Source of the DNA: Chthoniobacteraceae bacterium
GTDB lineage: Bacteria; Verrucomicrobiota; Verrucomicrobiia; Chthoniobacterales; Chthoniobacteraceae
Direction: 5' to 3'
DNA: 64,000 nucleotides
Assembly: GCA_947471505.1 (NCBI GenBank)
Contig: CANIWM010000002.1
Location: 1 to 64,000 of the forward strand
Part shown: positions 1 through 64,000 of the stretch, piece by piece
Layout of the letters: each line of letters opens with the position of its first letter
Numbering within the stretch: the first letter of the stretch is position 1
Program-made: the position numbers and the translations under genes
Notes under the pieces: generated by a model
The model's database searches: none
The model's input: only the letters and a program-made list of their open reading frames with translations
What the model was told of the DNA's origin: nothing

Positions 1-734
1 CCAAAGGCGTCTATACCGTCGCATTCCCGAGCAAAGAGCAGAGCCCCGTGCTCACCGCCAGCGCCTACCCGCAAGGCGACGGCTACGCCACGCTCACCCT
101 CACGAATGCAGGCACCATCACCGTCCTCGGCAAACTCGCAGACGGCACCGCCCTCAGCGCCAGCGGCTTCCTCCGCGCGGACGGCACCCTGCCGTTCTTC
201 GCCTCGCTGTATAAAAAACTCGGCCTCGTGGCTGGCGACATCACATTTGCCGACCTCGCCAACAGCGATCTCAGCGGCAGCGACCTCATCTGGATTCGCC
301 CCAACCAGCGCACCGCCCGCTACTACCGTTACGGCTGGGAAACCGGCATCCGCATCGACGCAGTGGGCGCAAAATACATCACGCCCGCCGCCCTCGACTT
401 CGGCCAAGGCGCAGTGAACACCGTGAACGGCAACGCCGCGCTCGTCCTCACCGACGGCCAGCTCGCCGCGACCATCACCCACAACGTGAACGTGGCCCCG
501 ACCACCGGAGCCGTGACGCACATCCCCGCCACGGGAGCGCCCTACAAGCTCACGCTGACAGCGAGCACCGGAGTGTTCACCGGCACCTTCACCCACGGCG
601 CAGACACGGACCAATACTACGGCGTGCTCATCAACAAAGGCGCGAATAAAGGCGGCTTCGGCTACTTCCTGAGCACCGTCCCGTTCATCTACGGAGCGAG
701 CGGAGAAAGCGGCGGCGTCTCCCTGCAACCGTAG
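1..734 (+). CDS. C-terminal part of a large beta-rich (probably secreted) protein, 5' end outside the window
   Basis: The open frame is already running at base 3 and stops at 732-734, so only the last 243 residues are seen; an internal GTG at 48 is probably not the start. The visible part is rich in Thr, Ala, Gly and Val with a beta-strand-like alternation. It includes GYATLTLTNAGTITVLGKL and a final segment ending in GGFGYFLSTVPFIYG, after which the protein stops within 20 residues. This resembles the C-terminal repeats of large surface or autotransporter-like proteins of Verrucomicrobiota, but I cannot name a family and assign no function. A strong hairpin terminator follows about 50 bp downstream. 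Confidence 0.75.
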   Translation, partial: KGVYTVAFPSKEQSPVLTASAYPQGDGYATLTLTNAGTITVLGKLADGTALSASGFLRADGTLPFFASLYKKLGLVAGDITFADLANSDLSGSDLIWIRPNQRTARYYRYGWETGIRIDAVGAKYITPAALDFGQGAVNTVNGNAALVLTDGQLAATITHNVNVAPTTGAVTHIPATGAPYKLTLTASTGVFTGTFTHGADTDQYYGVLINKGANKGGFGYFLSTVPFIYGASGESGGVSLQP

Positions 735-782
735 CGCGCCTCGCCTGACGGCTATCCCGACGTGTCGGGAATAGCAGATAGC

Positions 783-817
783 AAAAGCCCCGCTCTCGAA
801 AGAGAGCGGGGCTTTTT
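783..817. terminator. Strong bidirectional intrinsic terminator
   Basis: AAAAGCCCCGCTCTC, a GAAA loop and GAGAGCGGGGCTTTTT form a perfect 15-bp stem with an A-run on one side and a T-run on the other. It lies between the convergent ends of the partial gene (stop at 734) and chrA (stop at 909), so it can serve both. Confidence 0.92.
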
Positions 818-820
818 GTT

Positions 821-876
821 GAATGACGAATGACGAACGCAAGCGCGAGGATGCGCGGTTTCGTCATTCGGCATTC
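821..876. repeat. Palindromic repeat of the TGACGAAT family (copy 1)
   Basis: Two arms of 17 bp at 821-837 and 860-876 are inverted copies with one mismatch. Each arm contains the word TGACGAA in direct repetition. The same words form the element at 56858-56918 inside the U32 peptidase gene. This copy sits directly after the terminator. Confidence 0.75.
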
Positions 877-908
877 CCGCCCTGCCACGGCGGCGGTTAT
901 CTCGCGGT

Positions 909-2192
909 TCAAGCCAGCTTCAGCACCAGCCCCAGCGCCCCGGCCCCGAGCACGACGGGGATTACGCCCCACTTCCACCGCTGCATCCCCACGAACGCCA
1001 CCACGGCGATCCCCACGGCCAGCCAGTCTGCGCCTTTTGGAAAGAGCACCTGCAAGCCGAACCACACCGCCAAATTCAGCACCACGCCCACCACCGCCGC
1101 TGTGATCGCCGAGAGCGCGCACGTCAGCCGTTCATTCTGGCGCATCCGCTCCACGTAGGGCGCGCCGAGGAATATCCACAGGAAGCACGGCACGAACGTC
1201 GCCCACGTCGTCACCGCCGCACCGAGTGTCGCGGATGCCAGCGGCGACAGCCCGCTGGGGTGGCTCCAGCCGCCGAGGAAGCCCACGAATTGCAGCACCA
1301 TGATGAGCGGCCCCGGCGTCGTCTCCGCAAGGCCCAGGCCATCGAGCATCTGCGGCGCGGACAGCCAGCCGTGCGTCTCCACTGCTTGCTGCGCCACATA
1401 CGGGAGCACCGCGTAGGCTCCGCCAAAAGTGACCATCGCCGCCTTGCTAAAAAACATCCCTTGCTGGAAATGCGTCCCCTTCCACCCGAGCCACGCGCCC
1501 ACGAACAGCAGCGGCACCCACCACAGCGCGAGGCACGTCACGATCACGCGCACGGCCCGTCCTAGCGTCGGCTTTTCGCCGCTCACCGTCGGCACGACAC
1601 CCGCGCCGTGCCCTTTCGCCACGAGGAACTTTTCCTTGCGAACCTTCCCGCCGATCCAGCCGATGACGCCTGCCGCCACGACGATCAGCGGGAACGGCGC
1701 GTGCAGAAAAAAGATCGCCGCAAACGCCAGCGCAGCCAGCGACCACATCACCTCGTTTTTGAGCGCCTTCCCGCCGATGCGTAGCACCGCCGCCGCAACG
1801 ATGGCGAGCACGGCAGGCTTCAGTCCGTAGAAGACGCCACTGACCCACACAACGTCCCCAAACGCCACATACACATAGCTCAGCGCCCACAGAATCAGCG
1901 CCGACGGCAGCACGAACAACACACCGGCGACGATGCCGCCCCACGTCCGATGCAACAGCCAGCCGAGATAAATCGCGAGCTGTTGCGCTTCTGGTCCCGG
2001 CAGCAACATGCAGAAATTCAGCGCGTGGAGAAAGTGCCCCTCATCCACCCAGCGCCGCCTTTCCACCACCTCGCGGTGCATGATGGCGATCTGCCCCGCA
2101 GGCCCGCCGAAGCTGATAAACCCGAGCTTCAGCCAAAAGCGAAACGCCTCCGCGAAAGTCGGGCGCGCTGGTGTGTCGGTGGTCGTGCTCAT
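909..2192 (-). CDS. chrA: Chromate transporter ChrA (CHR family, bidomain)
   Basis: Inner-membrane transporter of the CHR family; the best-known members export chromate by proton antiport. The 427-residue protein has the two-fold repeat of long-chain ChrA. The first half carries FGGPAGQIAIMH and NFCMLLPGPEAQQLAIYLGW; the second carries the matching FGGAYAVLPYV and LAETTPGPLIMVLQFVGF. About ten hydrophobic segments are visible. I chose the ATG at 2192 (MSTTTDTPARP) because a longer frame up to 2309 adds 39 residues without family character and would meet the start of thrC. It is divergent from thrC with 116 bp between starts. The actual substrate is not shown by sequence. Confidence 0.93.
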   Translation of the reverse strand: MSTTTDTPARPTFAEAFRFWLKLGFISFGGPAGQIAIMHREVVERRRWVDEGHFLHALNFCMLLPGPEAQQLAIYLGWLLHRTWGGIVAGVLFVLPSALILWALSYVYVAFGDVVWVSGVFYGLKPAVLAIVAAAVLRIGGKALKNEVMWSLAALAFAAIFFLHAPFPLIVVAAGVIGWIGGKVRKEKFLVAKGHGAGVVPTVSGEKPTLGRAVRVIVTCLALWWVPLLFVGAWLGWKGTHFQQGMFFSKAAMVTFGGAYAVLPYVAQQAVETHGWLSAPQMLDGLGLAETTPGPLIMVLQFVGFLGGWSHPSGLSPLASATLGAAVTTWATFVPCFLWIFLGAPYVERMRQNERLTCALSAITAAVVGVVLNLAVWFGLQVLFPKGADWLAVGIAVVAFVGMQRWKWGVIPVVLGAGALGLVLKLA

Positions 2193-2308
2193 CGTCCCGC
2201 GATGTAGATGCGCCCCTTCCACCAACGCCAGCCATTTTACGCGAATCCGAGCAAATCGCTTGCGGCACATCGCTCCGGCGGGAATAGTCCGCGCTTTTTC
2301 CGCAACCA

Positions 2309-3403
2309 ATGAGCTTTCAAAGCCTGCACGACCGAGGGGTTATCGCCCGATGGAGAGAGTTTTTGCCCGTGAGTGAGAAGACGCCCGTCATCTCGCTCAA
2401 CGAAGGCTCCACGCCGCTTGTCCACTCGCCGCGCCTTAGCGCCCTCGTCGGGCTCGGGTGCGAAGTCTATATCAAATACGAAGGCTTAAACCCCACGGGC
2501 TCCTTCAAAGATCGCGGCATGACGATGGCCATCTCGAAGGCCGCCGAGGCCGGAGCACGCGCCGTCATTTGCGCCAGCACCGGCAACACCTCCGCCGCCG
2601 CCGCCGCCTACGCTGCACGCGGCGGGATGACGAGCATCGTCCTCCTTCCCGCTGGGAAAATCGCGCTTGGCAAGCTGGCGCAGGCTTTCATGTATGGCGC
2701 GAAAGTCGTCGCTATCGAGGGGAACTTCGACGACGCCCTGCGCCTCGTTCGTGAGATCGGCGAGACCGAGCCCATCGCCGTCGTCAACTCCATCAACCCC
2801 TACCGGCTGGAAGGGCAAAAGACCGCCGCGTTCGAGATCATCGAGACCCTCGGCGATGCGCCCGATGTCCACATCCTTCCCGTCGGCAACGCGGGGAATA
2901 TCTCGGCGTATTGGATGGGCTACAACGAGTTCCACCAACACAAACGCTCCACCCGCCTGCCCAAAATGATCGGCTACCAAGCAGCCGGCAGCGCCCCTAT
3001 TTACTACGGCAAAGTCGTGGAAAAGCCCGAGACCATCGCGACCGCCATCCGCATCGGCAATCCCGCGAGCTGGGACAAAGCCGCCGCCGCGATGAAGGAC
3101 AGCGGCGGCACCGTGGACATCGTCACCGACGAGCAAATCCTCGCCGCCCAATACTGGCTGGCCAGCCACGAAGGCATCTTCGTCGAGCCCGCCAGCGCCG
3201 CCAGCATCGCAGGCCTCATGAAGTGCATGGGCAAAGACCGCTGCGCCACCTGCCCCATGCCAACCATCGCCGAAGGCTCGCGCATCGTCTGCACCGTCAC
3301 CGGCCACGGCCTCAAAGACCCCGACGTCGCTGCCAAGCACATCTCCGGCATCTCCACCGTCCGCGCCGATAAATCGGCCATCCTCTCACTCATCGGCGGG
3401 TAA
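2309..3403 (+). CDS. thrC: Threonine synthase
   Basis: PLP enzyme converting O-phospho-L-homoserine to L-threonine, the last step of threonine synthesis, in the cytoplasm. The 364-residue length fits the shorter (plant/Bacillus-like) thrC class. The PLP lysine lies in NPTGSFKDRGM (about K67), the phosphate-binding loop is in PVGNAGNISAYW, and the substrate loop in CASTGNTSAAAAAYAA. The start ATG at 2309 gives the expected N-terminus. Its 3' end converges on the response-regulator gene 25 bp away. No leader peptide or attenuator is visible upstream. Confidence 0.95.
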   Translation: MSFQSLHDRGVIARWREFLPVSEKTPVISLNEGSTPLVHSPRLSALVGLGCEVYIKYEGLNPTGSFKDRGMTMAISKAAEAGARAVICASTGNTSAAAAAYAARGGMTSIVLLPAGKIALGKLAQAFMYGAKVVAIEGNFDDALRLVREIGETEPIAVVNSINPYRLEGQKTAAFEIIETLGDAPDVHILPVGNAGNISAYWMGYNEFHQHKRSTRLPKMIGYQAAGSAPIYYGKVVEKPETIATAIRIGNPASWDKAAAAMKDSGGTVDIVTDEQILAAQYWLASHEGIFVEPASAASIAGLMKCMGKDRCATCPMPTIAEGSRIVCTVTGHGLKDPDVAAKHISGISTVRADKSAILSLIGG

Positions 3404-3428
3404 GGCCCACATCGACCGCTTAGCGCAG

Positions 3429-5624
3429 CTACAACATCTTCAACTGCGAACGAAGAACGAGCGAGAGAACTTTGAGTCCGAGTTCGAGGAAATTGAATGG
3501 CTTGGCGAGGAAATCGTTACCGCCGCGAAGGGATGATTGCACTCGGTTCTCCATACTCGCGTTTCCAGTCAGGAAAATGATCGGGGTCTCGGGGTGGAGG
3601 GCCATGTTGCGGATGTGGGTGCAGAGCTCGAAGCCGTCGAGTTCGGGGAGTTGGACATCGAGAATGATGAGATCGAAACGGTGGCCCGCGAGGTCGCTCA
3701 CGGCCTCCCCTGGCATCGTGGTCGTTTTGATCGAAAAGCCGACGGCACGCACAGATGAAGCAACGGTTTCACAGACGTCCTCGTCATCGTCCACGGCATA
3801 GACACGCACGGTATCTAGGCTGACGCTCTGGTCGAGATTGTCGTGTTTGAGAAGATTGGCGAGAAACTCGACGCTTTGATTCACGGTGCGGAGTATCGCC
3901 GGAGAGACTTGCTCGGGCATACAGTAGAGCTCGTGGATGAGGGATGCGAAACAGGACGACACACGGTGAAGGACTTGCTCGCCGTCGATTCGAGTTTGCT
4001 CGGCGAGGCGCTGGGCTAGCGCGCTCAAGTCGCTCAGAAGGCCCGAGTCTCCCGGACGACGAGTATAGCTCTGAAAGGTCTTGCGCATTTCTCCCACGGT
4101 GGTGCGGTTCGCGATGTTTTCCGCACGTCCGCTGGACTTCGCGACGATTTCCGTGGGCGCTACTTGAACCAAACTCGGCGAAGGGGGGGCTCCTACCGGC
4201 TGGACGGGCACCGCAGCGCGACGCTCAAAGTCTTTGAGCATCAGTCGCGCTTCGGCGAGGCTCGCCCCCATTCCTTTGATATCGCGCTGGGCGTTTTCCA
4301 ATTGCGCAGCGAGTTCAATGGTCTCGAGTCGCTGCCGCTCAAACCGGTCCGCGAGCTTGGAATACTCAGCGAGCTTCGGCTGGGCGGCTTCTAGCTCTTT
4401 CCTCAGGCGCAGAGTCTCTGAGCGTTGCTCGTCGAGCTGGACGTTCTCACGATTCGCATCACGATCCGCGGTGATGGTTTCGATCTGTTTGTTCGCGGCG
4501 ATGAGGGAATAACGGGCATCATCCAAGGACTGCGTGGCCGTGTCGCGATCTCGGGTAGCGAGGTCCGCTAGTCGCTCCGCCTCCGCAAGCTGTGCGCGCA
4601 ACACTTCTTCGTTCTTTTCAAATGTTTGCAGCTTTTCGGCCATCTCCAGCTCGCGCTTCTCACGCTCGGCATCGACAGCGACGCTCGCGGTGATTCCCGA
4701 TTTCATCGAAGAGATGTCGTGCGTTAACTTCTCAAGCTGCACCTCCAGCTCTAGGGCGCGCTGCCGCGCCACGTCACGCTCCTTCATCGCCGCCTCATGC
4801 TGCTTGCGAGCGACTCCGAGTTCGGATTCGTGGGCCGCTCGCAGCGAGTCGAGTCGCGCGGTGAACTCCGCAATCTCGCGCTCGCGCTCGGCGGCGATGT
4901 GTTCGTTTTGCTTGGGTTGACGTTCAGCGGCAGCGCGTTCGTCTTCGAGTTCGGCGACTTGATCTTCCAGCGCGGCGATTCGCCCCTTCATCTCCGATAC
5001 TTGCGCCGCTGCGGCATCGCGGGCTTGTTTTAATGCGCCGATTTGCTTCTGGCTCTCGCCACCATTCTTGGTCGCGTTGACGGTCTTACTACGAAGCTCC
5101 GCTAGATCACGCTCCGCATCGGCGAGTCGCTTCTTCAAGTCCTGTGCACGCCCTTTACTCTCCGTGCTTTCCTTCGTTAAAGCGTCGCGCTGCCGGATGA
5201 GGTCTTCGGTCTGCTTTTGCGTGATCACCCGCTGTTTACTAAATTCCTCGTTCACCCGCTTGACGTCCACCACCTGCCGCTCGGCGATTTCGGAGCGGTG
5301 CTTCAGCTCGGCCAGCATCTCTCCATATTTTGTGCTCTGCTCCAAAAGCCGGTCGCGTTCCGCCGTGATTTGCTCCGTCTGCTTCGAGAGCGTGATGGCC
5401 TCGCCCATCTCCGCCTGAATTTTGTCGATCTGCCTTGAAAGCTCGTCCCTTTCCTCTTCCGCCACTTTTTGCCGACTCCGTGCCTCGCGGGAAGTATCTT
5501 GCAATTGCTCGATGAGCGCGCGGATGTCCCGCGTTGGGTCCACTTCAGCGGACAACATCCCTCCATCCTCCGTGAGAGAAAGTCGGGTCAGCGTGTGGCT
5601 AGGTTTTGCGGTTGATTGGGCCAT
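3429..5624 (-). CDS. Long coiled-coil protein with C-terminal response-regulator receiver domain
   Basis: A 731-residue protein. Residues about 25-480 are almost pure heptad coiled coil (Glu, Lys, Arg, Ala, Leu rich). About 480-600 is a linker with a helical stretch (SDLSALAQRLAEQTRIDGEQ). Residues 605-731 are a receiver domain with acidic pocket DDDED (612-616), phospho-acceptor D656 in LIILDVQLPELDGFE, T686 in FLTGNAS and K708 in FLAKPFN. No kinase, DNA-binding or enzymatic output domain is seen, so it may act as a phosphorylation-controlled scaffold (inference, compare FrzS-like proteins with the domains in the other order). I used the ATG at 5624 (MAQSTAKPS); a TTG at 5705 would add 27 non-family residues. 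It lies 87 bp behind miaB on the same strand. Confidence 0.85.
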   Translation of the reverse strand: MAQSTAKPSHTLTRLSLTEDGGMLSAEVDPTRDIRALIEQLQDTSREARSRQKVAEEERDELSRQIDKIQAEMGEAITLSKQTEQITAERDRLLEQSTKYGEMLAELKHRSEIAERQVVDVKRVNEEFSKQRVITQKQTEDLIRQRDALTKESTESKGRAQDLKKRLADAERDLAELRSKTVNATKNGGESQKQIGALKQARDAAAAQVSEMKGRIAALEDQVAELEDERAAAERQPKQNEHIAAEREREIAEFTARLDSLRAAHESELGVARKQHEAAMKERDVARQRALELEVQLEKLTHDISSMKSGITASVAVDAEREKRELEMAEKLQTFEKNEEVLRAQLAEAERLADLATRDRDTATQSLDDARYSLIAANKQIETITADRDANRENVQLDEQRSETLRLRKELEAAQPKLAEYSKLADRFERQRLETIELAAQLENAQRDIKGMGASLAEARLMLKDFERRAAVPVQPVGAPPSPSLVQVAPTEIVAKSSGRAENIANRTTVGEMRKTFQSYTRRPGDSGLLSDLSALAQRLAEQTRIDGEQVLHRVSSCFASLIHELYCMPEQVSPAILRTVNQSVEFLANLLKHDNLDQSVSLDTVRVYAVDDDEDVCETVASSVRAVGFSIKTTTMPGEAVSDLAGHRFDLIILDVQLPELDGFELCTHIRNMALHPETPIIFLTGNASMENRVQSSLRGGNDFLAKPFNFLELGLKVLSLVLRSQLKML

Positions 5625-5711
5625 GTGAGAGCGCGAGCACGCCGCCGGTTCTGCGGCATTCTCGCTCCTGCCATTTAGCAACCACCGTACCCGCACACCC
5701 CGCAACTTCTG

Positions 5712-7079
5712 CTAAAGCACCGCCGGATTCCCGTACAGGCTAAACCCCGTCGTCCTCTCGATATTCACCTCGAACACCTCACCCACATGCCGCTCGTCCC
5801 CTTCAAAAATCACGATCTTATTACCAGGCGAGCGCCCCATCAGCCGCGCCTCGTTCGACTTACTCACCCCCTCGCACAGAATCTCCACGCGCTTCCCCAC
5901 AAGCTCCGTATTCTTCTCCAGCGCCAGCGCATTCACCACCCCCAGCAGGTCCTGATTCCGCTCATCCTTCACCGATTCCGGCAACTGCCCCTCCATCGTC
6001 GCCGCCGGAGTGTCGCGGCGCTGACTGTAGCGGAAAATAAACGCGTTATCGAACTTCACACGCTCCACCAGTCCGCGAGTCGCCGCATAGTCCGCATCCG
6101 TCTCGCCGGGGAAACCGAGGATCACATCCGTCGTCACCGCGATGTCCGGACGCACCTCGCGCACCTTCGCCACCAGCCCCTCATATTTCTCCGCCGTGTA
6201 CGTCCTGTGCATCGCCTTGAGAATGCGATCGCTCCCACTTTGCAGCGGCAAATGAATATGCGGCATCAGCTTCGGCAGCCGCCCATAACACTCCACCAAA
6301 TCCGCTTTAAAACCGATCGGATGCGGCGAAGTAAATCGCAACCGCCGCAGCCCATCCACCTCATGCACCGCATCCAAGAGCTGCACGAACGGAGATTTCC
6401 CCTCCACCTTCTCAAATTCGTGCCGCCCGTACAAATTCACGATCTGCCCCAGCAGCGTCACCTCCCGCACCCCGCGCTCCACCAGCCCCCGCACCTCATC
6501 CACGATACTCCCGATGCTCCTCGAACGCTCACTCCCGCGCGTGCTCGGCACAATGCAGAAAGTGCAGTGCATATTGCAGCCCTGCATGATGCTCACAAAC
6601 GCCGTCGCCTGCCGCTCCCGCAGCGTATGCTCGCGGATCGTCTCCTGCGAACCCGCCTCCTCCTCCACATCCACGATGCTAAAGCGCGCATCATCCATCA
6701 GCCGCTCCCTCATCGCCAACCGCCGCGCAAAAAGCTCATCCACATAGTCCGCCACCTTGTGAAATTTCTGCGTCCCCACCACCAAGTCCACATGCCCGAT
6801 GTCCCGCACCAGCTCTTGCCCCCGCGACTGCGCCATACACCCCAAAAACCCAAACACCATCTCCGGCTTCTGCGCCCGAAGCCGCCCCAACAGCCCCATT
6901 TTTCCCAACGCCTTCTGCTCCGCCATATCGCGCACGCTGCAAGTATTAATAAGCACCACATCCGCCTCCTTCTCCGCATCCGTCAGCACATACCCCCGCG
7001 AGATCAAATCGCGCGCCACCTGCTCCGAGTCGCGCTCGTTCATCTGGCACCCATACGTTTTTAGAAAGACTTTCGGCAT
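5712..7079 (-). CDS. miaB: tRNA-2-methylthio-N6-dimethylallyladenosine synthase MiaB
   Basis: Radical-SAM methylthiotransferase that adds a methylthio group to i6A37 of tRNAs reading UNN codons. The order is UPF0004 domain with Fe-S cysteines in KTYGCQMNERDSE, INTCSVRD and GFLGCMAQ; radical-SAM CxxxCxxC in GCNMHCTFC; and a C-terminal TRAM domain from about LVGKRVEILCEG. At 455 residues it matches MiaB. I chose the ATG at 7079 (MPKVFLKTYGCQ), preceded by a purine-rich GGGGGGA; the frame extends upstream to 7250 but that part has no family character. TYGCQMNERDSE favours MiaB over RimO or MtaB. Confidence 0.95.
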   Translation of the reverse strand: MPKVFLKTYGCQMNERDSEQVARDLISRGYVLTDAEKEADVVLINTCSVRDMAEQKALGKMGLLGRLRAQKPEMVFGFLGCMAQSRGQELVRDIGHVDLVVGTQKFHKVADYVDELFARRLAMRERLMDDARFSIVDVEEEAGSQETIREHTLRERQATAFVSIMQGCNMHCTFCIVPSTRGSERSRSIGSIVDEVRGLVERGVREVTLLGQIVNLYGRHEFEKVEGKSPFVQLLDAVHEVDGLRRLRFTSPHPIGFKADLVECYGRLPKLMPHIHLPLQSGSDRILKAMHRTYTAEKYEGLVAKVREVRPDIAVTTDVILGFPGETDADYAATRGLVERVKFDNAFIFRYSQRRDTPAATMEGQLPESVKDERNQDLLGVVNALALEKNTELVGKRVEILCEGVSKSNEARLMGRSPGNKIVIFEGDERHVGEVFEVNIERTTGFSLYGNPAVL

Positions 7080-7453
7080 CTGTAGAAAAGTCCCCCCACC
7101 CTGCCCATGCACAAAGAAACATTCAACCCCCATCAGCAGCGTCCTTGCTGCGACGCCCCGTTGTTGCGGAGCGCGAATCGGAGCGGGGCTTTCCTCAGCC
7201 CCGATTGGCGCTTGCCACTGATACCATCTCGCACCATCTCGCAAAGACAATCAGACCGAAGAGGGAGGGCTACGAAGGACGCGAAGGAGAAGGCCTCATG
7301 TCTGTGTCATCTTCGCGCCCAGCGAGCTGAAAACGAAAAACTGAAACCCTTTGCATGGGAAACCCCGCCTCTAAAAGTGTTCAGCTTCACGACTTCCCCC
7401 AGCGGCCAAACCTCTAAGTTGACGCCCCGCAGGACTTCGGGCATTTTCCGCGC
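7080..7453. other. Intergenic region between miaB and the toxin-antitoxin pair
   Basis: This 374-bp stretch separates two divergent genes and should hold both promoters. I see a GC-rich hairpin near 7181-7205 (CGGGGCT...AGCCCCG), a doubled CCATCTCGCA word near 7226-7244, and the first direct repeat at its right end. No convincing gene is present on either strand. Confidence 0.5.
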
Positions 7454-7458
7454 ATGAG
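7425..7458 (+). repeat. 34-bp direct repeat, left copy, covering the start of the antitoxin gene
   Basis: CCCCGCAGGACTTCGGGCAT continuing through TTTCCGCGCATGAG matches 8107-8140 at 30 of 34 positions in the same orientation. It includes the ATG of the antitoxin gene at 7454. The copy on the right has TTG at the equivalent place. Confidence 0.8.
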
Positions 7459-7708
7459 CACAATCCTTGAATCTGATGAGACGGGCACGCTGCATTTACC
7501 GGCGGCGATGTTGCCGCATCCGGGGCCGCATCGGCGTTATCGGGTGGCGGCGGAGGGTGGGCAGGTGGTTGTGGATGAGGAGCCGACGAATGCGAGGCCG
7601 TGGATGGAGTTGGCGGGGTGCCTCACTGGTGAATCTGCTGAACTGCGGCGTATTGAGGGCGTGGTCGCGGATGAGTTTGGGCGGATTAACCCTGAGGATT
7701 GGCAGTGA
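7454..7708 (+). CDS. AbrB-like antitoxin of a VapBC-type module (putative)
   Basis: An 84-residue protein whose first half (GTLHLPAAMLPHPGPHRRYRV) resembles the swapped-hairpin AbrB/MazE DNA-binding fold of VapB antitoxins; the acidic C-terminal half would bind the toxin. The identification rests mainly on its neighbour: its stop overlaps the start of a PIN-domain toxin gene in a GTGA arrangement (7705-7708), typical of translationally coupled antitoxin-toxin pairs. Antitoxins of this type usually repress their own promoter, which would lie in the repeat-containing sequence just upstream. Confidence 0.7.
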   Translation: MSTILESDETGTLHLPAAMLPHPGPHRRYRVAAEGGQVVVDEEPTNARPWMELAGCLTGESAELRRIEGVVADEFGRINPEDWQ

Positions 7709-8082
7709 TTCTAGATACGAACGCGGTTTCGGCCTTCTTCGAGGGTGTGCCAGCGGTATGTGAAGCGGTGGGTAGGGCTGCGGCGCTCGGAGTTCCGAGT
7801 ATCGTGCTGGGAGAGTATCGCTTTGGGATGTCCGGCTCGCGCCTTCGCACGGAGTTGGAGGCGAAGCTCGGGAGGCTCCAGCGGCTTGCGGGAGTTTTGG
7901 TGGTGGATGCGGAGACTGCGATGCACTACGCGAAAATCCGGCGCGAACTAAAAGAAGCGGGCACGCCGATTCCTGAAAATGACTTGTGGATCGCGGCGCT
8001 CGTTCGTCAGCACGGGGACGAGTTGCTGAGCAATGACGGGCATTTCGACCACGTCCCCGAGCTCACCCGGATTGGGTGGTGA
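7705..8082 (+). CDS. vapC: PIN-domain toxin, VapC family
   Basis: Predicted Mg-dependent endoribonuclease (PIN fold) of a type II toxin-antitoxin system. The 125-residue protein shows the acidic active-site set: D4 in VILDTNAVSAF, a Glu in VLGEYRFGMSG, an Asp in PENDLWIAALV and the late Asp in LLSNDGHFDHV. I chose the GTG at 7705, which overlaps the antitoxin stop; a TTG at 7699 is an alternative. RNA target unknown. Confidence 0.88.
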   Translation: MILDTNAVSAFFEGVPAVCEAVGRAAALGVPSIVLGEYRFGMSGSRLRTELEAKLGRLQRLAGVLVVDAETAMHYAKIRRELKEAGTPIPENDLWIAALVRQHGDELLSNDGHFDHVPELTRIGW

Positions 8083-8106
8083 AAGAGGCGGGAAATACGG
8101 CGAACT

Positions 8107-8140
8107 CCCCGCAAGACTTTGGGCATTTTCCGAGCTTGAG
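8107..8140 (+). repeat. 34-bp direct repeat, right copy, behind the PIN toxin gene
   Basis: Second copy of the repeat at 7425-7458 (four mismatches), 25 bp after the toxin stop and about 105 bp before the next gene. The two copies bracket the whole toxin-antitoxin module. Confidence 0.8.
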
Positions 8141-8245
8141 GACGGCGAGTGCGCGCATCTGCCTCTCGTCATTTTCGCCTCGCGAAAGTAATACGTGTAA
8201 GTAATAAATTGACTCTCCCCCTTGAACCGGGAAAAAGTCCCGCCC

Positions 8246-10714
8246 ATGAAGCTCCGTATCGCTCCTGTTGTCGCGCTCGCTCTCGCTTGCTCACTCACGA
8301 TCACCCATGCCCAAAAGCCTTCCGCGGCAAAGTCTGCGGGCTGGTTCCACTGGCGCGGCCCGACGGCAAACGGCACCTCGGCGGAGACAGGACTGCCGGA
8401 TAAAGTGGACGCGGCCAAGCCGCTGTGGAGCGCCGATTTCCCCGGCCAAAGCTCGCCCGTCATCGCGAACGGACGGCTGTATATCAACGGCTACGTCGGC
8501 GATGGGCCGGACCTTCGCGAGGGGGTCACTTGCTTCGATGCCGAGACGGGGAAGCAGCTCTGGCAGTCGCTGCAAAACGATTTTCTGAGCGACACGATCT
8601 ATCTGCGTTACGCCACAAGTTCACCGACGGTGGATGCGGAGACGGGGAATATTTACGTGCAGGGCACGCAGGGCTTGCTAACCTGCTACTCGCCCGAGGG
8701 CAAGGTCGTCTGGCAGCACTCGCTCATGGAGGAATACGGGCGGCTCACGTTCCCGAACTCGCGGACTTCCACGCCGGCGGTGGAGAGCGATCTCGTCATC
8801 ACGCGCGGCGTGACGAGCGGTTGGGGCGCGAACGGTCCCGCGGGCGACCGCATCCTTGCATTCGATAAAAAGACGGGCGAACTCGTCTGGCTCAGCGCCC
8901 CGGCGGACCGCCCGCAGGATAATACGTTCTCGCCGTTCCAGTTTTCTTGGCTGGACGGGAAGCGCGTCTTTTTCACCGCGTGTGGCGATTCCTCCGTGGC
9001 ATGTATCAACGCGTGGACGGGCGACCCGATCTTCCGCTTCCCCGCCGCGAAGGCTGGAGCGAAGGGCGGCATCAACGCAGGCGTCCTGCGCTACAAAGAC
9101 TCGCTGATCATCTCGCACGAGTCCGAGAATGTGGACACGAGCGAAGTGGGCCGGACCGCCTCGTATCGCATCCCGAAAGCTGACGAGCAGCCCAAGGCCA
9201 TCGTGCCGTCCATCAACGCCGTCCCACCGGGAATGCGCATCTTTTCCCCGAAGGAACTCGAAGGCTGGCGCAACCCGCTCGGCAACCTCGCCTCCTCGCC
9301 GTGCATCGTCGGCGACACGCTCTACGAAGTCACCGGCACCGGCGAACTCGCGGCGGTGAATCTCGAAACGGGCGAGGTGAAATGGAAAAAGAAACTCGGC
9401 ACCGAGCAGCGTCAATCGTCGCCATTTTTCGCCGATGGAAAGCTCTACGTCGCATTCTACATCTCGGGCGGTGAAGCTGCTGCCGGAGCCGATAGCGACG
9501 GCGGCGATGGCGAGCTCTACGTCTTCAAGCCCGGCGAGAAAGACGCCGAAATCCTCAGCCACACCAAGCTCCACGGGCGCTGCTTCGGCTCGCCCATCGC
9601 GTTCAACGGCAAGCTCTACATCCAGACCGACAAGCGGCTCTACGCCTTTGGCAAAAAGGGCGCGAACGACGGCGCGAAGAAAGTGGACTGGAAAGCCGAG
9701 CCGATCCAAGGCTCCGACGCGCCCGTGGCAAAGCTCCAACTCATCCCCAATGAAGTCCTCTTGCGCCCCGGCCAGAGCGTGCAAATCCGCGCTCGTGGTC
9801 AGGCGGAGAACGGCGCAACCGTTCAGCCTTCCGTGGACGTGAAGACGCTGAAGTTCGACACATTCATCCCGCCCACCGCGCTCGTGAAAGCCACGATGAG
9901 CGGCAAATTTGACGAAGCCGGAAAGCTCACCGCCGACGCCAAACCAATGGGCAGCGCGGGCGCATTCTCCGCATCGGTCGGCGAGAAAGTGCTCGGCACC
10001 ATGCGCGGGAAAGTGCTCCCCGATTTGCCCATCAAGATTGATTTTGAAACGACGGAGCTAAAAGAAATCACCGGCCCCGGCCTCGGCAACGAAGTCGTCG
10101 CCCTCCCGCCCGCCGAGCCCGGCAAACCTGCACCACAGCCCGCGCCGACGAATTGGAACGTCATCGAACCGCCCACGCCTTTCTCCTATCCGCCTCTCGC
10201 ATGGAATGGCGCGCGGTTCCGCTTTGAAGTCCGCGAAAAGGACGGCGGCAAGGCGCTGTGCAAATCTATTGATAACAAACTCTTCCAGCGCGGGCAGGTG
10301 TTCATCGGCCACCCCGACATGAAGAACTACACCATCGAGGCCGACGTGATGAGCGAGGGCAACAAACGCAAGATGTCCGACATAGGCCTCATCAACCAAC
10401 GCTACCTCATCATCCTCCGAGGCAACGCCCGCGAGATCGAGCTGAGCAGCAACCTAGAGCGCATCAAAGCCACCAGCCCCTTCACCCTCACGCCCAACGA
10501 ATGGCACCACCTCAAAGTCCGCGTAGATACCGAGAAAGACGGCAGCGGCACCGTCCGCGCAAAAGCATGGAAAAAAGCCGACGCCGAGCCCGCCGAGTGG
10601 ACCCTCGAATACAAACACAAAGCCGCCCATCAAAACGGATCGCCCGGCTTCTTCTCCCTCTCGCCGCAAGAGCAGCGCGCGTGGATTGATAATATCGAGG
10701 TAAAGGCGAACTAA
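8246..10714 (+). CDS. Secreted PQQ-like beta-propeller protein with C-terminal concanavalin-like domain
   Basis: An 822-residue exported protein. An N-terminal signal peptide (MKLRIAPVVALALACSLTI, cut near THAQ) is followed by repeated PQQ-type blades with FDAETGKQLWQ, YSPEGKVVWQ, FDKKTGELVWL and VNLETGEVKWKKK at residues about 40-480. A linker of unknown fold follows. Residues about 640-820 read like a jelly-roll domain (NYTIEADVMSEG, NEWHHLKVRVDTE, AWIDNIEVKAN). Such proteins are common in Verrucomicrobiota and Planctomycetota; whether PQQ is bound is unknown. The ATG at 8246 was chosen because it starts the signal peptide. Confidence 0.88.
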   Translation: MKLRIAPVVALALACSLTITHAQKPSAAKSAGWFHWRGPTANGTSAETGLPDKVDAAKPLWSADFPGQSSPVIANGRLYINGYVGDGPDLREGVTCFDAETGKQLWQSLQNDFLSDTIYLRYATSSPTVDAETGNIYVQGTQGLLTCYSPEGKVVWQHSLMEEYGRLTFPNSRTSTPAVESDLVITRGVTSGWGANGPAGDRILAFDKKTGELVWLSAPADRPQDNTFSPFQFSWLDGKRVFFTACGDSSVACINAWTGDPIFRFPAAKAGAKGGINAGVLRYKDSLIISHESENVDTSEVGRTASYRIPKADEQPKAIVPSINAVPPGMRIFSPKELEGWRNPLGNLASSPCIVGDTLYEVTGTGELAAVNLETGEVKWKKKLGTEQRQSSPFFADGKLYVAFYISGGEAAAGADSDGGDGELYVFKPGEKDAEILSHTKLHGRCFGSPIAFNGKLYIQTDKRLYAFGKKGANDGAKKVDWKAEPIQGSDAPVAKLQLIPNEVLLRPGQSVQIRARGQAENGATVQPSVDVKTLKFDTFIPPTALVKATMSGKFDEAGKLTADAKPMGSAGAFSASVGEKVLGTMRGKVLPDLPIKIDFETTELKEITGPGLGNEVVALPPAEPGKPAPQPAPTNWNVIEPPTPFSYPPLAWNGARFRFEVREKDGGKALCKSIDNKLFQRGQVFIGHPDMKNYTIEADVMSEGNKRKMSDIGLINQRYLIILRGNAREIELSSNLERIKATSPFTLTPNEWHHLKVRVDTEKDGSGTVRAKAWKKADAEPAEWTLEYKHKAAHQNGSPGFFSLSPQEQRAWIDNIEVKAN

Positions 10715-10729
10715 GCGCGACCTTCAGCT

Positions 10730-11140
10730 TTACAGCACACGAAATGGATTACGCACTCGGACGCCGAGATAATCTTGCCCGTCGTTGAGGTCCTCGGAAT
10801 AGACGACGCCGCACTTGAGCCGACGTGCAGCAGCGAGGATTGCCGCGTCGTAGTAGCTGATTTGGAATCGCTTCACGAGCATGAGCGCGTCGTCGAACAG
10901 AGAGATGGTCGGCTCTAGCACAGTGAATCGTTTCCAGCCCTCGCAGAATACAACGGCCTCGTCGTGAGTGAACGCCAACTTTTTGGGATTGCGGGCTACA
11001 TTGAAGAACGCCTGAAGCACCTGCACTGAAATCGCCTGCTCGTGATAGCGAATCAACGAACGAGCAACTGCGGACTTAGCGAGATCAGCCGTTTGGCGGC
11101 TCACCGCATAGACGAGTACATTAGTGTCGAGAAATTCCAC
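10730..11140 (-). CDS. PIN-domain toxin (VapC-like)
   Basis: A 136-residue PIN protein, predicted ribonuclease toxin. The first acidic residue is D5 in EFLDTNVLVYAVS; the later acidic residues are in SYYDAAILAAARR and VVYSEDLNDGQ. The start is GTG at 11140, inside the end of the upstream antitoxin gene (20-bp overlap), which points to coupled translation. It is unrelated in detail to the toxin at 7705 and belongs to a separate module. Confidence 0.88.
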   Translation of the reverse strand: MEFLDTNVLVYAVSRQTADLAKSAVARSLIRYHEQAISVQVLQAFFNVARNPKKLAFTHDEAVVFCEGWKRFTVLEPTISLFDDALMLVKRFQISYYDAAILAAARRLKCGVVYSEDLNDGQDYLGVRVRNPFRVL

Positions 11141-11381
11141 GTTGGTAGAGTTCCTCGCGATTTAGTGGACCAACTGACCCGGGGCGTTCGGGTTTGGCAT
11201 CTGCGAGTGCCCATAGCTTCTCCAGTTCAGGATCGACCGCAGGTGCTGCGGCCTGTTCCGCGCCCCGCAATCCAGCGAGAAACTCGCGCACCAGCGCGCT
11301 CAAGGATTTGTGCCGGCGTGCGGCCTCCACTCGTGCCTCGCGATAGAGGTCATCATCCACAGAAACGGTGATGTTTTTCAT
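11121..11381 (-). CDS. Ribbon-helix-helix antitoxin (VapB-like)
   Basis: An 86-residue protein beginning MKNITVSVDDDLYREARVEA and continuing with RRHKSLSALVREFLAGL, a clear ribbon-helix-helix (CopG/Arc-type) DNA-binding unit. The C-terminal 40 residues are Pro/Glu rich and would wrap the toxin. It precedes and overlaps the PIN toxin gene, so the pair is a complete type II module, probably self-repressed. Confidence 0.85.
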   Translation of the reverse strand: MKNITVSVDDDLYREARVEAARRHKSLSALVREFLAGLRGAEQAAAPAVDPELEKLWALADAKPERPGSVGPLNREELYQRGISRH

Positions 11382-11438
11382 GCGCGCACGGTATTTCAGA
11401 ATAAATCGCGGAACAAGTCGGAACTCTGCGATGATGGG

Positions 11439-13022
11439 CTACTTCACCGGGTCGCGCGGGAACTTCACGTAGGGAAGACGGGCACCTTTGTAGGCGAAGT
11501 GGTCGGCGCGGATTTTTGGCGGCGGCGGGAAAAGGGATGCGCCAGCGGCGGCGATGATGTCGTCTTGGTCCACGCCGTCGCCGGAGACGCCGATGGCCCC
11601 GATGAGCGTCGTGCCGCGATAAAGCGGGAAGCCGCCGGGAAAGATGGTCAGACCGTTGGGGAGATTTGGGTTGCCGGGAAAGCCTTTTGTCGTGGGATTG
11701 ACGCGCAGCGAGACTGCTTCTTGGAACCCGAAGTATGGGCCGAACGGCCGCCCATCAAGGCCCGGCGGGAAGTTGTGCTGCGCGAGAAAGCCGACGGTGC
11801 GGGAGCTTTGGGCGAGTTGGTTATTGCTGAAGAAGACCGCCGTGCGCGCTTTTTGCGCACTAACATCCCACGAGAAAATGGGCGCTTCGCCCACACGGAA
11901 GATGCCAAGGATCGGCGGTGCTTCCCCCGCTTTGTGGGGATTCCCCACGACGCTCACCCACACTCTTGCAAAAGTGCCGATTGGGACCCGGATGGCTGCA
12001 CGAGTGCGGCTGGCGCGCTCTGCCGATGCGGAGATGATGGCGCGGACTTCCGATTCGGTGAGCCGGGCTGCCGAGCCGATTTTTCCCGGCGTCGGGTCGT
12101 CGCGAAATGGAAAGCGAATCTCGCCTTCCACTCCGCCAAGCGTGGCGACGGTATAGGGATAGCGGGCCGGGGATGCTTGAATGGTGAAGCCAGAGATAGG
12201 CGCACCGTGTTGCGGTGGGCCAGAGTCACGCTCCTCGGGGTAGTTCTCGGGTTGCGGGGTGACGTAGGCTAGGCGGACGCCCCCCGCGAGGATGTTCGTG
12301 GCGATGATGTCGCCGGGGGCGCGATAGTTACTCTGCCCCGCGAGGGCGACGAGTTCATCCCTATCCTCGCCGAAGACAAAACCGGGCGTGGCGTTCTTCT
12401 GCACCTCTCTGTTGAGGATGGCGGCGGCAGCGCTGAGGTTCGTAGGGACGCCATCCCCGGTGACGCCGATGCCGCCGACAAGCTCGCCATTTTTATAAAG
12501 CGGGACGCCGCCGGGGCTGTCTTGCAGCGAGGTGAAAAGGACACCGTCGGCTCGAACGCCAGGCGACATCGTATTTGGCACGAGCGCACTCCCGTCGAAC
12601 CCGTTGGGAATTTGCTTCACACGGTTCACGTCCGAATAAAAGAGATTGGAAAATCCAACGCCAACCAGCGGTCCGGGCGGTGTGTTGCGGATGCCGGGCG
12701 GGAAGTGCTGCTGGATGATCCAGCCTGCGGTGCGCGTGGTAAATGCGTTCTGGTTGCTGCTAAGGAACGCAGCAGTCGCGGCCCGCCCGGCGGCTGCTGC
12801 AATGACGCCCGCTTCCGGTGGAGCGCCGCCATTTACATCCCATGCGCCGAGGACAAAGCCCTCGCGGTCGGTAACGGCGATGACGCTGTCGGGCGAGATT
12901 TCGCGGGCACGGTTCACGGCCTGCGCGATGATGCGCTCGACATCGGAGAGTGAGAGTTGCTCGGCACAATGCGCGGTCGCGGTGGTCGCGAGGACGAGGA
13001 TGGTTGCGGAAAGGCGGTTCAT
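11439..13022 (-). CDS. Secreted protein with two GlcG/HbpS (haem-degrading, DUF336) domains
   Basis: A 527-residue protein with an N-terminal signal peptide (MNRLSATILVLATTATAHCA). Two GlcG/HbpS-like domains follow, about residues 22-215 and 315-500. Each ends with the same kind of strand-turn block: GGVPLYKNGELVGGIGVTGD in the first and GGFPLYRGTTLIGAIGVSGD in the second. Single-domain relatives bind haem or sense redox state extracellularly (HbpS) or sit in glycolate operons (GlcG); a fused, exported tandem copy is less usual. No haem-ligand residue can be assigned from sequence. It stands alone between the toxin-antitoxin pair and mpl. Confidence 0.85.
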   Translation of the reverse strand: MNRLSATILVLATTATAHCAEQLSLSDVERIIAQAVNRAREISPDSVIAVTDREGFVLGAWDVNGGAPPEAGVIAAAAGRAATAAFLSSNQNAFTTRTAGWIIQQHFPPGIRNTPPGPLVGVGFSNLFYSDVNRVKQIPNGFDGSALVPNTMSPGVRADGVLFTSLQDSPGGVPLYKNGELVGGIGVTGDGVPTNLSAAAAILNREVQKNATPGFVFGEDRDELVALAGQSNYRAPGDIIATNILAGGVRLAYVTPQPENYPEERDSGPPQHGAPISGFTIQASPARYPYTVATLGGVEGEIRFPFRDDPTPGKIGSAARLTESEVRAIISASAERASRTRAAIRVPIGTFARVWVSVVGNPHKAGEAPPILGIFRVGEAPIFSWDVSAQKARTAVFFSNNQLAQSSRTVGFLAQHNFPPGLDGRPFGPYFGFQEAVSLRVNPTTKGFPGNPNLPNGLTIFPGGFPLYRGTTLIGAIGVSGDGVDQDDIIAAAGASLFPPPPKIRADHFAYKGARLPYVKFPRDPVK

Positions 13023-13086
13023 GCGGGCCGTTTAAGCACGAAGTCCCGGCGTTCGGCAATCGCGCATTGCACAGTTTCTCGCCGGG

Positions 13087-14472
13087 CTACGAGAGCAGCT
13101 TTTCGTAGATGCCGCCAAAGCCGCCGCTGCTGAAAACGATGAGCACATCGCCGGGGCGCGACACTTCATCGATGCGCGCAATAATCGCGTCTGCACTGCG
13201 CTCCGCCGTGGAGGGATGCCCGCGCTCCGTGAGCTCCCTCGCGAGGCGCACCGGGTCCAGCGCATCGCCCGCCTTGAAGCGTTCCGGCCTATCCACCGGG
13301 CCGATCATCGAGCCGTGGCAGACCTCCAGCGCCGTGCGCAAGTCGTCGTGAATCTGCGAACGGCACATCGTATTTGCCTTCAAGTCCACCGCCGCCCACA
13401 CCCGCGCACCGGGGAAAAGATACGGCAGCGCCCGCAGCGTCTCGCGGATGTTCGTCGGGTGCTTGCCAAAGTCCTCCACGATTTTCACCCCGCGCCGTTC
13501 GCCACGCAGGACTTGGCGGCGCTTCACTCCTTTGAAAGTCGCCACCGCATTTTCGATGTCGCACAAATCCACGCCATAGTGCCGCGCCGCCGCGATGGCC
13601 ATCGCCGCATTGCGCACGTAAATCTCACCCACCATCGGGAAGGCGAAGCGCGTATTGAAGAGCGTAAATTCGGAGCCGTTCGGCTTGAGCAAAATCTCCG
13701 TCGCTCGCACATCGCTGCTCTCGCCGAGCCCTACGCCGAGCCGCGTCTTCGTCTGCGAAGTCGCCGCGACTTCGCACGTCTGCGGGCAGTCGGCATTGTA
13801 AAGAAGCACGCCATTTTCCGGCAGCACGCGAACGAGTAGCCCGAACGCTTTCTTCACCGCCGCGATGTCGGCGTAGATGTCCATCTGGTCCAGCTCCACG
13901 GCGTTCAAAATCGCCAGCTCCGGCAGGTAGTGCGCGAACTTCGGCCCCTTGTCGAAGAAGCACGTATCGTATTCATCGCCCTCGATGACGACATGCTCCG
14001 AATCATGCAGACTAGAGCCCTGCCCAAGGTCTTCGGCGATCCCTCCGATCATCCAAGCCGGGTGCAATTTCCCCACCCGCATGATGTGCGTGAGCAGCGC
14101 CGCCGTCGTCGTCTTCCCGTGCGTCCCCGCGACGACGAGGTTGCGTTTTCCGTGCAGGAAAAAATGCCGCAGCGTCTCCGGCAACGACTGGTAGTGCATC
14201 CGGCGATTGAGCACCGCCTCCAGCTCCACATTGCCGCGCCCGATAGCGTTCCCCACCACGACGAGGTCCGCAGTCGCCGGGATATTCTCCGCAGCGTAGG
14301 GCGAAGAAATCGCGATGCCTTTGCCGATGAGAAAGTCCGACATCGGCGGAAAAACGCCCGCATCAGACCCGGTGACGGTGTAGCCCTGCTCCTTCATCGC
14401 CACCGCGACGGCCCCCATCGCGGTGCCACAAATCCCTATGAAATGAACGTGTTGAGTGGAGGACTTGTTCAC
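13087..14472 (-). CDS. mpl: UDP-N-acetylmuramate:L-alanyl-gamma-D-glutamyl-meso-diaminopimelate ligase
   Basis: Cytoplasmic Mur ligase that recycles the murein tripeptide by joining it to UDP-MurNAc. The 461-residue protein has the N-terminal Rossmann motif HFIGICGTAMGAVA, the ATP loop VVAGTHGKTTTAALL and the acidic metal site VIEGDEYDTCFFD. The peptide-binding region reads VEDFGKHPTNIRETL, where many Mpl proteins have an FAHHP-type motif, and VDLKANTMCRSQ replaces the usual EPRSNTM-like segment; both are odd but in the right places. The start is GTG at 14472. A second start further in would lose the nucleotide motif. Confidence 0.9.
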   Translation of the reverse strand: MNKSSTQHVHFIGICGTAMGAVAVAMKEQGYTVTGSDAGVFPPMSDFLIGKGIAISSPYAAENIPATADLVVVGNAIGRGNVELEAVLNRRMHYQSLPETLRHFFLHGKRNLVVAGTHGKTTTAALLTHIMRVGKLHPAWMIGGIAEDLGQGSSLHDSEHVVIEGDEYDTCFFDKGPKFAHYLPELAILNAVELDQMDIYADIAAVKKAFGLLVRVLPENGVLLYNADCPQTCEVAATSQTKTRLGVGLGESSDVRATEILLKPNGSEFTLFNTRFAFPMVGEIYVRNAAMAIAAARHYGVDLCDIENAVATFKGVKRRQVLRGERRGVKIVEDFGKHPTNIRETLRALPYLFPGARVWAAVDLKANTMCRSQIHDDLRTALEVCHGSMIGPVDRPERFKAGDALDPVRLARELTERGHPSTAERSADAIIARIDEVSRPGDVLIVFSSGGFGGIYEKLLS

Positions 14473-14548
14473 CGGCGAGCTTTAGAAAATTTCATGGGTG
14501 CGGACGCTACCAGCCGAATCGCCGCCCTCCAGAAGTTTCTTCAGCGCT

Positions 14549-16888
14549 CTACTCGTAAATCTCATACACCTCGCTCCCGAGCGCGAAGGTGACGCTGTTG
14601 CCCAGCGCCAGCCATTGCGCGGAGTCGGGTTTGTCGTTCAGAAGCTCGAAGTATTCTTTCGAGGCAAACTGCACGCGGTTGCGCTTCGCGTTCTGTGCAG
14701 CTTGGAGCGCGGTGTCGTTCCATTGGTTCCCGTTTTGGGTAAAGGACTTGCCGTTCACGACTCGCGCCGCCTGCTCCACATCGGTCGTGCGGCGGGCGAT
14801 CTCGCCAGCGATTCCGCGCGTGCCTTCGTTGCGGTCGCGCTTGTCGGCATAAAGTGGCGCGGCAGGCTTTGCTGACACCGCACCCGCAGCAGGGGCTTCG
14901 GCTGCTGGAGCGTTGTTCGCGATGACGCTGCCGAGGTTTTCCTGTTTCGCTTTCTCCAATCCCGATGCGAAAGAGTCCGCGCTCTTCAGCGCAGTGTTCC
15001 CGCGTCCGGCGAGTGAGCCGTTGTAGCCGTCTTTGCCTTCGCTCATCTGGCTCCAGTTCCGCTTGTAGTAAGTCTGCGCCACGGCGTCGCGGTCGAGCAT
15101 CGGAAGGCTGCGCGAGGCCACCGGCACACCGCGCCGCGCCTCATCCTCCACGATGAGGTAGCTCGTGTAGGGCGTGACGATGGCGAAGCGCCGCGCAAGG
15201 TCCACCACCTCGTCGCGCAGCTCCTTGCTCTCGCCCCGCAGACGCACCTCATCCAGCAGCCAGCCCACCCGCCGCAGCGCCCAGAGCTGCGCGATGAACT
15301 CATTGCCGGAGTCGCCAGAAAACTTCACCCGCTGCGTCATCCGCTTGGGCTGTCCGTTCAGCGTTCCATCGAGCACGATCTCCCCTTCCCCATCGCCGCT
15401 GTATCGCCCGGCCAGCACGAGTTGGTCGCCGCGAAACAAGTCTGGCAGCGGATTCGGATACAACTTCGTCGCGCGGATACCTGCGGGGAATTCGAGCTTC
15501 AAGTTCGTCAGCAACGGCTCGCGAATCTTCAGGAAGAAGTTCGAGACCTTCACTTCGAGGTCTTCCTCCGGCAGCACAAACTGCGACACCGCGCGCGTGC
15601 GCTCGGCGATTTTATCGAGCAAGTGCGTGTTGATGTCCGTGCCGATTCCGAAGCAGAAAATCCGGGTGCTCGACGCTTGGTCGCGCACCACTTTCGCCAC
15701 GATGCGCTCCTCGTCCGTCTCGCCGATGGTCGGCTTTCCATCCGTCAAAAACACGACAACAAATGGGCGCGAAGAGTCTGCTGGCTTCAGCTTTTGCGCA
15801 GCATCCAGCGCCTCGGCAATGGCGGTGCCGCCGATGGGTTTGAGCTTCGTGATGAAGTCCAGCGCCTTGTCTCGATTCACTTTCGTCGCGTCCGTGAGCT
15901 TCTCGAAAAGCGGCTCGGCCTCGGTGGAAAAGCGGACGATCTCGAAGCGGTCGGCGTCGTTCAGATTCTCCACGCAAAAAGTCATCGCCTTCTTCGCCTG
16001 CTCCAGCTTCTTGCCCGCCATCGAGCCGCTCGTGTCGAAGACGAAGACAACATCCTTCGGGTTCACCTCTTTCGCCTTCGCCATATCCGCGCCGGGCGAC
16101 GCGAACAGCAAGAACCAACCGTCTTCGCCCGGCTTTTTGTGCGTGAGCAGGTGCAGCCCGACCTCCGTCTCGGCGGTGGAATAGATGAGCTGAAAATCCG
16201 TATCAGGCCGCACGTTTGCCGCCTCCCAACCGAGTGTCGCACGCTTGTCCCCATCGCGCCGGATGTCCACAGGATGCGACGGCGAGTAGAGCGCCTTGAT
16301 GGGCGAATCCGCGTTCACTCTCACTCGCACGGAGACGGTCTTGAGCGGCTGCGCGGAGAACTTCTCCGTGTTCAGCGGATACGTATAGCTGGCGAGGCCG
16401 GCGTCCACTTTCAGCAGCTCGGTGTATTCGAGGCTCACCTTCTTCCGCGAGTGCGCCTCGATGGGGAAAATGCGGACGCGAAACGCCGGACGTCCTGTAT
16501 ATTCTAGCAGCGCCGGGTCTTTCTGCCGCCGCACGATGTCCTCGTAAATCATCCGAGCCTTCGCCGCATCGAGCAACTCCGCCTCCATGTCCTTATCCCC
16601 GATGCGCATGGTGAACTTGTCGAGATGTGCGCCTTTCGGGATGGGAAAAATGTAGTCGCCCTCAAGGTTGACGTTGTTCGGATTAAAGAACTCCTGCTCT
16701 ACCCGAGTCGTCGCCTTTTGCCCGGAAATATCCACATCCACTTTATGAAACACCACCTCCAGCGGCGCGAACACGAAGTGCTGCCCAATACGCGGCGGCG
16801 GGTTGTGAATGATGATGAGCCCATCGGCACGAGCCCCGGCAAGCAAGGCGGCGAAGAGCGCGAGTAGCGAAAGAAGACGTGTTTTCAT
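14549..16888 (-). CDS. Secreted VIT and von Willebrand factor A domain protein
   Basis: A 779-residue exported protein: signal peptide (MKTRLLSLLALFAALLAGA), VIT domain at about 34-165 (VEQEFFNPNNVNLEGDYIFP, RMIYEDIVRRQKDPALLEY) and a VWA domain at about 278-450. The metal-ion-dependent adhesion site is intact (VFVFDTSGSM, residues 281-290; FLTDGKPTIGETDEE). The architecture matches inter-alpha-trypsin inhibitor heavy-chain-like and marine-proteobacterial VIT/VWA proteins. A low-complexity Ala-rich tail (about 655-690) precedes a short C-terminal segment. Role unknown; adhesion or envelope interaction is inferred. Confidence 0.92.
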   Translation of the reverse strand: MKTRLLSLLALFAALLAGARADGLIIIHNPPPRIGQHFVFAPLEVVFHKVDVDISGQKATTRVEQEFFNPNNVNLEGDYIFPIPKGAHLDKFTMRIGDKDMEAELLDAAKARMIYEDIVRRQKDPALLEYTGRPAFRVRIFPIEAHSRKKVSLEYTELLKVDAGLASYTYPLNTEKFSAQPLKTVSVRVRVNADSPIKALYSPSHPVDIRRDGDKRATLGWEAANVRPDTDFQLIYSTAETEVGLHLLTHKKPGEDGWFLLFASPGADMAKAKEVNPKDVVFVFDTSGSMAGKKLEQAKKAMTFCVENLNDADRFEIVRFSTEAEPLFEKLTDATKVNRDKALDFITKLKPIGGTAIAEALDAAQKLKPADSSRPFVVVFLTDGKPTIGETDEERIVAKVVRDQASSTRIFCFGIGTDINTHLLDKIAERTRAVSQFVLPEEDLEVKVSNFFLKIREPLLTNLKLEFPAGIRATKLYPNPLPDLFRGDQLVLAGRYSGDGEGEIVLDGTLNGQPKRMTQRVKFSGDSGNEFIAQLWALRRVGWLLDEVRLRGESKELRDEVVDLARRFAIVTPYTSYLIVEDEARRGVPVASRSLPMLDRDAVAQTYYKRNWSQMSEGKDGYNGSLAGRGNTALKSADSFASGLEKAKQENLGSVIANNAPAAEAPAAGAVSAKPAAPLYADKRDRNEGTRGIAGEIARRTTDVEQAARVVNGKSFTQNGNQWNDTALQAAQNAKRNRVQFASKEYFELLNDKPDSAQWLALGNSVTFALGSEVYEIYE

Positions 16889-17050
16889 GGAGGGGATTCT
16901 GCCACGTCCTACTCGAGCGATTGTCAGTCGTTCGTGCTGTGTTTGTCAAAAATACGTCACACAAAGCTCGCACGACATTGGCAGCGCAAACCGCAACCGC
17001 CTCCCAACGGAGGAACTCGGATCATGCTCCGAACAAGGCCAGTCGCCGCT

Positions 17051-18487
17051 CTACTTTCGGGCGTGAACTGCACGCTCGATAAAGAGCATCTTTGGAGCGG
17101 TGTTGCCGGCGACTTGGATCTCGAAGTTCGCTGAATTGCCCGCTAGATCGTGCATCGCGGTTTGCTCGGGGCCATACGTGATGCCAGCGCCGTTCCATTG
17201 CTGGCGCTTCGGATTTGCAGCGGTCGCTTCCTGCCACCCGAAGGATACACTTGCGACGGCGTCCTGCTTCGAGACATCGCCCGAGGAGGTGACACGGTTT
17301 TTCCCCAGCACCAGATACGGCTGCACCCCACGATTGTGCTCCACGAGTGCTTCGACGCGAAATTTCTCCAACGCGCCGACGAACTCGGCTTTGAAGCATA
17401 AGTCGTATTTCTGCTTCACAATGGGGGCGGTGTCGCACGGCTTCCACGTCTTGCCTCCGTCGGTCGAGAACGAGAGTTTTCCCTCGCCGGAAAAGGCGGC
17501 CTGGAGCGTTGCATTCACATACGCATACGGCAGAGGCAGGCGGAAAATCGCGGTGCCGTTTCCGTTGGCGACAAGCTTGCCGCCGACGGCTTTGGCGTTC
17601 GTCAATTCGACATCGGCCAAGTCGGCAGCCTGTGAGAAATCCGGCGAATATCGCAGGTTCCCGTTCGACCAATTACGCGGCCCATAGTGCTCCAGCAGCG
17701 GCCCAAGCACAGGGTTTTCGCGGAAGTCTTTCATCCCGCAACTATGCTGCGGTGCCTTGCCGTTCACGGCGAATCCATTGTCCGCCGCCTTCCACTCCAG
17801 TCGCAGCGCTGCGCCGCACGGCAGACGGAGCGCCGGAGCCCATCCCTCATCGCGCCATGTCACCGAGGCCCAGCCTTTCGAGTCGCCCACGACTTTTCTG
17901 CTTTTCACCCCGCTGATGACGCCCTCCGGAGAATCTCCGCAGCACAGGTGCTCGCGCGCCGCGCGTCCTTCTTTCACTGCGTTTAGGACGATCGTGGGAT
18001 CTGCCGCAATCTCCTCCTGGCTCGCGATGTGACTCTTGTCCTTCGACCAAAAGTAGCATTTCAAAAACACGTCGAGGTAATGCCAACTCCCGTCGTATTT
18101 CACCTCGATGGTCGTGTGCCCAGGGTCCGACCATCCGACATAGCGGCATTCCCAACCCGCAGTCTCAAACATCGCCTTCAGCACTGTATGTTCCCCACCG
18201 CAAAGACCCCAGCCATAGACATGCAGGAGCTTGAGCGGGCCGACGAATTGCGGCTCGGGCTCCACAGCGTAGGCCCAGTGGAATATCGCTTGATGCAACC
18301 ACTCGTAAATCGCGACTGCCTTTTGATCATTGGTCTTAGCTCCAGCCCGCGCGACGACGCTCTGCACGAGAGTCTCCAGCGAACTGGCGTCCACGGATTG
18401 ATCTGTGGTGACTTTAAAATTATCCACGGCTCCGGATGCCGTGAATGTGCTCAGGATGGCGATGGCGGAAAATAGATGGCGGCGCAT
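17051..18487 (-). CDS. Secreted transglutaminase-like protein
   Basis: A 478-residue protein with a signal peptide (MRRHLFSAIAILSTFTASGA). The transglutaminase/protease-like core is at about 85-145. The Cys-His-Asp triad is readable: C96 in YGWGLCGGEHT, H124 in DPGHTTIEVKY and D139 in SWHYLDVF. The C-terminal half looks like beta-rich accessory domains (LSFSTDGGKTWKPCDTAP). The start at 18487 begins the signal peptide; the frame extends to 18613 without family features. The substrate could be a peptide or protein; bacterial members are often proteases. It is on the same strand as the next gene upstream, about 98 bp away. Confidence 0.85.
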   Translation of the reverse strand: MRRHLFSAIAILSTFTASGAVDNFKVTTDQSVDASSLETLVQSVVARAGAKTNDQKAVAIYEWLHQAIFHWAYAVEPEPQFVGPLKLLHVYGWGLCGGEHTVLKAMFETAGWECRYVGWSDPGHTTIEVKYDGSWHYLDVFLKCYFWSKDKSHIASQEEIAADPTIVLNAVKEGRAAREHLCCGDSPEGVISGVKSRKVVGDSKGWASVTWRDEGWAPALRLPCGAALRLEWKAADNGFAVNGKAPQHSCGMKDFRENPVLGPLLEHYGPRNWSNGNLRYSPDFSQAADLADVELTNAKAVGGKLVANGNGTAIFRLPLPYAYVNATLQAAFSGEGKLSFSTDGGKTWKPCDTAPIVKQKYDLCFKAEFVGALEKFRVEALVEHNRGVQPYLVLGKNRVTSSGDVSKQDAVASVSFGWQEATAANPKRQQWNGAGITYGPEQTAMHDLAGNSANFEIQVAGNTAPKMLFIERAVHARK

Positions 18488-18585
18488 GACGGATGGATAA
18501 CCCGATGAGCGCCCAATGCTAAGGGCGAACATCGCCAGTGGACGGACGTCAAATGGCCATCTCACAACTACGATTACTCCGCCCG

Positions 18586-19689
18586 CTACTTCGCCGGCGG
18601 CACAGTCTCCCACAACTTCCTTATTCGTCCCGCATCATGCGCAGCGAGTCGTCCCGCCGCGCTGTCCGGAGCCCGACGTGCCAGCGCCTCATAGCGCGGG
18701 CCCACAGCCTCCAACGTCGTCACCTTCATGTCCTGAATCTCCCGATCATTGAGTGCCCTCAACTCCCCTTCCAGCGCAGCCTCCTCCGCCACGACCGGCA
18801 CCCGTGCCAGCTCCGCAAGTCTCGCATCCAGTCGCACCTGCCACTGCGCCCCCAGCGCCTTGAAAAATGGGCGCGTCGCCAACCGACGCAGCCCATCCCA
18901 TTGCTCCAGCGGCCCAACCAGCGCAGCAATCCGCGTCCACTCGCCCTCCACCCACCGCGCAGCCTCCGCATTCACCGCCGCGCCCCTCGCCACTAGCGCC
19001 AGCCACTGCGACAAACTCTCCGCTCCACCCTTCGGCATCGCGTGCGAAGTCTCCGGCCACGCATCGAAAGTTACCCGTGCCCCGAGGCGTCCAAATTCTT
19101 TCGCCGCCCGCAACGACGGCGCGAAATTCCCATCGAGCCGACCCGCCCCGACATACACATACATCGGCCCGTGCGGCCTCAACGGCGGCGCATGTTGATG
19201 CTCGAGCCACCCGCCCCCAAGCACCGCCCCGCCCGCCAGCCCCGGCGAATGAGCCAGCAGCAGCGAAGCCATCCAGCCTCCCTTGCTAAACCCAGCCACG
19301 AAAACCCGCGATACGTCCACCCGCACCTCGGCTGCCAGTCGATCACGCAGCTCCATCAGCGTCGCCTGCTCCACCGCTAAGGACTCCGCCGTATAGTGAA
19401 ACGCCCGGTCGTCCCTCGACGGCATCCCCACGACCACAAAATCCCGTCCCCCCGAATGCGCCCGCAACAGTCCCGTATCCGCGGCCCCGCCCGTGCCCGG
19501 ATAGAAAAACACCACCGGCCACTTTTTCGAGGCGTCCCAATTGACCGGCAAGAACACCCGCGCTGCCGAGGGCAAAAGCCCCGTCTTCACCTCCCGCTCG
19601 ACGCCCGCAGTCCACTCCGCACTATCCGCCCGCACAGCGGAAAACAGCACCCCGAGGAAAAGCGAAAAGCGATAAAGAAAGGCAGACAT
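18586..19689 (-). CDS. Secreted alpha/beta hydrolase (esterase/PHB-depolymerase-like)
   Basis: A 367-residue protein with a signal peptide (MSAFLYRFSLFLGVLFSAVRA). It has an alpha/beta-hydrolase core with nucleophile elbow GFSKGG (S135) and a likely catalytic His in WPETSHAMPKGG. The oxyanion region is FFYPGTGGAADTG. The C-terminal 130 residues are helical, Arg/Ala/Glu rich and outside the core fold. The substrate cannot be deduced. The ATG at 19689 was chosen for the signal peptide. Its neighbours on the same strand are other exported proteins. Confidence 0.85.
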   Translation of the reverse strand: MSAFLYRFSLFLGVLFSAVRADSAEWTAGVEREVKTGLLPSAARVFLPVNWDASKKWPVVFFYPGTGGAADTGLLRAHSGGRDFVVVGMPSRDDRAFHYTAESLAVEQATLMELRDRLAAEVRVDVSRVFVAGFSKGGWMASLLLAHSPGLAGGAVLGGGWLEHQHAPPLRPHGPMYVYVGAGRLDGNFAPSLRAAKEFGRLGARVTFDAWPETSHAMPKGGAESLSQWLALVARGAAVNAEAARWVEGEWTRIAALVGPLEQWDGLRRLATRPFFKALGAQWQVRLDARLAELARVPVVAEEAALEGELRALNDREIQDMKVTTLEAVGPRYEALARRAPDSAAGRLAAHDAGRIRKLWETVPPAK

Positions 19690-19834
19690 AAAGAGAAGCC
19701 GTCCCCCACCGTCGCAAAACCCCGCCCGCACGTTAAGCGCAAACATCCGAGCGCTTCCACGCGCATCCCGCGAAACCCACTCCCTAGGACGATGCGCGGT
19801 TTCTTTTGATGAATCGGAGCCGCCGTCGATTCGC

Positions 19835-20500
19835 TTATTTGAGTTCCTTAATCCGGATGTTGCGCCAGCGGATTTCTTCGCCCGGATTTTTGCTTTTGCC
19901 GATGCCGTGGACTTGTAGGGCGATAACTCCTTTAGACGTCAGCCCATCCTTGAGTTCCGCCGCCTGAACCCCGTTGATCCACGTTTTAATGCTGTCGCCT
20001 TTGCACTCGATGCGCGCAGCATTCCAGTCTTCTTGCTTGAATGCTTTTTGCGCGGGCTCGTTACCTTTGAGGTCCTTGAGCCAGCCGCGCCGGGCTTCGT
20101 CGTAGATTCCGGCGGTGTAGGCTCTTGGGGATGGGTCGATTTCATATTGGTAGCCGTGGACGCGATCCGCTGGGAATTTCTTGGGCTTGCCGTCGATCTC
20201 CACGGTGGTCTCTTTCTCGTAGAATTGACTGCGAAACTGGACGCCCGAGTTCATGTCTTTGGCGACCTTGAATTCAAACTCGAGGACGAAGTCGCCGTAT
20301 GTTTGTTTCGTGCAAAGGAAGGAGTTCCCGGTACCGAGGACGGTCTTGCCGACGACAGCGCCGTCCTCCACGCGATATTCCGCTTTGCCGCTGTGCTGCT
20401 CCCAACCGGTGAGGTCTTTGCCATTAAAAAGCGGCGTGAACTCTTCCTCGGCGAACGCAGCGAGGGATGAAAGGGCTATGGTGATGATCAGTGATTTCAT
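19835..20500 (-). CDS. Secreted DUF1080 (3-keto-disaccharide hydrolase-like) protein
   Basis: A 221-residue protein with a signal peptide (MKSLIITIALSSLAAFAEE) and one DUF1080 jelly-roll domain. The family pattern is clear: FTPLFNGKDLTGWEQ, DFVLEFEFKVAKDMNSGVQF, RAYTAGIYDEARRGWL and ALQVHGIGKSKNPGEEIRW. Some characterised members cleave 3-keto-glycosides; many Verrucomicrobiota and Planctomycetota carry dozens of copies. The ATG at 20500 starts the signal peptide. Confidence 0.92.
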   Translation of the reverse strand: MKSLIITIALSSLAAFAEEEFTPLFNGKDLTGWEQHSGKAEYRVEDGAVVGKTVLGTGNSFLCTKQTYGDFVLEFEFKVAKDMNSGVQFRSQFYEKETTVEIDGKPKKFPADRVHGYQYEIDPSPRAYTAGIYDEARRGWLKDLKGNEPAQKAFKQEDWNAARIECKGDSIKTWINGVQAAELKDGLTSKGVIALQVHGIGKSKNPGEEIRWRNIRIKELK

Positions 20501-20657
20501 GTGTTGACTGGAACCATGGATGAAGTCGCGGAGTCGTGCGATAGAGTTTTGCGTCATCTACAGGCGCGCCGCTTCCGAGAGCGGATTTATCCTTTCGAGA
20601 GAGAAACTTGCAATTACCCCTCGCGCTTTGACTTCCACCTGCGATCCTCACGGTCTT

Positions 20658-20786
20658 ATGGGCGACAAATCACCGAAAGCTACGAACAAACAGGCATCAC
20701 AAAAACAGGCGAAAGCCAACGTCAACAATCAGAACAAAAAGGCCGCAGCCGCCGCAAAGCAGGCTCCTGCAAAGCCGAAAAAGTAG
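20658..20786 (+). CDS. Small basic conserved protein (42 residues)
   Basis: The protein starts MGDKSPKATNKQASQKQAKA and is made almost only of Lys, Ala, Gln and Asn. Short proteins with the same MGDKSPK start are annotated as conserved hypotheticals in many bacteria (recalled, not searched). The frame is open upstream to 20520, but those residues lack this character. No function is known to me; the composition suggests nucleic-acid or ribosome contact. Confidence 0.75.
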   Translation: MGDKSPKATNKQASQKQAKANVNNQNKKAAAAAKQAPAKPKK

Positions 20787-20870
20787 CACCTGGCTGAGGG
20801 GTGCGATGCGACCGAATGGTTACGCTGCCCCTTTATGTGTTCCCGTTGAAATAAGGCACATTGTCCGCCT

Positions 20871-23800
20871 GTGTCTCCGCTTCGACTGCTACGACTGCTC
20901 ATTTTGCTACTGGTGCCCCTAGGCGGGGTCCGGGCGGGCGTGGTCGTGTCGGAGATTATGTATCATCCGGCGTCGGAGGATTCGGCGGAGGAGTTCGTGG
21001 AGCTTTTCAATGGGGGCGCACTTCCGCAGGCTCTCGGCGGGTGGCGTCTGGAAGGGGGAATCGGCTACACGTTTCCGGCGGGTGCCAGCATCCCGGCAGG
21101 CGGGCGGCTTGTCGTCGTAGCGAATGCGGCGGCATTTTCTGCGAAGCATCAGGCTGTGACAAATTTCGTCGGCGCTTGGACAGGGCAGCTCTCCAATGCT
21201 TCCGACACCATCACGCTCCGAGATGCGGCGAACGTGACGGTCTGCGAGGTCACGTATGCCGACGATGGAGATTGGGGCGAACGTCGGCGCGACCTTGCAG
21301 ACCACGGGCATCGCGGGTGGATTTGGGCGAGCGATGCGGATGGCGGAGGGAAGTCGCTGGAGCTGATCCAGCCTGCATTCGAGGTGGATGAGGGGCAAAA
21401 CTGGGCGGCTAGTGTAGTGCTGGGCGGGACGCCCGGCGCGGCGAACTCCGTGGCATCGGCAAACCTTCCGTGCATCATCGATAAAGTCGGGCATTTCCCC
21501 CTCGTGCCGAAGTCAAGCGATGTCGTCGCGGTGCAATGCCGGGTGCGTGACGATCTTGGGCTCGTCTCGAGTGTGACGTTGCACTTTCGCACGGATGGCA
21601 GCGCTTCATTTTCCACGATGCCGATGGCCGATGACGGAGCGCATAGCGATGGGCTTGCGGGCGACGGGACTTACGGGAGCTATCTCCCTCCCACATCGGA
21701 TGGGACGCGGGTGGAGTTCTATTTCTCCGCGAGCGACGACGTGCAGACTCGCGTGTGGCCCGCGCCCGCGCGCAACTACACAGGCACACTGGAGCAGAGC
21801 CAGAACTGCATCTACCAAGTGGATAATGAGGTCTATTCCGGCGCGATGCCGATGTATCGCATCGTCATGCGCGACGGGGATGCGCAGGAACTCGCCGCGA
21901 TCAATGCGAACACGGGTGCGCCGCCGTTCCCGTTTAATCCCGGTGAGGCTGCAGACCAAACGCACAGCCACGCGCGGTTCAACGCGACATTTATCTCGCT
22001 CGATGGGACGGGCCAAAAGGTGCGCTACCTTGCCGGGGTGCGCAATCGCGGGAACGGCAGCCGCACGGCGACACCGCCAAATTACAACATCCACTTCTCC
22101 AATGACGACCGCTGGAACGAGCGCACTGCGCTGGTGCTGAATTCGCAGAATACGCCGTATCAGTTGCTCGGCAGCACGCTCTTCCGCAAAGCGGGACTTC
22201 CCGGCGCGGAGTCGCGAGCGGTGCGTCTGCGCGTGAACCATGCGGACCCGACGGGCGGCTCTGCGGTCGCCCCGACGTATGGGTTCTATGCGTGCAACGA
22301 GTTCCCGGATGGAGACTTCGTGGATCACCACTTCCCGATCAACAGCGGTGGGAATATCTATCGCGGCCAGCGCATCGTGACGGGGTTCACAGCGGGCGGC
22401 ACGGACCTCGATGGAGCGCATCTCAGGAAGATCGTTCCCGCGCCCGCGGAGACGCTGTCACTTCCGGAACTTTACGCGATGAACTTCCGCAAAGAGACGA
22501 ACGCGATGGAGAATAATTGGAGCGACCTCATCGCGCTGACGGGCGCTCTGGCACGCGGAAGCAGCGGCACTGCGGTGAACGATCCCACGAGCTATGAAAA
22601 CGATTACGTGTCCGCCGTGGAGAGCGTCGCCGATGTGCGCCAGTGGATGCGCTGGCTCGCTGTGAATACACTCGCGGACAATGAGGAGACGAACCTCAGC
22701 AACGGCGACGGCGACGACTATTACCTCTATTTTGGCAAGACGGACCCGCGCGCCGTGCTGCTGCACCACGACCTCGACACCGTGCTCGGGCGCAGCACGA
22801 CGGCAAACTCCGCAACGCACGGAATCTTCCGCATGTGCGACGCGCCGGATGGCTCGCCGACGCCGCTGAATCCTTTCATGAAGCATCCGGCGTTTGCGCC
22901 GATGTACTACGAGGAACTCCAGCGGCTGCTCGACGGTCCATTTCTGCCGTCCAATTTCGAAGACCTGTGTGACCAGATGCTCGCGCCTGTCGTGGGCGCG
23001 TCGCTGCGCACGACGATCAAAACTTTCAACTCCACGCGCCATGCTTACGTCAGCAGTTTGATCCCTCGAACGCTCACGGTGTCTGCCGTGCAAGCGGTGG
23101 ACGGCTCCACGCTGGCACCGGTGAGCGGCTACCCGCAGACCATCGCCAACCAGTGTAGACTCGTGGGGCTCGCGCCAGCCATCGCGACGCGCAGCTTGCA
23201 GGTAAATGGAACGACTGCCGCGTGGAGCGCGTGGGAGGCGAAATGGACCGCGCCCACAGTGCCGCTTTCGCCCGGCGTGAATCGCGTGCTCGTGCAAGCG
23301 TTCGACGGCGCGGGCGTGGAACTCGCGCGCACTTGGCAAGACGTGTGGTATTTCGACGGCACGGACGAAGTGCGCTCAGGCACACTCGCGGGCGGCGAGA
23401 CGTGGAGCGCGGCGAATGGCCCGTATCGCATCGCCGGGGATATGACGGTGCCCTCCGGCGCGACGCTGACGATCCAGCCGGGGACTGTGGTGATGGCCGC
23501 TGCGGGCGCGGGAATCACCGTCGCATCCGGCGGCGCGCTCGTCGCCGAGGGGACGGCAGTGCAGCCCATCCGGTTCATGTCGCTGCCGGGCGGTGGGACT
23601 TGGGACGGCATCGCGGTGAACGGCGTCGCAGGCAGCCCGCCGACGCGCATTTCGCACGCGCATATCTCAGGGAATACGGAGGAGGCCATCGAAGTCCACG
23701 GCGGTGAAGTGTTCCTCGACAGCGTGACCTTTGGAAACCCCACGCAGACTTATCTTGAGCTGAGCAATGCGTCTTTCGTCGTCACCGATTGCGTCTTCCC

Positions 23801-25814
23801 AGCGGCGACGACGGCGTTTGAAATGGTGGTGATTTCAGGGACGCGCGCTGGCGGGAAGGCAGTGTTTCGCGGGTGCTATTTTGGCAAAACGATTGGCCCC
23901 TTCGACACCATCGACGCAGCGAATATGCAGCGACCGGGGCCGGTTCTCTATGTCGTCGATAATGTGTTCACGGGTTCGGATGAAGACATACTCGATCTCG
24001 ACAGCACCGATGCGTGGGTCGAGGGAAACATCTTCATCGGCGCTCACCGAAACGGCACCACAGAAAACTCCAGCGCCGTGAGCGGGAGTGACGGCGGCTC
24101 GGAAATCACCCTCATCGGCAATATCTTCGCGCGCTGCGACCAGGTGGCTGAGGCGATGGATGGAAACTTTTTCACACTACTGAATAACACGGTCGTGGAC
24201 GAAGTTCCGGCAACCGTAGGCGCAGCGATCATCAATTTTCTCGACCCAGGCACCACACCGGGCGCGGGCATGTATTTGGCGGGAAACCTCATCCACTCGC
24301 CGGTGCCCATTGCTCGGAACTTGAGCGGTGCCAGCACCGTCACGCTGAACAACAATCTGCTCTCCTCCGCGTGGACTGGCGCAGGCGGAGGCAACGTGGT
24401 GACGGGCGCGCTGCTGGCAGGACCGCTGGAGATTCCGACGCCCGAACCGTGGAACTACCAGAGCCTCGCCGCCGACATTCGCACTCGTGTAAAGCCGATC
24501 GCGCAGTCGCCCGCACGCGGCACTGGGCCGAACGGCACGGATAGTGGCGCGACGCGTCCTCGCGGGGTGAGCCTCAGCGGTTTGCCGACGACGATTACGA
24601 ATAGCGGCAGCCCGATCGTCGTCGCGGGAACGCTGATGCAGGGCTCCACAATTCCCTCCGCGGTCAGCGCATTTCCGCAGGGCTCCGGCTGGACGCATTA
24701 TGTCTGGCGCTTGAATGGCGGTGCGTGGAGCGCGGAGACGCCGCTGGCGCAGCCCATCGTTCTCAGCGGGCTGGTAGATGGCGAATACCATTTGGAAGTT
24801 GCTGGGAAAACGGACGGCGGGATTTGGCAAGACGACCCGGTGCTCGGCGGTGCGGCCTCGCAGGCGACCTGGACTGTGCAGGCCAACTACGTGCCGACAG
24901 GGGCGGAGGCGGTTTGGCTCAACGAAGTGATGGCGATCAACACCGAGACGATGCTGTTTGGCACTGTCGCGCCGGACCTGATCGAACTGCGCAATGCGAG
25001 CGGAGTTGCGGTTGATCTCTCTGGCTGGGGGATGACGGACAACGCCGCGCTGCCTTTCAAATATACGTTTCCAGCGGGAACGAGCATCGCGGCGGGCGGC
25101 TACTTGGTCGTCCACGCGACGGATAATGTGAGCGTCCCCACGCCGCGCACGGGCTTCTCGCTGAAGCGCGGCGGCGACTCTCTGCGGCTCACGCGCAACA
25201 ACGGCACGAGCGATGTCATCGCCTTTGGCCGCCAACTCGCCGACTACAGCATTGGCCGCGCGGCAGACGGGAGTTGGGCGCTTTGCAAGCCGACGTTCGG
25301 CGCGGCGAATATCCTCGCCGAGCGCGGACCGCTCTCGGAAGTCGTGATCAACGAATGGCTCGCCGCTGCCGCAGTGCTCGCTGCGGATGATTTCGTGGAG
25401 CTGCACAACCGCTCCACGTATCCCGCAGATATCGGTGGCTGCTTCCTCACGGACAACCCCGCCGACTGGCCCGCCCGCCACGAGATTCGCGCTCTCACCT
25501 TCATCGAGCCCGGGGGCATGCGGCGTTCGATGCGGATGGAAAACCGGGCGATGGCCCCGAGCATCTCGATTTCAAACTCGACCCGCTGCAAGGCGAGATC
25601 GGGTTCCTTTCTTCCGCTCTCGGCTTCATTGATAACGTCGTCTATGGCCCGCAGCGTTCGGACATCTCCGAGGGGCTCACGCCGAACGGCGCAGGCTCCG
25701 TGGCGACATTTAATCAGCCGACACCCGGCGGGCCAAACCCCGCAGTCGCAGGCACCACGTCCTCCACGACGACGAACCTCGTCCCCATCAATCAACCGTG
25801 GCGATACTTCGTAA
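20871..25814 (+). CDS. Giant lamin-tail/CotH/beta-helix surface protein, N-terminal fragment (frameshifted gene)
   Basis: Start GTG at 20871 with a signal peptide (SPLRLLRLLILLLVPLGGV). The order is a lamin-tail domain (about 24-120, VVVSEIMYHPASEDSAEEF), a CotH-kinase-like region (about 310-720, with VLLHHDLDTVLGRS near 631), right-handed beta-helix repeats (about 860-1090, ATLTIQPGTVVMAAAG), and lamin-tail domains near 1348 (VWLNEVMAINTETM) and 1490 (VVINEWLAAAAV). The true frame is lost at the G-run 25512-25516: the last domain breaks off after ALTFIEPGG, and everything read up to 25814 is out-of-frame residue. The other frame continues the same domain at once. Together the two pieces would code about 2236 residues. 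It is probably cell-surface or secreted; function unknown. It may be a true pseudogene or a sequence error. Confidence 0.88.
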   Translation: MSPLRLLRLLILLLVPLGGVRAGVVVSEIMYHPASEDSAEEFVELFNGGALPQALGGWRLEGGIGYTFPAGASIPAGGRLVVVANAAAFSAKHQAVTNFVGAWTGQLSNASDTITLRDAANVTVCEVTYADDGDWGERRRDLADHGHRGWIWASDADGGGKSLELIQPAFEVDEGQNWAASVVLGGTPGAANSVASANLPCIIDKVGHFPLVPKSSDVVAVQCRVRDDLGLVSSVTLHFRTDGSASFSTMPMADDGAHSDGLAGDGTYGSYLPPTSDGTRVEFYFSASDDVQTRVWPAPARNYTGTLEQSQNCIYQVDNEVYSGAMPMYRIVMRDGDAQELAAINANTGAPPFPFNPGEAADQTHSHARFNATFISLDGTGQKVRYLAGVRNRGNGSRTATPPNYNIHFSNDDRWNERTALVLNSQNTPYQLLGSTLFRKAGLPGAESRAVRLRVNHADPTGGSAVAPTYGFYACNEFPDGDFVDHHFPINSGGNIYRGQRIVTGFTAGGTDLDGAHLRKIVPAPAETLSLPELYAMNFRKETNAMENNWSDLIALTGALARGSSGTAVNDPTSYENDYVSAVESVADVRQWMRWLAVNTLADNEETNLSNGDGDDYYLYFGKTDPRAVLLHHDLDTVLGRSTTANSATHGIFRMCDAPDGSPTPLNPFMKHPAFAPMYYEELQRLLDGPFLPSNFEDLCDQMLAPVVGASLRTTIKTFNSTRHAYVSSLIPRTLTVSAVQAVDGSTLAPVSGYPQTIANQCRLVGLAPAIATRSLQVNGTTAAWSAWEAKWTAPTVPLSPGVNRVLVQAFDGAGVELARTWQDVWYFDGTDEVRSGTLAGGETWSAANGPYRIAGDMTVPSGATLTIQPGTVVMAAAGAGITVASGGALVAEGTAVQPIRFMSLPGGGTWDGIAVNGVAGSPPTRISHAHISGNTEEAIEVHGGEVFLDSVTFGNPTQTYLELSNASFVVTDCVFPAATTAFEMVVISGTRAGGKAVFRGCYFGKTIGPFDTIDAANMQRPGPVLYVVDNVFTGSDEDILDLDSTDAWVEGNIFIGAHRNGTTENSSAVSGSDGGSEITLIGNIFARCDQVAEAMDGNFFTLLNNTVVDEVPATVGAAIINFLDPGTTPGAGMYLAGNLIHSPVPIARNLSGASTVTLNNNLLSSAWTGAGGGNVVTGALLAGPLEIPTPEPWNYQSLAADIRTRVKPIAQSPARGTGPNGTDSGATRPRGVSLSGLPTTITNSGSPIVVAGTLMQGSTIPSAVSAFPQGSGWTHYVWRLNGGAWSAETPLAQPIVLSGLVDGEYHLEVAGKTDGGIWQDDPVLGGAASQATWTVQANYVPTGAEAVWLNEVMAINTETMLFGTVAPDLIELRNASGVAVDLSGWGMTDNAALPFKYTFPAGTSIAAGGYLVVHATDNVSVPTPRTGFSLKRGGDSLRLTRNNGTSDVIAFGRQLADYSIGRAADGSWALCKPTFGAANILAERGPLSEVVINEWLAAAAVLAADDFVELHNRSTYPADIGGCFLTDNPADWPARHEIRALTFIEPGGMRRSMRMENRAMAPSISISNSTRCKARSGSFLPLSASLITSSMARSVRTSPRGSRRTAQAPWRHLISRHPAGQTPQSQAPRPPRRRTSSPSINRGDTS

Positions 25815-27580
25815 ATGGAACGTCCGCACCGCCGCTCGACGGCAGCAGCAATGGCTTCACCGTGCCCGGCTACGACGAGGCTCCGTGGGCGCTCGCAGCG
25901 CAGCAGCTCCTTTATATCGAGACGGCGGCGCTGAATAATGCCGACGGATTCACCAAGTCCAGCGTCCTGCCCGGCATCACCACCACGCGCCCTCAGCAGA
26001 CGTATTACTTCCGCGCACACTTCACCTACAACGGTCCGCTCACCGGCGTCTCGCTCACCGCAAAAGTGATGTGCGACGACGGCGCGAACATTTACCTGAA
26101 CGGCGGCAGCCCCACGCCCATCCGCATGAATGCAGGCGCGACGGCCTACGCCGACCGCGCGAACGCCAGCGTCGGCGACGCCACCGTGCAGACCATCAGC
26201 ATCCCCGCCAGCGACCTCGTCCTCGGCGACAACGTCCTCGCCGTGTCCGTGCATCAGGCCAACGTGCAGACCGGCACGTCGCCGAGCAGCGACATCGTGT
26301 GGGGGATGAAACTCGACATCACGGTGACGACGACCTTCCCCATCGTCCCCGTCGTCCTCAACGAAGTGCTCGTCTCAAACACCGCGCTCCAAAACCCCGA
26401 CGGCTCCTACGCTGGCTGGGCCGAAATTATCAACCCCACGGCGCTCCCCATCGACATCGGCAACATGAGCCTCAGCGACGACGTGGCCGCGCCGAGGAAG
26501 TTCATTTTCCCCTCCCTTACTCTCCTCGCCGCCGGCGCGCGGCACATCGTGCAGTTTAATCCCCTCGCCGCTCCAAGCCCCACCAATACAGGCTGGGCAC
26601 TTTCTGCCGACGGCGGCACGCTGGGCTTTTACCACATCCCGGCGAATGCGGGCGCGCTCCACGACAGCATCGCCTTTGGGCGGCAGATTCCGAATTTCGC
26701 CGTGGGCCGCGTCCCGGATGCCAGCGGCGCATGGACCCTCACCGTCCCCTCGCGCGCCGGGCTGAATGTCGCCGCCGCGCTCGGGCAAGCGAACGATGTG
26801 AAGTTCAACGAATGGCGCTCCGATGCGAACGATTTCTTCGAGCTTCGCAACGGCGGCACGCTGCCCGTGGACATCGGCGGCAATTACCTCACCGACAGAC
26901 TCTCGCAGCAGTTCCAGTTTCCCATCCCGCCGCTGAGCTTCGTCGGCACGAGCGGGAACTCGCGCTGGCAGGCGTGGACGGCAGACGGCGCGTTCGCGCA
27001 TGGGCATGTCAATTTCTCCCTCCTGCCCACGGACTCGCTGGCGTTTTCCACCGCTGCCGGAGTCGTGCTCGATGTCGTCCCAACTATCGGCAGCCAGCCC
27101 GCCGGAGCCAGCGCCGGGCGTTTCCCGGAGGGCAGCACGACGGTCATCAACCTTGTCCCGACGCCCGGCACCGCGAACCAAGCGCAGACCGTCGATTCCG
27201 ATGGCGACGGCCTCCCCGACGATTGGGAGCTCGCCAACGGCATGAACCCCAACTCCGCAGCCGACGCCACGGCGGACTCCGAAGGCGACGGGCAGAGCAA
27301 CCTCGCCGAGTATCTCGCCGGGACGAATCCGCACTCGAGCGCCGACGTTTTCAAAGCCGAGCTGACTCCGCCTAGCCCCGGCGGCCTCATCATCCGCTTC
27401 ACCGCCATCGCCGGGAAAACATACACTGTCCAATATAAGACCACGCTCACCGACCCCACATGGCAGCGCGTCGGCGATGTCAGCGCGCAAGCCAGCACCG
27501 CCATCGTCGAAGTTCCCGACCCGACTGGTGCCACCGCAGCCCAGCGCTTCTACCGCATCGTCACCCCAGCCGTGCCGTAG
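25700..27580 (+). CDS. Same giant surface protein, C-terminal fragment after the frameshift
   Basis: The annotated start at 25700 is only the first available start. The true frame is open upstream to about 25514, where it reads HAAFDADGKPGDGPEHLDFK and DNVVYGPQRSDISEGL, the missing end of the preceding lamin-tail domain. Downstream are a galactose-binding-like segment (TYYFRAHFTYNGPL, DDGANIYLNGG) and two more lamin-tail domains (VVLNEVLVSNTALQ; VKFNEWRSDANDFFEL). A thrombospondin-3-like calcium stretch (DSDGDGLPDDWELANGM, DSEGDGQSNLAEYL) and a C-terminal beta domain ending RFYRIVTPAVP complete it. The last two are common at the ends of exported Verrucomicrobiota proteins. It probably has no separate translation signal. 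Confidence 0.85.
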   Translation: MATFNQPTPGGPNPAVAGTTSSTTTNLVPINQPWRYFVNGTSAPPLDGSSNGFTVPGYDEAPWALAAQQLLYIETAALNNADGFTKSSVLPGITTTRPQQTYYFRAHFTYNGPLTGVSLTAKVMCDDGANIYLNGGSPTPIRMNAGATAYADRANASVGDATVQTISIPASDLVLGDNVLAVSVHQANVQTGTSPSSDIVWGMKLDITVTTTFPIVPVVLNEVLVSNTALQNPDGSYAGWAEIINPTALPIDIGNMSLSDDVAAPRKFIFPSLTLLAAGARHIVQFNPLAAPSPTNTGWALSADGGTLGFYHIPANAGALHDSIAFGRQIPNFAVGRVPDASGAWTLTVPSRAGLNVAAALGQANDVKFNEWRSDANDFFELRNGGTLPVDIGGNYLTDRLSQQFQFPIPPLSFVGTSGNSRWQAWTADGAFAHGHVNFSLLPTDSLAFSTAAGVVLDVVPTIGSQPAGASAGRFPEGSTTVINLVPTPGTANQAQTVDSDGDGLPDDWELANGMNPNSAADATADSEGDGQSNLAEYLAGTNPHSSADVFKAELTPPSPGGLIIRFTAIAGKTYTVQYKTTLTDPTWQRVGDVSAQASTAIVEVPDPTGATAAQRFYRIVTPAVP

Positions 27581-27592
27581 GTGCTTTGGCCT

Positions 27593-28786
27593 TTAGTATT
27601 TGGGGAAGGCGGGGTCGATGCGCTCGGCCCAGGCTTCGTAGCCGCGTTCGACGTTCCAGGCGCGGGTGAAGCCGGCTTCGTGGAGCATTTTCACCGCATG
27701 GGCGGAGCGGGCTCCGTTTTTGCAAATGAGGATGGTGTCTTCGGCGGAGTCTAGCTCGCTCATGCGGGCGGGGAGTTGCGCGATGGGGATGAGCGTGGCT
27801 CCGGCGAGGCCGCAGATGTCGCGCTCGTAGGATTCACGGACGTCTATGAAGCGGAACTTTGCGCCGGTATCGAGGCGGGCTTTGAGGTCCTCGACGGTGA
27901 TGTGTGGGACTTTGGCTTCTTCCTCCTGCTTGGCTCGCGCTTGGGGGAGGCCGCAGAATTGATCGTAGTCAATGAGATCGGTGATGGTCGGCGAAGGCCC
28001 GCAGAGTGGGCACTTCGGGTCTTTGCGCAGTTTGAATTCGCGGAACCTCATCGCCAGCGCGTCGAAGTTCATCAGCCGCCCGATGAGCGGCTCGCCGATG
28101 CCGCAGATGAGTTTGACGGCTTCGACGGCTTGCATCACGCCGATGATTCCTGGCAGCACGCCGAGGACGCCGCCCTCTGCGCACGTCGGCACTTCGCCCG
28201 GTGGCGGGGGCTCGGGGAACATGCAGCGGTAGCACGGCCCGCCGAGGCGTGGGGCGAAGACGGTGCATTGTCCGTCGAAGCGGAAGATGCTGCCATAGAC
28301 GTTCACTTTGCCCGTGAGGAAGCAGAGGTCGTTGGTGAGGTAGCGCGTCTGGAAGTTGTCGGTGCCATCAATGATGATGTCGAAGGGCTCGGCGATCTTG
28401 CGCGCGTTTTCGGAGGTGAAGAGGGTTTCGTAAATGTCCACTTGCACGTTGGGGTTGATGTCGCGGATGCGCTCACGGGCGGATTTGCATTTGCTGCGCC
28501 CGACATCTTTGGTGCCGTGGATGACTTGGCGCTGAAGGTTTGAGAAATCAACGACGTCGCTATCCACGATGCCGATGCGCCCGATGCCGGCGGCGGCGAG
28601 GTAGAGCAAAATCGGGGAGCCAAGCCCGCCTGCGCCGATGCAGAGGATGCTGGCGGCTTTCAGCTTTTTCTGCCCGTCGAGGGTGACTTCGGGCATGATG
28701 AGGTGACGGGAATAGCGGGCGATCTCGTCGTTGCTGAACTCGACGTTCGCGCTGCGCGAAGGGTCGAGGATACTTGGATATGGCAT
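27593..28786 (-). CDS. moeB: MoeB/ThiF-type sulfur-carrier adenylyltransferase fused to rhodanese
   Basis: Activates a small sulfur-carrier protein (MoaD or ThiS type) by C-terminal adenylation, then can pass sulfur through the rhodanese domain. In the 397-residue protein, residues 15-270 are the E1-like domain with CIGAGGLGSP (nucleotide loop 51-56), zinc cysteines C185/C188 and C259/C262, and C202 in PTCAEGGVLG. Residues 295-397 are the rhodanese domain with active-site loop CKNGARS (C355). This MoeZ-like fusion serves molybdopterin, thiamine or cysteine synthesis in different bacteria; no carrier gene lies nearby to decide. It converges on the giant surface-protein gene 12 bp away. Confidence 0.92.
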   Translation of the reverse strand: MPYPSILDPSRSANVEFSNDEIARYSRHLIMPEVTLDGQKKLKAASILCIGAGGLGSPILLYLAAAGIGRIGIVDSDVVDFSNLQRQVIHGTKDVGRSKCKSARERIRDINPNVQVDIYETLFTSENARKIAEPFDIIIDGTDNFQTRYLTNDLCFLTGKVNVYGSIFRFDGQCTVFAPRLGGPCYRCMFPEPPPPGEVPTCAEGGVLGVLPGIIGVMQAVEAVKLICGIGEPLIGRLMNFDALAMRFREFKLRKDPKCPLCGPSPTITDLIDYDQFCGLPQARAKQEEEAKVPHITVEDLKARLDTGAKFRFIDVRESYERDICGLAGATLIPIAQLPARMSELDSAEDTILICKNGARSAHAVKMLHEAGFTRAWNVERGYEAWAERIDPAFPKY

Positions 28787-28853
28787 GGTGCGTTTGCGGT
28801 AAAAATGGGGCGAGACTGTAGCGGGCCGATCTTTCTCGGCAATCGGTTTCCTG

Positions 28854-30092
28854 CTATTCCTCGATGCGGTAAAGCGCCGTCTTGGTTCGGACGATGAGCG
28901 CTTTTCCTACGACGGCGGGGGAGGCCATGCAGCCGTCGGTGAGGCGGTTAGAGGCGAGCTGTTTATAGGTGTCGCCAGGGGCGAAGACGTCGGTGCGGCC
29001 CCACGCGTCGAAGCAGTAGATGCGGCCATCGGCGAGGAGCGGCGTGGATGCGAAGTCGCCGCCGACACGGCTCTGCCAGATGACTTCGCCGGTGGCGGCG
29101 TTCAGGCAGGTGCCTGTCGCGCCGTTGAGCGTATAGACGCGGTCGCCGACGACGAGCGGGGTGGATTCAGTGGGCGCTCCTTTGATTTGCTTCCAGAGGA
29201 TGTGGGAGCCCGTGGCGTCGCCTGTCGCGCCGCCGAGCTTGATGGCCCACAGTTCCGCTTTCATGAAGCCGGTGGAGATGTAGAGCGTCTTGCCGTCGGT
29301 CTGCGGCATGGGGACGTTGGAAAAGCCGGGGTAGTTTACGAACCACAGTTCTTTGCCCGTGGCGGGGTCGAGCGAGTAGAGCCGCTGTGCGCCGGTGGCG
29401 ACGCTCTGGAGCTGGCCATCGACGGGCAGAACGAAGGGCGTGCCGTAGGCTTTGTGCATGTCGGTGGGCTTCTGCGCGAGCTGGGCTTTGCCGCTGCGCT
29501 CGGTCTTCCAGACGAGCTTGCCGTCGGCCTTGCTGAGGGCCGCTCCGAATTGCACATCGATGCCGTCGCACGCAAAGAGGAGCAGGTCGGCGGTTCCCGA
29601 GACGCTGGCACCGGGGCCGTTTTGGGTATCCCATTTCAGCTCGCGGTTGGCCCAGAGCTTTGCGCCGTCTTTGGTGGAAAGACACGCCGTCCCCGACGGG
29701 CCAAACGTGACGTAAAGGCGGTCGCCTTCGAGCCAAGGTGTCGGAGATGCGTGGCTGTTGCGCTTGTGCTTCACCGGCGGTTCGGCGTTTGCGAAGACCT
29801 CCACATCCCACAGGATTTTGCCCGTGGCTAAATCAACGCTTAGCGTGCGCAGCGAGCGCCCGTCATCCAGCGAGGTGGTGCAGTAGATACGCCCTCCGCC
29901 CACGACTGGTGAAGACCAGCCTTCGCCGGGAAGGGGCGTCTTCCACTTGATGTTCTTTTTCTCGCTCCACTCCAGCGGCAGCCCTTTGGCGGGTGTGTGG
30001 TTATTCCCCTCGGGTCCGAGAAAGCGCGGCCATTCATCGGCGGAATGTGCGACGGCGGCGACGGCGGCGAAAAGGATGCAATGGCGAATCAT
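28854..30092 (-). CDS. Secreted PQQ-like beta-propeller protein
   Basis: A 412-residue protein with a signal peptide (MIRHCILFAAVAAVAHSA) and a single PQQ-type propeller. Repeated blade motifs are VDLATGKILWDVEV, SKADGKLVWKTERS, LDPATGKELWFVN and LNAATGEVIWQSRV. EWPRFLGPEGNNHTP near the N-terminus is a signature of the Planctomycetota/Verrucomicrobiota class of these proteins. It starts 2 bp after the speA stop, so the two are probably co-transcribed although they act in different compartments. Substrate or partner unknown. Confidence 0.88.
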   Translation of the reverse strand: MIRHCILFAAVAAVAHSADEWPRFLGPEGNNHTPAKGLPLEWSEKKNIKWKTPLPGEGWSSPVVGGGRIYCTTSLDDGRSLRTLSVDLATGKILWDVEVFANAEPPVKHKRNSHASPTPWLEGDRLYVTFGPSGTACLSTKDGAKLWANRELKWDTQNGPGASVSGTADLLLFACDGIDVQFGAALSKADGKLVWKTERSGKAQLAQKPTDMHKAYGTPFVLPVDGQLQSVATGAQRLYSLDPATGKELWFVNYPGFSNVPMPQTDGKTLYISTGFMKAELWAIKLGGATGDATGSHILWKQIKGAPTESTPLVVGDRVYTLNGATGTCLNAATGEVIWQSRVGGDFASTPLLADGRIYCFDAWGRTDVFAPGDTYKQLASNRLTDGCMASPAVVGKALIVRTKTALYRIEE

Positions 30093-30094
30093 GG

Positions 30095-32023
30095 TTACTT
30101 AGTCCCGTTTGAGAACGACAGATACGTGTAGCCCTTCAACGCCTTCTCGTAGCTGTTAAGGAGACGGATGGCTTCCGCCGGCCGCATGAGGTCCTTCTTA
30201 ATGGCCGCATCGACCTGCGCTTTCATCAGCCGGTTCAGCTCCGCTTCGTCCCACTGCGTCATCGCGAGGACGCTCGCAATCGTGCTGCCTTCCAGCGTTT
30301 CTTCGATATACCAGCCGCAAGGCTCGTCGGCATCGAGGAAGACATGCGCTTCATTCACACGACCGAAGAGGTTGTGGAAATCGCCCATGATGTCCTGATA
30401 CGCGCCCATCAAAAAGCAGCCGATGTAGTAAGGCTCGCCGGGCACAAGCCGATGGAGCGGGAGCGTGTCGCGCACGTCTTGCAGGTCGATGAACTTGCTC
30501 ACTTTCCCATCCGAGTCGCACGTGATGTCCACAAGCGTCGCCGCGCGATCCGGCGCGACGTCGAGATGATGCACAGGCATGATCGGGAAGAGCTGCCCGA
30601 GCGCCCAATGGTCCAGCATGCTTTGGAAAACGGAGAAGTTGCAGACGTATTGATCCGCCAGAGCGATCTCGAGTTCCTTCACTTCCTCCGGGATGTATTT
30701 CATCCCGTCGCTGTGCTGCACGACCTCCCGTGCGATCTGCCAGAAGATGGTCTCAATGCGCGCCTTCGCCTCGAGTTCGAGCAGCCCAAGGTCGAACATC
30801 GCCTGCGCCTTTTCCTTCGCTTCCTGCGCGTCATGGAGCGTCTCCATGCGGTTCTGTTTCGTGAGCCCCTTCTTGTATTCGAGCATCTCCGTGACGAGCT
30901 TCGGGTCCGCAGCGGAAGGAGTCACCGCGATGATACCGCGCTCTTTTTCGATGGAACCAAACGCCTCCACTAGCAGCACACTATGGTGCGCGACGATGGC
31001 ACGACCGCTCTCGCTCACGATCGTCGGGTGCGCGATCTTTTCGTCGTCGCAGACCTCCATGATATTCCACACGACATCGCGTGCATATTCCTGGAGCGAG
31101 TAATTCGTCGAGCTGTCGAACGCAGTGCGCGAGCCGTCATAGTCCACGCCCAGTCCGCCGCCGCAGTCTATGTAGCCGAGCTCGTGGCCCATCTTCACGA
31201 GCTTGGCGTAAAAGCGCGCGCCTTCGCGAACCGCACGTTTGATTGTCCCGATGTCCGGCACCTGCGAGCCCACGTGGAAATGCACGAGCTTCAAGCAATG
31301 CGCGAGTCCCGCCGCCTTCAGCGTCTCGCTCGCCACGACGAGGTCCGCCGTGCTGAGACCAAACTTCGCATTCTCTCCCCCGCTCAGCGCCCACTTGCCC
31401 GCGCCCTTCGCCATCAGCCGCACACGCACGCCGATCCACGGCTCCACGCCCACTTCGCGGGCGACGGCGAGGATTTGCGCAAGCTCCTCCAGCTTCTCCA
31501 CGACGAGGATGACGCGCTTGCCGAGCCGCGTGCCGAGCAGCGCATTCTGGATGAACTGGCTGTCTTTATATCCGTTGCAAATGATGAGCGACTCCGGGTC
31601 CCGATGAATCGCCATCGCTGCGAGAAGCTCCGGCTTGCTGCCCGCCTCGATCCCAAAATGGAACGCCTCACCCGCCAGCATGATCTCCTCCACCACTTCC
31701 TGGAGCTGGTTCACTTTGATCGGGAAAACCCCGCGATACACATTGTTGTATTTGAACTCCTCGATCGCCGAGCCAAACGCCTTGTTGATCGTCTGCACGC
31801 GATGCTGGAGCAGGTCCTGAAACCGCAGCACCATCGGGAAGCTCAGCCCCTGCGCCTTCGCCTCCGCGACGAGGTCCATGATGTCAATCGGCGTCGAAGT
31901 ATCCAGCGTGGGAAAGATCTGCACGTTGCCCGCCTCGTTGATGCCGAAGTACCCGGCTCCCCAACGGTCGATGTTATAAAGTGAAATGGCTGCGGGAATG
32001 TCCCAAGGCTGCGGTTGCTGCAT
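30095..32023 (-). CDS. speA: Biosynthetic arginine decarboxylase
   Basis: PLP enzyme converting arginine to agmatine, the first step of the agmatine route to polyamines. The 642-residue length matches the SpeA (fold-III, biosynthetic) class. The PLP lysine is K103 in GVFPIKVNQLQ; other family blocks are FHFGIEAGSKPEL, LVHFHVGSQV, YIDCGGGLGVDYDGS, VSESGRAIVAHHSVLLV and the C-terminal FHNLFGRVNEAHVF. The ATG at 32023 (MQQPQPWDIP) was chosen; the frame upstream to 32116 lacks homology. No speB is seen in the window. Confidence 0.95.
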   Translation of the reverse strand: MQQPQPWDIPAAISLYNIDRWGAGYFGINEAGNVQIFPTLDTSTPIDIMDLVAEAKAQGLSFPMVLRFQDLLQHRVQTINKAFGSAIEEFKYNNVYRGVFPIKVNQLQEVVEEIMLAGEAFHFGIEAGSKPELLAAMAIHRDPESLIICNGYKDSQFIQNALLGTRLGKRVILVVEKLEELAQILAVAREVGVEPWIGVRVRLMAKGAGKWALSGGENAKFGLSTADLVVASETLKAAGLAHCLKLVHFHVGSQVPDIGTIKRAVREGARFYAKLVKMGHELGYIDCGGGLGVDYDGSRTAFDSSTNYSLQEYARDVVWNIMEVCDDEKIAHPTIVSESGRAIVAHHSVLLVEAFGSIEKERGIIAVTPSAADPKLVTEMLEYKKGLTKQNRMETLHDAQEAKEKAQAMFDLGLLELEAKARIETIFWQIAREVVQHSDGMKYIPEEVKELEIALADQYVCNFSVFQSMLDHWALGQLFPIMPVHHLDVAPDRAATLVDITCDSDGKVSKFIDLQDVRDTLPLHRLVPGEPYYIGCFLMGAYQDIMGDFHNLFGRVNEAHVFLDADEPCGWYIEETLEGSTIASVLAMTQWDEAELNRLMKAQVDAAIKKDLMRPAEAIRLLNSYEKALKGYTYLSFSNGTK

Positions 32024-32250
32024 TAATGTAAATTGAGAGCGCGCGATTAAGGGATTCTCACCGCGTGTGCAACCGCTGCTTTGAAAAATCTCTGCGCGCG
32101 AAACTCGACGGCTCATGTCCGGCCTGAACGGTACAGCTCCGTGGAGTTCTTGGACGTGGAACCCGGTTAGATGCGATTGCCATGAATGCGCAATGTTCGA
32201 CGCATTGAAACAACCGCTCGCTATCCGCTGACCGTAGGACAGAGTAAGCC

Positions 32251-32448
32251 ATGATCTATGAACGTTTTCCGCAACTCCATTCGCTTAGCGCGGAAGAGAA
32301 AGTTGCGCTTGCTGAAGAGTTGGTAGCGGAGGCCGCCAAGGCTTCAGCACGAGTCGCGAGAGTCGTGCCGGGCCTTTTGGCGAGGGACCCATCGCGCTTA
32401 TCGAGGATGGAACCAGACTGGAAGACGAAGGGGAGAAAAGACGTATGA
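32251..32448 (+). CDS. Small hypothetical protein (65 residues), possibly antitoxin-like or frameshifted
   Basis: Begins MIYERFPQLHSLSAEEKVAL, with an amphipathic helix (LSAEEKVALAEELVAEAAK) that loosely recalls small addiction-module antitoxins. The last 25 residues look unstructured. From about 32367 another frame stays open, without a stop, into the next gene, so a frameshift fusing the two is possible. Its stop overlaps the next start in an ATGA arrangement (32445-32448). Function unknown. Confidence 0.5.
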   Translation: MIYERFPQLHSLSAEEKVALAEELVAEAAKASARVARVVPGLLARDPSRLSRMEPDWKTKGRKDV

Positions 32449-32669
32449 AGCTAGAACAAGGACAGATTTGGAAACAGGGTGCCGAGTATTTTCGGATCAC
32501 GAAATGGGCGAGGACCGAGATCGTTTACAAGGCGATGACCGACCCGCTTTCTAAGAGCGGAGAGCTGAAGACGGTGACGAAAAAGGAGTTCTGTCGGCTC
32601 ATCAAGGGCGCGGAACTTTTGGCAAATGGGAAGCCGCTTCCTGCGCCCGTGGAAGAGGCTGGATCGTAG
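32445..32669 (+). CDS. Small conserved-looking hypothetical protein (74 residues)
   Basis: Begins MKLEQGQIWKQGAEYFRITK and contains VYKAMTDPLSKSGELKTVTK followed by KEFCRLIKGAELL. The layout of short beta strands then a helix looks like a compact folded domain, and its codon use resembles real genes here. I recall similar hypotheticals in Verrucomicrobiota but cannot name a family. It is coupled by overlap to the preceding small gene and converges on phnA with 6 bp between stops. Confidence 0.65.
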   Translation: MKLEQGQIWKQGAEYFRITKWARTEIVYKAMTDPLSKSGELKTVTKKEFCRLIKGAELLANGKPLPAPVEEAGS

Positions 32670-32675
32670 GCGCAG

Positions 32676-33002
32676 TCAGGCTTTCTTTACGAAGCACGCC
32701 TTGAGGCCGATGGCGACGCCGTCGATCTTGCACGAGATTTCGTGGTCACCGTCCACGAGGCGGATGGGCTTGGACTTCGTGCCTCCTTTAAGCACTTGCG
32801 ACGAGCCTTTGAGCGGCAGGTCTTTGATGAGCACTACGCAATCACCATCCACGAGCACGTTGCCGTGGGCATCTTTGACGACGCGGGCCTTTTCGGTCTC
32901 GGGCTCTTTGTCCCACTCGTGGCCGCAGGTGACGCACTCCCAGCGTTCCGGGAGGTCGAGGACATCGTTCATTTCACACATCGGACAGGCTGGTTTGCTC
33001 AT
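32676..33002 (-). CDS. yjdM: PhnA/YjdM-family zinc-ribbon protein
   Basis: A 108-residue protein: an N-terminal zinc ribbon (CPMCEMNDVL and WECVTCGHEW, CxxC pairs) followed by the PhnA SH3-like domain (VVKDAHGNVLVDGDCVVLIK, LKGSSQVLKGGTKSK). E. coli YjdM (formerly PhnA) is named from the phosphonate locus but is not needed for phosphonate use; its role is unclear. The start ATG at 33002 gives the canonical N-terminus MSKPACPMC; a longer frame to 33098 adds non-family residues. Confidence 0.92.
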   Translation of the reverse strand: MSKPACPMCEMNDVLDLPERWECVTCGHEWDKEPETEKARVVKDAHGNVLVDGDCVVLIKDLPLKGSSQVLKGGTKSKPIRLVDGDHEISCKIDGVAIGLKACFVKKA

Positions 33003-33099
33003 AGCGACGCACGATAATCGGACAGTGGGCGGGAACTCAATCGTGCAATAGTAAATCCCGTCCTCGCTATTATTTGAGGAGCCGTCATGCTCCCACACT

Positions 33100-33249
33100 A
33101 TGGCACAACCAAACTATTCTTTTGAGAAGCGTCGGCGTGAGATCGAGAAGAAGGCGAAAAAGGCTGAAAAGCTGAAACGCAAAAATGAACCAGCGACTCC
33201 CGAGACGGCGGAGGGGACACCCACGCCGCCCGCGACCGAGCCCGCTTAG
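33100..33249 (+). CDS. Small highly charged conserved protein (49 residues)
   Basis: The ATG at 33100 opens a 49-codon frame to TAG at 33247-33249. It begins MAQPNYSFEKRRREIEKKAK, continues with Lys/Glu helix, and ends in a Pro/Thr tail (TPPATEPA). Very short proteins with an NYSFEKR start and a Lys-rich helix are conserved in many Gram-negative bacteria (recalled, not searched). It is divergent from phnA with 97 bp between starts, enough for two promoters. Function unknown. Confidence 0.7.
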   Translation: MAQPNYSFEKRRREIEKKAKKAEKLKRKNEPATPETAEGTPTPPATEPA

Positions 33250-33576
33250 TCGCGCGCTCGGAGAGCTAAAACGAACATCCGTATCAGAATCCTGGCCAGT
33301 CAGGATTCCGATGCGCCGTTATCCAGAAGAGAAGGCGATTCACCGCGACGACTCGGGCAGCGACGTCGGTTTCGTCCGTCAGCAGATGGACGGACTCGGC
33401 GCTCTCGGTCGAGAACGCGCGCATACTAAAACGCGTTCTCCGGCTGCTCGGGTCAAAGTCCCAATGCGAATGTTACAACCCGAAAAAACGCGCCTCTTGA
33501 TGAACTTTCCGTGGGAAATGCAAGTTTGTGTGAAGTCGCGCTTGAATGATTCCGAGCGAAAGCCGACACAGCACCC
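33250..33576. other. Intergenic region before pilB with two inverted repeats
   Basis: The 327 bp hold no convincing gene. A hairpin at 33283-33312 (GAATCCTG...CAGGATTC, 6-nt loop) follows the small gene but lacks a T-run. A perfect 9-bp inverted repeat GAGAACGCG/CGCGTTCTC lies at 33411-33440, about 137 bp ahead of pilB, and could be an operator. The rest presumably contains the pilB promoter. Confidence 0.45.
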
Positions 33577-35259
33577 GTGAATCCCAAACAAGCACTCAAT
33601 ATTCTCGTAGAAGCAGGCGTCGTGGACCGTTCCCAGTTCGATGACGTGATGCAGGAGGTCGCCCAGACTGGTAAGTCGCTGCCTCAGGTGATTACCGATT
33701 TCAGCTTCTGTACTGATGAAGTTTTTTACCAAACCATCGCGAACGCCATCGGGGCGGAGTACGCGAATCTCGCGGGCTTTGAGGCTCCGCCGGAAATCGT
33801 GGCGCTGCTGCCGGGCGCTCTGGCGCAGCAGCACCGAGCTTTCCCGCTGGGGATGGAGGACCACGTCATCCAGCTCGCGCTTTATGATCCGCTGAATTTG
33901 CAGGGACTGGAAGATTTGCGCTTTGCGCTGGGGAAGGATGTGCAGCCAGTGGTTGCGCCGCTTTACCAGATCGAAGACCTCATCAAAAAGCACTACGGCG
34001 CGGACTCGGGCTCGCTGGATGAGATTTTGAAGGAGCTGGGCGGGGCGATCACGTTTGGTGAGGATGGGCAGATTGATATGAAGGAGCTGGAGAACGAGGC
34101 GAATGCGGCCCCGATCATCCGCTATGTGGACCTCGTGCTGGCGCAGGCGATTCAGGACCGGGCGAGCGATATTCATTTTGAGCCGTTCGAGACGGATTTC
34201 AAAATCCGCTACCGGGTGGACGGCGCGCTTTACGAAATGGCTCCGCCGCCACGGCATCTCGCCGCGCCGGTGACTTCGCGGGTGAAGGTGATGAGCAATT
34301 TGAACATCGCGGAACGGCGAATCCCGCAGGACGGGCGCATCCAGATGCAGATCGCGGGGCGCCCGGTGGACCTTCGTGTGAGCACGCTGCCGACGCAGTT
34401 TGGCGAGTCGGTGGTGTTGCGCGTCTTGGACCGCTCGGCGGTGAAGCTGGAGATCGAGACGCTGGGGATGCCCGACTACATTTACAAATACCTCCTGCAC
34501 ACCATCGAGAAGCCGAACGGCATCTTCATCGTGACGGGGCCGACGGGCTCGGGGAAGACGACGACGCTTTACGCCTGCCTGAACAAAATCAACTCCGTGG
34601 AATCGAAGGTTCTCACCTGCGAAGACCCGGTGGAATACGACATTGATGGGATCATCCAAGTGCCGATCCAAGAGGCAATCGGACTGACTTTTGCGAGCGT
34701 GCTGCGGGCGTTCCTGCGGCAAGACCCGGACCGCATCATGGTCGGTGAAACGCGCGACAAGGAGACGGCGCAGATCGCGATTCAGGCGTCGCTGACGGGG
34801 CATCTGGTGTTCACCACGCTGCATACGAACGATGCGCCGGGCGCTGTGACACGGCTCATTGATATGGGCGTGGAGCCGTTCCTGATTTCTGCATCGCTGG
34901 AAGGTGTGCTGGGGCAGCGGCTCATGCGCCGGGTCTGCACAAGCTGCCGCCAAGAATACGAGCCGAGCGAGACAGTGCTGGCGCAGCTCGGGCTGTCTCC
35001 GATGGACATCGGGGACAAGACGTTCTTTTTCGGTAAAGGCTGCGATGTGTGTAACAACACGGGCTACAAAGGCCGCAAAGGCATCTACGAATTGCTCCAA
35101 GTCTCGGACCCGATTCGCGAGATGATCAATCAGCGCGCGCCCTCCGTGGTGCTCAAGCAGAAGGCCATCGAGCTGGGGATGATGACGCTGCGCGACGACG
35201 GACTGCGGTCCATTTACGACGGCCTGACGACCATCGAGGAAGTGCTGAAATACACGTAA
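33577..35259 (+). CDS. pilB: Type IV pilus/type II secretion assembly ATPase (PilB/GspE)
   Basis: Hexameric cytoplasmic ATPase that powers pilus or pseudopilus extension. The 560-residue protein starts with GTG at 33577 and has an N-terminal MshEN-type domain (about 1-150). The ATPase core has Walker A GPTGSGKTTT (K327), Asp box CEDPVEYDIDG, Walker B DRIMVGETRDKETA, His box TTLHTNDAPGA and a tetracysteine zinc site (CTSC, CDVC). It is followed by a pilC/gspF gene (135 bp gap) and a pseudopilin gene on the same strand. PilB and GspE cannot be separated with certainty by sequence alone. Confidence 0.93.
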   Translation: MNPKQALNILVEAGVVDRSQFDDVMQEVAQTGKSLPQVITDFSFCTDEVFYQTIANAIGAEYANLAGFEAPPEIVALLPGALAQQHRAFPLGMEDHVIQLALYDPLNLQGLEDLRFALGKDVQPVVAPLYQIEDLIKKHYGADSGSLDEILKELGGAITFGEDGQIDMKELENEANAAPIIRYVDLVLAQAIQDRASDIHFEPFETDFKIRYRVDGALYEMAPPPRHLAAPVTSRVKVMSNLNIAERRIPQDGRIQMQIAGRPVDLRVSTLPTQFGESVVLRVLDRSAVKLEIETLGMPDYIYKYLLHTIEKPNGIFIVTGPTGSGKTTTLYACLNKINSVESKVLTCEDPVEYDIDGIIQVPIQEAIGLTFASVLRAFLRQDPDRIMVGETRDKETAQIAIQASLTGHLVFTTLHTNDAPGAVTRLIDMGVEPFLISASLEGVLGQRLMRRVCTSCRQEYEPSETVLAQLGLSPMDIGDKTFFFGKGCDVCNNTGYKGRKGIYELLQVSDPIREMINQRAPSVVLKQKAIELGMMTLRDDGLRSIYDGLTTIEEVLKYT

Positions 35260-35394
35260 TGAACCACCGTGAAAAAGTCGTGAGTTTTCATTTTCCAGTC
35301 GCGAATCAAATCCAAGTGGACAACAGTCCGTACGCTCACTAACAAACCACTCCTTTAGCCTCCCAAAACCAAAACACACTTTTCTCCGAATACC

Positions 35395-36705
35395 ATGCCA
35401 CGATTTGAATACATCGCCCTCGACGCCCGAGGCACCGAAAACCGAGGGGTTCTCGAAGCCAATACACAGAACGACGTTGTCAACCAACTGCGCCAGTCCG
35501 GTTACTTCCCGACAAGCGTCGTCGTGGAAGGTCAAGGCGGCGCAAAGGTCGCGAAGAAAGGGAAGACAGCCGCGCCCGCAGCCAAGGTCGGCGCACCTGC
35601 CGCCAAGAAGGACAAAACATCCGCACTGCTCAAAAAGAGCGTCCCCAGCAAGACGCTGATGATTTTCACCCGCCAGCTCGCGACGCTGATTGATGCGGGA
35701 CTGCCCTTGCTCAAAGGGCTCGGCGTCTTGGCAAAACAGGAGAAAAACCTGACGCTCAAAGCAGCCATCAACAGCATGGCCGACGGCGTGCAGGGCGGCA
35801 GCACGTTCTCCGAGGCGATGGGGCAACACCCGAAGATTTTCAACAAGCTCTACGTCAGCATGGTGAAAGCCGGCGAGCTGGGCGGCGTGCTGGAGCTGGT
35901 GCTCACGCGTTTGGCGGAGTTCCAAGAAAAGGCGCAGAAGATCAAAAACAAGGTGAAGTCGGCGATGACGTATCCCGTGGTGGTGCTCGCCATCGCGATG
36001 CTGATCCTCGTCTTCTTGCTCACGATGATCGTGCCGAAGTTCACGACAATCTTTAAGGACATGCTCGGTGAAGACGCACAGCTCCCGGCCATCACGCGCT
36101 GGGTCATGGCGGTATCGGATGTCGTGAAGAACATGTTCTTCCCGCCGACGCTCTATTTCACCATCGTGGTCGTCGCCATCATCTACGCTGGCTGGTGGGC
36201 GATGAACAATACGCCCAAGGGCATCGAGCTTCTCGATAAGATCAAGCTGAGGGCTCCCGTCTTCGGCGACCTGATTCGCAAGAGTTCCATCGCTCGCTTC
36301 ACCCGCACACTCGGCACACTCGTGACGAGCGGCGTCCCGATTTTGCAGGCGCTCAACATCACCAAGGAGACCGCCGGTAACGTCGTCCTCGGCGACGCTA
36401 TCACAAAGGTCCACGACGCAGTGAAAGAGGGTGAGAGCATCGTGGCTCCGCTGGAAGCGAGTGGGGTGTTCCCGCCGATGGTGATTTCGATGGTTGATGT
36501 CGGCGAGGAGACGGGACAACTGCCCGAGATGCTCCTGAAGGTCGCCGAAGTGTATGACGACGAAGTGGACAACGCAGTCGAGAGTCTCACGTCCTTGCTG
36601 GAGCCGATCATGATCGTCTTCCTCGCTGTCATCGTGGGAACCATCGTAATCGCGCTGTTCATGCCGCTCATCGAGATCATCAACAAGATGCAGTCGCCAA
36701 AGTAA
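35395..36705 (+). CDS. pilC: Inner-membrane platform protein PilC/GspF
   Basis: Polytopic inner-membrane protein that links the assembly ATPase to the growing pilus. The 436-residue protein has the N-terminal MPRFEYIALDARGTENRGVL typical of the family, a Lys/Ala-rich linker (about 45-80), and two T2SSF domains starting at TLMIFTRQLATLIDAGLPLL and at RFTRTLGTLVTSGVPILQAL. The duplicated GxxFSEAM and EVYDDEVDNAVESLTSLLEP blocks are visible. Three membrane segments lie at about 195, 245 and 410. Its start is 135 bp behind pilB. Confidence 0.94.
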   Translation: MPRFEYIALDARGTENRGVLEANTQNDVVNQLRQSGYFPTSVVVEGQGGAKVAKKGKTAAPAAKVGAPAAKKDKTSALLKKSVPSKTLMIFTRQLATLIDAGLPLLKGLGVLAKQEKNLTLKAAINSMADGVQGGSTFSEAMGQHPKIFNKLYVSMVKAGELGGVLELVLTRLAEFQEKAQKIKNKVKSAMTYPVVVLAIAMLILVFLLTMIVPKFTTIFKDMLGEDAQLPAITRWVMAVSDVVKNMFFPPTLYFTIVVVAIIYAGWWAMNNTPKGIELLDKIKLRAPVFGDLIRKSSIARFTRTLGTLVTSGVPILQALNITKETAGNVVLGDAITKVHDAVKEGESIVAPLEASGVFPPMVISMVDVGEETGQLPEMLLKVAEVYDDEVDNAVESLTSLLEPIMIVFLAVIVGTIVIALFMPLIEIINKMQSPK

Positions 36706-36754
36706 CAACAAATACAGTGGCAAACTCTCTAGCCGCTCGTAACTTCCGCATACT

Positions 36755-37435
36755 ATGAACACACGCCCCACGAACCACGGCTTCACGCTTCTCGAACTCA
36801 TGACGGTCCTCCTCGTCATATCCGTCCTCACCGCAATGGTGGTGGGCGTGGCTGGCATGGTGCAGACCAAGGCCGCCAAAGCCCGTGCGAAGACGGAAAT
36901 CGCGATGCTCAGTCTGGCTGCGGATAACTACAAAAACGACAACGGCGGCTACCCGAGAACGGATGAAACGGACAAGCTCGACCCCCGCAAAGACTTCAGC
37001 CCGACCAGCAAGAAGTACGAGGAAGCAAGCCTCGCTCTCTACCGCGAACTTACCGGCGATAAGGGTCCAGACCGCGACAAGCCCGATGGCATCCCCGACG
37101 CAGATACACCCGCCTATCTCAAAGAGTTCGACCTTCGCATCGTAAAGCGTTCACAGAACACACAAGGCGGGAGCAATAAGACCGAGGTGAAGTATTTCCA
37201 AGACCCGTTCGGGTTCCCCTACGGATACTCCACCGCTGCCGCAAAGCAGGAGCAGGAATACAGTTCGACCCTTCGGAAAACTGGAACCGCCGAACGCAAA
37301 CGAGACGACGAAGCGGAAGGCTTCAATACCGTGACATTCGACCTCTGGAGCACTGCTGGGAGCAACTCCACAACGGCCCCAAGCGCTGGCAAGGACGCAT
37401 CGAACGAGCAGGCAAAGTGGATTAAGAACTGGTAG
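36755..37435 (+). CDS. Type II secretion pseudopilin / type IV pilin-like protein
   Basis: A 226-residue prepilin. The short leader MNTRPTNHG is cut before F10 (HG|FTLLELMTVLLVI), with the conserved Glu at +5 (E14). A hydrophobic helix of about 22 residues follows. The globular part resembles GspG-type major pseudopilins (SLAADNYKNDNGGYPRTDE, FQDPFGFPYGYS) but is longer, with a Ser/Thr/Lys-rich tail. It stands 49 bp behind pilC, so pilB-pilC-pilin are probably one transcript. The prepilin peptidase is not in the window. Confidence 0.88.
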   Translation: MNTRPTNHGFTLLELMTVLLVISVLTAMVVGVAGMVQTKAAKARAKTEIAMLSLAADNYKNDNGGYPRTDETDKLDPRKDFSPTSKKYEEASLALYRELTGDKGPDRDKPDGIPDADTPAYLKEFDLRIVKRSQNTQGGSNKTEVKYFQDPFGFPYGYSTAAAKQEQEYSSTLRKTGTAERKRDDEAEGFNTVTFDLWSTAGSNSTTAPSAGKDASNEQAKWIKNW

Positions 37436-37482
37436 CGCGGACAGCCCCTAATTTGCGGACGGGTGCGCGGTATTTCCCGCGC

Positions 37483-40122
37483 ATGAAAACACTCTCGTTT
37501 GCCGTCCTTATCGCCGCCGCCTCGCTCGCCGAGCAACCGGAGGATTTTCGTTTCAAAGTCGAGCGGCTCGCTGGGCCTTTTGCGCAGCCGATGGAGCTGG
37601 AGATTGCGCCGGATGGTCGCGTCTTCATTAACGAATATGGCGGGAAGCTGAAGATACTGAACCCGGCGACGAATCAGATCACGCTGGCGGGGGAGCTGAA
37701 GGTTTTCACCGGGCAGGAGAATGGGTTTCTCGGCTTCGCACTGGACCCGAAGTTTGCGGAGAACGGTTACATTTTCTGCCTCTACTCGCCGCCAGGGTTC
37801 GATGGGCAGTATCTCTCGCGCTTCACGATGAGGGGCGACACGCTGGATGTGGCCTCGGAGAAGGTGCTGCTGAAATACGACGAGCAGCGCAAGGAGTGCT
37901 GCCACCACGCGGGGAGCGTGGAGTTCGGGCCGGATGGGAATCTTTATTGGAGCGCGGGCGATAACACGCATCCGCACGGCGACAGCGAGGGCTATGCGCC
38001 GATCGATGAGCGCGAGGGGAAGGCTCCGTGGGATGCGCAGAAGTCTGCCGCCAATACCATGAGCCTCGCGGGGAAAATCAATCGCGTGCGCCCGACTGCG
38101 GACGGCGGCTATGAGATTCCGGCGGGCAATTTGTTCCCCGTCGGCACGCCGAAGACGCGCCCGGAGATTTACGCGATGGGCTGCCGGAATCCGTGGCGCA
38201 TGTCCATAGATGCAAAGACGGGCTTCGTGTATTGGGGCGAGGTGGGGCCGGATGCGGGCGGCGATGGGAAGCGCGGGCCGCGCGGCTACGATGAGATCAA
38301 TCAGGCGAAAAAGGCGGGCAATTTCGGCTGGCCGTATTTCATCGGCGATAACTTCGCTTACCCCGAATACGACTACACTACGAAGACCGTCGGGCCGCTT
38401 TTCGATGCGGCAAAGCCCATCAACGAAAGCCCGAACAACACTGGTGCTCGCGAGCTGCCGCCCGCGACGCCGGCATTCCTCTACTGGCCTTATCGCGAGC
38501 CGAAGAAGTGGCAGGAACTGGGGCAGGGAGGACGCACGGCTTGCGCCGGGCCGGTGTATTATTGCGGCATCAACAGCCCGAAGTCCGACGGCTTCCCTCA
38601 GCACTTCTCGCGGTGCTTGCTGTTCTGGGATTGGGAGCGCCCGTTCATCAAATGGGCGCGGCTCGACGGGAACTCGGACCTCGTGGAGCTGCTGCCATTT
38701 ACTAGCGCCGTCGTCGTCGCCAATAAGGACGAGGAAATCAAAAAAGTGCAGCCGCTCATTGATGCTGGAGCCACGCTCGTGAAGCGCCCGGTGGATGCGC
38801 AGTTCGACAAAGACGGCGTCCTTTACCTCCTCGACTACGGCGCGACGTGGGGCGCGAACGCTGATTCCCAGCTCCTCCGCATCCGCTACGTGCGCGGCAA
38901 TCTCCCGCCACTCGCCCGCGCCGCAGTCACGCCCGCAGCGGGCCGCGAACCGCTCACGGTCGCGCTTAGCGCCGCCGGTTCACGCGACCCGGAAAGCGGC
39001 GCGCTCACTTACGCTTGGACGCTCCAGCCCGGCGGGAAAATGCTCGGCACGGGCGAGACACTCAGCGCCTCCATCGCGGAACCCGGCAGCTACACCGTGG
39101 AGGTCCGCATCACCGACGGCAAAGGCGCGACCGCCACGGCGAGCACGCCGCTCATCGTCGGCAACTCCGCGCCCACGGTGAAGTTCGAGCAGCCGCAAGA
39201 GGGCGACTTTTTCACCACCGGAGTCGCAGTCCCGTTTCGCGTGAGCGCGACCGACTTAGAAGACGGCGCATCCAGCGCAAAGCCCGATGAATTCAGCGTC
39301 CGCACGCTCGTCAGCGCCAGCTTCGTCCGCGCCGACGGCAAAGAAGAAGCGTCCGACCCCGGCCTCTCGCGCATGAAACAAAGCGACTGCTTTAACTGCC
39401 ACGCCGTAGAGCAAAAGATCGTCGGCCCAACGCTGCTCGAAATCGCCGGAAAATATCGCGACCAACCCGGCGCGGCGGATTTGCTGAACAAGAAAGTGCG
39501 CGAAGGCGGCAGCGGAGTATGGGGGCCGATCCCGATGCTCCCGCACCCGCAGCACACGACGGACGAAGTCGCCATCATGCTCCGCTGGGTGCTCGCATTG
39601 GGAAAAGGACACAGCGGCCCCGTCGTCATCCGTGGCCTCACCGGCGAACTCGTCCCGCCCAAAGCCGACAAGCCCGGCAGCTACGTGCTCGAAGCCGTAT
39701 TCACCGACGCCGGGCGCGGCACCGCAGGCTCGCTCAGCGGCAAGGCGACCGTGGCCCTCCGCTCCCGCCGCATCGAGGCCGAGCGTGGCGAAATCACCGG
39801 GGCAAAAAACCTCGGCACCGTCGTCGGCGCAACGGACCACGGGCATCACGTGAACCTCGGGACGCTCAACCTCGAGGGCAGTAAAAGCGTCACCTTCCAC
39901 GCCAGCAGCGGCAACGTCGGCGGCAATATCGAACTCCACAGCGGCAGCCCCACCGGCGACCTCCTCGCCACCGTGGAAGTGCCGAATACCGGCGGCTGGG
40001 ACAAATTCATAGACCCCACCGCGCCACTCGCCGCCACACCCCGCGCCGCGATTTTCGCCGTCTTCGTGAACCCCGGCAAAGGCGGGCTGATGAACCTCGA
40101 TTGGGTGGAGTTTAAGCCCTAG
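37483..40122 (+). CDS. Secreted sugar/aldose dehydrogenase-like protein with PKD, cytochrome c and carbohydrate-binding regions
   Basis: An 879-residue exported protein with signal peptide MKTLSFAVLIAAASLA. Residues about 25-480 form a GSDH/YliI-like six-bladed propeller (quinoprotein glucose dehydrogenase family: ENGFLGFALDPKFAENGYIF, AGSVEFGPDGNLYWSAGDN, GYDEINQAKKAGNFGWPY). A PKD domain is at about 485-570. A class I cytochrome c domain has haem site CFNCH (C636-C639-H640) and probable axial Met in IPMLPHP. A CBM6/DUF1080-like C-terminus starts near IEAERGEITGAKNLG. The fusion suggests a self-contained periplasmic or surface oxidoreductase passing electrons from sugar to haem. The next gene starts 45 bp later. 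Confidence 0.9.
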   Translation: MKTLSFAVLIAAASLAEQPEDFRFKVERLAGPFAQPMELEIAPDGRVFINEYGGKLKILNPATNQITLAGELKVFTGQENGFLGFALDPKFAENGYIFCLYSPPGFDGQYLSRFTMRGDTLDVASEKVLLKYDEQRKECCHHAGSVEFGPDGNLYWSAGDNTHPHGDSEGYAPIDEREGKAPWDAQKSAANTMSLAGKINRVRPTADGGYEIPAGNLFPVGTPKTRPEIYAMGCRNPWRMSIDAKTGFVYWGEVGPDAGGDGKRGPRGYDEINQAKKAGNFGWPYFIGDNFAYPEYDYTTKTVGPLFDAAKPINESPNNTGARELPPATPAFLYWPYREPKKWQELGQGGRTACAGPVYYCGINSPKSDGFPQHFSRCLLFWDWERPFIKWARLDGNSDLVELLPFTSAVVVANKDEEIKKVQPLIDAGATLVKRPVDAQFDKDGVLYLLDYGATWGANADSQLLRIRYVRGNLPPLARAAVTPAAGREPLTVALSAAGSRDPESGALTYAWTLQPGGKMLGTGETLSASIAEPGSYTVEVRITDGKGATATASTPLIVGNSAPTVKFEQPQEGDFFTTGVAVPFRVSATDLEDGASSAKPDEFSVRTLVSASFVRADGKEEASDPGLSRMKQSDCFNCHAVEQKIVGPTLLEIAGKYRDQPGAADLLNKKVREGGSGVWGPIPMLPHPQHTTDEVAIMLRWVLALGKGHSGPVVIRGLTGELVPPKADKPGSYVLEAVFTDAGRGTAGSLSGKATVALRSRRIEAERGEITGAKNLGTVVGATDHGHHVNLGTLNLEGSKSVTFHASSGNVGGNIELHSGSPTGDLLATVEVPNTGGWDKFIDPTAPLAATPRAAIFAVFVNPGKGGLMNLDWVEFKP

Positions 40123-40167
40123 TTGCAGGGAGTTCCAAGGCTCGCGAGGCGGGCGGGTTCATCAGGG

Positions 40168-43100
40168 ATGAAATCCATCACCACCTCGTTGTCCGCTGCC
40201 TCTTTCCTCGTCTCGTTGTCGGCGTTCGGGGCTGAGTTTCAGCCAATTAAAGACGCATCGCTCGACCCTGCAGCGTTTGCGCAATGGGTGGATGGCGCGG
40301 CTTCTCCCATCGCGGATAAAGCCCCGACAGCAGCGGTCTGGACAGCCAAAGCGAAGCCGGATTGGCAGGGCGTGAAATTCGGCGAAGGACGCGCGACGGG
40401 CATCCGACATTTGCGGGTCGGGCTGACGGAGAGCACGGCGGTGGGAAGCGTGTTGGTGCGCGGCGGCGGGATGCTCAGTGTTTTGAAAGCGGGCGCGATT
40501 TATCCCGGTGACTTGGCGGATGATACGCAATGGATCGCAGCGGAGCGCCTCACGGATAGCGCGGTGTCGAGGGCGGAGGTGGATACGGAGGGCTACGCGC
40601 TGTGGACGCTGCCTGCGGACACGCAGACGCGGGCGCTGCGCTTCAGCCACACGCCTGCGGCGGGCGACCGGGAGACGGCAGGCTGGCTTGGCGGCGTCTG
40701 GATTTTGCCGGAGCGTCTGACCAATGTCGGGCAGCAAGCACTCGCGCAATCGGCAGCGCGTGACGACGTGAGCGCGCGGCTCGTGGATGGCTCGAACAAC
40801 CGCACTTGGGGAACGTGGGACAACGGCGAGAAGGGCTCGACGTTCCCGCTTTCGCCGGAGCATCCCGAGTTCATCACGCTCACATGGCCGAAGGCGGTTT
40901 CGCTCCAAGGCGTGTGTCTGTTATGGACGGGATTTGCGGCTGTGGAAATCGAAGCGTTCACCGGCGGCGACAATGAGAACGTGAAGGAAGCGGCGGATGC
41001 CCGCTGGCAGCGCGTCGCGAGCCGGAGCGACATGGATTCGTTGTATCCGCTCGCGCTCGGCCCGCAGTGGATCGGATGGGAAAAGCCGACGCTCACTCGC
41101 GCGCTGCGCTTGCGCATCACGAAAGGCGCGAAGTCGGGCCACTCGCATCTCGCCGACAAAGTGAAAGACGGTCGCCGCGTCTGGCTCGGCGAAATCATGG
41201 CTCTCTCACCCGTCGCGAATGGCAAGATGAGCGCGCTCATTTTGCCGAAGGCTGTCGAGGAGCCGCCACCGATTCCTGTAAAGTTCACGCTTCCCGAGGC
41301 TGGGCAGGTGACCCTCGTCATCGAGGACAAGGACGGTCGCCGCGTGCGCAATCTCGTGAGCGAGACGCCTTTTCCTGCGGGCGAAAATATCGCGTGGTGG
41401 GATGGCAGCGATGACCTTTTGCGCGACCCCGAAGCGGCGGCGCACGGCGTCTATAATATCCCCACACGGCCCGTAGCACCCGGCAAATATACAGTGCGCG
41501 GGCTGGTTCATCGCCCGCTGGCGCTGCGGTACGAGTTCAGCATCTACAACGCAGGCAAGCCCGCATGGGAGACTGCGGATAAAACCGGCTGCTGGCTCAC
41601 CACGCACACGCCGCCGACGAGCATGGCCTTCGTCCCCGGCACGCGCACGGCGGACGGACAGCCGCTCGTCTTCATGGGGGCCTTCGTCGCGGAAGGCGGG
41701 CACGGCCTGCAATGGCTGCGCGAAGACGGGACAAAACTCGGCGGGCAAGGCTGGGTCGGCGGCAACTGGACTGGTGCGCCAACGCTCACCGTCGATCTCG
41801 GCGCAAACGCCGTCGCCGAGCACCTGTGCTACGTGGGCTCCGTGTGGGAAGGCGAACTGCGGCTCACCGCGAAGACCAAGAAACTCGAAGACAAAAGCGT
41901 GCTGAAACAAAAGCTCGGCGAGGAAGTGGACCGGAAGAAAATGCAGCAGCCACCGCCGAAATTCGAGGGCTTTGACGGCGGCGAGAATATCCTCGTCCTC
42001 GGCGGAATCGCTGCGCGAGATGGACAGCTCGTATGCTCGCTCGTCCGGCAGAACGAGTTGCTCGTCGTGGACATCAAAGGCGGCACCATCGCATCGCGCA
42101 TCCCGCTCGAAAACCCACGCGGCGTGGCTTTCGACGCGCAAGGACGACTGCTCGCGCTCAGCGGGAAGACGCTCGTCCGCTTTCCCACCCTCGCCGCAAA
42201 GCCGGAGACGCTCATCGCTGTGGGGCTCGATGATCCACGCCACGTCGCGGTGGAAGCAGACGGGAGTTTTCTCATCACGGATCGCGGCGCTGCGCACCAA
42301 GTGAAACGCTTCTCCGCTGCGGGCAAAGCGGTCGGGAATATCGGAACAGCAGGAGCGCCGAGCATCGGTGCATACAACCCGCAGCACATGAATCAGCCCA
42401 ACGGTCTCGCCGTAGATTCGCAAGGGCGCGTGTGGGTCGCCGAGGCGGACAACTCGCCGCGCCGCGTGTCGCTGTGGTCGGCCAAAGGCGAGCTTGTGCG
42501 CGCATTTTACGGCCCCACGGAATACGGCGGCGGCGGGGTGCTCGACCCGAAAGAGGACACACGGTTCTTCTATAAAGGGCTGGAGTTTGCGCTCGATTGG
42601 AAGACGGGCACCGACAAGCTCACGCGAGTCTTTGCGCGTCCGAACCCGCTGCTCAGCGCGCACTCTGGATACTTCTCGCCCGACACGCCGCTGTATCCGC
42701 CGACGCAAAAAGGGCAGCGATATTTCACGAGCTGCTACACGCACAATCCGACCAATGGCGATGACGTGGCGTTCGTCTGGAGCGACGACGGCATGCAGGC
42801 GCATCTCGTCGCTGCGCTTGGTCTGGCGCAGGCGTGGCCGCTGTTGCGAAGTGAGGCGTTCCGCTCGCGCTGGCCCACTGGCACGAAGCCGGAGGAAGAG
42901 AACCCGAAGCCCGAAGCGGGAGCTATTTTCTGCTGGAGCGATGCGAACCACGACGGACAGCCACAGCCGGAAGAGGTGCAGCTTTCGCTAGGCCGGATGC
43001 GCGGAGTCACGGTGATGAACGACCTTTCGTTCGTCGTCGCGCGCATGGGCGAAAACAGCGTGCGCTTTGTCCCGACGTTCGACGGCACGACGCCGCGCTA

Positions 43101-44466
43101 CGAGCTTGCGAAGGCCGAAATCCTCGGCCCAGCGGCGGGGATCCCGCCATCGAGCGGCGGCAATCAAGCGCTGGCCGAACCCGGCGGCTGGAGCATCCTC
43201 ACGAATGCGCCCGCGCCATTTTCCCCGTACGGACTCGGCGGTTCGTTTAAGGGCGAAGCGCGATGGAGCTACCCGAGCCCTTGGCCCGGACTCCACGCCA
43301 GCCACGAAGCCGCTGTGCCGGATCGCCCTGGCATGGTCATCGGCCACACGCGGCTGCTCGGCGGCTTTGTGCAGAGCAAGGTCGGGCCGATGTTTTGTAT
43401 CAACTGCAACATGGGCAACATGACGCTGCTCACTGCCGACGGCCTCTTTGTCAGCACGCTGTTCAACGACATCCGGCTGCGCCCAAATTGGGCCGCGCCC
43501 GTCGCAACGCGCAATATGGATGTCACCGACGTTTCGCTGCACGACGAGAACTTCTGGCCGAGCATGACACAGACTGCCGATGGTCGCGTTTTCCTCATTG
43601 ATGGCGGACGCACCAGCCTCGTGCGCGTGGATGGACTGGAGACGCTGACACGCCTGCCGGACAAAGCACTCACCATCACTCCCGACGACCTGCAACGCGC
43701 GAAAGATTGGTTCACGCGCGCGGAAACGAAACGCCAGCAGCAGCGCGGCAGCGGCATCCTCGCCGTGCCCGTGCGCAGTTCCGCTCCGACTGTGGACGGT
43801 GCGCTCGACGACTGGCCTACCGCGACGAGTTGGGCGTTCATTGACCGGCGCGGGACGAAGGCAAACTTCAACAGCAACTCGCGTCCTTACGAAGTCAGCG
43901 CCGCCGTCGCACTCAGCGCGACGCACCTTTTCGCCGCATGGCGGACGACGGAAAAAGACCTCCTCACTAACAGCGGCGAAACCGCGAACGCGCTGTTCAA
44001 ACACGGCGGCTGCCTCGACATCATGCTCGCCACCGACCCCGCCGCAACACCAGAGCGCACCGCACCCGTGGCGGGCGACGAGCGACTGCTCATCACGCAA
44101 GTGAAGGGCCAGACGCGCGCCTTGCTCTTCCGCGCAAAAGTCCCCGGCAGTAACTCGCCCGTCGCATTCAGCAGCCCGTGGCGCACGATCCACTTCGACG
44201 CCGTCGAAGACGTGAGCGCGCAAGTCACCTTGGCCACTGACAAGTCCGGCAACTACGAAGTCAGCATCCCGCTCGCCGCGCTGCACTGGCAGCCAGCGCC
44301 CGGCCAGACTTACCGCGCCGACCTCGGCGTGCTCCGAGGCAGCAATAACCAAACAACCCAGCGCGTGTATTGGAGCAACAAAGCCACCGCCATCACCGCC
44401 GACGTGCCGAGCGAGGCGGAGCTGATGCCGCGACTGTGGGGAAAGTGGAAGATCGTCAGCGAGTGA
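40168..44466 (+). CDS. Very large secreted NHL-repeat protein with C-terminal CBM9/DOMON-like domain
   Basis: A 1432-residue protein with signal peptide MKSITTSLSAASFLVSLSAF. Visible parts are N-terminal discoidin-like blocks (RALRFSHTPAAGDRETA, RALRLRITKGAKSGHS), a FlgD-like immunoglobulin segment near 365-410 (QVTLVIEDKDGRRVRNLVSE), NHL repeats near 620-800 (LENPRGVAFDAQGRLLALSG, NQPNGLAVDSQGRVWVAEAD), a long middle region of unknown fold, and a CBM9/DOMON-like end from about 1195 (SAPTVDGALDDWPTATSWA). It probably acts at the cell surface on carbohydrate; no catalytic residues are recognised. It is flanked closely by two other secreted propeller genes. Confidence 0.85.
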   Translation: MKSITTSLSAASFLVSLSAFGAEFQPIKDASLDPAAFAQWVDGAASPIADKAPTAAVWTAKAKPDWQGVKFGEGRATGIRHLRVGLTESTAVGSVLVRGGGMLSVLKAGAIYPGDLADDTQWIAAERLTDSAVSRAEVDTEGYALWTLPADTQTRALRFSHTPAAGDRETAGWLGGVWILPERLTNVGQQALAQSAARDDVSARLVDGSNNRTWGTWDNGEKGSTFPLSPEHPEFITLTWPKAVSLQGVCLLWTGFAAVEIEAFTGGDNENVKEAADARWQRVASRSDMDSLYPLALGPQWIGWEKPTLTRALRLRITKGAKSGHSHLADKVKDGRRVWLGEIMALSPVANGKMSALILPKAVEEPPPIPVKFTLPEAGQVTLVIEDKDGRRVRNLVSETPFPAGENIAWWDGSDDLLRDPEAAAHGVYNIPTRPVAPGKYTVRGLVHRPLALRYEFSIYNAGKPAWETADKTGCWLTTHTPPTSMAFVPGTRTADGQPLVFMGAFVAEGGHGLQWLREDGTKLGGQGWVGGNWTGAPTLTVDLGANAVAEHLCYVGSVWEGELRLTAKTKKLEDKSVLKQKLGEEVDRKKMQQPPPKFEGFDGGENILVLGGIAARDGQLVCSLVRQNELLVVDIKGGTIASRIPLENPRGVAFDAQGRLLALSGKTLVRFPTLAAKPETLIAVGLDDPRHVAVEADGSFLITDRGAAHQVKRFSAAGKAVGNIGTAGAPSIGAYNPQHMNQPNGLAVDSQGRVWVAEADNSPRRVSLWSAKGELVRAFYGPTEYGGGGVLDPKEDTRFFYKGLEFALDWKTGTDKLTRVFARPNPLLSAHSGYFSPDTPLYPPTQKGQRYFTSCYTHNPTNGDDVAFVWSDDGMQAHLVAALGLAQAWPLLRSEAFRSRWPTGTKPEEENPKPEAGAIFCWSDANHDGQPQPEEVQLSLGRMRGVTVMNDLSFVVARMGENSVRFVPTFDGTTPRYELAKAEILGPAAGIPPSSGGNQALAEPGGWSILTNAPAPFSPYGLGGSFKGEARWSYPSPWPGLHASHEAAVPDRPGMVIGHTRLLGGFVQSKVGPMFCINCNMGNMTLLTADGLFVSTLFNDIRLRPNWAAPVATRNMDVTDVSLHDENFWPSMTQTADGRVFLIDGGRTSLVRVDGLETLTRLPDKALTITPDDLQRAKDWFTRAETKRQQQRGSGILAVPVRSSAPTVDGALDDWPTATSWAFIDRRGTKANFNSNSRPYEVSAAVALSATHLFAAWRTTEKDLLTNSGETANALFKHGGCLDIMLATDPAATPERTAPVAGDERLLITQVKGQTRALLFRAKVPGSNSPVAFSSPWRTIHFDAVEDVSAQVTLATDKSGNYEVSIPLAALHWQPAPGQTYRADLGVLRGSNNQTTQRVYWSNKATAITADVPSEAELMPRLWGKWKIVSE

Positions 44467-44507
44467 ACGCTTGCACTCGCCCTTCATCCATCGGCATCTC
44501 GTCTATT

Positions 44508-45518
44508 ATGAAACTCATCCTCGCACTCTTCGCATTCCTCTCCACCGCCCTCGCGGGCAAACTGGAAGTCATCGCTGGCGGCGGTCTTGCGGACGCCAAC
44601 GCTCCGGCGACGCAGTGCAAATTGCGCGAGCCTTTTGGCGTGGAGTTCACGCCAGACGGGCAAATGCTCATTGCCGAAATGGTGTCCGGCAATCGCGTGC
44701 TCGCGGTGGATAAGGCGGGCAAGCTCACGCTGCTCGCGGGCACGGGAAAGAAGGGATTTAGCGGTGATGGTGGCGCTGCGATGGCGGCGCAGTTTAATGG
44801 CATCCACAATCTCGCCATCGCGAAGGACGGCACTATTTACCTCGCCGATTCGTGGAACTATCGCATCCGAACGCTCGGCAAGGATGGAACAGTCACGACC
44901 TTAGCCGGAATAGGCAGCAAGGGCTTTGGCGGGGATGGTGGCGCTGCGAAGGATGCGACATTTTCCACGCTCATCCAACTCGCGCTCGACCCTGCGGGCA
45001 AGCACCTCTTCATCGCCGACATAGACAACCGCCGCATCCGCCGCATCGCGCTCGATACGCAGCTCGTCAGCACCGTCGCGGGCAACGGCAAAGGCGGCAC
45101 ACCGACGGATGGCGCGCTGGCCGTGGAGTCGCCATTGTCCGATCCGCGCGCCGTCATCCCCGCAGCGGACGGCTCCTTTTACATCCTAGAGCGCAACGGC
45201 AATGCGCTGCGCTTCGTGGATACCGCAGGGCGCATCCACACCGTCGTAAGCGGCACGCTCAACGGCCCGAAGCACGCATGTCTCGACCGCGACGGCAGCG
45301 TGATTATCGCGGACGCGGAGAGCCACGTCATCCGCCGCTTCGACCCGAAGACGAAGGAACTTACACGCGTCGTCGGCAGCGGAAAAAAGGGCGCGCTGCT
45401 CACGGACGATGCGCTGACCTCCGAACTCAATCGTCCCCACGGCGTGACCATCGCCCCCGACGGCGCGCTGATCATCACGGACAGCTACAACGACCGCGTG
45501 CTGCGGCTCGCGCGGTAA
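44508..45518 (+). CDS. Secreted NHL-repeat beta-propeller protein
   Basis: A 336-residue protein with signal peptide MKLILALFAFLSTALAG and about six NHL blades: LREPFGVEFTPDGQMLIAEM, FNGIHNLAIAKDGTIYLADS, LIQLALDPAGKHLFIADI and RPHGVTIAPDGALIITDS. The blades are separated by AGTGKKGFSGDGGAA-type loops. NHL propellers usually bind protein, RNA or sugar; here the export signal points outside the cytoplasm. It starts 41 bp after the 1432-residue protein on the same strand and its stop touches the galM stop head-on. Confidence 0.9.
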   Translation: MKLILALFAFLSTALAGKLEVIAGGGLADANAPATQCKLREPFGVEFTPDGQMLIAEMVSGNRVLAVDKAGKLTLLAGTGKKGFSGDGGAAMAAQFNGIHNLAIAKDGTIYLADSWNYRIRTLGKDGTVTTLAGIGSKGFGGDGGAAKDATFSTLIQLALDPAGKHLFIADIDNRRIRRIALDTQLVSTVAGNGKGGTPTDGALAVESPLSDPRAVIPAADGSFYILERNGNALRFVDTAGRIHTVVSGTLNGPKHACLDRDGSVIIADAESHVIRRFDPKTKELTRVVGSGKKGALLTDDALTSELNRPHGVTIAPDGALIITDSYNDRVLRLAR

Positions 45519-46547
45519 TCACCGCACGCTAAACTGATATACTGTCGTACTGCGGAATGTCTCGCCGGGGCGCAGCGTAGTAGGAGCGAAGGTGGGCTGG
45601 TTCGGGGCATCGGGGAAATGCTGCGTTTCTAGGCAGAGGCCCGCGAATTTGCCGTAGGTGCGTCCGCTTTTACCTGCGACGTTGTTGATGTAGTTGCCGG
45701 AGTAAAATTGGATGCCGGGCTCGGTCGTGGAGACACGCATGACTCGCCCGCTGCTGGCGTCATAAAGCTCGGCGGCGAACGTCTGTTTTCCTGCTACCCA
45801 GCCGTCAATAACCCAGTTGTGGTCGTAGCCGCCGCCGGGTGCGCTGGCTAGGGCGGCGATGTCTTTGCCGATGACTTTGGCCTTTTGGAAATCCATCACT
45901 TCGGCGGAAGAAGCGAACTGCCCGGTAGGGATGCTCCCGGCATCTACGGCGACGTAAGTTGCGGCGGGGAGGCGTAGCTCGTGGGCGAGAATGTCGGGGC
46001 TGGCACCGAGGTTCCAGTAAGTGTGATTCGTGAGGTTGACGATGGTGGCTTTGTCCGTCGTCGCTTCGTAGTCGAGGCGGAGTTCGTCGGCGTCGGTGAG
46101 CGTGTAGGTGACGCTGACTTTCAGCGTGCCGGGGTAACCTTCCTCGCCGTCCGGGCTTGTGTAGGTGAAGCGCGCGGAGCTTTCAGTCGTCGTCTCCAAG
46201 GTCCAATTCCGCTTGTCGAACCCGACCGCGCCGCCGTGCAGATGGTTCGCGCCGTCGTTCGTCGCGAGCGTCCATTCTTTGCCATCAATGGTGAACTTCC
46301 CCTTCGCGACACGGTTGGCAAATCGTCCGGCGGTGGCTCCGAAAAATGGGTGCGGTTGCAGCCACGGCTCGGCGGTGTCGAAGCCCAGCGTCACGTCGGC
46401 GAGCTTGCCTGCGCGGTCCGGCGCGTGCAGCTCGGTGAGCGAGGCTCCCCAAGTGATGAAGCGGGCGGTGAGGCCGTTCTTGTTGGTGATCGTGATGCGT
46501 TCGACGGCTTGACCGTCTGCGCTCTTGGCAAAAGGTTCGCGTTTCAA
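45519..46547 (-). CDS. galM: Aldose 1-epimerase (mutarotase)
   Basis: Interconverts alpha and beta anomers of hexoses such as galactose and glucose. The 342-residue protein has the GalM set: FFGATAGRFANRVAKGKF, NHLHGGAVGFDKRNW, catalytic His in VNLTNHTYWNLG and catalytic Glu in GLCLETQHFPDAPNQP. The start appears to be TTG at 46547, 9 bp after the stop of the beta-helix gene, giving KREPFAKSADGQ. No signal peptide is seen, so it is cytoplasmic. Last gene of a tight cysS-(beta-helix)-galM run. Confidence 0.93.
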   Translation of the reverse strand: MKREPFAKSADGQAVERITITNKNGLTARFITWGASLTELHAPDRAGKLADVTLGFDTAEPWLQPHPFFGATAGRFANRVAKGKFTIDGKEWTLATNDGANHLHGGAVGFDKRNWTLETTTESSARFTYTSPDGEEGYPGTLKVSVTYTLTDADELRLDYEATTDKATIVNLTNHTYWNLGASPDILAHELRLPAATYVAVDAGSIPTGQFASSAEVMDFQKAKVIGKDIAALASAPGGGYDHNWVIDGWVAGKQTFAAELYDASSGRVMRVSTTEPGIQFYSGNYINNVAGKSGRTYGKFAGLCLETQHFPDAPNQPTFAPTTLRPGETFRSTTVYQFSVR

Positions 46548-46556
46548 AGTGTGAGG

Positions 46557-47240
46557 CTATTTCCGCCGCCGCTCGATGACTTCCGAGGTGTGCTGCGTCT
46601 TCACCACGGAGTTTGCGGGTACCACGCCGCGCCAGATGGTGCCGGGGTAGATGACGCTGTCGCGCCCTACGATGCTGCCGGGATTGAGCACGGAGTTGCA
46701 GCCGACTTCCACGCGGTCGCCGAGCAGCGCACCGAACTTCTTCAGCCCGGTGGGCAGCAGCCCTTGCGGCGTGGAGATGATGATTTCCGAGTGGTCGAGC
46801 TTCACGTTGCTGAGGATCGCGCCTGCGCCGAGGTGGGCTTTGTAGCCGAGGATGCTGTCGCCGACGTAGTTGAAGTGCGGTATCTGCGCCTCGTCGAAAA
46901 TGATGCAGTTTTTCAGCTCGCACGAGTTGCCGATGACGCACCCGCTGCCGATGATCACGTTCTCGCGGATGTATGCGCCGTTGCGGATTTCGCAGCCTTC
47001 GCCGATCCACGCGGGGCCTTTGATCATCGCGCCTTGCTCCACGACAGTCCCCTTCCCCACGAACACCGCGCCGCTGATGAACGGCTTGCCCACGAGCCGC
47101 CCGAGGATTGCGGGCTTGAGGCGAAATTGCAGGTAGCTGGGAATCTGTTTCAGCGCGTCCCAAGCGTTCACGGATTGGTCGAAGAGCATCCGGTGTTCGG
47201 AGCGGTTCAGGTCGAGGAAGTCGGTCGGTGGGAAAGTCAT
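46557..47240 (-). CDS. Left-handed beta-helix (hexapeptide repeat) acyl-/sugar-nucleotide transferase-like protein
   Basis: A 227-residue protein, most of it hexapeptide repeats forming a left-handed beta-helix: VFVGKGTVVEQGAMIKGPAW, RENVIIGSGCVIGNSCEL, GDRVEVGCNSVLNPGSIVGR and DSVIYPGTIWRGVVPANSVV. It resembles the C-terminal half of GlmU-type UDP-GlcNAc pyrophosphorylase/acetyltransferases without the pyrophosphorylase domain; donor and acceptor are unknown. The ATG at 47240 was used because residues upstream in frame overlap cysS. Gaps are 8 bp to cysS and 9 bp to galM. Confidence 0.85.
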   Translation of the reverse strand: MTFPPTDFLDLNRSEHRMLFDQSVNAWDALKQIPSYLQFRLKPAILGRLVGKPFISGAVFVGKGTVVEQGAMIKGPAWIGEGCEIRNGAYIRENVIIGSGCVIGNSCELKNCIIFDEAQIPHFNYVGDSILGYKAHLGAGAILSNVKLDHSEIIISTPQGLLPTGLKKFGALLGDRVEVGCNSVLNPGSIVGRDSVIYPGTIWRGVVPANSVVKTQHTSEVIERRRK

Positions 47241-47248
47241 GGTGTGGT

Positions 47249-48649
47249 CTATTTCGGTGAAAGTTTCTGGCCGTCTTTGCTGTCCTTTACGACCCAGCCG
47301 AGCGCGGCGATGGCATCGCGCAGGCGGTCGGATGCGGCGAAGTCTTTTGCCGCGCGGACGGCCTTGCGCTCCTCCACGAGGCCGAGCACTTCGGCGGGGA
47401 TGGCCACGGCTTCGGCCTCGAAGCACAGCACCGCGTTGATGCGCTGCCACGCGGCCAGCAGCGCGGCGGCGGCGGCAGCGTCGAGCGTCCCGGCGTCGAG
47501 CGCGCGGTTGCTGTCGCGGATGAGGTCAAAGAGCTGGCCCATCGCGCCGGAGATGTTCAGGTCGTCGTCCAGCGCGGTGAAAAAACCCTCCACGAGCGAC
47601 GCCAGTTCGGCGGGCACGGCAGACGGTAAAGCGGTCGCTTTTTCCGCGAGCCGACGCGCCCATTCATCAATGCGCCCGAGCGCCGCGCGGGCACCGGGCA
47701 GCCCTTCATCGAGCGTGAAGTTCAGCGGCAAGCGGTAGTTCACCGTGATGAGCGCGTAGCGAATCTCCCGGCCCGTCCAGCCCTTCTCCACGAGGTCGCG
47801 CAGCGTGTAGAAATTGCCCGCCGACTTCGACATCTTCGCGCCGTCCACGAGGAGGTGCGCGTTGTGCAGCCACGTCCGCACGAACTTCTTCCCCGTGCAG
47901 CTTTCCGTCTGTGCGATCTCCGCTTCGTGATGGGGGAAAATGTTGTCCACCCCGCCGCAGTGAATATCAATCTCATCGCCCAGCAGCGCCGTCGCCATCG
48001 CGCTGCACTCGATGTGCCAGCCGGGCCTTCCCGGTCCCCACGGCGAATCCCAGCGCACATCGCCGTCCGCCTCGTCCCACGCTTTCCACAGCGCGAAATC
48101 GCCCACGCTTTCCTTCTCGTATTCATCGTTCGCGATGCGGCCACTCGGGCGCAGTTCGTCGAGGTTCAAATGGGCGAGCTTTCCGTAGTCGGGGAACTTG
48201 CTGATGCGGAAGTAAAGCGAACCGTCCTCCGCTTGGTAAGCGATCCCCTTTTCCACAAGGTCCGCAATCATCGCGATCATCCGCTCCACGTAATCCGTCG
48301 CCGCCGGGAACGCCTGCGCGGGCTTGATGCGCAGCGTCCCGAGGTCCGCGAAAAAGGCATCCTTAAACGTCTTCGTAAAGTCCGCCAGCCGCACGCCGAG
48401 ATTGCGGCAACCGCGAATCGTCTTGTCGTCCACATCCGTGAGATTCATCACGCGCTCCACCACATACCCGCGCGCTTCGAGATGCCGCTGGAGCAAGTCC
48501 TCGAACACGTAAGCGCGAAAGTTCCCGATGTGCGCGTAATTATACACCGTCGGCCCGCACGTATAGAGCTTCACCGCCTTCCCCGCAGGGTCGAGCGGGC
48601 AAAACGTCTCTAATTGTCGCGTGTATGTGTCGAAAAACTGAACGGGCAT
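47249..48649 (-). CDS. cysS: Cysteinyl-tRNA synthetase
   Basis: Class I aminoacyl-tRNA synthetase charging tRNA-Cys. The 466-residue length is normal. Visible are the zinc/active-site Cys in KLYTCGPTVYNYAHIGNF with the HIGN form of the HIGH motif, WHIECSAMATALLG, DIHCGGVDNIFPHHEAEIAQ and KMSKSAGNFYTLRD. A helical anticodon-binding C-terminus follows. The start is ATG at 48649 (MPVQFFDTYTRQLE); the frame runs to 48883 without homology, through the repeat region. First gene of a three-gene run with the beta-helix protein and galM. Confidence 0.97.
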   Translation of the reverse strand: MPVQFFDTYTRQLETFCPLDPAGKAVKLYTCGPTVYNYAHIGNFRAYVFEDLLQRHLEARGYVVERVMNLTDVDDKTIRGCRNLGVRLADFTKTFKDAFFADLGTLRIKPAQAFPAATDYVERMIAMIADLVEKGIAYQAEDGSLYFRISKFPDYGKLAHLNLDELRPSGRIANDEYEKESVGDFALWKAWDEADGDVRWDSPWGPGRPGWHIECSAMATALLGDEIDIHCGGVDNIFPHHEAEIAQTESCTGKKFVRTWLHNAHLLVDGAKMSKSAGNFYTLRDLVEKGWTGREIRYALITVNYRLPLNFTLDEGLPGARAALGRIDEWARRLAEKATALPSAVPAELASLVEGFFTALDDDLNISGAMGQLFDLIRDSNRALDAGTLDAAAAAALLAAWQRINAVLCFEAEAVAIPAEVLGLVEERKAVRAAKDFAASDRLRDAIAALGWVVKDSKDGQKLSPK

Positions 48650-48758
48650 GTTGTCGCGCTTGGGATGCCTGAACCAGACGGGGCAACGCGAGGAAAAAGA
48701 TGGGGGCCTACCGACATCGGGTGTGATTAAAAGTGGAATAAGCGATTGAGTCGCAATG

Positions 48759-48846
48759 GTAGCGGGGCCGTCTCGGCCCCGAGCGCCAAAGGCGCTTGCG
48801 TAGAGCGCCACTGCGGGTCGGGCCGGGGCCGGGACGGCCCCGCTAC
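48759..48846. repeat. Palindromic GC-rich element, GTAGCGGGGCCGTC family
   Basis: Arms at 48759-48781 and 48824-48846 (GTAGCGGGGCCGTC then CGGCCCCG) are inverted copies with about one internal mismatch. A small GCGCC/GGCGC hairpin sits between them. The element is upstream of cysS and not followed by a T-run, so it is not a plain terminator. Confidence 0.7.
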
Positions 48847-48875
48847 TTTCGCGTCCTGCTTTTCTGTGGCCGCGA

Positions 48876-48895
48876 CTCGACATTGGAATGTCGAG
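48876..48895. repeat. Perfect short hairpin CTCGACATT/AATGTCGAG
   Basis: A 9-bp stem with a 2-nt loop, followed by CTACGTTTTT. It could work as a weak terminator on the plus strand, but no plus-strand gene ends here. It is more likely a member of the interspersed hairpin set in this gene-poor island. Confidence 0.55.
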
Positions 48896-48896
48896 C

Positions 48897-49222
48897 TACG
48901 TTTTTGCGCTCAGGGCGAGTTCAAATGCACTGCGCCGCTCACCCAGGTTGCGCCACCCCAAATGACCTCAAACGCGGACTACCGTCGCATTGCTCCCATC
49001 CAGCCGATAATAGTGAATCGCCAGCAGCCCATCCATACGGAGAATTGGCAGCCCGGCACCCGCTACTTCTTTGGAAAAGCGCCAGTCCACCTCAAAATCC
49101 CCCGGCCCTTGAACCGCCCGACACGCCTTCCCTCAAGGGTTGGCCTTGGGCATCGGAGCCGTGAAGGCGGTCATTTCCGGGCGGAAAAGGCCCGTCTCCT
49201 CTGTAGAGGCGCGGTTTTAGGG
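48897..49222. other. Gene-poor stretch, possible decayed reading frame on the minus strand
   Basis: No intact gene is convincing. On the minus strand a short stop-free run of about 50 codons ending at the stop 48968-48970 reads like protein in part (DFEVDWRFSKEV, RMDGLLAIHYYRLDGSN) but has no start. A long plus-strand frame across the same bases is Arg/Pro rich and looks like noise. I treat the segment as remnant or repeat-derived sequence. Confidence 0.35.
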
Positions 49223-49535
49223 CGCTGACATAACTTTGTCAGCCCCTGACAAAACCTTGTCAGCAATCGAGAGAGTTTTGTCAGAGGCTGACAAGGTTAT
49301 CTCCGCCATCGAGAGAGTTTTGTCAAAGGCCGACAAGGTTATCTCCGCCATCGAGAGAGTTTTCTTAGCTATTCAAAAGGTCTTCTTAGCCATTTAGAAG
49401 GTCTTCTTAGCTATTCAAAAGGTCTTCTTAGCCATTTAGAAGGTCTTCTTAGCTATTGAAAAGGTCGTCTCAGCGACGGAGAGAGTTTTCTCCGCCGTGG
49501 AAAAGGTTGCCTCCGTCATCGAGAAGGTTGCATCA
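49223..49535. repeat. 21-bp tandem repeat array encoding broken heptads
   Basis: About 14 degenerate 21-bp units in two flavours. The left part repeats a 42-bp double unit with TTTTGTCAGAGGCTGACAAG and ATCTCCGCCATCGAGAGAG; the right part repeats AAGGTCTTCTTAGCTATTCA with AAGGTCTTCTTAGCCATTTA. Read on the plus strand it gives heptads such as KVISAIE, RVLSEAD and KVFLAIQ; the minus strand gives KTLSMAE- and ATFSMTE-type heptads. Both strands are cut by in-frame stops (TAG at 49395 and 49437 on the plus strand), so no intact coiled-coil gene exists. The plus-strand frame stays open after the array to 49682 with a Pro-rich tail. Confidence 0.8.
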
Positions 49536-49780
49536 ACCCCTCCGTCCAGCCCCTCGCCCCCTGCGAAACGCCCCGACGCCCCTGCGCTCCGAATCGAAGC
49601 GCGTGCGGCGGTTTTTTTCTGGCTTGAAAAGGTGGAGTTCACTTCAACGGTCGGAAGCTGGCGGACGAAGCGAAGCGTGTGAGATTAGCGCACAATGGGT
49701 CTGTCCCTTTGTCATCCAATATCTTTCAACAGGGCGTTGAGGAAAGCCCCCTCCCCTCGACTGGCGTCGGATGCCGTAGG

Positions 49781-50155
49781 CTATTTCTTCTCTTCGAGCT
49801 TCTTAAGCTGCTCGGTAAGGTAGTCGCCGCACTTCACTTCCGAGCCATCCTTGAGCTTGATGAGGTAGGGCTTGCCGGAGGTGCCGGAGACGGATGCGGC
49901 TTTGGCGATGAAGTCGGCGGCGGTCTTGATGTCGCTGTCGTTTGACTTCCACTTCCCGCGCAGGAAGGAGACTGCGGATTTCGCGTCGTAGGTGCTGCCG
50001 TTGCGGATGAACTTCGCATCGGGAAGCGCGCCGACATTGGCGATGAGGGCCTCGATTTTGGCCTTCTCGGCAGGGGCGATGTCGGCGGCGTGTGTGGGCG
50101 TGAGGGCGACGATAATGGCGGAGAGGATGGCGAAGAAGAATGCGCGTGGTTTCAT
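49781..50155 (-). CDS. Secreted DUF5329-family protein
   Basis: A 124-residue protein with a signal peptide (MKPRAFFFAILSAIIVALTP, cut near THAADI) and one DUF5329-like domain. That domain has the pattern ALPDAKFIRNGSTYDAKSAV, FLRGKWKSNDSDIKTAADFI and SGKPYLIKLKDGSEVKCGD. DUF5329 proteins are small periplasmic proteins of unknown function. The ATG at 50155 starts the signal peptide. It is divergent from the M16 peptidase gene; the 205-bp space between them holds a palindromic repeat. Confidence 0.82.
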   Translation of the reverse strand: MKPRAFFFAILSAIIVALTPTHAADIAPAEKAKIEALIANVGALPDAKFIRNGSTYDAKSAVSFLRGKWKSNDSDIKTAADFIAKAASVSGTSGKPYLIKLKDGSEVKCGDYLTEQLKKLEEKK

Positions 50156-50221
50156 GCCGCGCAGCTTCGCAGTGTGTGGGAGGTGGGCAATCTTCATTTA
50201 GCCCGGACGCCGCAGTTGTTG

Positions 50222-50291
50222 TCCGCAGATTGCGCAGATTTCCGCAGATTTCAAATCCCGTGAATCTGCGAAAATCTGCGCAATCTGCGGA
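50222..50291. repeat. Palindromic repeat of the CGCAGATT family
   Basis: A 70-bp near-perfect hairpin: the left arm holds three direct CGCAGATT words (TCCGCAGATTGCGCAGATTT...), the right arm the inverted set (...AATCTGCGCAATCTGCGGA). It lies in the divergent promoter region between the DUF5329 gene and the M16 peptidase gene. Built from short tandem words, like the other elements in this window. Confidence 0.85.
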
Positions 50292-50360
50292 CCGAGTTGC
50301 GGCATTTCTTACCCTCACGCTTGCCGGATTCTGTGGGGCGTGCATCTTGCGCGGCTCAAC

Positions 50361-52886
50361 ATGCCAGCTCTTTCGATTCCTGATCACAATGCACGCGTCT
50401 TCACTTTGCCCAATGGGCTGGAAATCCTTGTGCAGGAGGACCACTCGGCTCCGGTGACGAGTGTGCAGGCTTGGGTGAAGACGGGGAGCATCCACGAGGG
50501 GCGGTGGCTGGGGGCGGGGCTGTCGCACTTTCTGGAGCACATGCTTTTCAAAGGGACGCCGTCGCGCGGGCCGCAGGAGTTTGCGCGGTCGGTGCAGGAT
50601 TTTGGCGGGTATATCAATGCTTACACGTCGCTGGACCGGACGGTTTATTGGATTGATATACCGACGCGGGGGACTTCGGCGGCGATTGATCTGCTGGCGG
50701 ATGCGCTGATGAATTCGCTGCTGCCTGCGGATGAGGTGGTGAAGGAGCAGGAGGTGATTCGGCGGGAGTTTGCGATGGGTTTTGATGACCCGGATAGTGT
50801 GTCGGGGAAGCAGATGTTCGCGACGGCGTTTGCGCAGAGTCCGCTGCGGCATCCGGTGATTGGGCACTTGGATGTGTTTAACCGAATCACGCGGGAGGAT
50901 TTGCACGAGTATTATAAGGCGCGGTATGTGCCGAATAATGTGTTCTTCGTGGTGGTGGGGGATGTGGATGCGGAGGCGATCCATGCGCAGTTGGCGGCGT
51001 TTTTTGAGAAACATCCGCGTTGTCCGCTGGCAGACGTGTTTATGCCGCAGGAGCCGCTGCAACTCGGGCGGCGGGAGTGCCACACGGAGATCGAGACGGA
51101 GCTGACGCGGCTGGGCATCACTTGGCATGTGCCGGAGGTGACGCACCCGGATATGCCGGCGCTGGACCTTTTGGCGACGGTGCTGGGCGGTGGGCGGAGT
51201 TCGCGGTTGTATCGGCGGCTGCGGGAGGATTTGGCGCTGGTGCATAGTGTGGATGCGTGGTGCTACACGCCTGCGCAGGGCGGGCTGTTCGGGGTGGATG
51301 CGATGCTGGACCCGGAGCAGCGCGTGGCGGTGGAGCGGGAGGTCTTGGCGATCATTCAGGATGTGGTGGAGAACGGGGTGCGGCAGGAGGAACTGGAGAA
51401 GGGGCGGCGGCAGTTCCTGAGCGCGCAGATCGGTGCGCTGACTTCGATGCGCGGGAAGGCGTCGAACCTCGGGAGCGACTGGCTCTTTGCGAGGAGCGTT
51501 CACTTTACCCGCGACTACTTGGCGGCGGCGCAGCTCGTGACGCCGGAGGATATTCGGCGGGTGGCGGGGAAGTATTTTACGGATGCGAATCTGACGATTT
51601 CCTCGGTGAATCCGAAGGGGCACGCGGTGGCTGCGACGGCTGCGGATACGGCGAGCAAGGCCGGGGAGACGCAGGCGTTTGTGCTCTCGAACGGGCTGCG
51701 GCTGCTGGTGCGCGAGGATGCGCGGCTGCCGCTGGTGGCGATAGTTTCGAGCTTCAAGGCGGGGCTGCTGGCGGAGACTGCGGGGGATAATGGAATCAAC
51801 CGTCTGCTCTCGCGCACCATCCTGAAAGGGACGACGACGCGGACGGCGGAGGAGATCGCGGGGAGCATCGAATCGGTGGGCGGCGGGCTCGGCGCGGAGA
51901 GCGGGAACAACAGTCTGAATATCTCGGCGCGTGTGCTGGAGCCGGACTTGGCGCTGGGGCTGGAGCTGGTGGCGGATGTGCTGTGCAACTCCACTTTTCC
52001 CGCGAAGGCGGTGGAGCGAGAGAAGGCGGTGCAGCTTGCATCCATCAAGGCGGACGACGAGGAGATGACGAGCGTGGCGCGCAATATCCTGCGCACGGGG
52101 CTGTTCGGCGGGCATCCGCTGGGGCTGCGTTCGCTGGGGACGCCGGAGAGTATCGCAGGGATCACGCGGGAGCAGCTTGCGGCGTTTCGGGAGTGCTACG
52201 TCTGCGCGAGGAATGGCGTGCTGTCGGTGTTTGGCGCGGTGAAGGCGAGTGAGGTGGTGGCGCTGGCAGAGAAGTTTTTCGGCGGGCTGCACGCGGGTGG
52301 TCCGGCGTTTGAGAATCTGGCGTTGCCGGTGTTCCCGACTACGCCGGTGGAGGTGACGGAGCGCAAGCAGAAGGAGCAGGCGGTGCTGATGGTGGGCTTC
52401 CCCGGCGCGGATATGTTCAGCGCGGATCGGGGTGCGCTGGAGCTGCTGGATGAGGCGTGCAGTGACTTGGGCTCGCGCCTTTTCAACCGCATCCGCGAGG
52501 AGATGGGCTTGGCGTATTTCGTGGGGAGCAGCAATTTGCTGGGGCTGGTTCCGGGGGCGTTCACTTTCTACCTCGGCACCGACCCGGCAAAACTCACGGA
52601 GGTGCGCGCGGCGCTGATGGAGGAGATCGGCAAGCTGGTGACGAATGGGCTGGAGGAAAGCGAGATCGCGCGGGCGAAAGAGAAGCTGCTGGGCGGGCAG
52701 GAGATTCGGAATCAGAGCAACGACGCGCTGGCGTTTGGCTGCACGCTGGATGAGCTGTACGGGCTCGGCCACGCGCACTATCGCACGCTGCGGCAGCGCA
52801 TCGAGTCCATCACGGGCGACGACATCCGCCGCGTTGCCGCGCGCTATTTCACACAGCCGCACGTCACGGCCATCGCGACGCCGTAG
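50361..52886 (+). CDS. M16-family zinc metallopeptidase, two-domain (tandem) form
   Basis: Pitrilysin/insulinase-type peptidase of 841 residues made of two M16 halves. The first carries the inverted zinc motif HFLEH (H56, E59, H60) and the downstream Glu in KEQEVIRREF. The second half (from about 445, VLSNGLRLLVREDARLPLVA) has SRTILKGTTT in the equivalent place and lacks the zinc site, as usual for the non-catalytic half. No signal peptide is seen, so it may be cytoplasmic or use another route. The ATG at 50361 was preferred over GTG at 50340. The next gene starts directly after the stop without a gap. Confidence 0.93.
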   Translation: MPALSIPDHNARVFTLPNGLEILVQEDHSAPVTSVQAWVKTGSIHEGRWLGAGLSHFLEHMLFKGTPSRGPQEFARSVQDFGGYINAYTSLDRTVYWIDIPTRGTSAAIDLLADALMNSLLPADEVVKEQEVIRREFAMGFDDPDSVSGKQMFATAFAQSPLRHPVIGHLDVFNRITREDLHEYYKARYVPNNVFFVVVGDVDAEAIHAQLAAFFEKHPRCPLADVFMPQEPLQLGRRECHTEIETELTRLGITWHVPEVTHPDMPALDLLATVLGGGRSSRLYRRLREDLALVHSVDAWCYTPAQGGLFGVDAMLDPEQRVAVEREVLAIIQDVVENGVRQEELEKGRRQFLSAQIGALTSMRGKASNLGSDWLFARSVHFTRDYLAAAQLVTPEDIRRVAGKYFTDANLTISSVNPKGHAVAATAADTASKAGETQAFVLSNGLRLLVREDARLPLVAIVSSFKAGLLAETAGDNGINRLLSRTILKGTTTRTAEEIAGSIESVGGGLGAESGNNSLNISARVLEPDLALGLELVADVLCNSTFPAKAVEREKAVQLASIKADDEEMTSVARNILRTGLFGGHPLGLRSLGTPESIAGITREQLAAFRECYVCARNGVLSVFGAVKASEVVALAEKFFGGLHAGGPAFENLALPVFPTTPVEVTERKQKEQAVLMVGFPGADMFSADRGALELLDEACSDLGSRLFNRIREEMGLAYFVGSSNLLGLVPGAFTFYLGTDPAKLTEVRAALMEEIGKLVTNGLEESEIARAKEKLLGGQEIRNQSNDALAFGCTLDELYGLGHAHYRTLRQRIESITGDDIRRVAARYFTQPHVTAIATP

Positions 52887-53897
52887 ATGAATGACTTCGC
52901 GCAGAGCGGGCTGATTACAACGCTCCAGCGGCTGAGCGAAACACACTTCGCCGCGCTGGAAGCGCAGCTGGCCGCGATGGGCGGCGCGATTGCGCTCATC
53001 CTGCCCTGCCACACCGCCGACCTCGACCGCCCGCCGCTGGAACACATCATCCGCGAACTCGCCGATGCGCGCTGGCTCGGCGAAGTCCTCGTGAGCATGA
53101 ACGGCCCAGACCGCACGGCGACGGAGCGCGCGGCAGCGCTGTTCGCCCCCCTCCCCTGCCCGTTCCGTGTGCTCTGGAATGAAGGCGGAGGCAAAGGCGA
53201 GAACGTCGCCCGCGCGCTGCGGGTGATCGGCGACGAGGGGAAGCGCCGCGTGGTGGCGACGCAGGATTGCGACGTGGCGAGCTTCCGCCGCCACGACCTC
53301 GCGCGGCTGTGCTACCCGGTCGCCGCGCTCGGCTACGACTTCGCGAAAGCCTACTACTCGCGCGCCACGGACCGGCTCTACGGGCGAGTGACGCGGCTCT
53401 TTCTCGCGCCGCTACTCCACGCTTGTGTGAAGGTCGCCGGGCACCAACCGCTGCTCGATTTCCTGCTCAGTTTCCGCTACCCGCTGGCGGGGGAAGTCGC
53501 CCTTTCCACAGCCAGCGCGCGCCTTCTCCCCATCGCGCCCGGCTGGGGGCTAGAGCTGGCGATGCTGTGCGATGTCTTCCGCCATATAGACCCGCGCAAC
53601 GTCTGCCAAGTGGACGGCGGCTCCGGCTACGACCACAAGCATCAGCCCGCCACCACGGCCCTCGCTGAGATGACCGCGCACATCGCCGCCGAGCTGTTCC
53701 GCCAGCTCGCCGCCGAAGGGATGCCCGCGACGGCGGAGTTCCGCCAAACCATCGCCGAAGCCTACCGCCGCGAAGCCGCCCACGCCCTCCGCCGCTCGGC
53801 AGCCCTCGCGCAGATCAATGGATTGGCGTACGATGGCGAGGTGGAAAAGGGGACGGTGGAAATGTTCTACGAGCGGCTTGCGCGGTGCGGACGTTAA
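52887..53897 (+). CDS. Glycosyltransferase resembling glucosyl-3-phosphoglycerate synthase (GT81)
   Basis: A 336-residue GT-A-type enzyme. Features of the GpgS/GT81 family are GGGKGENVARALRVI, the acidic metal motif in VVATQDCDVASF, FAKAYYSRATDRLYGRVTRL and SFRYPLAGEVALS. A His-rich DHKHQP site follows near the end of the core. GpgS makes glucosyl-3-phosphoglycerate, precursor of the compatible solute glucosylglycerate; the phosphatase partner is not in this window. The ATG follows the M16 stop immediately (52884-52886/52887), so translation is probably coupled. The exact acceptor is inferred. Confidence 0.75.
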   Translation: MNDFAQSGLITTLQRLSETHFAALEAQLAAMGGAIALILPCHTADLDRPPLEHIIRELADARWLGEVLVSMNGPDRTATERAAALFAPLPCPFRVLWNEGGGKGENVARALRVIGDEGKRRVVATQDCDVASFRRHDLARLCYPVAALGYDFAKAYYSRATDRLYGRVTRLFLAPLLHACVKVAGHQPLLDFLLSFRYPLAGEVALSTASARLLPIAPGWGLELAMLCDVFRHIDPRNVCQVDGGSGYDHKHQPATTALAEMTAHIAAELFRQLAAEGMPATAEFRQTIAEAYRREAAHALRRSAALAQINGLAYDGEVEKGTVEMFYERLARCGR

Positions 53898-54038
53898 AGC
53901 CCAAGTTGGAAGTGCCTGACCTCTGCGGTCCTCGCTCACATCCCGGAACCACACCGCCCACGGCCGAGGAAAATATATTAAGTCGCCCTTGACGCATCGC
54001 CAGTCCTACCCGACAACTCCGCGCCCCAAAATCAAACC

Positions 54039-54497
54039 ATGAAACTTGTCCCATTTATCGTATCGACCGTGGCGGCTGCCGCAGCTCTGATTCTCGGCGT
54101 GAAAGTATGCGCTGAGCAGGGTTCGCTCGCATCCGTCCAATCGGAGAACCTCGGCCACCAGGAAAAGCTCCTCAAGCTCCAACAGGAGATGACGAAGCTC
54201 GAACAGGAGGCCCAAACCGTAAACCAAGCGTATCAGCTCAAGCAAGGCGAAGCCCAAGCCCAGCAGCGCGAAATCGAAGCTGGTGCCTCCGTTGCACAGA
54301 AATACGGCCCGCCGATTCTCCGCGACATCGGCTACCTCGCCGAGAAGCACAAGAACGAGAAACTCCGCGATGTGCTCAAGCATCACAAGCTGGAGTCGTT
54401 CGTTCCGAACGCCGAGCAGATCAAAGCAATTGATGAACAGCTCGAAAAAGCCAAAGCCGCACAGGCTGCTGGCGGCACACCTGCACCAACCCGCTAA
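54039..54497 (+). CDS. Membrane-anchored coiled-coil protein, unknown function
   Basis: A 152-residue protein with one N-terminal membrane segment (MKLVPFIVSTVAAAAALILG), then a Gln/Glu-rich coiled coil (about 30-85). A more ordered segment follows (YGPPILRDIGYLAEKHKNEK) and a short Gln/Ala tail. It probably faces the periplasm. It is paired with the next gene (12-bp gap), which has the same plan of one membrane segment plus coiled coil, so the two may interact. No family is recognised. Confidence 0.75.
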   Translation: MKLVPFIVSTVAAAAALILGVKVCAEQGSLASVQSENLGHQEKLLKLQQEMTKLEQEAQTVNQAYQLKQGEAQAQQREIEAGASVAQKYGPPILRDIGYLAEKHKNEKLRDVLKHHKLESFVPNAEQIKAIDEQLEKAKAAQAAGGTPAPTR

Positions 54498-54509
54498 TTT
54501 ACCAAATCC

Positions 54510-54992
54510 ATGGACTACGTATATCCACACGAACAAGCGCAACAGCCCCCGAAGCCGGAAAATCCCTTCATCAGCGTTCACCTGCCACTCACATTTGTCT
54601 CGGTCGCGATCGCCCTCTTCTTTGTCGGCGAAAGCAAGGCCACGAAGCAAAAATTCGACGAAGCAAAGCTCGAACAGAGTGGCCGCGTCTGGGCGCAGGA
54701 GAACTTGAAGTGGCGCAAAGAGACCACCGAGAAGCAGCTCAAGGCTCTCCAGGACGCGAAGGACGCGCTCGAAAAAGCAGTAAACGAACGCAAGGAACTC
54801 GTGGCCACTTCGGCGGCCACGCAAGCGCAGTTCACTTCTGTGATGAAGGAACTCGACGAACTCGCGAAGGCCAAAGACGCCGACGCTACGCTCATCATCA
54901 ATAGCTATGGCATCAAGGTGAACGACCCCGAGAAGGCGCCTGAGAAACCACCGGAGAAGACTCCCGAGAAGCCTGCTGACAAGCCGAAATAG
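54510..54992 (+). CDS. Membrane-anchored coiled-coil protein with Pro/Lys tail, unknown function
   Basis: A 160-residue protein: short cytoplasmic head (MDYVYPHEQAQQPPKPENPF), one membrane segment (SVHLPLTFVSVAIALFFVG), coiled coil at about 45-115 (WRKETTEKQLKALQDAKDAL) and a C-terminal run of PEK repeats (PEKAPEKPPEKTPEKPADKP). A terminator follows 26 bp later, closing the transcript. The repeated PEK tail may span the wall or bind charge; this is inference. Confidence 0.75.
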   Translation: MDYVYPHEQAQQPPKPENPFISVHLPLTFVSVAIALFFVGESKATKQKFDEAKLEQSGRVWAQENLKWRKETTEKQLKALQDAKDALEKAVNERKELVATSAATQAQFTSVMKELDELAKAKDADATLIINSYGIKVNDPEKAPEKPPEKTPEKPADKPK

Positions 54993-55017
54993 TCGGAGCC
55001 TCAATCGAATACAAAAG

Positions 55018-55056
55018 ACCGGCTTGGACTTCCTCGTCCAAGCCGGTTTTCTTTTT
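55018..55056 (+). terminator. Intrinsic terminator behind the coiled-coil gene pair
   Basis: ACCGGCTTGGAC, a 6-nt loop and GTCCAAGCCGGT form a perfect 12-bp stem followed by TTTCTTTTT. It lies 26 bp after the stop at 54992 and ahead of cca. Confidence 0.93.
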
Positions 55057-55092
55057 GACAGATCACTCGCGCGAAGCGCCCAACCTCAACCA

Positions 55093-56397
55093 ATGCAAGA
55101 ATCCATCGCCCGCTCTATCGTCCGTCGCTTGCGCGACGCGGGCTTCACCGCGCTCTACGCGGGTGGCTGCGTGCGGGACATGCTGCTGGGGAAACTTGCG
55201 AAGGACTACGACGTGGCGACGAGCGCACGCCCGGAGGAAGTGCAGGCGCTTTTCCCCACGACCTACGCGGTCGGCGCGCACTTCGGCGTCGTCGTGGTGC
55301 ATGAGCAGGGCGAGGATTTTGAAGTCGCGACCTTTCGCAGCGATGGCGCTTACGTGGATGGGCGGCGGCCCGAGGGCGTCGTCTTCAGCTCGCCGCAACT
55401 CGACGCCGAGCGCCGCGACTTCACGATCAATGGGCTCTTTTTCGATCCGTTCGAGAGCAAGGTCATTGATTACGTGAATGGCCAGCGCGACCTTGATGCG
55501 AAGGTGCTGCGGGCCATCGGCGATCCCGTCGCACGCTTCCGCGAAGACAAGCTGCGGCTGCTGCGAGCCGTGCGCTTCGGGGCGAGTCTCGGCTTTGAAA
55601 TAGACCCCGAGACTTGGGCGGCGGTGCGGCAGCACGCCACCGATATTCGCGAGGTGAGCGCGGAGAGAATCCGCGAGGAGCTCGTCCGAATCTTCGCCTC
55701 GCCGACGCGGGTGCGGGGTTTCGATTTACTCGTGGAGAGCGGGCTCATGGAGCAAGTTTTGCCCGAGATCATGAGACTGCGCGGCTGCGAGCAACCGCCG
55801 CAATTTCACCCTGAGGGAGATGTGTTCGTTCACACTCGCGCGATGCTCGGGCTGCTGCCGGAGCAGGTGAGCGTGGCGCTCGTCTTCGGCGTGCTGTTTC
55901 ATGACATCGGCAAACCCGCCAAGCAGACCGTGGATGAGACGGGCCGCATCCGCTTCAACGGCCACGACAAACTCGGCGCGGAGATGACGCAGCGCATCAT
56001 GGAGCGGCTGAAGTTTAGCAACGCCGACGCCGAAGCCATCGTCAGCGGCGTGGCGAACCACATGGTTTTCAAAGACGTGAAAGAGATGCGCGTGGCGAAA
56101 CTGCGGCGCTTCATGGCGCGGCCCGGATTTGCCGACGAGCTGGAGCTGCACCGCGTGGACTGCACAAGCGCCAGCGGGATGCTGGACAACTACGACTTCA
56201 TCCGCGCCCGCATCGAAGAGTTTGCCAACGAGCCGCTCATCCCCCCGCCGCTCCTCACCGGCCATGACCTCAAAGCCCTCGGCCTCACACCCGGCCCGAA
56301 GTTCAAAGAAATCCTCGAAACTGCGGCGAACCTGCAACTTGATGGCAAACTTACCACTCGCGAAGCTGCGCTGGAATGGGCAAGGGAGAACGCATGA
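55093..56397 (+). CDS. cca: CCA tRNA nucleotidyltransferase / poly(A) polymerase family, with HD domain
   Basis: Class II nucleotidyltransferase that adds or repairs the tRNA 3' CCA end. The 434-residue protein has YAGGCVRDMLLGK, the metal-binding DYDVAT, RRDFTINGLFFDP, FREDKLRLLRAVRF, and an HD-type domain (about 260-370) with FHDIGKPAKQ and FNGHDKLGAEM. The one tRNA seen in this window does not encode CCA, consistent with need for the enzyme. The ATG at 55093 was chosen; the frame upstream runs through the terminator. The stop overlaps the next start (ATGA). A polymerase specific for A only cannot be excluded. Confidence 0.92.
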   Translation: MQESIARSIVRRLRDAGFTALYAGGCVRDMLLGKLAKDYDVATSARPEEVQALFPTTYAVGAHFGVVVVHEQGEDFEVATFRSDGAYVDGRRPEGVVFSSPQLDAERRDFTINGLFFDPFESKVIDYVNGQRDLDAKVLRAIGDPVARFREDKLRLLRAVRFGASLGFEIDPETWAAVRQHATDIREVSAERIREELVRIFASPTRVRGFDLLVESGLMEQVLPEIMRLRGCEQPPQFHPEGDVFVHTRAMLGLLPEQVSVALVFGVLFHDIGKPAKQTVDETGRIRFNGHDKLGAEMTQRIMERLKFSNADAEAIVSGVANHMVFKDVKEMRVAKLRRFMARPGFADELELHRVDCTSASGMLDNYDFIRARIEEFANEPLIPPPLLTGHDLKALGLTPGPKFKEILETAANLQLDGKLTTREAALEWARENA

Positions 56398-58946
56398 GAC
56401 ACGACTTACCCGAACTCCTCGCACCCGCTGGCGGCTGGGACTGCCTCCGCGCCGCCGTAGCGAACGGCGCGGATGCCGTGTACTTCGGCCTGCCGCGATT
56501 CAATGCGCGACTGCGGGCGGACAATTTCCGCGACGAGGAACTCGTGGAAGTCGTGAAGTTCTGCCACCGCCACGGGGTGAAAGCCTACGTCGCTTTTAAT
56601 ACGCTCGTCTTTACCAGCGAACTCGACGCTGCCGAACGGATGTTGCGCGATTGCAGCCGCGCCGGTGTGGACGCGCTCATCGTGCAAGACGTGGGCCTCG
56701 TGCGCTTGGCGCGGGAACTCGTGCCGGACTTGGCCATCCACGCCAGCACGCAAATGACGATCACCTCGCCGGAAGGCATCGCCTTTGCCAAAGAGCTGGG
56801 CATCGCCCGCGCCGTGCTGGCGAGGGAGCTGAGTCTGCGGGAGCTGGAGAAGTTTAATAATGACGAAACTCCGGCTAGCGGCGCGGATTCGTCATTCGCC
56901 ATTCGTCATTCGTCATTACCCCTGGAGGTCTTCGTCCACGGCGCGCTGTGCGTGGCCTACAGCGGCCAATGCCTCACAAGCGAGAGCCTCGGCCAGCGCA
57001 GCGCGAATCGCGGCGAATGTGCGCAGGCGTGCCGGATGCCGTACGAGCTGATCGTGGACGGCGCGGTGCGCGACCTCGGCGACCGGCGCTACCTGCTTTC
57101 GCCGCAAGACCTCGCCGCCGTCGCGGAGATTCCCGCCCTGCTCGCACGCGGCGTCACGAGCTTCAAAATCGAAGGCCGACTCAAAGCGCCCGAATACGTC
57201 GCCGCCGTCTGCCAAGTCTATCGCAAGGCGCTCGACGCCGCGCTGGAGCATCGCGAGCAAACCGTCAGCGCCGCCGACAAATACCAGCTCGAAATGACCT
57301 TCTCGCGCGGCCTCTTCACCGGCTGGGTCAATGGCGTGGATCACCAGCAACTCGTCCCCGCGCGCTCGGGGAAAAAGCGCGGGCCATTTGCCGGACGCAT
57401 CATCGCCGTGGGCCGCGACCACATCGAGATCGCTCAGGAAATTGCCCTCAAACCCGGCGACGGCGTCGTCTTCGATACCGGGGGCGACACGAACGCCGAG
57501 CAAGGCGGGCGCATCTACCAAGTGAACGCCGCGCGCCTCTACTTCGAGCACGGCAAGATTGATTTCTCCGTCCTCCGCCCCGGCCACCGCGTGTGGAAAA
57601 CGGACGACCCCGCGCTCAACAAACGCCTCCAGCAAAGCTACGCTGGAAACATCACCCCGCGCCGCCGCAAGCCCATCGCGCTTACCGTGAGCGGCTGTGC
57701 TGGCGAGCCGCTCACCGTAGAAGCCGCTGGCGTCACCGTCCGCTCCAACATCGCCCTACAAACCGCCCGCACCGCGCCGCTCACCGAGGCAAAATTGCGC
57801 GAGCATCTCGGACGCTTCGGCGAGCATCCTTACGAACTCGGCGAGCTGCACATCGAGCTGCAAGGCGAAGTCATCCTGCCCATCGGCGAGCTGAACCGCC
57901 TCCGCCGCGAACTCGCCTTCGCCCTCGACGCCGCCTTTGAGGAACACCGCACCGAGTTACCCGGAACGTGGCGCGACCTCTTCACTGATAGCCAATCGCA
58001 AATAGCAAATAGCAAATCGGCTGCTGAAGCCGCTCCTGCGGAATCTGCTATCGGCTATTTGCAATCTGCTATCAATCTCACGGTCCTCGTCCGCAGCGAC
58101 GACCAACTCGCCGCCGCGCTGGATGCGGAAATCGAGACCATCTACGCCGACTACGAAGACATCCGCCGATACAAAGACGTCGTCGCCAAAGTGCGCGAGC
58201 ATCCGCACAAAGCTGCTATTTTCCTCGCAACGCCGCGCATTCAAAAAGCAGGCGAGGAGGGCTTCTTCAAGCTCATCGAAGCCGCCGCGCCCGACGGCGT
58301 GCTCATCCGCAACCTCGGCGCAATCGACCACTTCCGCGACACCGCGCTGCGCCGCATCGGCGACTTCTCGCTCAACGTCGCCAACCCGCTCACGGCCGCA
58401 CATTTCATCGGCAAAGGGCTGGAGCGACTCACCATTTCCTACGACCTGAACATCGAGCAAATCCTCGCCCTCCTCGTCGCCGCGCCGCCCGAATGGTTCG
58501 AGCTAACGCTCCACCAGCACATGCCGATGTTTCACATGGAGCACTGCGTCTTCGCTGCATTCATGAGCAAAGGCAGCACCTTCCTCGACTGCGGGCGGCC
58601 TTGCGAAAAACACCGCGTTCACCTCCGAGACCGCGTCGGCATGGAGCACCCGCTGCGCGCCGATGTCGGCTGTCGCAACACGCTCTTCAACGCCGTCGCG
58701 CAAACCGGCGCCGGATTTTTCGCCGAGCTAAAAGCCGCCGACCTGCAACATTTTCGCGTCGAGTTGCTGGAGCAAGACGCCGCCGAAACCACCCGCATCC
58801 TCACCACCTACAAAGCCCTCGCCAGCGGCGAACGCGACGGCGCAGACCTCTGGCGCGACCTCCACGCCCAAAGCCAACTCGGCGTCACACGCGGCACGCT
58901 CGCGGAAAAACCGACGGCTTCCGCGACGGCGGCGAGGTCGCAGTGA
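56394..58946 (+). CDS. Peptidase family U32 protein (RlhA/YdcP-like), with two in-frame repeat insertions
   Basis: An 850-residue U32 protein. The N-terminal barrel starts ELLAPAGGWDCLRAAVANGA and carries the U32 signature EVFVHGALCVAYSGQCLTS followed by RSANRGECAQACRMPYEL (Fe-S cysteines); a long C-terminal part resembles DUF3656-type extensions. E. coli RlhA (YdcP) of this group hydroxylates 23S rRNA C2501; that function is inferred here. It is longer than that protein. Two short stretches, about residues 156-175 and 532-560, are translated palindromic repeats rather than family sequence. Both keep the frame open. The start at 56394 overlaps the cca stop. Confidence 0.9.
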   Translation: MRHDLPELLAPAGGWDCLRAAVANGADAVYFGLPRFNARLRADNFRDEELVEVVKFCHRHGVKAYVAFNTLVFTSELDAAERMLRDCSRAGVDALIVQDVGLVRLARELVPDLAIHASTQMTITSPEGIAFAKELGIARAVLARELSLRELEKFNNDETPASGADSSFAIRHSSLPLEVFVHGALCVAYSGQCLTSESLGQRSANRGECAQACRMPYELIVDGAVRDLGDRRYLLSPQDLAAVAEIPALLARGVTSFKIEGRLKAPEYVAAVCQVYRKALDAALEHREQTVSAADKYQLEMTFSRGLFTGWVNGVDHQQLVPARSGKKRGPFAGRIIAVGRDHIEIAQEIALKPGDGVVFDTGGDTNAEQGGRIYQVNAARLYFEHGKIDFSVLRPGHRVWKTDDPALNKRLQQSYAGNITPRRRKPIALTVSGCAGEPLTVEAAGVTVRSNIALQTARTAPLTEAKLREHLGRFGEHPYELGELHIELQGEVILPIGELNRLRRELAFALDAAFEEHRTELPGTWRDLFTDSQSQIANSKSAAEAAPAESAIGYLQSAINLTVLVRSDDQLAAALDAEIETIYADYEDIRRYKDVVAKVREHPHKAAIFLATPRIQKAGEEGFFKLIEAAAPDGVLIRNLGAIDHFRDTALRRIGDFSLNVANPLTAAHFIGKGLERLTISYDLNIEQILALLVAAPPEWFELTLHQHMPMFHMEHCVFAAFMSKGSTFLDCGRPCEKHRVHLRDRVGMEHPLRADVGCRNTLFNAVAQTGAGFFAELKAADLQHFRVELLEQDAAETTRILTTYKALASGERDGADLWRDLHAQSQLGVTRGTLAEKPTASATAARSQ
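56858..56918. repeat. Palindromic repeat of the TGACGAAT family (copy 2) inside the U32 gene
   Basis: The ends are TAATGACGAA (56858-56867) and TTCGTCATTA (56909-56918), perfect inverted copies; the right arm has three ATTCGTC-like words in tandem. The translated insert (DETPASGADSSFAIRHSS) separates LRELEKF from LPLEVFVHG, which are near neighbours in U32 proteins. Same family as 821-876. Confidence 0.85.
57987..58073. repeat. Palindromic repeat of the ATAGCAAAT family inside the U32 gene
   Basis: 87 bp, exactly 29 codons. The left arm is GATAGCCAATCGCAAATAGC plus tandem AAATAGC words; the right arm is the inverted GCTATTTGCAATCTGCTATC. It is translated as a low-complexity stretch (SQSQIANSKSAAEAAPAES). 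A partial word of the same kind, ATAGCAGATAGCAAA, occurs at about 772-786. Confidence 0.85.
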
Positions 58947-59013
58947 AATTGGAGTAAAAGCGGCTTGCCACTTTAGGGAAAGCCACTAGTTTTCGCGCCC
59001 CGCAACCGGAAAC

Positions 59014-59085
59014 GCCAGGGTAGCTCAGCGGTAGAGCAGGGGACTCATAAGCCCTTGGTCGCGAGTTCGATTCTCGCCCTTGGCA
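59014..59085 (+). tRNA. tRNA-Met (anticodon CAT), elongator-type or Ile2
   Basis: Acceptor stem GCCAGGG/CCTTGGC with discriminator A, D-stem GCTC/GAGC, anticodon loop CTCATAA and T-arm GCGAG-TTCGATT-CTCGC. The G1-C72 pair excludes an initiator tRNA. A lysidine-modified tRNA-Ile2 also has a CAT gene anticodon and cannot be ruled out. CCA is not encoded. The gene ends 6 bp before the convergent gspE stop. Confidence 0.93.
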
Positions 59086-59091
59086 CTTCGG

Positions 59092-60810
59092 TTAGTGGTC
59101 CTCGGACGTCGTCCGTAGGACTTCTTCTAGGGTGGTGATGCCTTCGCGGGCTTTGTCGATGCCGACCATGCGGAGGGTTTTCATGCCTTCGCTGATGGCT
59201 TGGTTTTTCACTACAGAGGCGCTGGCGCGTTTGATGACGAGGCGGCGGATGGCTTCGCTGACGGGGAGGACTTCGATGATGGGTGCGCGCCCGAGGTAGC
59301 CGCGTTTCTTGCACCGCCCACAGCCCGCGCCATGGTAGAAGACGGCACCTTCGTCTTCGATACCGAGTTTTTGGAGGAGTTCGGGCTCGGGGTGGAATTC
59401 TTCGCGGCAGTTGGGGCAGATGCGGCGGACGAGACGTTGTGCGCAGGCGAGGATGACGGAGGAGGAGATGAGAAAGGGCTCGATGCCCATGTCGTCCATA
59501 CGGGTGATGGCTCCGGCGGCGTCGTTGGTGTGGATGGTGGAGAGGACTTGGTGACCGGTGAGGGCGGCTTTTACTGCGATGTCGGCGGTTTCGTTGTCGC
59601 GAATTTCGCCGATCATGACGATGTCGGGGTCTTGGCGGAGGATGGAGCGGAGGGCTTCGGAGAAGCCCATGCCGATGTCGGATTTTACGGCGACTTGGTT
59701 GATGCCGATGAGCTGGTATTCGACGGGGTCTTCGACGGTGACGACGTTGTAGATGGGGTTATTCAGCTCGCCGAGAATGGTGTAGAGCGTGGTGGTCTTT
59801 CCAGAACCTGTGGGGCCGGTGATGAGGATCATGCCGTGGGGGGCGTCGATGGCTTTTTTGAAGACGTTGAGAGCGTAGTCGTCGAGGCCGAGGGCGTCGA
59901 TGGAGCCTTGGAGGTTGGCTTTATCGAGGAGACGCATGACGATTTTTTCCCCGTAAACGGTGGGGAGCATGGAGACGCGAAGGTCGATCTCTTTGCCCGA
60001 TACGCGGATGCGGAAGCGCCCGTCCTGCGGGATGCGGCGTTCGGCGATGTCGAGGCCGGCGAGGATCTTGATGCGGCTGGCGATGGGAAGCTGGAGGGCC
60101 TTGGGCGGGGAGCTGGCTTCGATGAGTGCGCCGTCCACGCGGTAGCGGAGTTTGAGTTCTTTCTCGAAGGGCTCGATGTGGATGTCGGAGGCTTTTTCTT
60201 TGATGGCTTGGACGAGGATGAGGTTGACGATTTTGACGACGGGGGCGTCTTCGGAATCGTGGGCCATGCGGTCGAGATCGACCTCTTCGCGCTTTTGTGT
60301 GGTGTCTTCGTTGCTTTCCTCGGCAGCCGCTTTGTTCGCAGCATCCTTGATGACCATGTCCATCGCAGCGCTGGAGTTGCCGACGCCAGAGAGGGCTTCG
60401 TTTACGGCACGCTCGGTGGTGATCATGGGGATGATCTCCATTTTCGTCCGTTGCCGCAGATCGTCGAGAGCGAGGACGTTGAGGGGGTCGGCCATTGCTA
60501 CGAAGAGCTTGTTGCCGAGTCTGCAAACGGGCGCGAGCTTGTAGGCGCGGGCCATGTCTTTGGGGACGAGTTCGAGGACTTTCTCGGGGACGCGGACGCG
60601 AGAGAGATTGATGGGCGGGGTGTCGAGGCAGCGGCCCATGGAGATGACCATGTCTTGCTCGGTGACGTAGTTATGGTCGGTGAGGAGCTTGAGCAGGCGA
60701 CCGCCCTGCTTTTTTTGCAGCGCTACGGCTTCTTCGAGTTGGCTGGGGAGGAGGAGCCCGTCTTCGATCAGGACATCTGCGATACGTTCACCGAATGATT
60801 TAATGCTCAT
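59092..60810 (-). CDS. gspE: Second GspE/PilB-family assembly ATPase
   Basis: A 572-residue ATPase: N-terminal MshEN domain (about 1-150, SQLEEAVALQKKQGGRLLKL), a charged linker (about 170-200), and the core with Walker A LITGPTGSGKTTTLYTI, Asp box VEDPVEYQLIGINQV, Walker B PDIVMIGEIRDNETAD and His box STIHTNDAAGAIT. The zinc cysteines are in RICPNCREEF and GCGRCKKRGY. It is a paralogue of the ATPase at 33577, closer to GspE by the GEIRD Walker B. It is preceded 2 bp upstream by a TPR/MshEN gene and has no gspF neighbour here. The ATG at 60810 gives MSIKSFGERIADVL. Confidence 0.94.
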   Translation of the reverse strand: MSIKSFGERIADVLIEDGLLLPSQLEEAVALQKKQGGRLLKLLTDHNYVTEQDMVISMGRCLDTPPINLSRVRVPEKVLELVPKDMARAYKLAPVCRLGNKLFVAMADPLNVLALDDLRQRTKMEIIPMITTERAVNEALSGVGNSSAAMDMVIKDAANKAAAEESNEDTTQKREEVDLDRMAHDSEDAPVVKIVNLILVQAIKEKASDIHIEPFEKELKLRYRVDGALIEASSPPKALQLPIASRIKILAGLDIAERRIPQDGRFRIRVSGKEIDLRVSMLPTVYGEKIVMRLLDKANLQGSIDALGLDDYALNVFKKAIDAPHGMILITGPTGSGKTTTLYTILGELNNPIYNVVTVEDPVEYQLIGINQVAVKSDIGMGFSEALRSILRQDPDIVMIGEIRDNETADIAVKAALTGHQVLSTIHTNDAAGAITRMDDMGIEPFLISSSVILACAQRLVRRICPNCREEFHPEPELLQKLGIEDEGAVFYHGAGCGRCKKRGYLGRAPIIEVLPVSEAIRRLVIKRASASVVKNQAISEGMKTLRMVGIDKAREGITTLEEVLRTTSEDH

Positions 60811-60812
60811 GT

Positions 60813-61757
60813 TTAATCGAGGCGATAGGTGTCTTGGAGCACTTTGAGGATCGCGGATGGGGATGCGAGGTGCCACTGGATGTTGTAGTCGAGGAGTTGC
60901 TGGACGGCTTCCTTGCCGACGGCGTCGAAGGGATTGGCGACGGCGACCATCATCGTGCGGCTGATGATGTCGAAAGGGACGATTAAGCGTCCGAGGGTGA
61001 GTGCGTCGGGGAGCATCTTTACCACTTGCCGGTCAACATCGTAGCACTCCAGCGGGATGTAGGCGAACTTGGAGCGATCGAGGATTCCGCAGAGCAGTTG
61101 CTCGGCGTTGACGGCTCCGCGCGTGACGATTTCATCGAGCAGCGAGGCGGAGACTTGGGTGCTGCTTCGCTCGGTGTTTTTGCGCCGGATGATGTGGAGG
61201 GATTGGGAGACGATGTCCTCTGGTGCGAGATGGTTCTGGACGAGGAAGCGCGCCAGTGCGTCGTTCCCATCTTCGGACCCTGAGAGCTTTTCGGCCACGG
61301 CCTGACTATCGCCCGACATGGTCGAGTTCATCCGCTCTTTAGCCTGCGTCTTTTTGGTGGTGATGAGATTGCCGCCGTCTTGCACGACGCTGCGGAAGTC
61401 GAGGGCGATGGCGTCGCCCTGAGGTTGTCCGGCGGTTTGCAGCGAGTGGAGGCGTTGCTCTACCTCGCCCAGAGCGGCGATGATTTCGGCGTTGTCGGGC
61501 TCTTTTTGTAAAATGCCCTCATATTCAAGAAGGGCAGACGAATACTGGCCGAGCTCCATGTAGGTGTCTGCCAAGCGCCGCCCGACGCCGAGCGACTCGC
61601 TTTGCTTGCCGAGCTTGAAATACGCTTCCTTCAGGATTTCCATGCTCTGGGTATCCTGTGGATTCGCCTGCGTAATGACCTCGAACATCTCGATGGTCTG
61701 GCGAATTTGCTCCTGCTCTTCGGTTGAAAGCGGTTGCGCGGTTGAAGTTGCGGTCAT
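60813..61757 (-). CDS. TPR plus MshEN-like domain protein, partner of the second GspE
   Basis: A 314-residue protein. Residues about 10-115 are TPR-like helices (EILKEAYFKLGKQSESLGVG, TYMELGQYSSALLEYEGILQ). A charged linker follows, and residues about 165-314 resemble the N-terminal MshEN/GspE-N domain (GNDALARFLVQNHLAPEDIV, DALTLGRLIVPFDIISRTMM, VANPFDAVGKEAVQQLLDYN). It lacks any ATPase core. Position (stop 2 bp before the gspE start) and domain suggest an accessory or regulatory partner of that ATPase, possibly a c-di-GMP reader since some MshEN domains bind it (inference). Confidence 0.82.
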   Translation of the reverse strand: MTATSTAQPLSTEEQEQIRQTIEMFEVITQANPQDTQSMEILKEAYFKLGKQSESLGVGRRLADTYMELGQYSSALLEYEGILQKEPDNAEIIAALGEVEQRLHSLQTAGQPQGDAIALDFRSVVQDGGNLITTKKTQAKERMNSTMSGDSQAVAEKLSGSEDGNDALARFLVQNHLAPEDIVSQSLHIIRRKNTERSSTQVSASLLDEIVTRGAVNAEQLLCGILDRSKFAYIPLECYDVDRQVVKMLPDALTLGRLIVPFDIISRTMMVAVANPFDAVGKEAVQQLLDYNIQWHLASPSAILKVLQDTYRLD

Positions 61758-61817
61758 GGGCTAAGTGGACTGCACTGTAGCCAAAAGCGTACCGTGACCC
61801 TCTGTGCCGGAAAATTA

Positions 61818-61845
61818 CCCCAGGAGTTTTGCGAAACTCCTGGGG
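61818..61845 (-). terminator. Intrinsic terminator of the RNase P RNA gene
   Basis: CCCCAGGAGTTT and AAACTCCTGGGG pair around a short loop, followed on the minus strand by TAATTTT. It lies about 10 bp beyond the 3' end of rnpB. Confidence 0.88.
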
Positions 61846-61854
61846 CGAAAAGAA

Positions 61855-62272
61855 GTGGACGACCGTAAGCCGGATTCTGTGACGCGGCGCTTGCGCACCA
61901 CGCGGCAGTCATTTCTCTCGCCTGCTTGCGCAGGACGCCGCCCGCCCCAGCCGAAGCCAGAACGAGCAGTGCGACTATTACCCGGTGAGTGTTTCGCCGA
62001 AGCGAAACCGGCCAGACGCCAGCTCCCCTGCTTTGTCTTGCACCGCGGAAGGTTTATCGTGCCCCGCTGATTACTCAGCGGGCGGTGGGCTCTTACCCCG
62101 CCTTTTCACCCTTACCGAGCTTGCGCCCGGCGGTTTGTTTTCTGTGACACTGTCTGTCGCCTTTCGCTTTCGCGAAAAGCGCCCGCATGTTCTCTGTGGT
62201 CCGCTGTCTAGTGGTGTCCGGACTTTCCTCCCGCAGGCAAAAATGCTGCGGGCGACTGCCGATCGTCCGTGG
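61855..62272 (-). ncRNA. rnpB: RNase P RNA (bacterial type A)
   Basis: Catalytic RNA of RNase P, about 418 nt. On the minus strand the universal P4-side block GAGGAAAGTCCGG is at 62230-62218, and the 3' block ACAGAATCCGGCTTA at 61880-61866. The ends pair as P1: GGACGATCG at the 5' end with CGGTCGTCC at the 3' end. A rho-independent terminator follows. Exact ends are estimated from P1. Open frames crossing this region on the plus strand are therefore not genes. Confidence 0.95.
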
Positions 62273-62358
62273 GCTTAGTAGCTCGCAGGAGTGGGGATGT
62301 CCAATGTTATGGGACGGATGGTTGCACTCTCGCGAGTTCTCCGCTCATGCTCGCGCAA

Positions 62359-63534
62359 ATGAAAACGCTCCTTCTCCTTGCCACAGCAACCGCCGCCGTC
62401 ATCGCCGCGCCGCCAGAACCGAAGTTCACCGCCCAAGACTTAGACCGCACCGTGAAAATCGGCTACGGCACCGCCATCGCCGATGTGGATGGCGACAAGC
62501 TCCCCGACATCCTCCTCGCCGATGCGCGGCAGATTCGCTGGTATAAAAACCCCGGCAAACGCGGCGCAGACTGGCCCCGTTACGTCATCGCTGAGGAGCT
62601 GACGAAGAACGACAACGTCTGCATCGCCGCGCAGGACATTGACGGCGACGGCAAATGCGAAGTCGCCATCGGAGCCGAGTGGAACCCAGGCGATACGGAG
62701 AAAAGCGGCGCAGTTTTTTACCTCATCCCGCCCGCCGACCGGACGCAGAAGTGGGAGCCAGTGAAATTCCCCAGCGTCGAGCCGACGACGCACCGGATGA
62801 AGTGGGTGGAATTTGGCGACAAGCAATGGTGGCTCGTGGTGTTGCCTCTCCACGGTCGCGGCAACAAGAATGGCGAAGGGGCTGGCGTGAAAGTACTTCG
62901 TTACCAAAAGCCCGAGGACGTGAAGGCGAAATGGAAAAGCGAGGTCATGAGTGACTCGATGCACGCGACGCACAACTTTGAGCGCAGGGATTTTGAGAAA
63001 ATGAAGGTTGGCGGGCGCGAAGGAATTCTCGTTCACCGACAGATCGATGGCCAGTGGCAGAGTTTTCTTGGCATTCGGAACGAGGGGAAACCTGGCGGAT
63101 GTCGCGGTGTCGGTGAACTGAGAGCTGGGCTGTTCGCGGACAAGGCCCCATTTCTAGCGACTATCGAGCCGATGCACGGGAACGAACTGGCGGTTTACAC
63201 GGGGCTCCCGATTCAACAAGGCGAGGAAGCCTCGCGCCGCGTCCTCACCGACAAACTCAACCAAGGCCACGCCCTCGCCTGCGGCGACTTGCTCGGCCTC
63301 GGCAGCGACCAAATCACCGTCGGTTGGCGCGGCGCGAAGCCCGACGACAGCGTCGGCCTCGCTGTCTGGACGGCGCTCGACGACAAAGGCGAGCAATGGC
63401 GCGAAACCATCGTGGACAAAGAAACCGCCTGCGAAGACCTCGCCCTCGCCGACCTCGATGGCGACGGCAAGCTCGACATCATCGCCGCCGGTCGCGCCTC
63501 GCACAATCTGCGCATCCTCTGGAACGACCGCTGA
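62359..63534 (+). CDS. Secreted FG-GAP/VCBS repeat protein
   Basis: A 391-residue protein with signal peptide MKTLLLLATATAAVIAAPPE. FG-GAP-type calcium-binding repeats are seen as AIADVDGDKLPDILLADA, AAQDIDGDGKCEVAIGAEW and ALADLDGDGKLDIIAAGR, so a beta-propeller is likely. EPTTHRMKWVEF and HATHNFERRDF are features shared by similar propellers of Planctomycetota and Verrucomicrobiota (recalled). The ATG at 62359 begins the signal peptide; an ATG at 62347 is an alternative. Divergent from rnpB. Role unknown. Confidence 0.87.
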   Translation: MKTLLLLATATAAVIAAPPEPKFTAQDLDRTVKIGYGTAIADVDGDKLPDILLADARQIRWYKNPGKRGADWPRYVIAEELTKNDNVCIAAQDIDGDGKCEVAIGAEWNPGDTEKSGAVFYLIPPADRTQKWEPVKFPSVEPTTHRMKWVEFGDKQWWLVVLPLHGRGNKNGEGAGVKVLRYQKPEDVKAKWKSEVMSDSMHATHNFERRDFEKMKVGGREGILVHRQIDGQWQSFLGIRNEGKPGGCRGVGELRAGLFADKAPFLATIEPMHGNELAVYTGLPIQQGEEASRRVLTDKLNQGHALACGDLLGLGSDQITVGWRGAKPDDSVGLAVWTALDDKGEQWRETIVDKETACEDLALADLDGDGKLDIIAAGRASHNLRILWNDR

Positions 63535-63537
63535 AGA

Positions 63538-63816
63538 GGGGTGTGACCGGGAGGTGCTGTCGAAAGGCGGGAGACGACCTTGTAGTGCGGTGGCAAGCGA
63601 GGAACGAGCGCGACACCGCCCTGTAAGCGCCCCGTTGTGCCACGAGCGCGTGTGCCTTCCTCGGTGGACACGGGTGCTTGGTAGTCTGCACCGTCGCACG
63701 CCATGCGAAGGCGGCGTGGCGCTCGTTCCTCGCTTCCCGCCGCACTACAAGATCGCGCCTTGTGAATGCGAAATCTCACTGCTAGGTCGAAATACATCAG
63801 GCAGCGGTCACACCCC
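63538..63816. repeat. Nested palindromic element, MITE-like (about 280 bp)
   Basis: Outer ends GGGGTGTGACCG (63538-63549) and CGGTCACACCCC (63805-63816) are perfect inverted repeats. Inside them, 42-bp arms at 63579-63620 and 63710-63751 (starting CTTGTAGTGCGG) are inverted copies with four mismatches. No transposase is encoded. It fills the space between two convergent genes. Confidence 0.75.
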
Positions 63817-63867
63817 TGAAAAGTTTGAACGCTGCCTCCCAGATGTATGAAAGGGAGGGAGACGCCG

Positions 63868-64000
63868 CTACTTCGCTGGCTCGGGCGCTTTCGGCGCGTC
63901 GGCGGGCTTGGCTGGCTCAACCGGAGCCGGCGCTGCGGGCGGCGCTGGGACTGCGGGTGCAGGAGTGACGACTGGTGCGGCGGGTGCCGGTGTGACGGCT
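63868..64000 (-). CDS. C-terminal end of a Pro/Ala-rich protein (gene continues beyond the window)
   Basis: On the minus strand a frame is open from the window edge to TAG at 63868-63870. The 43 visible residues consist almost only of Pro, Ala, Val and Lys and end VEPAKPADAPKAPEPAK. Such tails occur in wall-spanning or secreted proteins; the functional part lies outside the window, so no identity can be given. Confidence 0.65.
   Translation of the reverse strand, partial: AVTPAPAAPVVTPAPAVPAPPAAPAPVEPAKPADAPKAPEPAK

What the first reader, a model, noticed from the sequence alone, without database searches (positions are those of the whole stretch)
37483..45518. Three-gene secreted locus joining a sugar-dehydrogenase-like propeller, cytochrome c, PKD, NHL and CBM9-like domains
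Gaps of 45 and 41 bp and signal peptides on all three suggest one transcript for an extracellular sugar-oxidising or sugar-binding complex. The 1432-residue middle protein has a large region of no recognised fold. A mutarotase gene faces the locus.
Basis: partly seen in the sequence, partly recalled or inferred. Interest (0 to 1): 0.55.

Follow-up and report, generated by a model that had tools for sequence, protein, structure and literature searches.

The report
Lineage-specific run of secreted proteins
Three probably secreted bacterial proteins, one of them a likely sugar-oxidising enzyme, are encoded side by side, but a close relative lacks the middle gene and the other genomes examined keep the genes apart, so they look like recent neighbours rather than one conserved machine.

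Summary
The three ORFs are real: A 37483-40122 (879 aa), B 40168-44466 (1432 aa), C 44508-45518 (336 aa), gaps 45 and 41 bp. B's "region of no recognised fold" models confidently: CBM32/F5-8-like domain, NHL propeller, probable second propeller, CBM9-related C-terminus. C is an NHL protein.

"One complex" is weakly supported. A same-genus genome, collinear at about 93.6% DNA identity, has A, 12 nt, then C: no B. Of 41 further neighbourhoods of A, B or C homologues none holds two of the genes whole; one has a 62-residue B-like remnant beside a distant A homologue. Of 78 B-family loci none holds a C match outside B or an A match within 6 kb. The gspG-A gap (47 bp) equals the others, so spacing does not mark out three genes.

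Best reading: a lineage-specific run of independently evolving secreted proteins. A mutarotase gene also lies 223 bp from an A homologue in G005, so that link may be meaningful. A is a new member of a known kind; B belongs to a widespread uncharacterised family.

The parts
37483..40122 (+). Gene A, 879 aa, probably secreted: GSDH propeller (residues 34-292 by Pfam, probably to about 470), PKD (474-554), c551-type cytochrome c (628-706, CFNCH 636-640, Met685), CBM6 (775-878)
40168..44466 (+). Gene B, 1432 aa, probably secreted: CBM32/F5-8-like domain (about 185-347), weak FlgD-like Ig (371-430, below Pfam cut-off), NHL propeller (about 461-775), probable second propeller (about 794-1169, inferred from strand count), CBM9-related domain (1196-1432)
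   Evidence: absent from collinear genome G006
40123..44506 (+). Segment present here and absent from the collinear same-genus genome G006 (B with both spacers)
   Evidence: blastn pieces end at 40122 and resume at 44507; G006 has 12 nt there
42940..42975 (+). EF-hand-like loop in B, residues 925-936 (D925, D929, E936 in 61 of 61 aligned sequences)
43294..43305 (+). HASH motif in B, residues 1043-1046 (H1043 and H1046 in 61 of 61 aligned sequences); possible metal or active site
44508..45518 (+). Gene C, 336 aa, probably secreted NHL-repeat protein
45519..46547 (-). galM, aldose 1-epimerase (mutarotase), convergent with C
36755..37435 (+). Pseudopilin-like gene (T2SSG) 47 bp upstream of A; with T2SSF (35395-36705) and T2SSE (33577-35259) part of the same-strand run

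Best explanation
This is a lineage-specific juxtaposition of three independently evolving secreted proteins, not a conserved system. A is most likely a periplasmic or extracellular quinohaemoprotein sugar dehydrogenase: the GSDH propeller oxidises an aldose (PQQ and Ca2+ by analogy with sGDH), passes electrons to its own c551-type haem, and CBM6 holds it on a polysaccharide; a neighbouring mutarotase may help supply the right anomer. B is a carbohydrate-binding propeller protein that entered between A and C in the window's lineage, or was lost from G006; it may be read on the same transcript. Most likely it is a polysaccharide-binding scaffold or receptor. C is a small NHL propeller protein of unknown ligand. 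Shown: the ORFs, domains, conserved putative catalytic and haem residues, the absence of B in G006, and the separate neighbourhoods examined elsewhere. Inferred: PQQ use, sugar oxidation, electron transfer, secretion, co-transcription, gain rather than loss of B, the mutarotase link, and the roles of B and C.
For: A: GSDH over cut-off; His141, Arg235, Asn236 and C636/C639/H640 invariant in 17 aligned sequences, the window's included, and Met685 in 16 of 17. His141 and Arg235-Asn236 align with His and Arg-Asn of 2ism; their equivalence to sGDH His144, Arg228, Asn229 is by motif, the roles of those from PMC6881810 (passages). Juxtaposition: G006 is collinear at 93.7 and 93.6% DNA identity on either side, with A, 12 nt, C, and its only match to B is in C (93% complete). 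Besides G006: 0 of 12 A, 0 of 9 B and 0 of 11 C neighbourhoods hold a second one of the three, and 0 of 9 further A neighbourhoods hold C or a whole B. Of 78 B-family loci, 0 hold C outside B and 1 holds a weak GSDH match 6.5 kb away. Window B lies in a 6-row clade with 4 Planctomycetota rows and 1 Chthoniobacter row (SH-aLRT 99), apart from the same-genus copies L116 and L162. B domains.
Against: Short gaps without terminators allow one operon here, and a newly made operon can be functional. In G023 a 62-residue piece like B's C-terminus (42%, E 8e-8) lies 146 bp from an A homologue (35%), on the other strand, so B-like and A-like genes may have met more than once. No PqqE over cut-off was found in the 96.7%-complete genome, but no control genome had one over the cut-off either, and for PqqC no control rang: PQQ synthesis is untested in effect. 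The GSDH C-terminal half is divergent, so other PQQ contacts were not verified. Many B loci have short flanks (1.5 kb or more on both sides in 44 of 78, one side in 25, none in 9). The genomes are draft assemblies and a chimaeric contig is not excluded, though B matches A and C in GC (0.643, 0.639, 0.636).
Confidence: 0.65

Rival explanations
1. The three genes are one transcript whose products form an extracellular sugar-oxidising complex: B and C capture or present sugar to A.
For: Gaps of 45 and 41 bp, same strand, hydrophobic N-termini on all three; carbohydrate-binding-type domains in A and B; no terminator or promoter match in the spacers; a B-like remnant beside a distant A homologue in G023 and galM near A homologues in G005 and G022.
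Against: B absent from the collinear G006; no whole second gene in 41 other neighbourhoods or beside 78 B loci; gspG lies 47 bp upstream of A, so the run does not start at A.
Confidence: 0.18
2. B is itself an enzyme: its second propeller carries a metal or catalytic site (HASH motif, EF-hand-like loop) acting on polysaccharide, as in propeller-type polysaccharide lyases (comparison recalled, not tested).
For: H1043, H1046, D925, D929 and E936 identical in 61 of 61 aligned sequences from several phyla; carbohydrate-binding-type domains at both ends.
Against: Invariance can be structural; no catalytic family matched in Pfam or NCBIfam, and none stands out among solved structures, but the second propeller was not searched alone.
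Confidence: 0.15
3. A is a sugar-binding propeller that no longer uses PQQ, its cytochrome serving another partner.
For: Divergent C-terminal half of the GSDH domain (Pfam match stops at profile position 229 of 332); no PqqE over cut-off (without a positive control).
Against: His141, Arg235 and Asn236 invariant in 17 aligned sequences; E. coli has a PQQ-dependent dehydrogenase without making PQQ (stated in PMC6881810, passages).
Confidence: 0.2

Closest known systems
GSDH and cytochrome c proteins with CBMs of Teredinibacter turnerae (homologues of TERTU_3803 and TERTU_2567; PMC12055684, passages read)
   Same: Secreted proteins reported to contain PQQ-type glucose/sorbosone dehydrogenase and cytochrome c domains together with CBMs
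   Different: CBM2/CBM10 and CBM5/CBM10 there, CBM6 and PKD here; no sequence comparison was made
AA12 pyranose dehydrogenase CcPDH of Coprinopsis cinerea (PMC4332668, passages read)
   Same: Extracellular PQQ dehydrogenase domain + cytochrome + CBM in one chain
   Different: b-type cytochrome and CBM1; here a c-type cytochrome, PKD and CBM6
Soluble glucose dehydrogenase, Acinetobacter calcoaceticus (PDB 1c9u)
   Same: GSDH propeller (E 6.6e-12) and, by motif, the catalytic His/Arg/Asn
   Different: No fused cytochrome, PKD or CBM (454-residue chain)
Planctomycete-specific cytochrome (PSCyt/PSD, DUF1501, DUF1552) gene clusters (PMC5615132, passages read)
   Same: Setting of some B relatives (18 of 66 loci); that paper suggests a role in carbohydrate metabolism
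   Different: No such gene was matched in the window by four small HMMs
CBM9_1 (PF06452), NHL propellers (TRIM71, PknD), CBM32
   Same: Folds or profiles of single domains of B
   Different: The combination in one 1432-residue chain; Pfam and NCBIfam gave no name for it

Membership tests
sGDH / GSDH (A) | GSDH domain over curated cut-off | tested here: met
   PF07995 124.3 bits vs 25
sGDH / GSDH (A) | Catalytic His, Arg, Asn | tested here: met
   H141, R235, N236 invariant in 17 aligned sequences and aligned with 2ism; equivalence to sGDH His144/Arg228/Asn229 by motif, roles from PMC6881810
sGDH / GSDH (A) | Other PQQ and Ca2+ contacts | not tested
   A was not modelled; C-terminal half divergent
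sGDH / GSDH (A) | PQQ and Ca2+ bound, sugar oxidised | not testable with these tools
   needs purified protein
Class I cytochrome c, c551 type (A) | CxxCH and distal Met | tested here: met
   CxxCH 17 of 17, Met685 16 of 17; E 1.7e-18 to 1cor; Met as haem ligand recalled
CBM6 (A) | Domain over cut-off | tested here: met
   PF03422 58.6 bits vs 28.9; ligand binding not tested
CBM9 (B C-terminus) | Pfam CBM9_1 match in the window's protein | tested here: not met
   no family for the window domain; 1 of 60 members at 3.5e-5; whole-genome searches found CBM9_1 only on contig C39
CBM9 (B C-terminus) | Profile homology to CBM9_1 proteins | tested here: met
   hhalign 94.9%, E 4.3e-8, 192 columns; 96.9%, E 1.4e-10, 178 columns. 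Filed as related, not as a member
EB_dh haem-b domain (B C-terminus) | Profile homology to PF09459 proteins | tested here: inconclusive
   hhalign 1.9%; but CBM9_1 vs EB_dh itself gives only 25.4%
NHL propeller (B, C) | NHL repeats; propeller fold | tested here: met
   PF01436 over cut-off in both; B model Z 26.4, rmsd 2.7, 248 aligned to 8j72; C not modelled
CBM32 / F5-8 type C (B N-terminus) | Fold | tested here: met
   Z 15.9, rmsd 2.0, 127 aligned to 4zz5; no Pfam match there
Conserved three-gene complex A-B-C | Adjacency kept in relatives | tested here: not met

The most novel reading that the evidence does not exclude
B belongs to an uncharacterised family of secreted carbohydrate-active propeller proteins, spread between phyla, with a metal or catalytic site (HASH and EF-hand-like motifs) in its second propeller; it joins different cytochrome-bearing oxidation systems (planctomycete cytochromes elsewhere, a GSDH-cytochrome here and perhaps once in G023) as an exchangeable polysaccharide-handling module.
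Probability: 0.15. Interest if true: 0.55.

Novelty: new member of a known kind. Interest (0 to 1): 0.3.

Why it matters
A adds a c-type, CBM6-bearing example to GSDH-cytochrome-CBM proteins that may help oxidise polysaccharide-derived sugars. B points to a widespread uncharacterised secreted family in Planctomycetota, Verrucomicrobiota and other phyla. The G006 comparison is a warning that short gaps and shared signal peptides can suggest a complex where a close relative shows a change of neighbours.

Tried and rejected
Haem-b reading of B's C-terminus: M1286 and K1405 are nearly invariant (60 of 61 each), and I recalled Met/Lys haem ligation in ethylbenzene dehydrogenase. Profile comparison favours CBM9_1 (94.9 and 96.9%) over EB_dh (1.9%), and M1286 aligns with a nearly invariant Phe of the CBM9_1 set. 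Dropped, though not excluded (CBM9_1 vs EB_dh itself 25.4%).

Profile of the C-terminal domain against PDB sequences: one hit at E 1.8, taken as chance.

Mobile element or repeat at the junctions: a 16-nt piece of the A-B spacer occurs once in the genome at up to one mismatch and a 20-nt piece once in the window; five close B relatives align by blastn within B only. Gain here or loss in G006 is not settled.

PSCyt association: 37 hits in 554 kb within 5 kb of B (6.7 per 100 kb), 5 in 329 kb further out (1.5), 1 in 293 kb of 22 A/C contexts (0.3). The HMM seeds came from these same loci, several loci are near copies, and B extents in some loci were merged over repeats, so the near figure is inflated; PSD1 alone has 47 matches in the 6.07 Mb genome. 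Of 54 immediate same-strand neighbours only 5 match PSCyt2 and 5 PSD1. Suggestive only.

PQQ synthesis: the PqqE search gave three weak matches, as in 14 of 14 controls, none over cut-off anywhere; PqqC had no ringing control. Neither shows absence.

How common A is: 16 of 38 relatives at E <= 1e-20; 8 of 240 genomes across the phylum at E <= 1e-60, the window's included, with three candidates scored in the genomes that had more.

Rows dropped: 18 of 78 B loci (under 1250 aa) before the 61-row alignment and tree. Structure alignments used 55 of 59 and 56 of 60 usable relatives, near copies left out by me. The A alignment of 17 left out sequences under 780 aa and duplicates; one kept row (L037, 27%) is probably not an orthologue. 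Neighbourhoods: one search lists 29 rows; 5 (mostly partial) were not fetched. In one search one A context (L079) and one C context (L093) are paralogues in the window's own genome, four B contexts (L068-L071) are distant (28-35%), and some contexts are only 3-6 kb long.

Literature: the listings showed no paper on this locus or on the B family; the library holds open-licence PMC papers only.

Changed on checking: confidence in the best explanation lowered from 0.70 to 0.65 and the complex rival raised from 0.15 to 0.18, because searches found the B-like remnant in G023 and galM near A homologues in G005 and G022.
Full report
The locus. The window belongs to a 6.07 Mb, 96.7%-complete assembly in 153 contigs. 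Three + strand ORFs were confirmed: A 37483-40122, B 40168-44466 and C 44508-45518. Gaps along the run are gspF-gspG 49, gspG-A 47, A-B 45 and B-C 41 bp. galM (45519-46547, minus strand) converges on C.

Protein A. Pfam gives GSDH (34-292), PKD (474-554), Cytochrom_C below cut-off and CBM6 (775-878). By sequence the cytochrome is of c551 type (1.7e-18 to 1cor, sharing GVWGPIPM), and the propeller matches 2ism (2.1e-22) and sGDH (6.6e-12). In an alignment of 17 sequences, the window's included, His141, Arg235, Asn236 and the CxxCH are invariant and Met685 is kept in 16. In sGDH, His144 is described as the best candidate base, assisted by Ca2+ and Arg228 (PMC6881810, passages). A is therefore most likely a haem-linked sugar dehydrogenase. 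Whether this organism makes PQQ was not settled: PqqE gave only weak matches, as in all 14 controls, and the PqqC search had no ringing control. Proteins with GSDH, cytochrome c and CBM domains are in print for Teredinibacter turnerae, where the authors compare them with fungal CcPDH (PMC12055684, passages; PMC4332668, passages).

Protein B. Only NHL is over a Pfam cut-off. A profile-guided scan of genome contigs returned 78 loci, the best kept of 82 confirmed. The 61-row tree (60 relatives and the window) holds Verrucomicrobiota, Planctomycetota, Lentisphaerota, Kiritimatiellota, Armatimonadota, Acidobacteriota and one bin titled Methylococcaceae. AlphaFold2 models have mean pLDDT 87.0 (residues 22-475) and 91.2 (440-1432). 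The first contains a CBM32/F5-8-like domain (Z 15.9, rmsd 2.0, 127 residues, 4zz5). The second contains an NHL propeller (Z 26.4, rmsd 2.7, 248 residues, 8j72); about 28 further strands suggest a second propeller, not tested alone. The C-terminal domain is related to CBM9_1 (hhalign 94.9 and 96.9%) and not detectably to EB_dh (1.9%). D925, D929, E936, H1043 and H1046 are identical in 61 of 61 aligned sequences. Eleven of the 78 loci hold further B-like pieces outside the B gene.

Protein C. A probably secreted NHL protein (PF01436 over cut-off). Its best PDB match by sequence is a teneurin-like protein (9ifo). It was not modelled.

Is it a unit? In G006, of the same genus, 34756-40122 and 44507-48700 align at 93.7 and 93.6% identity (4 and 3 gaps); between A and C there are 12 nt and no B, and its only match to B is in C. 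Of 33 neighbourhoods only that of G006 holds two of the three genes; 12 A, 9 B and 11 C neighbourhoods hold one kind each. Nine further A neighbourhoods (33-37% identity) hold no C and no whole B; one, G023:C70, has a 62-residue piece like B's C-terminus (42%, E 8e-8) 146 bp from A on the other strand. Of 78 B loci none holds C outside the B gene and one has a weak GSDH match 6.5 kb away. Flanks are short in many loci. The window's B lies with four Planctomycetota rows and one Chthoniobacter row (SH-aLRT 99, quick tree), while the B copies of G002 and G003 (L116, L162) lie elsewhere; identity is 76% to L112 and 51-52% to the same-genus copies. This fits transfer into the window's lineage, but paralogy with loss, and contaminated bins, are not excluded.

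The mutarotase. galM lies beside C in the window and G006, 2.7 kb from C in G009, 223 bp from an A homologue in G005 (68% identity to the window's galM, divergent) and 2.6 kb from one in G022 (42%); the other contexts show none at the thresholds used. A mutarotase next to an aldose dehydrogenase makes chemical sense; no background rate was measured.

What B does elsewhere. PSCyt, PSD, DUF1501 or DUF1552 genes lie within 5 kb of B in 18 of 66 loci with a usable flank, at 6.7 hits per 100 kb near B against 1.5 further out and 0.3 in A/C contexts; the seeds came from the same loci, so this is inflated. Immediate neighbours are otherwise mixed. Such PSCyt genes have been described in freshwater Verrucomicrobia, some with CBMs, with a suggested role in carbohydrate metabolism (PMC5615132, passages). 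A polysaccharide-binding role for B is the most likely, with an enzymatic role open.

Verdict. The inference of one extracellular complex is weak: the trio is a local arrangement, seen whole in one genome only. A is a new member of a known kind; B is an uncharacterised but widespread family and the part that most merits follow-up.

Noticed in passing
window 8222-10714 (+) and 28854-30092 (-): Two PQQ_2 / BamB-like propeller proteins lie in the same window.
   Followed up: no
window 20871-25814 (+): 1647-residue protein with lamin tail domain and CotH kinase domain.
   Followed up: no
window 14549-16888 (-): Protein with VIT and von Willebrand factor A domains.
   Followed up: no
window 33577-37435 (+): T2SSE-, T2SSF- and T2SSG-like genes directly upstream of A at similar spacing; of the contexts only G006 shares this (a weak partial gspE match also lies about 4 kb from an A homologue in L220).
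   Followed up: partly
G000:C24 (L079, 7589-10204): A 56-58% identical paralogue of A in the same genome, preceded by a sulfatase gene.
   Followed up: partly
L218 (G005:C16) 4887-8636: galM (68% to the window's) divergent from and 223 bp away from an A homologue: a possible mutarotase-dehydrogenase pair.
   Followed up: partly
L213 (G023:C70) 7155-7346: 62-residue B-like C-terminal remnant convergent with an A homologue.
   Followed up: partly
L105, L107, L111, L123, L126, L145, L151, L156, L160, L166, L169: Further B-like pieces outside the B gene, suggesting tandem or repeated B-like genes in several phyla.
   Followed up: no
own genome and 9 same-genus genomes: 16 to 66 PSD1 (DUF1553) matches per genome, 47 in the window's genome.
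   Followed up: no
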